Shown here in pieces: positions 1 through 23,767 of a DNA stretch of 23,767 nt. The translations under genes were made by a program, and so were the position numbers. The stretch lies in IMG/VR virus record IMGVR_UViG_3300023174_000632, positions 1 through 23,767 of that record; one strand, written 5' to 3'. Numbering within the stretch: the first letter of the stretch is position 1; the number at the start of each line of letters is the position of its first letter. The stretch is from a virus. The notes below the pieces were generated by a model that was given only the letters and a program-made list of their open reading frames with translations, did not search any database and was not told the origin of the DNA.

Positions 1-43
1 ATGAGATCTAAGTGTATCAAACTTTATTTATAATGGAAAGAGG

Positions 44-1033
44 TTATGAAAATTTTTTAAAAATATGGTCAAATGCGTTATTGGTCAACCGCAACCAATT
101 ATATTCTTCATGTATTTTAGTTGACTGAGCATAATAATAAGATGAATATGCTTTAAAATTTAAATCTATGTCTCTCATAAGCTCAAGTAGATGTTGATAC
201 TCTGGCTCATAAACTTTACCTTCATGCATGTAATCCCATGGAGAATCTATTAATCTAGATTTTAATTTTAGTGGACCAATATAATCTTTATACTGAGCCC
301 ACTCGTGTGTTGATATAGTTGGCATGCCAGTGGCCAATGCCTGTAGTGGTATAAATCCAAATCCTTCTCCGTAGCTAGGATATATTAAAACATCATGGTC
401 ATGATAAAGTTTAACAAGCTCCTCGTCATTTAATATAGAAGTATTTAAAAATATATTATTATATATTTGATGGGGCAATCCTATAATATTTTTATCTATA
501 TAGTTATTAAATACTCTGGCAGTGCTATGATTAAAAGCTTTTATTGTTAAAGAGTATCCTGGCTTATTGCCAAATAAGTATCCAAATGTGTCTACTACTA
601 ATTGTCCACCTTTTCTTGGAGAAGGTTCTCCTATATGCAAAAATTTTAAAGTTTCTTTTTGTTCTCTTTTTTTAGGTGTCCACATAGGGTCTATGCCATG
701 TGGAAATACTTTTATATTGCCAAATCCATTATTATCAAATACATTAGCACACCAATCTGATGTTGTCCAAAATTCATCACAATGTCTTATGTTGTCGTGC
801 CATCTTTGAGGAATAACTGTTGACTCCCAAGGAGTATATCCAATTTGATATTGTTTTTTATGTAATTTAAAAAGATCTGGTTGTGAAAAATTTAATTGAA
901 CTAAGGATTTAGGATCTTGAAATGGGACAAAATGCCCTAGGGAATTTAATGAATTAACTATATTTCTTCCCGCATAGCCGTATCCATTTTCGCCTTTTAT
1001 GTTTACAACTGGCGTAGAAAACGAAATATTCAT
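44..1033 (-). CDS. GT-B fold glycosyltransferase (group 1 / GT4-like)
   Basis: Predicted to transfer a sugar from an activated donor to an unknown acceptor (host surface glycan, phage DNA or virion protein). The 329-residue protein has the GT-B pattern: a PHGID segment at 111-115, GEPSPRKGG at 135-143 at the start of the donor-binding domain, and YPSYGEGFGF at 218-227. The usual E-x7-E motif reads E223...Q231, so the second acidic residue is replaced by Gln; activity may be altered. The start is supported by AGGAAGA about 7 bp upstream. It is transcribed divergently from the lysozyme-like cassette. The family call rests on motifs only; substrate unknown. Confidence 0.8.
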   Translation of the reverse strand: MNISFSTPVVNIKGENGYGYAGRNIVNSLNSLGHFVPFQDPKSLVQLNFSQPDLFKLHKKQYQIGYTPWESTVIPQRWHDNIRHCDEFWTTSDWCANVFDNNGFGNIKVFPHGIDPMWTPKKREQKETLKFLHIGEPSPRKGGQLVVDTFGYLFGNKPGYSLTIKAFNHSTARVFNNYIDKNIIGLPHQIYNNIFLNTSILNDEELVKLYHDHDVLIYPSYGEGFGFIPLQALATGMPTISTHEWAQYKDYIGPLKLKSRLIDSPWDYMHEGKVYEPEYQHLLELMRDIDLNFKAYSSYYYAQSTKIHEEYNWLRLTNNAFDHIFKKFS

Positions 1034-1045
1034 AAATTCTTCCTG

Positions 1046-1060
1046 GTCAACTGGGTTGAC
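1046..1060. promoter_or_regulatory. 15-bp palindrome in the divergent promoter region
   Basis: GTCAAC-TGG-GTTGAC is a perfect 6-bp inverted repeat between the glycosyltransferase and the lysozyme-like gene. Its right arm overlaps the TTGACA -35 of the rightward promoter, the position expected of a repressor site. No cognate regulator is recognised. Confidence 0.4.
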
Positions 1061-1085
1061 ACGTCTTATTAATTAATGCTACTAT
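1056..1085 (+). promoter_or_regulatory. sigma-A promoter for the lysozyme-like cassette
   Basis: TTGACA (1056-1061), 18-bp spacer, TACTAT (1080-1085). Predicted transcript start near 1092, with AAAGGAGG following at 1103-1110. Confidence 0.7.
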
Positions 1086-1118
1086 TGTAGTTCGTTATCT
1101 CTAAAGGAGGAAATGCCA

Positions 1119-1679
1119 ATGGAGAGAATCAAACAACGTTTGAGCGATGTTGCTCATAATTGGGCGTATATAGGAATGATAACATTATTCCTATTTTCCG
1201 TCCAGCCTGGGCCAACAATAACTCAAGCACTAACAACTGTACCTGCAAAGGTACAAAAAACCGAAAAACAACTAAAAAGAGAAATAATAAATAAGTTCAG
1301 CAATGATACTTATAAGCATTCAGAAATGCTTGCAGCCGAGGATTTAAAAGATTTATTATGGGCTGTAGGATTTGAAGGAACTGCTTTAAAAACAGCTTGG
1401 GCTGTTGCTACAGTAGAATCTAATGGAAGACCATTAGCTCTAAATGACAACAAATCAACTGGAGATAAATCTTACGGAATTTTTCAAATTAATATGCTAG
1501 GAGAACTTGGCTTAGCAAGAAAAGAAAAATTCAATTTAGTTTCAAATAAGGAATTATTTGATCCAGTAACGAACGCAGAGATAACGTACTATATGACCAA
1601 AGGCGGAAAAGATTGGTCATCATGGCCTAACTCAATAGGAAAGGCCAAAACTCTTATTAAAGAGTTTCCAGCATCATAA
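1119..1679 (+). CDS. membrane-anchored lysozyme / lytic transglycosylase-like protein
   Basis: Likely cleaves peptidoglycan glycan strands during entry or lysis. Of the 186 residues, about 14-30 form one hydrophobic membrane segment, followed by a basic linker. A lysozyme-like domain spans about 85-180: AWAVATVESNG with probable catalytic Glu100, SYGIFQIN at 118-125, VTNAEITYYM at 150-159 and a WSSWPNS end, the usual SLT/lysozyme order. An ATG at 1113 exists, but AAAGGAGG ends only 2 bp before it; the ATG at 1119 has 8-bp spacing and is preferred. First gene of a three-gene cassette; it ends within the AAGGAG of the next gene. Confidence 0.8.
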   Translation: MERIKQRLSDVAHNWAYIGMITLFLFSVQPGPTITQALTTVPAKVQKTEKQLKREIINKFSNDTYKHSEMLAAEDLKDLLWAVGFEGTALKTAWAVATVESNGRPLALNDNKSTGDKSYGIFQINMLGELGLARKEKFNLVSNKELFDPVTNAEITYYMTKGGKDWSSWPNSIGKAKTLIKEFPAS

Positions 1680-1688
1680 GGAGCAATA

Positions 1689-1907
1689 TTGGGAAAGATA
1701 CAAACTGTATCTAGATATATAGCTTTATCAGAGGAAGGCCTTGTTCCAAGACTTGAATGTCCAATGGATCAGGGCCTTCTGATGCCTAACATAACCTTAG
1801 ATGATAAAGAATTTCTATATTGCTTATCCTGTAATTATCAAAATTTCATAGGAATTAAGTTCTATGAAGATATTTTAGAGAAAATAAAGGTAGCAGAAAA
1901 TGTCTGA
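1689..1907 (+). CDS. small Cys-containing protein, unknown function
   Basis: A 72-residue protein starting at TTG, with AAGGAG overlapping the preceding stop at 5-bp spacing. It holds an ECPMDQG segment and a later YCLSCNY, a possible but incomplete zinc ribbon with three cysteines. It overlaps the next gene by 8 bp, so translation is probably coupled. No family recognised. Confidence 0.65.
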   Translation: MGKIQTVSRYIALSEEGLVPRLECPMDQGLLMPNITLDDKEFLYCLSCNYQNFIGIKFYEDILEKIKVAENV

Positions 1908-2145
1908 TCAAGAGTCCCAAAGCTTAGAAGATAACTTACCTATGGTTAATTACATTATGCTTCATAGAATTTATGACATGTTGACTATTATGGCTAATAA
2001 GGTAGATCCTGAAAAAACTGAAAAAATGATTAAGTATCATGAAGAAGGTTACCTACTTGGACCATCTCCTTCATTTACTCCTCAAGATGGTTCTGGAGAA
2101 TCTAGTACAGAATTTACTCAAGAGATCCTTGACTTAGAAAAATAA
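1900..2145 (+). CDS. hypothetical acidic phage protein
   Basis: An 81-residue acidic protein with a short helical middle (HRIYDMLTIMANKV) and a Ser/Pro/Gly-rich disordered tail. Its ATG lies inside the end of the preceding gene, with AAGGTAG upstream. The last codons carry the -35 of the promoter for the downstream small RNA. No family recognised. Confidence 0.7.
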   Translation: MSDQESQSLEDNLPMVNYIMLHRIYDMLTIMANKVDPEKTEKMIKYHEEGYLLGPSPSFTPQDGSGESSTEFTQEILDLEK

Positions 2146-2157
2146 GTATTTTATAAT
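2129..2157 (+). promoter_or_regulatory. strong sigma-A promoter driving a small RNA
   Basis: TTGACT (2129-2134), exactly 17 bp, TATAAT (2152-2157): five of six and six of six consensus bases. It starts inside the end of the 1900-2145 gene. Predicted start at about 2164, exactly where the first RNA stem begins. Confidence 0.75.
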
Positions 2158-2163
2158 AAATGT

Positions 2164-2258
2164 GTACGGGTCGTAGCATCCCACAATGTTCCCCGTACTT
2201 AGTTCGAAAGAACTAGCACTGCCCAATCGGATCCGCCTCTGATTGGGTTTTGTGTTTT
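2164..2258 (+). ncRNA. candidate ~95-nt intergenic small RNA
   Basis: It lies between a near-consensus promoter and an intrinsic terminator, with no plausible ORF inside. Predicted structure: stem GTACGGG (2164-2170) with CCCGTAC (2192-2198) around a 21-nt loop; hairpin AGTTC-GAAA-GAACT (2201-2214) with a GNRA tetraloop; then the terminator hairpin. The predicted transcript start coincides with the first base of stem 1. I do not recognise an RNA family and cannot name a target. Confidence 0.6.
2222..2258 (+). terminator. intrinsic terminator
   Basis: CCCAATC (2222-2228) pairs with GATTGGG (2241-2247), followed by TTTTGTGTTTT. Confidence 0.8.
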
Positions 2259-2622
2259 ATTAGAGGCATATTTTAATTACAGTGCATTGCGAAAAAAATA
2301 AAGTGCGAAAAAAGTGCTTCGGCGAGATAGAGACCCCTTCCCCATATTCCCACATATAACCCACCATCTAACCCCAAAGATTTGCCATTTAGGCCTTAGA
2401 AGGCCGATATGGGGTATTTTAAAAAAGGCGGGTGAAATCAGATACTCCCCAATTATCCCCCTATATATAATAACAAAGAGAATACAAAGTAGAGAGATAA
2501 TACCAGGATAATCAATCTATTCATATGTCTCATTCATAATATCTTAGTCAACTAGAATATATTAAGCAAATAAGGCAAAGAATGAATAAGCTATGATTAT
2601 GATTAATATACTGGCAATTGCT
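2259..2622. other. gene-poor stretch with a cruciform-like hairpin
   Basis: No convincing gene in this 360-bp stretch. It contains two direct copies of GCGAAAAAA (2289 and 2305). It also has a nested inverted repeat at 2371-2415: outer ACCCCA/TGGGGT, inner GGCCTT-AG-AAGGCC. An unusual run of C-tracts lies around 2330-2370 and 2445-2462. A 65-codon open frame here has no ribosome site and low-complexity composition, so it is not called. Confidence 0.5.
2539..2560. repeat. 22-bp imperfect palindrome, copy 1
   Basis: ATATCTTAGTYRACTAGAATAT with central CA. It is identical to copy 2 at 2953-2974 except for the two central bases. The core TAGTCAACTA is a near-palindrome. Together the copies flank the HNH gene. 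Confidence 0.7.
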
Positions 2623-2916
2623 CTATTTAGTAGGTTTTTCATTTTTCCCCGCCCTTCTTTTATGAGTTCTTACTCTATGACAATTTGAACACACTATCTC
2701 ACATTTGGCTATCTCTTCATCTATTTTCTTTTTAGATAGAGTAGATATTAATTCCATAACATTTTTATGTTTGCGCCCTCTTACATGGTCAAAATCCATT
2801 ACATAATATGGATATGATATTTTACAGTCTAAACAAGGAGTAGAAGATTTTAGCTCCTGGATATATTTTATCAAGAAAGCTTTATGTTTCCGATCAGTCG
2901 TCTTCTCCGACTTCAT
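2623..2916 (-). CDS. HNH endonuclease (small, homing-type)
   Basis: Probable DNA-cleaving HNH nuclease of 97 residues: a structural Cys pair at 28/31, catalytic region DFDH (His44), second Cys pair CSNC at 76/79 followed by His80. The layout fits free-standing HNH homing endonucleases of phages. The start ATG at 2916 has almost no ribosome-site spacing, but a TATACT -10 lies 6 bp upstream, suggesting a leaderless mRNA. The gene sits between two 22-bp near-identical repeats, which could mark an insertion or be operators. Confidence 0.8.
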   Translation of the reverse strand: MKSEKTTDRKHKAFLIKYIQELKSSTPCLDCKISYPYYVMDFDHVRGRKHKNVMELISTLSKKKIDEEIAKCEIVCSNCHRVRTHKRRAGKNEKPTK

Positions 2917-2922
2917 ACCTTA

Positions 2923-2928
2923 AGTATA
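2923..2928 (-). promoter_or_regulatory. -10 element of a probable leaderless promoter
   Basis: TATACT ends 6 bp before the HNH start codon. The -35 is poor (TATGGA at 17 bp). The 22-bp palindrome copy 2 lies just upstream and could bind an activator or repressor. Confidence 0.45.
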
Positions 2929-2952
2929 TCTTTTAATTATTCTAATCCATAT

Positions 2953-2974
2953 ATATCTTAGTTGACTAGAATAT
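2953..2974. repeat. 22-bp imperfect palindrome, copy 2
   Basis: Same 22-mer as at 2539-2560 in the same orientation, with central TG instead of CA. Its TTGACT is also the -35 of a rightward promoter. Confidence 0.7.
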
Positions 2975-2989
2975 TAGATAATATAAAAT
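2962..2989 (+). promoter_or_regulatory. sigma-A-like promoter reading into a gene-free structured region
   Basis: TTGACT (2962-2967), 16-bp spacer, TAAAAT (2984-2989). Downstream on this strand there is no gene until 4082; the first 250 bp hold a chain of hairpins. Confidence 0.5.
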
Positions 2990-2995
2990 GTTAAT

Positions 2996-3245
2996 AAAAT
3001 TTTTATTTTCCAGTATATGTATTATATATTGTTTTTTATTGGATACTTCCAGATTTAGAGAATACAAACCCTATACCCTTAAAATATATTTTTAAGAGAC
3101 CCCGAAACTGTCCAGTTTATAAGACTGCAATTCATCGGTTGAACCTATAGTATAGGCCAAGACTAATAACACTTCCGTCATTGTCGAACTTGGAGTTTAA
3201 ACCCTTGATATCATCTCCGAAAACTATCCAAGGTTAGAATTATAA
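2996..3245 (+). ncRNA. possible structured RNA, unknown family
   Basis: No ORF of note in 2917-3279. Consecutive hairpins: CTTAAAA/TTTTAAG near 3078-3096; AAACT-GTCC-AGTTT (3105-3118); CCTATA-G-TATAGG (3144-3156); CCAAG (3157-3161) with CTTGG (3189-3193); CCTTG (3203-3207) with CAAGG (3229-3233). A promoter lies directly upstream on the plus strand, but no clear terminator. It overlaps neither nuclease gene. No resemblance to a tRNA. The strand is inferred from the promoter only. Confidence 0.35.
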
Positions 3246-3279
3246 CATTAAAAAATTATGTGTGTCAAGGAAGCCTATT

Positions 3280-3828
3280 TTAAGCATGTTCTTCTAAATA
3301 TGCAATTGCACTTTTTAATATAGAAATATTATCTTTAACTGCGCCAAGAGCCATATTACATTGAGAACATAAAAGTTTTCTTATACATTTTTTACAAGCT
3401 TTACCCTTACCACAACAATTATGATCATGGTCAACTGACAATCTTTTTTTTGTATAACTTGGTTCTTCTTTTTTGCATATATAGCACTTACCACCTTGAT
3501 CTTCAAGCATTTTAATATATTCATCTGGAGTAAGATCCATCTTTTTAAGGTTATGCAATATTCCTATAGATTTAGAACATTCTCTGCAATAAGTTATTCT
3601 TTCTCCCGCCCTTTTCGGAAATTGAGTAAGGGGTTTAATTTTTTCACATTTTCTGCATTGCTTTGATTCCCCATCTTTATACATAACCTTCATGCTTCTA
3701 GGATATTTAATCTTATGATATGCAGATCTACATTTTTTACACCAATAATCTTTTCCATCAAGATTTGCAGCATTAATCGCAAAATTATTTAAATCCTGCT
3801 TTTTTTCACATATTGAACATGTTTTCAT
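3280..3828 (-). CDS. endonuclease VII-like HNH nuclease with N-terminal zinc ribbons
   Basis: Likely a phage recombination or debranching endonuclease (Endonuclease_7 family), or a homing relative. Among 182 residues are two Cys4-type ribbons (CSIC/CKKC at 4-33 and CRKC/CREC at 58-84). These precede an HNH domain: CYIC at 115-118, DHDH at 133-136, CSQCN at 154-158, then a helical end typical of the family. The start at 3828 lacks a ribosome site but lies 6 bp after TAAAAT, indicating a leaderless mRNA. Confidence 0.85.
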   Translation of the reverse strand: MKTCSICEKKQDLNNFAINAANLDGKDYWCKKCRSAYHKIKYPRSMKVMYKDGESKQCRKCEKIKPLTQFPKRAGERITYCRECSKSIGILHNLKKMDLTPDEYIKMLEDQGGKCYICKKEEPSYTKKRLSVDHDHNCCGKGKACKKCIRKLLCSQCNMALGAVKDNISILKSAIAYLEEHA

Positions 3829-3834
3829 ATTAAC

Positions 3835-3864
3835 ATTTTATCATATATCTTATAAAAATGTTAA
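3835..3864 (-). promoter_or_regulatory. leaderless sigma-A promoter for the endonuclease VII-like gene
   Basis: TTAACA (3864-3859), 18-bp spacer, TAAAAT (3840-3835), then 6 bp to the start codon. Confidence 0.55.
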
Positions 3865-3920
3865 TTTAGAATTTAAATTTTGTTAATAGAGCTATTTTTT
3901 GTATGATGCACATATTTAAA

Positions 3921-4019
3921 ATGTCCGATTTGTCCAAATAGAGCGACCATATAGGGGGCATATGTGGCTTAACTCACACAATTAATTTTCAAAATGTCCG
4001 ACATGTCCGATTTGTGAGT
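3921..4019. promoter_or_regulatory. cluster of ATGTCCGATTTGT operator-like repeats
   Basis: Two full copies (3921-3933 and 4003-4015) and a partial ATGTCCGAC (3994-4002), upstream of the first promoter of the rightward block. ACTCACA (3972-3978) and TGTGAGT (4013-4019) form an inverted repeat around the second pair. The same 13-mer recurs at 15143-15155 and, with one change, at 15179-15191, just beyond the far end of the block. Likely binding sites for a phage regulator. Confidence 0.5.
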
Positions 4020-4025
4020 GGCAAA

Positions 4026-4048
4026 ATGTCAGTCCCCTATGTTAGGCT
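4026..4048 (+). promoter_or_regulatory. RecA-NDp/PafBC-type promoter 1
   Basis: ATGTCAGTC, 8 bp, TAGGCT. It fits tTGTCRGTG-N8-TAnnnT, the actinobacterial RecA-independent DNA-damage promoter, with a weak box end. AACGAAAGG follows at 4065. Confidence 0.7.
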
Positions 4049-4081
4049 TATTGTATAAGTAATCAACGAAAGGACTACTAA

Positions 4082-4306
4082 ATGATAACTACAATTAAAG
4101 CAATAGACGAGGCTTACTCTACCCTATCCCCCGCTCTTAAAGATTATTTTGATGAGCATTGCTGGACATATGAGCAAGCCTATCTCTACTACTCTGAGCA
4201 TTGGGCTTATCAAGACCTCTCTGATGAGCGTATCGTCATGATGGCTGTTGAGCATGTCTTGACTACTATTGAGGCTCTAAAGAATGACACCTACGGGGCT
4301 TACTAA
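4082..4306 (+). CDS. hypothetical small phage protein
   Basis: A 74-residue acidic helical protein, rich in Tyr, His and Trp in the middle (EHCWTYEQAYLYYSEHWAY). Preceded by promoter 1 and the AACGAAAGGA ribosome motif at 8-bp spacing. First gene of the rightward block. No family recognised. Confidence 0.75.
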   Translation: MITTIKAIDEAYSTLSPALKDYFDEHCWTYEQAYLYYSEHWAYQDLSDERIVMMAVEHVLTTIEALKNDTYGAY

Positions 4307-4318
4307 TGTGAGCAACAC

Positions 4319-4355
4319 CACACCCGCAGGGCTTGCGCCTTGTCGGTGGGGTGTG
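4319..4355 (+). terminator. hairpin overlapping promoter 2
   Basis: CACACCC (4319-4325) pairs with GGGTGTG (4349-4355), enclosing AGGGC-TTGC-GCCTT. The right arm is the spacer of promoter 2, so the structure could end the upstream transcript while the same DNA starts the next one. No T-tract follows. Confidence 0.45.
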
Positions 4356-4362
4356 ATAAGGT
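4340..4362 (+). promoter_or_regulatory. RecA-NDp/PafBC-type promoter 2
   Basis: TTGTCGGTG, 8 bp, TAAGGT: full nine-base box, poorer -10. AACGAAAGG at 4377. Confidence 0.7.
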
Positions 4363-4392
4363 TTCACCATAACAAAAACGAAAGGTAAGAAA

Positions 4393-4485
4393 ATGGATAA
4401 CACACAAAACGCAATAGACGCTCTAAAGTTGGCTAACCAATTACTGGGCGACATGTTCGGAATTGACGAAAGTGAGGATAACTAA
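4393..4485 (+). CDS. 30-aa hypothetical peptide
   Basis: A short acidic peptide starting ATG GAT AAC, 7 bp after AACGAAAGG. Its stop TAA abuts the next ATG (TAAATG), the junction used through this four-gene operon. Called because of the promoter, ribosome motif and tight coupling. Confidence 0.6.
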   Translation: MDNTQNAIDALKLANQLLGDMFGIDESEDN

Positions 4486-4659
4486 ATGATGACTAAATGG
4501 GACACTATTCAAGCAGATGTCGCAGATGCTTATCGCCACCTAGATGAATTAGAGGCGTTAGATAAACACAATACCGAAACAATATTTGATGAGGACATAG
4601 TTAGCCTTGATGAAATAATCGAAAATGAATTAACACTAGATTGGGAAGGTGCGGAATAA
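4486..4659 (+). CDS. 57-aa acidic hypothetical protein
   Basis: Starts directly after the preceding stop and ends directly before the next start. Strongly acidic and helical (Asp/Glu throughout, WEGAE end). No family recognised. Second gene of the promoter 2 operon. Confidence 0.65.
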   Translation: MMTKWDTIQADVADAYRHLDELEALDKHNTETIFDEDIVSLDEIIENELTLDWEGAE

Positions 4660-4806
4660 ATGGAGTTTTATTTAGATTTAGATTATCTTTCTTTTTATGT
4701 AAATAATTTATATCCTAGCGGTATAGCGATAGAGATACCTACATGGGTAATCGTTGGCACTATAAGTTTTATCTATTCGATTAAACTACTAAGGAGAGAT
4801 AGATAA
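4660..4806 (+). CDS. 48-aa single-pass membrane protein
   Basis: One hydrophobic segment at about 26-45 (IPTWVIVGTISFIYSIKLL) followed by a basic RRDR tail, suggesting a small inner-membrane protein with its C terminus in the cytoplasm. Coupled on both sides through TAAATG junctions. Function unknown. Confidence 0.6.
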   Translation: MEFYLDLDYLSFYVNNLYPSGIAIEIPTWVIVGTISFIYSIKLLRRDR

Positions 4807-4905
4807 ATGGCAAACCCTAGCGGATTTTATACCTGCCCTAAATGTGGCAGGTTAAATGCTGGCGCATATACTAAATGCGTGTGTGAGGAAACTCACAAAG
4901 AATAG
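4807..4905 (+). CDS. 32-aa mini zinc-ribbon protein
   Basis: TCPKCGR near residue 10 and KCVC near 24 make a compact Cys4 zinc site, which strongly suggests a translated protein despite its size. Last gene of the promoter 2 operon, coupled to the gene before it. Confidence 0.65.
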   Translation: MANPSGFYTCPKCGRLNAGAYTKCVCEETHKE

Positions 4906-4958
4906 ACGGCGTGTCGCCTTGACAAATGCGGCAGCTGCCCGCAGGCTTTTGTGGGCGG

Positions 4959-5032
4959 TTTTCCACAGGCTTACGCACAGATGTGGAAAAACCCTGAAAA
5001 TCTGTGGATAACTTCGGGCGTGTCGTGGATAA
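4959..5032. other. DnaA-box cluster, candidate replication origin
   Basis: Four matches to the DnaA box TTWTNCACA or one base from it: TTTTCCACA (4959-4967), TGTGGAAAA (4982-4990, reverse), perfect TGTGGATAA (5003-5011, reverse) and CGTGGATAA (5024-5032, reverse). They lie in a 247-bp intergenic stretch, followed by AT-rich DNA with an inverted repeat CATGTG...CACATG. Either an origin or a DnaA-regulated promoter region. Confidence 0.6.
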
Positions 5033-5100
5033 CTCATGTGATTAAGAACACATGATTTGAGCGTCTCAAAATATGGAATTACTCACAAGTAATATGAAAA

Positions 5101-5123
5101 TTGTCGGTGGGTTAGAGTATAAT
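5101..5123 (+). promoter_or_regulatory. RecA-NDp/PafBC-type promoter 3
   Basis: TTGTCGGTG, 8 bp, TATAAT: a perfect match. AACGAAAGGA at 5133, 9 bp after the -10. Confidence 0.85.
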
Positions 5124-5152
5124 ACAAAGCATAACGAAAGGAAGTGGCTAAC

Positions 5153-5344
5153 ATGGCTAACTTATATACAATACAAGATTTGCTAATTGGTAAAATCTAT
5201 AACTCAAAAACTTTGCGTGGTGAAATTATCTCCGCAGATAAATCAGATATCTGGTATGAAAATGCCGAAGGGTATTTGGTTCAGATTAAAAGCGATACTG
5301 GTAAATATACTTATCGAAATATCGCAGTAAAGGTAGGTGAATAA
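5153..5344 (+). CDS. 63-aa hypothetical protein, beta-rich
   Basis: Starts MANLYTIQ. A GTG nine bases upstream is too close to the AAAGGA, so ATG 5153 is preferred. Alternating hydrophobic residues (GEIISADKSDIWYENAEGYLVQI) suggest a small beta-barrel. Stop abuts the next ATG. Confidence 0.7.
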   Translation: MANLYTIQDLLIGKIYNSKTLRGEIISADKSDIWYENAEGYLVQIKSDTGKYTYRNIAVKVGE

Positions 5345-5434
5345 ATGGATTATTTAGATTATTTAGATGAAATCTATGATGAATTAGTAGATGAATTTGG
5401 TGATGAAATCACCACTAAATCTGCCACCGCTTAA
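5345..5434 (+). CDS. 29-aa acidic peptide
   Basis: Starts MDYLDYLDEIYDELVDEF, extremely acidic, coupled to the preceding gene through TAAATG. Its 3' end GCCACCG pairs with CGGTGGC inside promoter 4. Coding status rests on context only. Confidence 0.5.
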   Translation: MDYLDYLDEIYDELVDEFGDEITTKSATA

Positions 5435-5457
5435 TTGTCGGTGGCTTAGGCTATAAT
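5435..5457 (+). promoter_or_regulatory. RecA-NDp/PafBC-type promoter 4
   Basis: TTGTCGGTG, 8 bp, TATAAT, beginning at the base after a TAA stop. Part of the box forms a 7-bp inverted repeat with the end of the upstream gene (GCCACCG/CGGTGGC). Confidence 0.85.
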
Positions 5458-5485
5458 TACCAATAACAACAACGAAAGGCAAGTA

Positions 5486-5611
5486 ATGAATAAAGAAAAA
5501 ATGCGGGACAGCGTAATCTTTGATTGTGCTGATTGTGGTGGTCGTGGATATATCTACTGGGGATTAAAACCTGAGTTTGATGTTAAAACTTGTGATTGTG
5601 CGGGTGAGTAA
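5486..5611 (+). CDS. 41-aa zinc-finger protein
   Basis: FDCADCGGRGY at 13-23 and TCDCAG near the end give a DnaJ-like or ribbon-like Cys4 site. Starts 6 bp after AACGAAAGG. Stop and next start share TAATG, so the three genes to 5999 are coupled. Confidence 0.7.
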   Translation: MNKEKMRDSVIFDCADCGGRGYIYWGLKPEFDVKTCDCAGE

Positions 5612-5814
5612 TGTATAAATTATTTACTTACTATGACGGCAACCTAGAATACACCGAACAATATGCTGACCCGCTAGAAGCGTTCACAACTTATTTATTT
5701 AAGTGTGTTGATAAAGGTAATGCTAAAGAAAACGCAACTTACAATTTATCATTACCAAATGGAAAAATGTATACTAAAAACTTTAATAGTAATGGGTTTG
5801 TAGGTGGCAAATAA
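5611..5814 (+). CDS. 67-aa hypothetical protein
   Basis: Begins MYKLFTYYDGNLEY. Mixed alpha/beta composition with repeated Asn/Tyr. Coupled by TAATG on both sides. No family recognised. Confidence 0.7.
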   Translation: MYKLFTYYDGNLEYTEQYADPLEAFTTYLFKCVDKGNAKENATYNLSLPNGKMYTKNFNSNGFVGGK

Positions 5815-5999
5815 TGATGAGCCGTAAAACTTATGTTCAGACCGCTGAAATTTTAAATTATTTATCTGATAAAGTTCATCCCGCAATTTTCTCTAAAGTT
5901 ATTGGAGATTTTGCGGTGATGTTTGCTAAAGATAATTCTAATTTTGATGTAAATAAATTTCATGATGCTAGCGGTTATAAAACAATTAATTTAAATTAA
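5814..5999 (+). CDS. 61-aa hypothetical protein
   Basis: Starts MMSRKTYVQTAEILNYL, ends KTINLN, and looks helical with a central HPAIFSKVIGDFAVMFA. Small proteins of this composition are common beside phage DNA-metabolism genes, but no function is recognised. Ends just before a terminator. Confidence 0.7.
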   Translation: MMSRKTYVQTAEILNYLSDKVHPAIFSKVIGDFAVMFAKDNSNFDVNKFHDASGYKTINLN

Positions 6000-6018
6000 C
6001 TTGACAATTGGCGCAAAA

Positions 6019-6046
6019 GCGCCCACTCAAGCTGTGGGGGCGTTTT
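6019..6046 (+). terminator. terminator with competing hairpins
   Basis: GCGCCCAC (6019-6026) pairs with GTGGGGGCG (6034-6042) with a bulge, followed by TTTT. An alternative GGCGC-AAAA-GCGCC (6010-6023) shares the left arm. Confidence 0.6.
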
Positions 6047-6063
6047 GTGATTTAAGACACATG

Positions 6064-6086
6064 CAGAAAATCCTCTGGATTTTCTG
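6064..6086. repeat. perfect 10-bp inverted repeat upstream of promoter 5
   Basis: CAGAAAATCC-TCT-GGATTTTCTG. It sits where other intergenic regions of the block carry the CCTGAAAAT module. Confidence 0.55.
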
Positions 6087-6102
6087 GCGTGTTGATTTGT
6101 AA

Positions 6103-6125
6103 ATGTCAGATTGACCTGCTATAGT
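6103..6125 (+). promoter_or_regulatory. RecA-NDp/PafBC-type promoter 5
   Basis: ATGTCAGAT, 8 bp, TATAGT. AACGAAAGG at 6137. Confidence 0.7.
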
Positions 6126-6152
6126 TCCATTAACTTAACGAAAGGTCAACTA

Positions 6153-6308
6153 ATGAACGATATCAATTCCTGCTACTGTACTAATCATTCTATTTGCACA
6201 ATTTGTGCCCGTGGCTATACTACCGAAGGCATGGCCGTGTATGATCGTGATCTAGCTCAAGATTGGGCTATGACACGAATGGCGGATGCGGAAATGGGGG
6301 ATTTGTGA
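6153..6308 (+). CDS. 51-aa Cys-rich hypothetical protein
   Basis: Starts at the first ATG after AACGAAAGG; an earlier in-frame TTG lies inside the promoter and is rejected. CYCTNHSICTIC near residues 7-18 suggests a zinc site, followed by a helical MAVYDRDLAQDWAMTRMADAE tail. Its stop TGA overlaps the box of promoter 6. Confidence 0.65.
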   Translation: MNDINSCYCTNHSICTICARGYTTEGMAVYDRDLAQDWAMTRMADAEMGDL

Positions 6309-6330
6309 TGTCGGTCCCTCCTGCTATAAT
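6308..6330 (+). promoter_or_regulatory. RecA-NDp/PafBC-type promoter 6 (leaderless output)
   Basis: ATGTCGGTC, 8 bp, TATAAT. The next ATG lies only 7 bp after the -10, so the transcript should begin at or next to the start codon. This is the only member of the series without the AACGAAAGG motif. Confidence 0.75.
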
Positions 6331-6337
6331 TTCCCCC

Positions 6338-7057
6338 ATGTTAAAAAGATCTAATGATCGTAAGGTTACTAACCTTGTCTCTAAGAATGGTAAAACTCCT
6401 GCCATTGCGAATACATTCGGCCTGCCTGCAGGTAAAGAATTCTCATGTCCTGGCGCCACTAGCATATGCGAAAGCGTATGTTATGCAGGCAAATTAGAAA
6501 AATTATATAAAGGCGTTAAAGACGTGCTCATGCACAATTGGAATTTACTTAAAGACGCCGACGAATCCACCATGGTGGATTTATTAGAAAATATGATTAA
6601 TGATTTTCGAAAAGATTGTGAAAAGAAAAATGCTAAATTATTATTCCGTATCCACTGGGACGGAGATTTTTTTAACGATACCTATGCACGTGCATGGCAA
6701 TACGTTATTTTGAACAATAGCGATATTCAATTTTGGGTGTATACACGAGTTAAGTCTGCTGCTCTTATTCTAGATAACATTGCTAATTTATCTCTTTATT
6801 ATTCTACGGATGACGAGAATAAAGATATTGCTCATGATCTACGTAAGACTGGTACTAAAATTAGATTGGCATATCTAGGTAAAACTTTTGGCATAACCGA
6901 AAGTACTATGAAAGAGTTAACTGGTAAGCCTGGTGCTAAATGTCCTGAAAATAATAAAAGCATTCCGCTAATTTCTACTAACGGTTCCGCTTGTGTATCG
7001 TGTGGCTTGTGCGTATTTGGAAAAGCAGATGTTAGATTTTCTGCTAGTAAAAAATAA
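6338..7057 (+). CDS. GP88-like Cys-rich phage protein
   Basis: Resembles the phage Gene product 88 family of unknown function: GLPAGKEFSCPGA-x3-C-x3-CYAGK (Cys37, Cys44, Cys48) near the N terminus and a Cys cluster at the C terminus (Cys202, 219, 222, 225). The eight-residue spacing pattern could bind zinc or an iron-sulfur cluster. Residues 100-115 hold RIHWDGDFF, a conserved-looking acidic patch. The start at 6338 (239 aa) is chosen because promoter 6 ends 7 bp upstream; longer in-frame starts at 6263 and 6308 would be cut off by it. Confidence 0.7.
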   Translation: MLKRSNDRKVTNLVSKNGKTPAIANTFGLPAGKEFSCPGATSICESVCYAGKLEKLYKGVKDVLMHNWNLLKDADESTMVDLLENMINDFRKDCEKKNAKLLFRIHWDGDFFNDTYARAWQYVILNNSDIQFWVYTRVKSAALILDNIANLSLYYSTDDENKDIAHDLRKTGTKIRLAYLGKTFGITESTMKELTGKPGAKCPENNKSIPLISTNGSACVSCGLCVFGKADVRFSASKK

Positions 7058-7058
7058 A

Positions 7059-7151
7059 ATGGCGTTTGCGTTAGGTGAAATGTTTGGGGCTCTATTCTGC
7101 ATAACAATTGCGGCCCCATTCATAATGTTTTTTTATTTCTTATTTAAATAG
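7059..7151 (+). CDS. 30-aa hydrophobic membrane peptide
   Basis: Starts 1 bp after the preceding stop, with no separate ribosome site, so reinitiation is likely. Nearly the whole peptide is one membrane segment (GALFCITIAAPFIMFFYFLF). Holin-like size, but too short to call. Confidence 0.45.
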   Translation: MAFALGEMFGALFCITIAAPFIMFFYFLFK

Positions 7152-7241
7152 CGCCGCTGGCGCCCACAGAGCTGCGGGGTCGGGCGTGTCCTTAAGGGTG
7201 TGATGTAAATCACCCTGGAAAATATGGGCGTGTTGTAATAA
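7152..7241. other. intergenic hairpin pair
   Basis: GCGCC-GCT-GGCGC (7151-7163) and AGGGTG (7195-7200) with CACCCT (7211-7216). The second is followed by CCTGGAAAATATGGGCGTGT, a variant of the module seen before other promoters of the block. Confidence 0.45.
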
Positions 7242-7264
7242 ATGTCAGTTAAAACTGCTATAAT
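7242..7264 (+). promoter_or_regulatory. RecA-NDp/PafBC-type promoter 7
   Basis: ATGTCAGTT, 8 bp, TATAAT. AACGAAAGGAA at 7274. Confidence 0.8.
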
Positions 7265-7288
7265 TCCAACCACAACGAAAGGAAGCAA

Positions 7289-7495
7289 ATGAAAACAGTT
7301 AAACACTCTCTCAAATTCATAACTGAATTAGATGAAAACAACCCAACGGCTAAACGCCTACTTGCGCTACCTGAAACACAGCAAATTGCTATGCTAGAAA
7401 GTATGCTTAAAGAATTGGTTGCCCCTCAACTATCTGAAATACTTAAAGAATTAAACAAAAATAATTCTTTCGCAACTCTAAAGGTGGCTATCTAA
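7289..7495 (+). CDS. 68-aa helical hypothetical protein
   Basis: Almost entirely helical, Leu/Glu/Lys-rich (LLALPETQQIAMLESMLKELV), likely a coiled-coil or small oligomer. Start fixed by AACGAAAGGAAGCAA. Coupled by TAATG to the next gene. Confidence 0.7.
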   Translation: MKTVKHSLKFITELDENNPTAKRLLALPETQQIAMLESMLKELVAPQLSEILKELNKNNSFATLKVAI

Positions 7496-7776
7496 TGCTA
7501 TCAACAGCAATATCGTTAGCAGAGGCAACCAAAAAAGCCATATATGATGATGAAATAATGGCGTTGGCTGGCGAACTACACACACGCAGAAATGAACTTA
7601 ACGATAATCAATTCCCTAGATATATCTATATGTATTCAATAGCGTTAGCAAGTAAGGTGGCAGACCTTACTACTAAAATATTACTGACCGAACAACAAAT
7701 GTCAGACCTAATTGATACAATTAACGAAATGGACAATATAACCGAAACAGTACTGGAGGAAAACAATGGGATATAA
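7495..7776 (+). CDS. 93-aa helical hypothetical protein
   Basis: Long helices with a Tyr/Met-rich middle (FPRYIYMYSIALASKVADL). Overlaps the next gene by 11 bp. A weak promoter-like match to the PafBC box lies inside it (7699-7721). No family recognised. Confidence 0.7.
   Translation: MLSTAISLAEATKKAIYDDEIMALAGELHTRRNELNDNQFPRYIYMYSIALASKVADLTTKILLTEQQMSDLIDTINEMDNITETVLEENNGI
7699..7721 (+). promoter_or_regulatory. weak intragenic PafBC-type site
   Basis: ATGTCAGAC, 8 bp, TACAAT, then TTAACGAAATGG, an imperfect echo of the cassette inside a coding sequence. It could feed the 7766 gene or an internal ATG at 7729; it may also be chance. Confidence 0.25.
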
Positions 7777-8035
7777 CACAGCACTAGACTTAGCAGAGAG
7801 TTTTGACTTAGACCAAGCAATTCTAATTCATCTACAAAATAATCATTACCCACCCGTACCCGCATCTATGGTAGAACCATGTATTGATGCTATTGATGCT
7901 TACTACGAGGAGGACTATGATAAGTTAATTAAACTACCTGAACCCGTACTATGGAAGGGCAGAGATCAAGCACCTGCCTCAGCAATTATAGAAGCGCATC
8001 ACCTAGAAGCATGGCTACCCGAAACCGACTACTAA
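7766..8035 (+). CDS. 89-aa acidic hypothetical protein
   Basis: Begins MGYNTALDLAESF, with GGAGG-type ribosome site upstream inside the preceding gene. Acidic middle (IDAIDAYYEEDYDKL). Promoter 8 starts at the base after its stop, and ACCGAC near its end pairs with GTCGGT of that promoter. Confidence 0.7.
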   Translation: MGYNTALDLAESFDLDQAILIHLQNNHYPPVPASMVEPCIDAIDAYYEEDYDKLIKLPEPVLWKGRDQAPASAIIEAHHLEAWLPETDY

Positions 8036-8058
8036 TTGTCGGTGGTGGGTGCTATAAT
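8036..8058 (+). promoter_or_regulatory. RecA-NDp/PafBC-type promoter 8
   Basis: TTGTCGGTG, 8 bp, TATAAT: perfect match. CCTCAACGAAAGGAAA follows, the copy with the longest complementarity (16 nt) to the small RNA at 12799-12930. Confidence 0.85.
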
Positions 8059-8081
8059 ACAACCTCAACGAAAGGAAATAA

Positions 8082-8222
8082 ATGGAAATCGGAACAACCT
8101 ACACAACTACCCAAAGTGGTATTACTGGAGTTATCAAAGCAATAGATAACCACCCAAGCGGAGTTAATCGTATTCTGCTTGATGTAAATGGAACTGAACG
8201 CTGGACAAGCGTAAGAGCATAA
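8082..8222 (+). CDS. 46-aa hypothetical protein, beta-rich
   Basis: MEIGTTYTTTQSGITGVIKA, then a DVNGTERWTSVR end: a compact beta pattern resembling a tiny SH3-like or OB-like barrel. Start set by promoter 8 and AACGAAAGGAAATAA. No family recognised. Confidence 0.65.
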   Translation: MEIGTTYTTTQSGITGVIKAIDNHPSGVNRILLDVNGTERWTSVRA

Positions 8223-8249
8223 CAAAACCCACCTAACGAAAGGAAACAA

Positions 8250-8672
8250 ATGGCAAGACAGAAAGCAATTAGCGTAAAAATCGCTACAACTAAGGTTATT
8301 AAAGCCTTAGAAACTAGGTTAGCCAAATTAGAGGCTGACTTTAAGAAGCAAGACGAAAACGAAGCAAAGTATCAAAAATCCGTTGAGAAATGGAAAAAGG
8401 AACTATTCTCGTTTGCGGTTGCTAATATATCTAAGGCAGAAAACCTTAGAACTAATTATCGTTCTTGGAACAATAACCTTAATGTTGATTTTGATTTAAC
8501 AGTTAAGGAAAACTCGTTCCCTGCCGAGCCTCAAAGAGATTTTGAGCAACTCCATGTTCATACTTATCGTGAGATGAAAGAGGAAATGGAGAACGCTATC
8601 CGTATTCTCAAAATGACAGATGAGGATACAGTAAGCACAAGCACTTACAACGCTATCGCAAGATACTTGTAA
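8250..8672 (+). CDS. 140-aa coiled-coil protein
   Basis: Residues about 15-60 form a Lys/Glu-rich coiled coil (ALETRLAKLEADFKK). The C-terminal half is mixed, with HVHTYREMKEEMENAIRIL. AACGAAAGGAAACAA precedes the start, but no promoter box lies in the 27-bp gap. The gene is therefore cotranscribed from promoter 8, which shows the motif is tied to translation rather than only to promoters. Confidence 0.75.
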   Translation: MARQKAISVKIATTKVIKALETRLAKLEADFKKQDENEAKYQKSVEKWKKELFSFAVANISKAENLRTNYRSWNNNLNVDFDLTVKENSFPAEPQRDFEQLHVHTYREMKEEMENAIRILKMTDEDTVSTSTYNAIARYL

Positions 8673-8679
8673 TACTGAT

Positions 8680-8704
8680 GGGGGCTAGACAAAATCTAGT
8701 CCCC
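8680..8704 (+). terminator. hairpin at the end of the 8250 gene
   Basis: GGGGGCTAGA-CAAAA-TCTAGTCCCC with one G-U pair and no T-tract. The right arm runs into a degenerate promoter (AGTCCCCTATGT, TAAAAT at 8710-8715) resembling promoter 1. Confidence 0.5.
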
Positions 8705-8800
8705 TATGTTAAAATAGTTATCCGTTCTGGCATAACGACAAATTGCGAACAACCTGAGCAAGTTGCTAAACTGCTCACAACTACTACAAAAAGGAAATAA

Positions 8801-9016
8801 ATGCGTTATAGAATAGAAATCTATGATGAAGTAAAAGCTAACGATTTAACTATTTACTCAGATGAAAATATAGAGCGTGAAGGTTTATCTAAAATTGTAT
8901 TTTCATATTTGCCCCGCTTTAACGGTAATGTTAAGGCATATGTATTTGATCAGATAAAAAAAAGAAAAACTGCAGCATCTTTTTATCCCATGGATGTTAG
9001 AGAATTAATTAAATAA
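8801..9016 (+). CDS. 71-aa hypothetical protein
   Basis: MRYRIEIYDEVKANDLTIYSDE opening suggests a ferredoxin-like beta-alpha fold; the tail is basic. Its ribosome site is AAAAAGGAAATAA, lacking the AACG extension. Its leader of about 80 nt is longer than in the rest of the block and holds a hairpin GAGCA...TGCTC. Regulation may differ. Confidence 0.7.
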   Translation: MRYRIEIYDEVKANDLTIYSDENIEREGLSKIVFSYLPRFNGNVKAYVFDQIKKRKTAASFYPMDVRELIK

Positions 9017-9023
9017 TAATCTT

Positions 9024-9064
9024 GGGCCAGGTTTGTAACGTGTAATCATCTAGATCCCTGGCCC
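9024..9064 (+). terminator. hairpin terminator-like
   Basis: GGGCCAGG (9024-9031) pairs with CCTGGCCC (9057-9064) around a 25-nt loop, after the 8801 gene. Only a weak T-run follows. Confidence 0.5.
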
Positions 9065-9067
9065 ATC

Positions 9068-9141
9068 TTCCCAGGCTGCCCGCACACCTGCGGGGTTATC
9101 CACAGCCTTACGGCTACCTGTGGAAAACTCCTGAAAATTTG
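9068..9141. other. second DnaA-box element, related to 4940-5010
   Basis: Perfect TTATCCACA (9096-9104) and reverse TGTGGAAAA (9119-9127). The order CTGCCCGCA, WTCCACAG, CTTACG, TGTGGAAAA, CCTGAAAAT matches the 4959 element, so the two are diverged copies. Confidence 0.55.
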
Positions 9142-9159
9142 ATAATGATAAGATAGACA

Positions 9160-9182
9160 ATGTCAGTGGACTGTGTTAGAAT
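9160..9182 (+). promoter_or_regulatory. RecA-NDp/PafBC-type promoter 9
   Basis: ATGTCAGTG, 8 bp, TAGAAT. AACGAAAGGA at 9195. Confidence 0.8.
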
Positions 9183-9208
9183 AGGCACTAATCAAACGAA
9201 AGGATAAA

Positions 9209-10216
9209 ATGGCTCATAACCTAGAACAACAAGATGGTCAAGTAGCATTTGCGCTGCGTGGCGCTCCTGCTTGGCACAATCTTGCAAACCGCATTTTCGG
9301 TCAAGACGAAAATGTAAGTACTGCAACTATGCTTGAAGAAGCAAAGTTAAATAACTGGAATGTCCGCTTGTCGGATGTTGCAGATCATATTCCAAATACA
9401 TGGAGAAATACATCAGACAATTTCTTCGTAATTCGTGATAACCCATTTGATGGTGGTACCGACGTGCTATCAGTAGTTGGTAATCGATATAAGACCGTTC
9501 AAAATGAGGATTTATTCGCATTTGCTGATAACGTGTTAGATAACGATTCTGCTAGATGGGAATCTGCTGGCTCAATTAAGAATGGCAAAGTTGTATTTGG
9601 CTCATTAGATATTCCTCGTGAAATCGTATTAGACCCACAAGGTATAAACGATAAAACTAAGTTATATCTAATTGTCTGGACATCACATGATGGTTCAGTA
9701 TCAGTTCAAGCAGCAATCACACCTGTTCGTGTTGTATGCCAAAACACTTTGAATCTTGCAATGCGTACCGCAAAGCAATCATTTAAAATTCGCCATACTC
9801 AAACTGCTGAGGGTAGAATTGTTCAAGCCCGTCAAGCATTGGGATTGACATTCACATACGCTGATGCATTCCAAAAGGAAGCAGAAGAGTTATTCCAGCA
9901 ATCAATTACTGATAAGCAATTTTCAGATTTGATTCGCAATCTATATCCAAAGCCTGACACTACTGCTAAAAACGCATTGGCTCGTTGGGAAAATAAAGTT
10001 GTGATGATTGATGACTTGTATCATAACTCACCAACTAATAACACAATTAAAGGCACTGCTTGGGGTGCGTTTAATGCATTAACTGAGCGCTTAGATTATT
10101 ACCGTTCATCTAAAAAAGGTAATACATCTTCGCTAATGGCAGCAGCAAGTGGTTTTGACCCATTGCTAACTGCTGAGAAGAATAAAATTCTCAAAGCAGT
10201 TAAAGCGCTAGCCTAA
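9209..10216 (+). CDS. DUF932 phage/plasmid-like protein
   Basis: A 335-residue member of the DUF932 family found on phages and plasmids, of unknown biochemical role. The start MAHNLEQQDGQVAFALRGAPAWHNL and the central VRVVCQNTLNLAM are family hallmarks. Full length for the family. It sits directly downstream of the second DnaA-box element, in keeping with a link to replication or host takeover, but this is context only. Single-gene unit between promoter 9 and a GC-rich hairpin. Confidence 0.85.
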   Translation: MAHNLEQQDGQVAFALRGAPAWHNLANRIFGQDENVSTATMLEEAKLNNWNVRLSDVADHIPNTWRNTSDNFFVIRDNPFDGGTDVLSVVGNRYKTVQNEDLFAFADNVLDNDSARWESAGSIKNGKVVFGSLDIPREIVLDPQGINDKTKLYLIVWTSHDGSVSVQAAITPVRVVCQNTLNLAMRTAKQSFKIRHTQTAEGRIVQARQALGLTFTYADAFQKEAEELFQQSITDKQFSDLIRNLYPKPDTTAKNALARWENKVVMIDDLYHNSPTNNTIKGTAWGAFNALTERLDYYRSSKKGNTSSLMAAASGFDPLLTAEKNKILKAVKALA

Positions 10217-10223
10217 ATAAATT

Positions 10224-10241
10224 GGGGCCCGAAAGGGCCCC
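10224..10241 (+). terminator. perfect GGGGCCC hairpin with GAAA loop
   Basis: GGGGCCC-GAAA-GGGCCCC directly after the DUF932 gene. No T-tract. Confidence 0.6.
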
Positions 10242-10322
10242 ATATCTAAAGCTGCGCCCAGGGCTGAAGGCCCAAATTCTTTCTTACGGCATCTATAAAA
10301 AAAGCCCCAGCAATCCTTGATA

Positions 10323-10345
10323 ATGTCAGTCGACTCTGATACAAT
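10323..10345 (+). promoter_or_regulatory. RecA-NDp/PafBC-type promoter 10
   Basis: ATGTCAGTC, 8 bp, TACAAT. TCAACGAAAGGAA at 10354. Confidence 0.75.
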
Positions 10346-10370
10346 TGCGACATTCAACGAAAGGAATGAA

Positions 10371-11120
10371 ATGCCAAACTGGGTATATAATACTCTAACT
10401 ATACAAGGTCCAAAGGACCAAGTAGATTCAATTAAAGAAAGATTGAATCAACCGTTTACCGTATTACATGATTCATGGAATATGGAAACTAATAAAATGG
10501 AAATATCAGAATCTAAATACTCTAATCCTGTCTTTGCATTTTGGAATATACATTCTCCATTAGAAGACGGTATTACAATGGAAGAATATGTTCAACAACC
10601 TAATCGACTAGGTATTGACACCAATTCACCTGATTGGTTTGCTAAAGAGGTGGAGCATGCTAAAACTCAGAAAGATTGGTATAACTGGAATACAACTAAC
10701 TGGGGAACTAAGTGGGATGTTGCCGTATCAGATGATGACAAGTATCCTGATACAGAACTACTTGAGCATGTGTCTAACGGAGAAGACCAATGGCTTGTCT
10801 ATAAATATAATACTGCTTGGTCTCCTGCCGTTACTATATTAACTAAACTATCATTACTTATTCCTAACTGTGTTCTAACCTTAGAGTTTGAGGAAGAGAC
10901 AGGTTGGGGTGGCGAATATGAGATTCTTCGTGGTGAAGTAACAGAACGCTTAGAATATGAAAATCGTTGCTATGCCTGCCAATCTTTTGACACAATAGAT
11001 TCTTGTGAAGAAGGTTGTGGCGAATTTTGCTCAGAATGCAATCAAGGATCTTGGCAAGATGAAGAGGCTATGGCACAATGTGATACACACGTTTCTCTAT
11101 TAGAAAAAGTGGAAGCATGA
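10371..11120 (+). CDS. Api92/YubB-like protein with C-terminal zinc ribbon
   Basis: MPNWVYNTLTIQG and the later WNTTNWGTKWDV are hallmarks of the Api92/YubB-like ferredoxin-fold family of phages and conjugative plasmids. Function unknown. Residues about 215-240 add a Cys-rich module (CYACQSFD, CEEGCGEFCSEC) that looks like a zinc ribbon. The start at 10371 (249 aa) follows AACGAAAGGAATGAA; a longer in-frame start at 10317 is upstream of the promoter and rejected. ATGA overlap with the next gene. Confidence 0.8.
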   Translation: MPNWVYNTLTIQGPKDQVDSIKERLNQPFTVLHDSWNMETNKMEISESKYSNPVFAFWNIHSPLEDGITMEEYVQQPNRLGIDTNSPDWFAKEVEHAKTQKDWYNWNTTNWGTKWDVAVSDDDKYPDTELLEHVSNGEDQWLVYKYNTAWSPAVTILTKLSLLIPNCVLTLEFEEETGWGGEYEILRGEVTERLEYENRCYACQSFDTIDSCEEGCGEFCSECNQGSWQDEEAMAQCDTHVSLLEKVEA

Positions 11121-11770
11121 CAGAAAGCTGGTTTAAAGATACTCATCTATGCACAATATGTGATGCCTTGGTTGAGGTAACACGTAAAGATGAGTTTAGG
11201 AATATATGGCACTGTGGTGTCGAATGCAACCTATTGTCAGTAGAAGATGCTACAATACTCCCAACAACAACGAAAGGAAATGAAATGAATGGAATGACAG
11301 AAACTAATCTGCCTCTATCAGATGCAGAGCGCTATAACCCTAATCAACTTGTTACATACAAGAAGATTGCAGGAACATTTGCTGCTCCTGAGGCTCCTGA
11401 ATATATTACCGAAAAGGTAGTAGATATTGAATGGGCCTTGGACCAAGCACGTAAACAATCTGCAGACTATTACAGTCTTAAAAATAAGATTGATGGTCTT
11501 AATGACAAGATAGTTGAATGGGCAAATCCTAACTACAGCAAAGAAGAAGTTATTCGTGAACTATGCGAATACTTTGGAATTAATCCAACCAAGCAAGTCA
11601 GGGTAACTGGTACAATTCAGTTCGAAGCCATAGTCGATATTCCTCTTGATGAGGTCGAAGACTTTGACGCACATTATCTGTTAGCAGATGATCTTTCATT
11701 AACATCTTATAATTCAAATGTAGATATTAATGATTGGTCTCTAGAAGATACAGATGTGGATTGGGACTAA
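11117..11770 (+). CDS. hypothetical protein with N-terminal zinc site; internal start gives a short form
   Basis: A 217-residue frame opening by ATGA overlap. Residues 12-37 carry CTIC and C-x3-C (LCTICDAL, HCGVEC), a zinc site. Inside the same frame lie a full PafBC-type promoter (11234-11256), the AACGAAAGG motif (translated in passing) and an ATG at 11285 that would start a 161-residue form beginning MNGMTETNLPLSD. The two parts look like formerly separate genes joined by loss of a stop. The C-terminal part is acidic (DVDINDWSLEDTDVDWD-like end). No family recognised. Confidence 0.65.
   Translation: MTESWFKDTHLCTICDALVEVTRKDEFRNIWHCGVECNLLSVEDATILPTTTKGNEMNGMTETNLPLSDAERYNPNQLVTYKKIAGTFAAPEAPEYITEKVVDIEWALDQARKQSADYYSLKNKIDGLNDKIVEWANPNYSKEEVIRELCEYFGINPTKQVRVTGTIQFEAIVDIPLDEVEDFDAHYLLADDLSLTSYNSNVDINDWSLEDTDVDWD
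11234..11256 (+). promoter_or_regulatory. RecA-NDp/PafBC-type promoter 11, inside a coding frame
   Basis: TTGTCAGTA, 8 bp, TACAAT. CAACGAAAGGAAA at 11268, then ATG 11285 in frame with the enclosing gene. Confidence 0.7.
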
Positions 11771-12009
11771 TGTATTATAAATTAAAAGCAGATTCAGCCA
11801 AGGCGTTCCAGTTTTCTATATGGGACGCTGAGGTTGGAGGACTGGATCCTGATTCATGCAATGCAGAAGCGTTGACTTTCGAGATTGGAACTGGTAATAT
11901 TGAGAAGGTAAGTAGATTAATATCTAAACACCAACTTAAGGTTTTAATCGAGAGCAAGTATGCTGATAACGAATTAGCATATCGATATGATAGGATGATT
12001 AATGTCTGA
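11770..12009 (+). CDS. 79-aa hypothetical protein
   Basis: ATG shared with the preceding stop (TAATG). MYYKLKADSAKAFQFSIWDAEVGGLDP, with a helical C terminus. Overlaps the next start by a few bases. No family recognised. Confidence 0.65.
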   Translation: MYYKLKADSAKAFQFSIWDAEVGGLDPDSCNAEALTFEIGTGNIEKVSRLISKHQLKVLIESKYADNELAYRYDRMINV

Positions 12010-12148
12010 CTATAAAGACGGATTCCAAGACGGGTATAAGTTTGCCCGTGAGGAAATGATGGAGAAGTTAAGAGAGATTGATATCAACGATATCGATAAC
12101 TGGCTTCTTGACAGGTTAGCAGACATGATTGAGAGTAATAAACTATGA
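12002..12148 (+). CDS. 48-aa acidic helical protein
   Basis: MSDYKDGFQDGYKFAREEMMEKL then IDNWLLDRLADMIES: amphipathic helices. GFQDGYKFA-like openings are common in small phage proteins. ATGA overlap with the next gene. Confidence 0.65.
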   Translation: MSDYKDGFQDGYKFAREEMMEKLREIDINDIDNWLLDRLADMIESNKL

Positions 12149-12372
12149 GCGAATGGATTAAATGCGATAGCTGTCCAGCTCAGGCTAAATGGATAATCAG
12201 ATTTGTTAATAAGTCAGATGTAGATACAGTAGGAGGGCTTACATCAAATGAGCTCAGTTTCTGTAGCCATCATTTAAACAAGAATAAGCAGGCTCTTGAC
12301 AAAGTAACATTAGAAATAGTAGAATTGAATAAGAAGGAAGAGTCACCTCAACTAACAGAAAAGGCGGTATAA
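12145..12372 (+). CDS. 75-aa zinc-binding protein of an actinobacterial type
   Basis: CDSCPAQAKWIIRF at 7-20 followed by LSFCSHH near 38-44 matches the small Cys2/Cys-His-His pattern frequent in actinobacteria and their phages (DUF7455-like). Zinc binding is likely, function unknown. Translationally coupled to both neighbours. Confidence 0.65.
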   Translation: MSEWIKCDSCPAQAKWIIRFVNKSDVDTVGGLTSNELSFCSHHLNKNKQALDKVTLEIVELNKKEESPQLTEKAV

Positions 12373-12373
12373 A

Positions 12374-12781
12374 ATGGGAGACAGAGCAAACTTCGTATTT
12401 GTGGACGGAGCAGGCGACACCATATGTTTATATGGGCACTGGGCTGGATACAACATGTTAGGAAAATTGGCGGATGCAGTTATTGCTGCCCGTCCTCGCT
12501 GGAATGATGAATCATATGCAACCCGTATAGCCATTAGTCATCTAATTGGGGACCAATGGAATATGGAAACTGGATGGGGACTGCAGGTAAATTCAATTGG
12601 AGATAATGAGCACAAGATTGCTGTTATCAATTGGAAAGACCAAACGTTCTCATTGCATGAACAAGACGATCACCGTAACCTTGAAAACAAGGTATTAGGT
12701 ATGAAGAATGAAGCAATCTTCACAATGGACTTAACGTCCTTCTGTGAGAAGTATGCATTGGAGAAACTTCTTACAACCTAG
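12374..12781 (+). CDS. conserved MGDRANF-type actinophage protein
   Basis: 135 residues starting MGDRANFVFVDGAGDTICLYGHWAGYNML, a start I recognise from conserved proteins of unknown function in actinobacteriophages. Ribosome site AAAAGGCGG, unlike the AACGAAAGG series. Last gene of the promoter 10 operon; its stop lies 3 bp before the extended -10 of the downstream RNA. Confidence 0.7.
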   Translation: MGDRANFVFVDGAGDTICLYGHWAGYNMLGKLADAVIAARPRWNDESYATRIAISHLIGDQWNMETGWGLQVNSIGDNEHKIAVINWKDQTFSLHEQDDHRNLENKVLGMKNEAIFTMDLTSFCEKYALEKLLTT

Positions 12782-12783
12782 TA

Positions 12784-12792
12784 TGATATAAT
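12784..12792 (+). promoter_or_regulatory. extended -10 promoter for the anti-RBS RNA
   Basis: TGATATAAT: TG-N-TATAAT with a perfect -10 and no good -35. Predicted start near 12799. Confidence 0.6.
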
Positions 12793-12798
12793 TTGTTT

Positions 12799-12930
12799 AG
12801 GCCATAGTGCCTATTCATACGAATGGTGCAACTCTTCCCGTTGCTAAGTAAGGCAGGTTTTTCCTTTCGTTGAGGTCCTAGCAGCCATTCTCTTAACCCC
12901 CAGAATTAGTCCTCCTGGGGGTTCGCTATT
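12799..12930 (+). ncRNA. candidate small RNA complementary to the shared ribosome-binding motif
   Basis: About 130 nt between an extended -10 promoter and an intrinsic terminator. The 5' part folds: AGGC/GCCT (12799-12812), ATTC/GAAT (12813-12824), GCAAC/GTTGC (12828-12844), or TGCCT (12808-12812) with AGGCA (12851-12855) as an enclosing stem. It is followed by a pyrimidine-rich segment without an obvious partner: TTTTTCCTTTCGTTGAGG (12858-12875). This is the reverse complement of the AACGAAAGGA motif with flanks: 16 nt for the 8082 gene and at least 9 nt for every other motif-bearing gene. No ORF. Role inferred, not shown. Confidence 0.6.
12895..12930 (+). terminator. intrinsic terminator of the small RNA
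   Basis: AACCCCCAG (12895-12903) pairs with CTGGGGGTT (12915-12923), 9 bp perfect, followed by CGCTATTT. Confidence 0.75.
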
Positions 12931-13008
12931 TCCCACAGCGGTGAGGGTATCATATCTGTTTTACGGATGTCAAATATATTTCCTGGAAATCTCAAGCTTT
13001 GGACAATG

Positions 13009-13025
13009 TGGTGTGAAACACACCA
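13009..13025. repeat. 7-bp perfect hairpin before promoter 12
   Basis: TGGTGTG-AAA-CACACCA, just upstream of the promoter box. The stretch before it (12958-12990) carries TTTTACG and TTCCTGGAAAT, a variant of the intergenic module. Confidence 0.5.
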
Positions 13026-13039
13026 TATCCTATATACAA

Positions 13040-13062
13040 ATGTCAGTGGTCCATTATATAAT
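13040..13062 (+). promoter_or_regulatory. RecA-NDp/PafBC-type promoter 12
   Basis: ATGTCAGTG, 8 bp, TATAAT. AACGAAAGGA at 13071. Confidence 0.85.
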
Positions 13063-13085
13063 TAGGGCATAACGAAAGGAGATAT

Positions 13086-13325
13086 ATGGGATATCAAAAT
13101 GATAAACCTAGTATGTTTGATGATATGCCTAAACATATTTCAGACGCCGTATTACTAGATATTCAAGAACAGTTATTTGATTCTTGGATAACTGGTCATA
13201 TAGATGAAGGTATGTTTATTGCTGATTATGAAATGGCAAGCATGTGTTCTGATGAATCCGTCAAAAAACAATTTAACGAATATTGGCAGGTAGAACCAGG
13301 AGAGGAATACTACATAGAATGCTAG
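13086..13325 (+). CDS. 79-aa acidic hypothetical protein
   Basis: MGYQNDKPSMFDDMPKHISD, acidic with Met-rich middle; ends EEYYIEC. First of five overlapping genes from promoter 12. No family recognised. Confidence 0.7.
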   Translation: MGYQNDKPSMFDDMPKHISDAVLLDIQEQLFDSWITGHIDEGMFIADYEMASMCSDESVKKQFNEYWQVEPGEEYYIEC

Positions 13326-13483
13326 GTTATACATATAAAGATATACAAGCCTTTGGTAATAGTTTAACATGGGCTATTGATAACTGTCCCGCCGAACATA
13401 AGCAGGGTCTATTAACTATATGGGACTTCTTTGAAGGTCTATTAGCAGAAGGATATATTGATGAGAACACATACTATGGATAA
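13319..13483 (+). CDS. 54-aa hypothetical protein
   Basis: ATG chosen at 13319, overlapping the previous stop, with AGGAG upstream. MLGYTYKDIQAFGNSLTWAIDN opening; helical. No family recognised. Confidence 0.65.
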   Translation: MLGYTYKDIQAFGNSLTWAIDNCPAEHKQGLLTIWDFFEGLLAEGYIDENTYYG

Positions 13484-13637
13484 TACCAAACTTGTTGAAT
13501 ACATGAAATTACATAGATTATCTTTAATTCAGGATAATGCCTATATAGTTCAAGATACAGAATCTGCTGATTGGAATTTTCTCCAGGGGCAAATTATTGC
13601 AGTAGAACATTTACTAGATGTAGCGGAGGAACTATGA
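13476..13637 (+). CDS. 53-aa hypothetical protein
   Basis: MDNTKLVEYMKLHRLSLIQD, helical, overlapping its neighbours on both sides by a few bases. Ends in GGAGGAACT, which is also the ribosome site of the next gene. Confidence 0.65.
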   Translation: MDNTKLVEYMKLHRLSLIQDNAYIVQDTESADWNFLQGQIIAVEHLLDVAEEL

Positions 13638-13888
13638 GCATATTCCAAGGATTAGACCCACATTTACAAAAGCTTGTCAATATGGGAGAAACTGGAACAG
13701 ATATCATGCATGGGCATATGAAGAACCTAATGTATGAGACTGAACAAGAATTACTAGATACATCTGAGTTACAGGATATGCCTAAATATAAATATCTTTC
13801 AGGTCGACTAGACGCCTTGACAGAAATCTATGTTATGACGTATAATTTATCATTCGCTATCAACGAGAGGGCTAAACAAAATGGCTAA
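13634..13888 (+). CDS. 84-aa helical hypothetical protein
   Basis: ATG 13634 follows GGAGGAACT. MSIFQGLDPHLQKLVNMGETG, with helices through to the end. ATGA-type overlap upstream and 8-bp overlap downstream. No family recognised. Confidence 0.7.
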   Translation: MSIFQGLDPHLQKLVNMGETGTDIMHGHMKNLMYETEQELLDTSELQDMPKYKYLSGRLDALTEIYVMTYNLSFAINERAKQNG

Positions 13889-14258
13889 TTCAGATATTGG
13901 TCCACAGATTAAAATGCAATTAGATCAAATGATTGCCAATCTTAGTAATATGTCTATAGGTGCTCCATTAGTATGGCTTTGGACCTGGGATATAATTACT
14001 GATAAATTTAATACATATAGTCAAGTTAACGAATATAGTGATTATGTTATTACTGATGATACTACTCTGGATAAGATCTGGGAGAAACTTTGGGCTAACC
14101 CGCCTTCTGAATTCACCTTAGAGTATGGAGCAGAGTATGTTGACGAGGCTGTAACTGATTGGATGATCAACGAAGGCTTCATTGCTCTACTAGATAACGA
14201 CGGGTGGTTAGAGGATTCTGACGAAGAGTCAGATGATGTACAACTTAATATGGAATGA
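13881..14258 (+). CDS. 125-aa acidic hypothetical protein
   Basis: Trp-rich middle (GAPLVWLWTWDIITDKF) and a strongly acidic C terminus (EDSDEESDD). Possibly a DNA-mimic-like or adaptor protein, but composition alone does not show this. Last gene of the promoter 12 operon. Confidence 0.7.
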   Translation: MANSDIGPQIKMQLDQMIANLSNMSIGAPLVWLWTWDIITDKFNTYSQVNEYSDYVITDDTTLDKIWEKLWANPPSEFTLEYGAEYVDEAVTDWMINEGFIALLDNDGWLEDSDEESDDVQLNME

Positions 14259-14263
14259 AGGGC

Positions 14264-14286
14264 CTGGGCTTCAAGGCGGAGCCCAG
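14264..14286 (+). terminator. hairpin between operon end and Lsr2-like gene
   Basis: CTGGGCT (14264-14270) pairs with AGCCCAG (14280-14286), followed by TTTAAAG. May be an attenuator, since no separate promoter is seen for the next gene. Confidence 0.5.
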
Positions 14287-14303
14287 TTTAAAGAAAGGAA
14301 TAC

Positions 14304-14450
14304 ATGACAACAAAACGTGAGTATTTAAAAACTAAGGGCATAACAGTTGGTTTACGAGGCCGTTTCTCAGGCGCCGCAAAACAGGCTCTGTCTGAAGCTG
14401 AGAAGAACGGTATGAAGTTTACTGCAGAGACTCCTAAGAGCTCTAAGTAA
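14304..14450 (+). CDS. minimal Lsr2-type DNA-binding domain protein
   Basis: 48 residues resembling only the C-terminal DNA-binding half of Lsr2: REYLKTKGITVGLRGRFSGA with the R-G-R (18-20) minor-groove hook in a helix-hook-helix context and a basic tail. The N-terminal dimerisation domain of Lsr2 is missing. It would bind AT-rich DNA without bridging it, possibly competing with host Lsr2 silencing. Ribosome site AAAGAAAGGAATAC. Alternative: an unrelated basic peptide. Confidence 0.55.
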   Translation: MTTKREYLKTKGITVGLRGRFSGAAKQALSEAEKNGMKFTAETPKSSK

Positions 14451-14456
14451 TAAAGT

Positions 14457-14495
14457 TGGGGAGGGTCCATGGCTTGGCGTTATTGACCTTCCCCA
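14457..14495 (+). terminator. terminator-like hairpin overlapping a promoter
   Basis: TGGGGAGGGTC (14457-14467) pairs with GACCTTCCCCA (14485-14495) with one G-U. The right arm overlaps the -35 of the next promoter. Confidence 0.6.
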
Positions 14496-14511
14496 CACAT
14501 TTTGGTATAAT
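14483..14511 (+). promoter_or_regulatory. sigma-A promoter for the 14529 operon
   Basis: TTGACC (14483-14488), 17 bp, TATAAT (14506-14511). No PafBC box, so the last operon of the block is controlled separately. Confidence 0.75.
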
Positions 14512-14528
14512 CTTTAGGAAAGGCGGAT

Positions 14529-14930
14529 ATGAAAACTAAAGAACAAAAATTAGCAGATGACCTAGCCAATGTCGTAGAAGACCATTGGTTCAATCCAGCA
14601 ATCTTGGCACATCTATTATCTAATCAACCACATTTTACAATTGATAGATTAATGGAAGTAGTTGCCCATTTGCTTAAGTTTAATAGCAAAAGATATAAAG
14701 CAGACTTTGAGCAAGGCACAACATCTGAAGGGTTATTCCTAGCAAATGAACTTAATGCCAAACTCAGCATATTGTCCAAGCAATACAAGTGGGAGAATAT
14801 ATCTCTACCTAAGGAAACAAAGAAGGTTATTGCTTCCCTCCCAGATCCAGGAGAGTCTGAGTCCAGATACTCGTGGCTGCATGAGGAGCAGCGCAACCCG
14901 TTCGATCACACACATGTGATAGTCCAATGA
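14529..14930 (+). CDS. 133-aa hypothetical protein
   Basis: Helical N-terminal two-thirds (KLADDLANVVEDHWFNPAIL), His-rich end (HEEQRNPFDHTHVIVQ). Ribosome site GGAAAGGCGG. ATGA overlap with the next gene. No family recognised. Confidence 0.75.
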   Translation: MKTKEQKLADDLANVVEDHWFNPAILAHLLSNQPHFTIDRLMEVVAHLLKFNSKRYKADFEQGTTSEGLFLANELNAKLSILSKQYKWENISLPKETKKVIASLPDPGESESRYSWLHEEQRNPFDHTHVIVQ

Positions 14931-15103
14931 AGCCTAAAGGTGCAGCTCAGAGAAAGCCTAAGACGGGCTTCGTAGAGAGTAAGAACCCAGCTATAGCCTC
15001 CTGGCGTAAGTGGAGGAATCTAGAAAAGGCACGGAAGGCGGCAGAGGATGAAAGATACAACTCCCTTTGCGGTCCAGTAACAGTATCACATATATCTAAG
15101 TAA
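14927..15103 (+). CDS. 58-aa basic hypothetical protein
   Basis: MKPKGAAQRKPKTGFVESKN, strongly basic, with WRKWRNLEKARKAAEDE helix: likely nucleic-acid binding. Coupled to the gene before it. Last rightward gene before the convergent region. Confidence 0.65.
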   Translation: MKPKGAAQRKPKTGFVESKNPAIASWRKWRNLEKARKAAEDERYNSLCGPVTVSHISK

Positions 15104-15135
15104 GATAAAGATAAATTAGTTAATATAACCATATT

Positions 15136-15191
15136 GGGACATATGTCCGATTTGTACTAATAGTACATATTGTGATATATGTCCCATTTGT
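15136..15191. promoter_or_regulatory. nested inverted repeat with two operator-like 13-mers
   Basis: GGGACATAT (15136-15144) pairs with ATATGTCCC (15177-15185); inside, GTACTA-A-TAGTAC. The arms overlap ATGTCCGATTTGT (15143-15155) and ATGTCCCATTTGT (15179-15191), the motif found at 3921-4015. Confidence 0.55.
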
Positions 15192-15208
15192 GTATATAAA
15201 GTAAGGGC

Positions 15209-15433
15209 AGAATTTCTCCTTTACGACAAGCTATAAAAAATCCCTGAAATTTGTAGAAGAATCTAAAAGAATCTTATAAAACATATTAACAATCTTGACA
15301 ATATGTATATAAATATGCCAGAATATACCAGAAATATGTGGGCAAATTTGCTCGTTTACGAGCCATATTCTGGGATCCCTGAAAGCTAATATATGGGAAA
15401 ACTATTGACAATATGCATGGAATATGCTATATG
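15209..15433. repeat. imperfect tandem duplication of a promoter module
   Basis: Two units each run TTT-rich, TTTACG..GC, ATCCCTGAAA, then TTGACAATATG and AATATGC (15218-15318 and about 15340-15427). The TTTACG and CCTGAAA parts also appear before promoters 3, 9 and 12. Confidence 0.45.
15405..15433 (+). promoter_or_regulatory. sigma-A promoter in the convergence region
   Basis: TTGACA (15405-15410), 17 bp, TATATG (15428-15433). Points toward a micro-ORF and a terminator at 15581-15600. Confidence 0.55.
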
Positions 15434-15460
15434 GGTCAATGTGGTGCAAAGTGGAGGATT

Positions 15461-15517
15461 ATGGAGAGTTTAAATAGGTCGCCCAATTACATGATATTAT
15501 CTAATCTATCATTATAA
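15461..15517 (+). CDS. 18-aa micro-ORF (possible leader peptide)
   Basis: MESLNRSPNYMILSNLSL, with GTGGAGGATT giving a good ribosome site and a promoter 28 bp upstream. No downstream gene on this strand before the terminator, so either a standalone peptide or a small RNA with incidental ORF. Confidence 0.3.
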   Translation: MESLNRSPNYMILSNLSL

Positions 15518-15580
15518 TAGTATTTAGACATAAATTGATAGTCATTCTATCCATATATGATCTCTACAATATGCCAAATA

Positions 15581-15600
15581 AGCCTTTAAAGGCTGTTTTT
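15581..15600 (+). terminator. intrinsic terminator
   Basis: Palindrome AGCCTTT-AAAGGCT followed by GTTTTT; would end the transcript from 15405 at about 160 nt. Confidence 0.6.
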
Positions 15601-15652
15601 AGAGGTGTTTATGGGCGGGGGTAATCTAGGGTATTGAACATATTATAGCTAT

Positions 15653-15826
15653 TTAGAATGGAGTTTCTCCAGACTCTTTTGCTATCTTATATTGTTCTCT
15701 TTGATAATTATGGAAGATATCTATCTGATTCTGAGTATATAAACAAGATTGACATAATGAATATATGAGATTACCTTTGGTATATAGATATAGCTTCTTA
15801 TTGAGATTACATATGTTGCAATTCAT
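15653..15826 (-). CDS. 57-aa zinc-ribbon protein
   Basis: MNCNICNLNKK and CQSC around residue 26-29 form a Cys4 ribbon. ATG 15826 is chosen because GGGGGAG lies 4 bp upstream; an in-frame ATG 21 bp earlier has no such site. Last gene of the leftward mini-gene operon. Related in pattern to the 23517 gene. Confidence 0.7.
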   Translation of the reverse strand: MNCNICNLNKKLYLYTKGNLIYSLCQSCLYTQNQIDIFHNYQREQYKIAKESGETPF

Positions 15827-15854
15827 GGTTCTCCCCCGCCTTTTCATATCATAT

Positions 15855-15870
15855 ATATTCTAGTCGACTA
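15855..15870. repeat. third copy of the ATATTCTAGTYRACTA palindrome
   Basis: Central CG, giving the perfect palindrome TAGTCGACTA. Shares 16 bp with the copies at 2539 and 2953 in inverse orientation. Overlaps the stop of the next gene. Confidence 0.6.
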
Positions 15871-16065
15871 CATTCCTTTTGGAGTTTGTCTATACCAAGA
15901 ATCTGGGTATGGCTTCTTTCTAGGAACAATTCTTCTAATCTCATAGCAGCATATTAGACACTCTCCGACATATAGATAATTGCCAGATTCTAGCTCTGTG
16001 ATAACATTGGTCTTTCCCATGACCACCATCTCACAGTATTTACAATATGCGCTAAACTCCTTCAT
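15868..16065 (-). CDS. 65-aa zinc-ribbon protein
   Basis: CKYC at 8-11 and CLICC at 36-40 form a Cys4 site; basic C terminus (RRIVPRKKPYPDSWYRQ). Overlaps the preceding gene by 14 bp. Function unknown. Confidence 0.7.
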   Translation of the reverse strand: MKEFSAYCKYCEMVVMGKTNVITELESGNYLYVGECLICCYEIRRIVPRKKPYPDSWYRQTPKGM

Positions 16066-16258
16066 ATGCCTGATTCAAGAAGCTATCTGACCAGAACTCA
16101 GATAATGACTCTATGCCAATATCATCAAAGTAGTACCGATTCTTTTCTGGGTTATAGGTCCAACCCTTCCATAGGCCTAAATCCTCCTCTAACCAAGTAA
16201 GGTTGTCTGGGATCTCATTTTTGGCATCTTCGATAGCCTTTATTAACTCTTCGCTCAT
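16052..16258 (-). CDS. 68-aa acidic hypothetical protein
   Basis: MSEELIKAIEDAKNEIPDN start by ATGA overlap at 16258, preferred to a longer in-frame start inside the previous gene. Trp/Tyr-rich middle (LGLWKGWTYNPEKNRYYFDD). No family recognised. Confidence 0.7.
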   Translation of the reverse strand: MSEELIKAIEDAKNEIPDNLTWLEEDLGLWKGWTYNPEKNRYYFDDIGIESLSEFWSDSFLNQAYEGV

Positions 16259-16530
16259 ATGCCATTTTCTTCCATGTATTTTAAACGCTCTTCGTATTTT
16301 TCCCAATATGCCCTCCCGTTTTCATCATAATCAGATCCTAGCTTATCTAGGAGTTCTTTATTATCCTTAAATACTCTTTCTATAGCCTCAACTATTTTAG
16401 GTTTAATGCTGTCGGGTACCGACATGGGGTTTCTCTTTTCCGCCGCACTTTTCGCTTTCACTAATTGCGACCTATATATTAATACTTTTACTTTTATAGT
16501 TTTAGTTACAGTTACCATCCGTTTAGGCAC
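16255..16530 (-). CDS. 91-aa helical hypothetical protein
   Basis: Either GTG 16530 or ATG 16518 (87 aa); no clear ribosome site decides. Basic first third (KTIKVKVLIYRSQLVKAKSAAEK), then an acidic helical region. Overlaps both neighbours. Confidence 0.65.
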   Translation of the reverse strand: MPKRMVTVTKTIKVKVLIYRSQLVKAKSAAEKRNPMSVPDSIKPKIVEAIERVFKDNKELLDKLGSDYDENGRAYWEKYEERLKYMEENGI

Positions 16531-16652
16531 TTACTCGAATGGGTATGTAATGAGTATTGGACAAGGTAGGCACCCTTTGTAGGGGCGTATAGCTTTGTGC
16601 TACAGGCACCACAACTGCCGTACCACTCTTGACCAAAGAAATCATAAGTCAT
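16512..16652 (-). CDS. 46-aa Cys-containing mini protein
   Basis: MTYDFFGQEWYGSCGACSTK with CGAC and a later HTHSSKC gives a plausible Cys3/His zinc site. Has its own sigma-A promoter and GGCGGAAGGCGG ribosome site 4 bp upstream. First gene of the 15.65-16.65 kb operon. Confidence 0.65.
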   Translation of the reverse strand: MTYDFFGQEWYGSCGACSTKLYAPTKGAYLVQYSLHTHSSKCLNGW

Positions 16653-16671
16653 ATTTCCGCCTTCCGCCCTA

Positions 16672-16700
16672 AGTATATATTATTTATATATTATAGTCAA
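16672..16700 (-). promoter_or_regulatory. sigma-A promoter for the 16652-15653 operon
   Basis: TTGACT (16700-16695), 17 bp, TATACT (16677-16672), lying in the end of the upstream gene. Confidence 0.75.
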
Positions 16701-16848
16701 CCATTTTATAGATACATTTTGGACACTCTTTGTGGTTCTTAAACTTGGAAAATGTAGTCATATATCTAATTCCACAAGTTTGGCATAATACACTTAATTG
16801 TCCATTAAACTTCTTTTCCCAGTATATTGGGCTTCTAAATTTAATCAT
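16684..16848 (-). CDS. 54-aa zinc-ribbon protein
   Basis: CQTCG at 22-26 and CPKC near 43-46: a Cys4 ribbon. MIKFRSPIYWEKKFNG opening. ATGA overlap with the gene before it. Confidence 0.7.
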   Translation of the reverse strand: MIKFRSPIYWEKKFNGQLSVLCQTCGIRYMTTFSKFKNHKECPKCIYKMVDYNI

Positions 16849-17090
16849 CTTAATCTTCCTCTAAATGGAGTTATATTTGTTTTACCACTTCCACCCCTAT
16901 ATCCCATATCAAAATCTTTTAACTCGTCATAACCATATCCACAGATAGACCCCTCTGCTATATCTGCTGCTATATTCATCCATTTTACTACAGACTCATG
17001 TTGCCAAAGAATGAATTGATCTTTTTCTGGAATAGCATTTCTAATAGATTCAGCTATTTCTTTTCTAATATCTACTTCTAATTTATTCAT
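16845..17090 (-). CDS. 81-aa hypothetical protein
   Basis: Helical first half (VDIRKEIAESIRNAIPEKDQ), Gly-rich end (MGYRGGSGKTNITPFRGRLR). Ribosome site AAGGATG. The C-terminal GGSGKT is not placed like a Walker A motif, so no ATPase is called. Confidence 0.7.
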   Translation of the reverse strand: MNKLEVDIRKEIAESIRNAIPEKDQFILWQHESVVKWMNIAADIAEGSICGYGYDELKDFDMGYRGGSGKTNITPFRGRLR

Positions 17091-17110
17091 ATCATCCTTA
17101 GATTAAAGTA

Positions 17111-17130
17111 CCCCCTAATTTCTTAGGGGG
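17111..17130 (-). terminator. hairpin terminator, GAAA loop
   Basis: CCCCCTAA-GAAA-TTAGGGGG on the minus strand, then TACTTTAAT. Ends the 18.2-17.1 kb gene string. Confidence 0.65.
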
Positions 17131-17146
17131 CTTTGTTTCACTGAAA

Positions 17147-17248
17147 TTAAATTACTGCAGTTTCATCAAATCTATCTATTTGGTCATCAATAGTATTTAC
17201 TATATCAACAAATAAGTCTGATGAACTACTTACTGTTTGACCACACAT
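17147..17248 (-). CDS. 33-aa peptide
   Basis: MCGQTVSSSSDLFVDIVNTI, acidic, 2 bp after the preceding stop with no separate ribosome site. Coding status rests on context and on its position before a terminator. Confidence 0.5.
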   Translation of the reverse strand: MCGQTVSSSSDLFVDIVNTIDDQIDRFDETAVI

Positions 17249-17250
17249 AA

Positions 17251-17469
17251 TTAAACTTTCTTGGGTCTTCCAGTTTTCTTTGGAGCCAGATTAGTTTCTC
17301 TACGTATTCCATGTTTATTTCGATCAATTTTGGTTGCAGGTCTATCTGTTTTAAATCCAGATCTAAATCCGCCCTGCTTAGGATTTTTTCTTGTAGCCTC
17401 TTCGCTAGTTACTGCACCAGATGGTGCGTTAACTGCAGGTGAAGCCATTCCTGTACCATTATCGCTCAT
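17251..17469 (-). CDS. 72-aa basic hypothetical protein
   Basis: Disordered N terminus, then a very basic tail (NKHGIRRETNLAPKKTGRPKKV) ending in an AT-hook-like GRPKK. Likely DNA binding or a virion decoration protein. Overlaps the preceding gene by 11 bp. Confidence 0.65.
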   Translation of the reverse strand: MSDNGTGMASPAVNAPSGAVTSEEATRKNPKQGGFRSGFKTDRPATKIDRNKHGIRRETNLAPKKTGRPKKV

Positions 17470-17617
17470 TAATAAATCTTTCTCTTTGTTCTGGAGTTGC
17501 TGTCATATTTAATGTAAGACCTGCTTCTCCGTCTCTTGAAACGTTTAGTATGCCACCTTGAATGTCTGACATTCCAGCTTGACTACCAAATGCTTCGCAG
17601 CCACATTCAACGCACAT
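17459..17617 (-). CDS. 52-aa MCVECGC-type small protein
   Basis: Opens MCVECGCEAFG, a Cys cluster at the very N terminus that could coordinate metal, followed by an Ala/Thr-rich region and EQRERFINE helix. Coupled to neighbours. Confidence 0.65.
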   Translation of the reverse strand: MCVECGCEAFGSQAGMSDIQGGILNVSRDGEAGLTLNMTATPEQRERFINER

Positions 17618-17619
17618 TG

Positions 17620-17772
17620 TTACTTAGGTCCTTGTGCTGATGATTGATTAGAAACATCACTTGCTGGGAAAGCTGCTGCTGGTGCTTGTCCAGTTGGATT
17701 AAGATCCAAAGTGTTTGAGCCTGATTGCTCTCCTGTTTCATTAAATCCTGTTAAATTTAATCCGTTTGTCAT
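17620..17772 (-). CDS. 50-aa low-complexity peptide
   Basis: MTNGLNLTGFNETGEQSGSN, Ser/Ala/Pro/Gln-rich and probably disordered. Clear AGGAG 6-7 bp upstream. No family recognised. Confidence 0.6.
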   Translation of the reverse strand: MTNGLNLTGFNETGEQSGSNTLDLNPTGQAPAAAFPASDVSNQSSAQGPK

Positions 17773-17804
17773 TTTGTTCTCCTATAGGTTGTATTTAGAT
17801 GGGT

Positions 17805-17918
17805 CTAGAAATCCATCCATGAACCCATTATAGCATTTTCCTCGTCATCATGGATATCCATGAGGTCATCTGGGACTGAGGCTAATTTATCTATTAAAGA
17901 CCATAATTTATCTATCAT
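17805..17918 (-). CDS. 37-aa acidic peptide
   Basis: MIDKLWSLIDKLASVPDDL, amphipathic, ATGA overlap with the gene before it. Possible oligomerisation or membrane-associated helix. Confidence 0.55.
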   Translation of the reverse strand: MIDKLWSLIDKLASVPDDLMDIHDDEENAIMGSWMDF

Positions 17919-18031
17919 ATTTTATACTTTTCCTGGTAGCATTCGTTACAAATCTGTATATACCTTGTGTCTGTGGCAGTAATCCTACTTGCCACACCCT
18001 CACAATTTTCTACTTCACATTTATCTGACAA
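17915..18031 (-). CDS. 38-aa mini zinc protein
   Basis: TTG start after AGGAATAG. CEVENC near 5-10 and CNEC near 28-31 form a Cys4 site. Overlaps the next start through ATGA. Confidence 0.55.
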   Translation of the reverse strand: MSDKCEVENCEGVASRITATDTRYIQICNECYQEKYKI

Positions 18032-18039
18032 TACTATTC

Positions 18040-18165
18040 CTATTTCTTTTCTATTTTTCTGACTATATAATTTAATACATCATTAGGTTTCCACTCATAC
18101 GGAAGCTCTAAATATCTTATTTCATCCGCTATTTTTTCCCTAATTTGATCCTCTATATAATCCAT
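18040..18165 (-). CDS. 41-aa hypothetical protein
   Basis: MDYIEDQIREKIADEIRYLE, helical and charged. No ribosome site; a TAAAAT -10 lies 6 bp before the ATG, suggesting a leaderless message that starts within the terminator region of the S-layer-like gene. Confidence 0.55.
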   Translation of the reverse strand: MDYIEDQIREKIADEIRYLELPYEWKPNDVLNYIVRKIEKK

Positions 18166-18193
18166 ATCTATATTTTATCATTTAAATAGTAAA

Positions 18194-18218
18194 GGGGCAA
18201 GGACCTGGTCCCTGCCCC
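18194..18218 (-). terminator. terminator of the S-layer-like gene
   Basis: GGGGCAGGGACC / GGTCCTTGCCCC hairpin with near-perfect arms, about 15 bp after the stop, with T-rich DNA on both sides. Confidence 0.75.
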
Positions 18219-18232
18219 TTTTATTTAATTAT

Positions 18233-19831
18233 TTAAGCTTTTACTTTCTTTTGAATCTTAAGAACTAAATTCGTAAGAGTTGTAATCAAAGCTTTTAGAC
18301 TTGCTACAGTCTTTGCTAATTCAGTCACAGCAGCAAGTGCTTGTGATGCTGAATCGGTTACTGTTGCAGAAGTGGTTACTTTAACCTGTCCTGCTGTTGG
18401 AAGATCAGATCCACCAGTAGCAGAAACTGTTACTGAACCAGCACTTAGTGGCATGAAAACTTTATAAGTTTTTACACCATTGGCATCTGTTGTAACAGCA
18501 GTTGCTGTAATAGTATCACTTGATCCGCCAAAGGAATAACTTGTAGTAATTCCACCGCTAGCAAGTAGGTTAGCATATGTCTTTCCAGACAATACTGCGC
18601 CAGTTGCATCAACTGGAGTAAGTGTAATAGTTGCTTGTTCTCCTGCTGCATAGTTTGCTTTATCAAAAGACAACTTAACAGAAGCAACGGAAGCCTCTAC
18701 ACGAACTGTTACTGTATCTGCAGAAACTGTGCCACTTTTTACAACTAAACCTGCTGAACCAGTTTTAACACCAGTTAGAGGAAATAGTGCTTCACCATTA
18801 ACAATAGAAGCGCTTGTTGCAGAGTTGCTAATTACTGTCAAATCACTTGAAGTAGCAGTTAATGTTCCTGCACCTACAACTACTCCAGCAGCGTCATACG
18901 CCACTGCAGAAATTGCGTCTGCATTTGAACCAACTGCAACTGTTGGCTTCTTTACAGTTGTAACAATCTTGGCAATATCGCCATAGAATGTTACCTTCTC
19001 TGTTGCTAGTAGTACTCCAGATTGTGAAGTAAGTGTAATTGTTCCTACACCAGATGTTCCATCAGAGAATACTCCAATATAGTTTCCTGCAGGTACAACT
19101 AATGATCTACCTAGGCCACTAATTGTTGCATGATTTGTACCATATCCTAACATACCAGCTCCTGAGATTGTTGCGGTAATAGATTCTGAAGCAGAACCAT
19201 TAGCAGCATTCTTTTGAGTTAAAACAATTACTGCTGCAGCATCAGATGAAACTGCCTTTGAAGCATATACTATAGCATCTGTAGTTGCTGAGATTGTCTC
19301 ACCAGCATTAATAAAAGATGTTGTATATGCAGAAGAGGCCTTAAGATCTGGTGCAGTTACTGTAACTGTCCAAGTTAGGGCTGGAGATGTTACTGAACCT
19401 GAAGCACTTGTCAATGTAGGAATAAATCTAATTACATATGATCCAGGTACACTAGGTACATAAAATGATGATGTTAGCTTTGCAGTAACATAACCACTCG
19501 TATTTGTTGCTGGAGAAACTGCTGCTGTCTTTGTATCTGCTGATAGTGCCACTGTTGCGCTAGATGTTTCTGTAACGGCAAACTGTGGAACGCTAGTAGT
19601 AGATGGTGCAGACAATACTGCAGATATTACCGAAACGGTATCTCCAACACTTGTTCCTAAAAATGATACTGATACTACTGCTGTTGCAGTCTCACCAGGA
19701 TTAATTGTATCTGCTACTGCATCAATGGTGACAACGTCAGCATATACAGTAGCATGTGTCGGCAGGGCCGACAATGTGCCAAAAGTTAGGGCTGCAGCCA
19801 AAACTGTGGCGATTTTTTTAAATGAACTCAT
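18233..19831 (-). CDS. large secreted Ig-like / S-layer-like protein
   Basis: 532 residues: a Sec signal peptide (MSSFKKIATVLAAALTFGTL, cleavage probably after THA near 28), then Ala/Ser/Thr/Val-rich beta sequence in several repeated Ig-like blocks (for example NPGETATAVVSVSF, NAGETISATTD, AAGEQATITLTPVDATG). It ends in a helical region (TELAKTVASLKALITTL) and a KIQKKVKA tail. Resembles actinobacterial surface-layer proteins, so it may be displayed on or anchored to the infected cell, or be a virion fibre. Ribosome site GGAGGAG, 5' hairpin upstream. Single-gene unit with own terminator. Composition differs from neighbours (Ala-rich), which fits acquisition from a host. Confidence 0.75.
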   Translation of the reverse strand: MSSFKKIATVLAAALTFGTLSALPTHATVYADVVTIDAVADTINPGETATAVVSVSFLGTSVGDTVSVISAVLSAPSTTSVPQFAVTETSSATVALSADTKTAAVSPATNTSGYVTAKLTSSFYVPSVPGSYVIRFIPTLTSASGSVTSPALTWTVTVTAPDLKASSAYTTSFINAGETISATTDAIVYASKAVSSDAAAVIVLTQKNAANGSASESITATISGAGMLGYGTNHATISGLGRSLVVPAGNYIGVFSDGTSGVGTITLTSQSGVLLATEKVTFYGDIAKIVTTVKKPTVAVGSNADAISAVAYDAAGVVVGAGTLTATSSDLTVISNSATSASIVNGEALFPLTGVKTGSAGLVVKSGTVSADTVTVRVEASVASVKLSFDKANYAAGEQATITLTPVDATGAVLSGKTYANLLASGGITTSYSFGGSSDTITATAVTTDANGVKTYKVFMPLSAGSVTVSATGGSDLPTAGQVKVTTSATVTDSASQALAAVTELAKTVASLKALITTLTNLVLKIQKKVKA

Positions 19832-19850
19832 TTATTTTTTCTCCTCCGTA

Positions 19851-19871
19851 TCCACTCCTTTTCGGTGTGGA
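19851..19871 (-). promoter_or_regulatory. 5'-UTR hairpin of the S-layer-like gene
   Basis: TCCACTCC (19851-19858) pairs with GGTGTGGA (19864-19871), just before the GGAGGAG site. Could stabilise the mRNA or control initiation. A weak TAAAAT -10 lies further upstream. Confidence 0.45.
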
Positions 19872-19927
19872 AATCTATTTTATATCTTATTTGTATAGAC
19901 ACTTAATTATGTAAAATGTTGTATTGG

Positions 19928-20104
19928 TTAAGCATCCCATAGTTTTATATGAAAACTACATGGATCCCCGCCATCTTCCCATTCTTCCATTTCTTCATCA
20001 GATAATGGTGGACCTTCATGAGTATCACAAAATACTTCTGACACCCAATTCTTTTCACGACCATATTCATACCAAGATTGTACATCTAAAAATTCTATAG
20101 CCAT
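19928..20104 (-). CDS. 58-aa acidic hypothetical protein
   Basis: MAIEFLDVQSWYEYGREKNW, then an acidic stretch and a DPCSFHIKLWDA end. Start overlaps the thioredoxin stop, so expression is coupled to it. No family recognised. Confidence 0.7.
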   Translation of the reverse strand: MAIEFLDVQSWYEYGREKNWVSEVFCDTHEGPPLSDEEMEEWEDGGDPCSFHIKLWDA

Positions 20105-20397
20105 CCTTCAAGCTCCTGCACCATTTTGTGTTTAGGTTGTGCACCAATAATATTTTTTACTGGTATTCCATTTTCAAAAACAACAACGGCTGGAATTGAA
20201 GATATATTGTATTTACTAGCCAATTCTGGATAGTCATCAATATTTACTTTTCCAATTTCTATACTGTACTCTGATGATATTTCGTCTAAAATTGGTGCAA
20301 GCCTTTTACAAGGACCACACCACTCTGCCCAAAAATCAACAATCATGATGTTTTTACTGGCAACCTCTTGGTTAAAAGATTCTTCAGTAAGTATCAT
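20095..20397 (-). CDS. thioredoxin
   Basis: A 100-residue thioredoxin that reduces disulfides in the cytoplasm: WCGPC active site at 26-30, cis-Pro at 69 in SSIPAVVVF, a full compact fold with no signal peptide. The start ATG 20397 overlaps the preceding TGA (ATGA) with GGAG 6 bp upstream; a longer in-frame start lies inside the upstream gene and is rejected. Phages use thioredoxins for ribonucleotide reduction or as polymerase factors; no such partner is in view. Confidence 0.9.
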   Translation of the reverse strand: MILTEESFNQEVASKNIMIVDFWAEWCGPCKRLAPILDEISSEYSIEIGKVNIDDYPELASKYNISSIPAVVVFENGIPVKNIIGAQPKHKMVQELEGWL

Positions 20398-20864
20398 TTT
20401 TTCTCCATATGAGTTGGCCAGTAATAACTGCAAGATTCACAGCAAGTATACCCTAATTCACGATAGTCTGCAAAGTCGGAATAGAAATAATACTTATCTG
20501 GATCTTTTTCAAACAACCTGCCCTTGTGACTATAATGAAGCTTATCATTTCCTAGCCACCAAGGGGAGTCTGTTTCTAAAAGCATAAAGTTTTCTTGGTA
20601 AATTTCATCAAATTTTTCTCTTGTGCTATTCTTGTATCCACGAAGTATGATTTCTTTGATAATTGCTTCATTGTACATAAATAACCAGTCTTCATGACCA
20701 TCCCACATTTTTACTGCTGGATGATTTTTCCATGCACCTGAACTATAAAGTCCAACTAAAGACTTTAATATTTGTAAATTTTCTACGCTTTGTTTAATAA
20801 GACGTTTGCGATCTAAATGTTTTGCTGTCTTACTAAAATCCGCCTCTGGTAAAAATGTTTGCAT
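20394..20864 (-). CDS. MQTFLP-type conserved actinobacterial protein (possible pyrimidine-dimer glycosylase relative)
   Basis: 156 residues. MQTFLPEADFSKTAKHLDRKRLIKQ and NHPAVKMWDGHEDWLFMYNEA match a conserved actinobacterial family usually annotated as hypothetical or as related to pyrimidine-dimer DNA glycosylases. A C-terminal CCESC is added. The ATG at 20864 lies 7 bp after TAGAAT; an ATG at 20900 would be inside the -35, so it is rejected. ATGA overlap with thioredoxin. Confidence 0.65.
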   Translation of the reverse strand: MQTFLPEADFSKTAKHLDRKRLIKQSVENLQILKSLVGLYSSGAWKNHPAVKMWDGHEDWLFMYNEAIIKEIILRGYKNSTREKFDEIYQENFMLLETDSPWWLGNDKLHYSHKGRLFEKDPDKYYFYSDFADYRELGYTCCESCSYYWPTHMEKK

Positions 20865-20871
20865 AATACCC

Positions 20872-20900
20872 ATTCTACTAAATATAGTCGAGTAGGTCAA
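20872..20900 (-). promoter_or_regulatory. leaderless sigma-A promoter
   Basis: TTGACC (20900-20895), 17 bp, TAGAAT (20877-20872), then 7 bp to ATG. Confidence 0.7.
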
Positions 20901-20918
20901 CCCCTACCCCAACTTTAA

Positions 20919-21131
20919 TTACTCTGGCTTATCCTTTAGTTCTTCTGCTGCTTGATTGAATTTATTCATAAAAGTTTGAATTACAAAAAATGTAGTTTCG
21001 CCAGCATTTTTCATTAATGCCTCAGAAGACATTTCATTTTTTTCTTCTTCAGGCATAGCGTTGTACCATTTTTGATATAATTCAGAAGAAACTTCTTTAA
21101 CTATTTCTTCCAATACAGTTAAATTAGACAT
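20919..21131 (-). CDS. 70-aa hypothetical helical protein
   Basis: MSNLTVLEEIVKEVSSELYQKWYNA, acidic helices. Start directly after the subtilase stop (TAAATG). Possibly an inhibitor or partner of the protease next to it, on position alone. Confidence 0.65.
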   Translation of the reverse strand: MSNLTVLEEIVKEVSSELYQKWYNAMPEEEKNEMSSEALMKNAGETTFFVIQTFMNKFNQAAEELKDKPE

Positions 21132-22151
21132 TTATTTTTTATTCCAATCTGCTCGAATACTATTAAATTCAGATTGATACTCTGTTTCTATAAAATCAAT
21201 CTCATTTTTTTGATCCTGTAAAGCAATTGCGGCATTTAAATCAATTAATTTTCCAAATTGACCTTTAGATCCATAAATTTGTTTAGAAGTTTTTGAAAAT
21301 AAATCAATTAATTGTTGTTGAGAATAATTTGGATATTTAGACTTTAAAACAGCCCAAGCGGTTGCTGCCACTTGAACTGAAATTGAAGAACCTCCAACAC
21401 TTTTTGTATATCCGCCTGGAACTGAAACTCTCATGTTTCCCAAAGCATAGAAATCTAAATTGTTTTTATCAAAATTGCTATTTGAAGATATTTTGTCGTA
21501 TTGATCGGACCATCCCACAGAAATAGATTCTTGAATACATGCTGGCCAATCCAGTCTTGCGTGATCTCCAGCATTGCCTGCTGGGAAAAATGTAGCAACT
21601 CCAGCATTAGCCAAAGATACTAATATATTTTTAGTATCGGGAGTTGAAGGACAATACTCTGTTCCAACTGGACCTAGGTTATGATGACCTTGAGACATTG
21701 CAATAGATTTAATATTATATTTATCTTTATTTGCTAATACCCAAGACAACGCATTATTTACAGTAACCTCACTTGCCGATTGTCTTTGACCATAAGCTGT
21801 ATTTCCAATTATTCTAATAAACACTATTTTTACATTTGGATCTGTATTTACAACAACAGATGAAACTCCAGTTCCGTGATCAAAACCTCTGCCATTATTC
21901 AACATAGAAATTGGAAGAGTTGCTGCCCCTGGTCCATCCATAAAATTTGTTCCATTTGGACAGGAGTTCCATTCTAAAATACAAACTTCGTAAGCAATTC
22001 TATCTTTAAAAATTGGCAATGAAGTGTCCAAAGCTGTATCTAAAATAGCTACTACAGGAGATTGACTTGCTTGCGCTATAGGTGCCACTTGAATTAAAGT
22101 GGAAACAGAGAATATTATGGTAACTACCGCTCTTATTGATTTTTTATTCAT
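21132..22151 (-). CDS. secreted subtilisin-like serine protease (S8)
   Basis: 339 residues with a Sec signal peptide (about 1-29, ending AQAS). Catalytic triad: Asp38 (VAILD), His92 (GFDHGTG), Ser256 (GGSSIS), with oxyanion Asn193 (FFPAGNAGD). No obvious propeptide between signal and Asp, so maturation may differ from classical subtilases. Would act outside the cytoplasm on cell-surface or virion proteins. Start ATG lies 7 bp after TAAAAT. Confidence 0.85.
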   Translation of the reverse strand: MNKKSIRAVVTIIFSVSTLIQVAPIAQASQSPVVAILDTALDTSLPIFKDRIAYEVCILEWNSCPNGTNFMDGPGAATLPISMLNNGRGFDHGTGVSSVVVNTDPNVKIVFIRIIGNTAYGQRQSASEVTVNNALSWVLANKDKYNIKSIAMSQGHHNLGPVGTEYCPSTPDTKNILVSLANAGVATFFPAGNAGDHARLDWPACIQESISVGWSDQYDKISSNSNFDKNNLDFYALGNMRVSVPGGYTKSVGGSSISVQVAATAWAVLKSKYPNYSQQQLIDLFSKTSKQIYGSKGQFGKLIDLNAAIALQDQKNEIDFIETEYQSEFNSIRADWNKK

Positions 22152-22158
22152 AACCCTT

Positions 22159-22188
22159 ATTTTACTAAATATGGGTGAGTTTTGTCAA
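22159..22188 (-). promoter_or_regulatory. leaderless sigma-A promoter of the subtilase
   Basis: TTGACA (22188-22183), 18 bp, TAAAAT (22164-22159), 7 bp to ATG. The -35 overlaps the stop of the upstream gene. Confidence 0.75.
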
Positions 22189-22355
22189 CGGTTTCCGTCA
22201 AGTTTTCTTTGATACCATTTTCCAGCGTCTAACTCTGGTTTTTGCAGATTATTCATATCTAATAATAACTGAACCACTGCATTTAAAGATTCAATTTGAA
22301 ATTCAAGTCTAAGCAATTGCATTTCAATTAATCTGAGTCTTTCTGATTTTCTCAT
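22185..22355 (-). CDS. 56-aa coiled-coil mini protein
   Basis: MRKSERLRLIEMQLLRLEFQ, a heptad-like coiled coil, then a basic end. ATGA overlap with the gene before it. No family recognised. Confidence 0.65.
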   Translation of the reverse strand: MRKSERLRLIEMQLLRLEFQIESLNAVVQLLLDMNNLQKPELDAGKWYQRKLDGNR

Positions 22356-22564
22356 TTTTCTATCCTATCTACTGGGGTTGGAGCCGTCGCTAGACTGCCA
22401 CAATTTATGCATTCCATATCGAGAAAATATGTTGCAATTTCAAAATCTTCAAAAACAACCTTAAGATTCCAAATATTACATCCACATGGACAAACGTGTG
22501 TAGGCGTACCTCTTAAATCCATTGCATGGTTATAATTTTGTGGCCTAAGGTCATTTATATCCAT
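22352..22564 (-). CDS. 70-aa zinc-ribbon protein
   Basis: CPCGC at 25-29 and CINC near 52-55 form a Cys4 ribbon. MDINDLRPQNYNHAMDLRGT opening. Short leader from a TTTACA-17-TATAAT promoter inside the upstream gene. Confidence 0.7.
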   Translation of the reverse strand: MDINDLRPQNYNHAMDLRGTPTHVCPCGCNIWNLKVVFEDFEIATYFLDMECINCGSLATAPTPVDRIEK

Positions 22565-22573
22565 ATTAGTTTA

Positions 22574-22602
22574 ATTATACTCTAGACTTCAATTATTGTA
22601 AA
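22574..22602 (-). promoter_or_regulatory. sigma-A promoter, near-leaderless
   Basis: TTTACA (22602-22597), 17 bp, TATAAT (22579-22574), 9 bp to ATG. The -35 is inside the end of the Ntn hydrolase gene. Confidence 0.7.
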
Positions 22603-23151
22603 GGGTGGCCTAACTGTCATGTTAAACTTAGAAGCCGCTTCTAGAGCCATTCTGACCCGTTTACGAGGGGTTTTAATGTTTGCTGTAGAAAATAAAGATC
22701 CTAGGGCAAGGTCCTGTCCCGCACCTTCAGCCATATACTGAATATCTGCTTCTCCTATATGAAAATCTGTATCCATAGTAAATATTCTTCCAGAGCCTTG
22801 AACTGTTATTATAAATACCCCACCCTCATCACCATCTTCAGTAGAACCAGGAGTTTGATTTCCATATCCATGTTCTTTAAAAGCTTCCTTGACTGACTCA
22901 ATAAATTTAGTTCTCATAAATTTATCTAAATTTCTATATCCAGAAGTTGGTTTATAAATTGGTGGTGTCCAGTTATATTGTAAGATTTGGCCCATCCTAA
23001 AACTATCTACAAATCCTATTCCAAATTGACCCACTTTAAATACTTTAGGGTCTGTTCTTGAAAATATTAATCCAGATTTATCATCTGATGCTGCAGAGTC
23101 TCCTCCTAAGAGGACTTTATTATCATGGATTAGGGCGACTATACAGGTCAT
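22582..23151 (-). CDS. proteasome-like Ntn hydrolase
   Basis: 189 residues with the proteasome-beta/HslV fold signature: Thr2 directly after the initiator Met, GGDSA with Asp18 in the place of Asp17 of proteasomes, and a DPKVF lysine (Lys36). The opening MTCIVALIHDNKVLLGGDSA is typical of a small family on actinobacterial and phage genomes. Probably a peptidase or amidase activated by Met removal. Not linked to an ATPase here. Leaderless start. Confidence 0.75.
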   Translation of the reverse strand: MTCIVALIHDNKVLLGGDSAASDDKSGLIFSRTDPKVFKVGQFGIGFVDSFRMGQILQYNWTPPIYKPTSGYRNLDKFMRTKFIESVKEAFKEHGYGNQTPGSTEDGDEGGVFIITVQGSGRIFTMDTDFHIGEADIQYMAEGAGQDLALGSLFSTANIKTPRKRVRMALEAASKFNMTVRPPFTIIEV

Positions 23152-23157
23152 ATCCCT

Positions 23158-23186
23158 AGTATACTAAATTTAAAATTCTGTGTCCA
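23158..23186 (-). promoter_or_regulatory. leaderless sigma-A promoter of the Ntn hydrolase
   Basis: TGGACA (23186-23181), 17 bp, TATACT (23163-23158), 6 bp to ATG. Confidence 0.7.
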
Positions 23187-23487
23187 AAGATGCGGATATT
23201 TCAAGGTGGGACAGTTCAGATAGAGCGTTTTCAAGCTCAGATTTAACAGAAATTAATTCTTGAATTGCCTCATAGTATTTATCTTTCCATTCTATAAGAT
23301 CACGCTCAAGCCTATATAATTCTATTTTCAAATCTTTGACTTCTAATTTAAGAAGGTCCTGCTCACGCTCTTTTTGTCTATTTTTTTCTTTTTTACTCTC
23401 GTGTATACCAGCAATTATAGCCGTTCCCATGCCGCTCAATACTGCGGCAGCAATGGCAATAGTTATAGAGGTCAGATCTAGATTCAT
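23170..23487 (-). CDS. 105-aa membrane-anchored coiled-coil protein
   Basis: N-terminal membrane segment (about 7-28, ITIAAAVLSGMGTAIIAGI), then a long charged coiled coil (about 33-95). Layout resembles holin- or spanin-like lysis accessory proteins, but the evidence is structural only. A TATAAT lies 9 bp before the start. Confidence 0.65.
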   Translation of the reverse strand: MNLDLTSITIAIAAAVLSGMGTAIIAGIHESKKEKNRQKEREQDLLKLEVKDLKIELYRLERDLIEWKDKYYEAIQELISVKSELENALSELSHLEISASLDTEF

Positions 23488-23516
23488 TATACATTAATTA
23501 TACCCTATAATTGATG

Positions 23517-23753
23517 CTAAACAAATAATTCTGATGCTGATATTTCTTGACCTTCATATCTTTTTTTAAGAATATAATCTCTTACAGATTCAGATCCTTG
23601 TTGTCTACCAGCTAATATGACTACCCACCTTGGTTCATACTTTAAAGATATACATGTTTCGCACATCAATAGATTAATTGGAAACAAATTAGATCTTTTT
23701 AGATTTAGCTTATGTTTATTTTTACTACAAGAGTAACATAGAACTTTATTCAT
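23517..23753 (-). CDS. 78-aa zinc-ribbon protein
   Basis: CYSC at 6-9 and CETC near 31-34, then a helical C terminus. GAGGAAG ribosome site 7-8 bp upstream. Similar in design to the 15653 gene. Confidence 0.7.
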   Translation of the reverse strand: MNKVLCYSCSKNKHKLNLKRSNLFPINLLMCETCISLKYEPRWVVILAGRQQGSESVRDYILKKRYEGQEISASELFV

Positions 23754-23767
23754 TAATTTTCTTCCTC

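Follow-up and report, generated by a model that had tools for sequence, protein, structure and literature searches.

The stretch at 2129-2258 of the window, by which we mean the whole of the analysed DNA (23,767 nucleotides, positions 1-23,767 and hence the complete IMG/VR virus record IMGVR_UViG_3300023174_000632), is almost certainly a member of a real and previously undescribed small-RNA family common to many uncultivated freshwater bacterial viruses. The RNA probably acts in trans: complementarity between its terminator loop and phage gene leaders suggests that it occludes AGGCGGA sites and tunes how strongly the phage's own replication genes are translated.

Organization and distribution of the RNA gene

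The element comprises a promoter, a first hairpin, an optional second hairpin and a terminator hairpin, and is represented in IMG/VR by more than 100 distinct sequences, one per phage genome. In the window, all of its parts lie on the plus strand. The sigma-70-type promoter (2129-2157) joins the -35 box TTGACT (2129-2134) to the -10 box TATAAT (2152-2157) through a 17-nt spacer, matches the consensus at 11 of 12 positions and ranks among the top five of 92 promoter-like sites found in a scan of positions 1-20000; most relatives keep the same TTGAC..TATAAT/TACAAT layout at a similar distance. Its -35 box falls within the final codons of the upstream ORF (1900-2145, plus strand), a small gene of phrog_12271 that is the syntenic partner of the RNA. 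The predicted transcript of about 90 nt (2163-2255) is recognized by the covariance model R2 with 88.1 bits (E = 2.4e-17), a score that is not independent, as the window sequence belongs to the set used to build the model. Hairpin 1 (2164-2198), supported by covariation, begins about 7 nt 3' of the -10 box and consists of a 7-bp stem (2164-2170/2192-2198), a conserved 2-nt bulge, an inner stem and a variable apical loop. Hairpin 2 (2200-2215; UAGUUC-GAAA-GAACUA), supported by the fold, is dispensable and is missing in two relatives (L082 and L159). The intrinsic terminator (2221-2251), supported by both fold and covariation, is formed by an 11-bp hairpin with a 6-nt loop (2221-2248) and the T run of the T-rich tail that follows. 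Folding of 2158-2258 yields -39.3 kcal/mol, compared with -21.6 +/- 3.1 kcal/mol in shuffled sequences (z = -5.7), and none of 200 shuffles was as good. Together with the promoter match, this bears out the succession of promoter, 7-bp stem, GAAA hairpin and terminator noticed in a preliminary description of 2129-2258.

That description had also named a covariance search in related phages as a check, and conserved structure was indeed found there: the element recurs with compensatory changes, and its arrangement is therefore beyond chance. Across 92 distinct sequences, in an alignment that was fitted to the covariance model, 97.7% of cells are paired, compared with 85.3% for shuffled sequences and 35-48% for slid controls. 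Two-sided base changes occur at 16 of 22 pairs in this alignment, and an independent MAFFT alignment still reveals them at 12 of 18 pairs. Hairpin 1 is under marked constraint, with two-sided changes at 10 of 11 pairs and 96.5% of cells paired, and retains its 2-nt bulge after GGG (GG-UN-G) while the apical part ranges from UUCG to GUAGCAUCCCACA...

Several searches delimit the family. First, a search with the upstream lysozyme-like gene retrieved 80 viral loci, 72 of which carry the element downstream; in several of the remaining eight, the contig breaks off no more than 150 nt from that gene. Second, scanning viral sequences with the terminator-hairpin pattern CCC-N4-GGATCCGCCTC-N5-GGG returned at least 120 stretches, nearly all of which, among the matches listed, have a fully paired stem, with many differing sequences; at least 106 are distinct once flanks are added. 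Applied to 84,980 bacterial and archaeal genomes, this pattern yielded 90 stretches, almost all of them chance matches devoid of stem or context, and a host-derived RNA was not found. Third, among loci fetched solely through the neighbouring phrog_12271 protein, 61 match R2 and others hold divergent forms, some of which R2 overlooks. Large phage records that match R2 do so with a single forward-strand copy each. The window has no match in Rfam 15, where only chance matches far below the cut-off appear at E<=10; five relatives matched tRNAs only, and blastn of cultured-phage records with the element produced only short chance matches.

The gene order preceding the RNA on the plus strand is a lysozyme gene (SLT_3), a small zinc-ribbon-like ORF and phrog_12271. 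Downstream, an HNH gene is found on the minus strand in 62 loci and the same-strand neighbours differ, so that a conserved same-strand downstream gene, as a riboswitch or attenuator would have, was not found. With its own promoter, an intrinsic terminator, no ORF and no consistent downstream gene, the element is a stand-alone gene. The compact small-RNA gene proposed in the preliminary description is thus strongly supported as a structured, covarying element present once per phage genome.

Judged by DNA polymerase III alpha (57% identity) and ribonucleotide reductase (67%), the closest cultured relatives are the Stanwilliamsviridae, which together with GP88 suggests an actinobacterial host. 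Cultured Streptomyces phages of the genus Samistivirus share the order of phrog_12271 gene, gap and convergent HNH gene with the phages that carry the sRNA. At this same syntenic place (L292, L293 and L294, about 1700-1957), the gap is strongly conserved and structured (z = -4.3), but contains neither a UCCGCC hairpin nor an R2 match; it was ruled out as a homologue of the sRNA and may be the site of another RNA or regulatory element.

The terminator hexaloop

The part of the RNA that changes least is the UCCGCC hexaloop of the terminator (2232-2237, plus strand), the proposed seed. It stays constant while its closing stem varies: GGA[UCCGCC]UCY is one form, and the same loop sits on a GAA/UUU stem in L322, L318 and L345, on GAG/CUC in L340, on GUAA/UUAC in L596 and on GAAGAA/UUCUUC in L597. 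The exceptions seen are AUCAUCCU in L040 and CCCGCC in G053. Among 30 composition-matched hexaloops sought in seven sampled phage records and the window, only UCCGCC sits on a perfect stem of at least 7 bp, and it does so once each in six of the seven records and once in the window.

The preliminary description was right about a stand-alone RNA gene, and its choice of working part, a 21-nt loop at 2171-2191, does not hold. This segment is partly paired in the window (AGCAU/AUGUU, with the apical loop CCCACA) and is swapped for unrelated loops of 3-6 nt (UUCG, UUAG, CUU...) in other lineages. Since UCCGCC is kept on changing stems whereas 2171-2191 varies, comparison of the sequences indicates that the terminator hexaloop, and not the 21-nt loop, is the conserved working part. 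Two wider readings of the loop region, a mimic of the 16S 3' tail (GGAUC-CGCCUC compared with GGAUCACCUCC) and the GGAUCC palindrome as a kissing-dimer site, were set aside, as divergent members keep UCCGCC and not GGAUC.

The hexaloop also occurs in other settings. Solitary CGGATCCGCCTCTG terminator hairpins, without hairpin 1 or promoter, follow ordinary genes in L314 (4264-4352; contig 3300027770_001637), in L189 and in L041 near 5149. A UCCGCC hexaloop hairpin of other sequence lies immediately 3' of the phrog_12271 gene in L340, L341 and L343 (3187-3290), where the first hairpin is different and an own promoter is not clear. A near-identical GGGGATCCGCCTCCC terminator-like hairpin with TTGACA upstream is shared by a virus contig (L147) and a Pirellula MAG contig (L270); its context indicates no relationship with the phage sRNA family.

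Complementary sites at phage gene starts

Paired with the usual anti-Shine-Dalgarno CCUCC, AGGCGGA is mismatched in the centre; with the sRNA loop it pairs without mismatch. In the 20 nt before start codons of the sampled phages and the window, AGGCGG and GGCGGA, both complements of UCCGCCU, rank first and second of 30 hexamers of the same composition, with 24 and 21 genes, respectively, compared with 8 for the next hexamer; the counts to be expected, taken from internal start codons, are 7.8 and 11.0. Of the GC-rich non-canonical motifs conserved in the leaders of these phages, the loop complement is the main one that recurs. The sites concentrate in few gene families. Counted by family, the excess of GGCGGA at starts is modest (15 families, 11 in the internal control); it is a handful of families with strong conservation that carry the case.

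One of these is DNA polymerase III alpha. In the 26 intergenic leaders among 47 distinct ones, GGCGG is found directly before the start in 26/26 and GGCGGA in 25/26. In the other 21, an upstream ORF crosses the site and GGCGGA is present in 14; Gly-Gly codons of the overlapping ORF may maintain GGNGGN in one such class of leaders. For ribonucleotide reductase (RNR), GGCGGA is present in 116 of 124 leaders, where it forms the 3' side of a small hairpin; the opposing 5' side differs between leaders in both sequence and register (ACCGC, AUCCG, GCCAAAA, CUGC), which implies that the sequence itself is kept and not the hairpin alone. The eight remaining leaders lack an exact GGCGGA even though the sRNAs seen in those phages have the unchanged UCCGCC loop; RNR was for this reason dropped as the sole target and retained as one of several. 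A short leader precedes the RNR gene and comprises a promoter of its own (TTTGGTAGAATT or GTTTGATACACT) and the small hairpin just 5' of the Shine-Dalgarno site, a feature seen in L002, L045, L099, L168 and about 120 other leaders, and in L493 within the roughly 150 bases before the gene. This hairpin is retained despite differing sequence in L162 and L180, and has another sequence in the Streptomyces phage Genie2.

Among small proteins without assigned function, the VEDHWFNPA (FNPA) family has the motif in every leader seen, and the MGDRANF family in 25 of 38. Twelve distinct MGDRANF leaders are without the site, and the majority of the records sampled from this set nevertheless carry the UCCGCC sRNA, so that co-occurrence of site and sRNA within this group is unsupported. 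The replicative helicase and the LGNYES family have the site in part of the phages; primase, with a site in only 1 of 27 leaders, was rejected as a target.

The window itself offers three candidate targets. The best is AGGCGGAU (14521-14528, plus strand), at the ribosome-binding site of the VEDHWFNPA gene (14529-14930), for which the predicted duplex of -14.7 kcal/mol ranks first of 54 window leaders. A double GGCGGAAGGCGGA (16656-16668, minus strand) before the start of gene 16512-16652 ranks second of the 54, and AGGCGG (12362-12367, plus strand) lies at the ribosome-binding site of the MGDRANF gene (12374-12781; phrog_31860). Many small genes at 4070-5500 of the window and in other phage records share a common leader ending in AACGAAAGG, and in the sampled phages no hexamers are more enriched before starts than CGAAAG and GAAAGG; the AACGAAAGG leaders look like a leader class of their own.

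R2 finds no match in nine complete genomes of related phages; the controls are few and consist mostly of high-GC Streptomyces phages. The few orthologues checked in phages without an R2 match have other sites: AAGGAG (BillNye, Byblos) and AAGGAAGG (Samisti12) before polymerase III alpha, UAGGAG (Mandalore) and GGAAAGG behind a different hairpin (Genie2) before RNR, and GAAAGGAC in DSL-LC01, and similar, before MGDRANF. One record of 109 kb (G052) has a GGCGGA site and no R2 match. The L040 phage combines its changed loop with an intact RNR site, and neither this loop variant nor that of G053 is accompanied by site variants; loop and sites were thus not seen to covary.

These leaders bear directly on the closest alternative, namely that an RNA of the same build acts in trans mainly on host mRNAs and that the GGCGGA sites of the phages are a separate matter, for example a Shine-Dalgarno variant. 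Actinobacteria do have C-rich seed loops directed at ribosome-binding sites of bacterial mRNAs (6C/B11; PMC10470900), and some phage genes of the proposed set lack a site, yet we consider this alternative unlikely given the prominence of the loop complement in the leaders of these phages and the other sites of orthologues in phages without the RNA. Less likely still, the RNA could bind a host or phage protein as a decoy or sponge, the hexaloop and the bulged hairpin 1 being recognition sites that involve no base pairing; the conserved bulge (GG-UN-G...C-CC) and a loop on a freely varying stem, frequent in protein sites, would suit such a function, which however leaves unexplained the conserved loop complement at several phage gene starts. 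That the element is an attenuator or leader of the downstream gene, or a mere terminator of the upstream operon, is very improbable despite its frequent position 3' of lysozyme/phrog_12271 genes and the lone terminator hairpins with the same loop after other genes in L041 and L314/L189, because most members have their own promoter at a fixed distance, the common HNH neighbour is encoded on the other strand, the same-strand neighbours vary, the structure of hairpin 1 is strongly constrained, and a conserved loop is more than a plain terminator requires.

Proposed role and relation to known systems

Pairing with the phage's own leaders would operate as follows. The sRNA, about 90 nt long, would be transcribed from its own host-type promoter and would end in the terminator hairpin, whose exposed hexaloop UCCGCC would act as the seed and pair with AGGCGGA, a non-canonical Shine-Dalgarno site on a small set of phage genes. 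The putative targets are DNA polymerase III alpha, ribonucleotide reductase and small proteins without assigned function. Pairing would compete with binding of the 30S subunit and hence lower the translation of replication and nucleotide genes, perhaps at a time matching the switch from replication to assembly. More tentatively, and with slightly less than even confidence, we envisage an RNA-based translational regulon in a large lineage of uncultivated relatives of actinobacteriophages, in which the hexaloop would read AGGCGGA as a dedicated alternative Shine-Dalgarno code. If so, AGGCGGA marks phage genes for replication and nucleotide metabolism, and conservation across many phages extends to site and seed alike.

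For the phages that infect abundant, uncultivated freshwater bacteria, little is available beyond lists of proteins. The element adds a conserved non-coding gene that occurs once in each phage genome, has a seed open to testing and points to a small number of predicted targets. Should the pairing be real, these phages control their own replication genes through an RNA together with a non-canonical ribosome-binding site that matches it, and a near-invariant loop with its complement at gene starts becomes a means of predicting sRNA regulons in metagenomic phages.

We file the element as a new trans-acting sRNA family that matches neither 6C nor any Rfam family. The 6C/B11 RNA of mycobacteria and other Actinobacteria is a small structured RNA whose C-rich loops pair with G-rich ribosome-binding sites and repress several mRNAs (PMC10470900). 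In sequence, the phage sRNA shares with it a C-rich loop whose complement lies at the ribosome-binding sites of several mRNAs. However, 6C/B11 is encoded on bacterial chromosomes and carries two long C-run loops, whereas the phage sRNA has one terminator hexaloop and proposed phage targets; instead of two stem-loops with cytosine runs, it displays a single near-invariant UCCGCC and its remaining loops vary, and the 6C/B11 Rfam model is absent from the window matches even at E 10. EcpR1 of Sinorhizobium meliloti, which has the loop motif UCCGCCGCAUCU and represses dnaA and gcrA (PMC3927594, PMC4414408), is chromosomal and alphaproteobacterial, with a longer loop (UCCGCCGCAUCU) and another architecture, and the hexamer common to both RNAs is most likely convergent.

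Among phage-encoded RNAs, PreS of phage lambda and VpdS of phage VP882 are described as trans-acting sRNAs, PreS acting on the host replication gene dnaN, in a 2025 review of phage sRNAs (PMC12197685), whose parts covered here include no sRNA that has a marked group of the phage's replication genes as its targets. PreS and VpdS need Hfq and are found in enterobacterial and Vibrio phages, whereas the phage sRNA would act on several phage targets marked by a common site. The likeness in role would be with the RegA protein of T4, a competitor of ribosomes at the initiation regions of some 30 T4 mRNAs (PMC3014915). In both cases one phage factor would act on several of the phage's own mRNAs; RegA is a protein and its sites are A+U-rich, whereas the sRNA would recognize AGGCGGA by pairing. 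If the regulon is real, it would be an RNA counterpart of T4 RegA.
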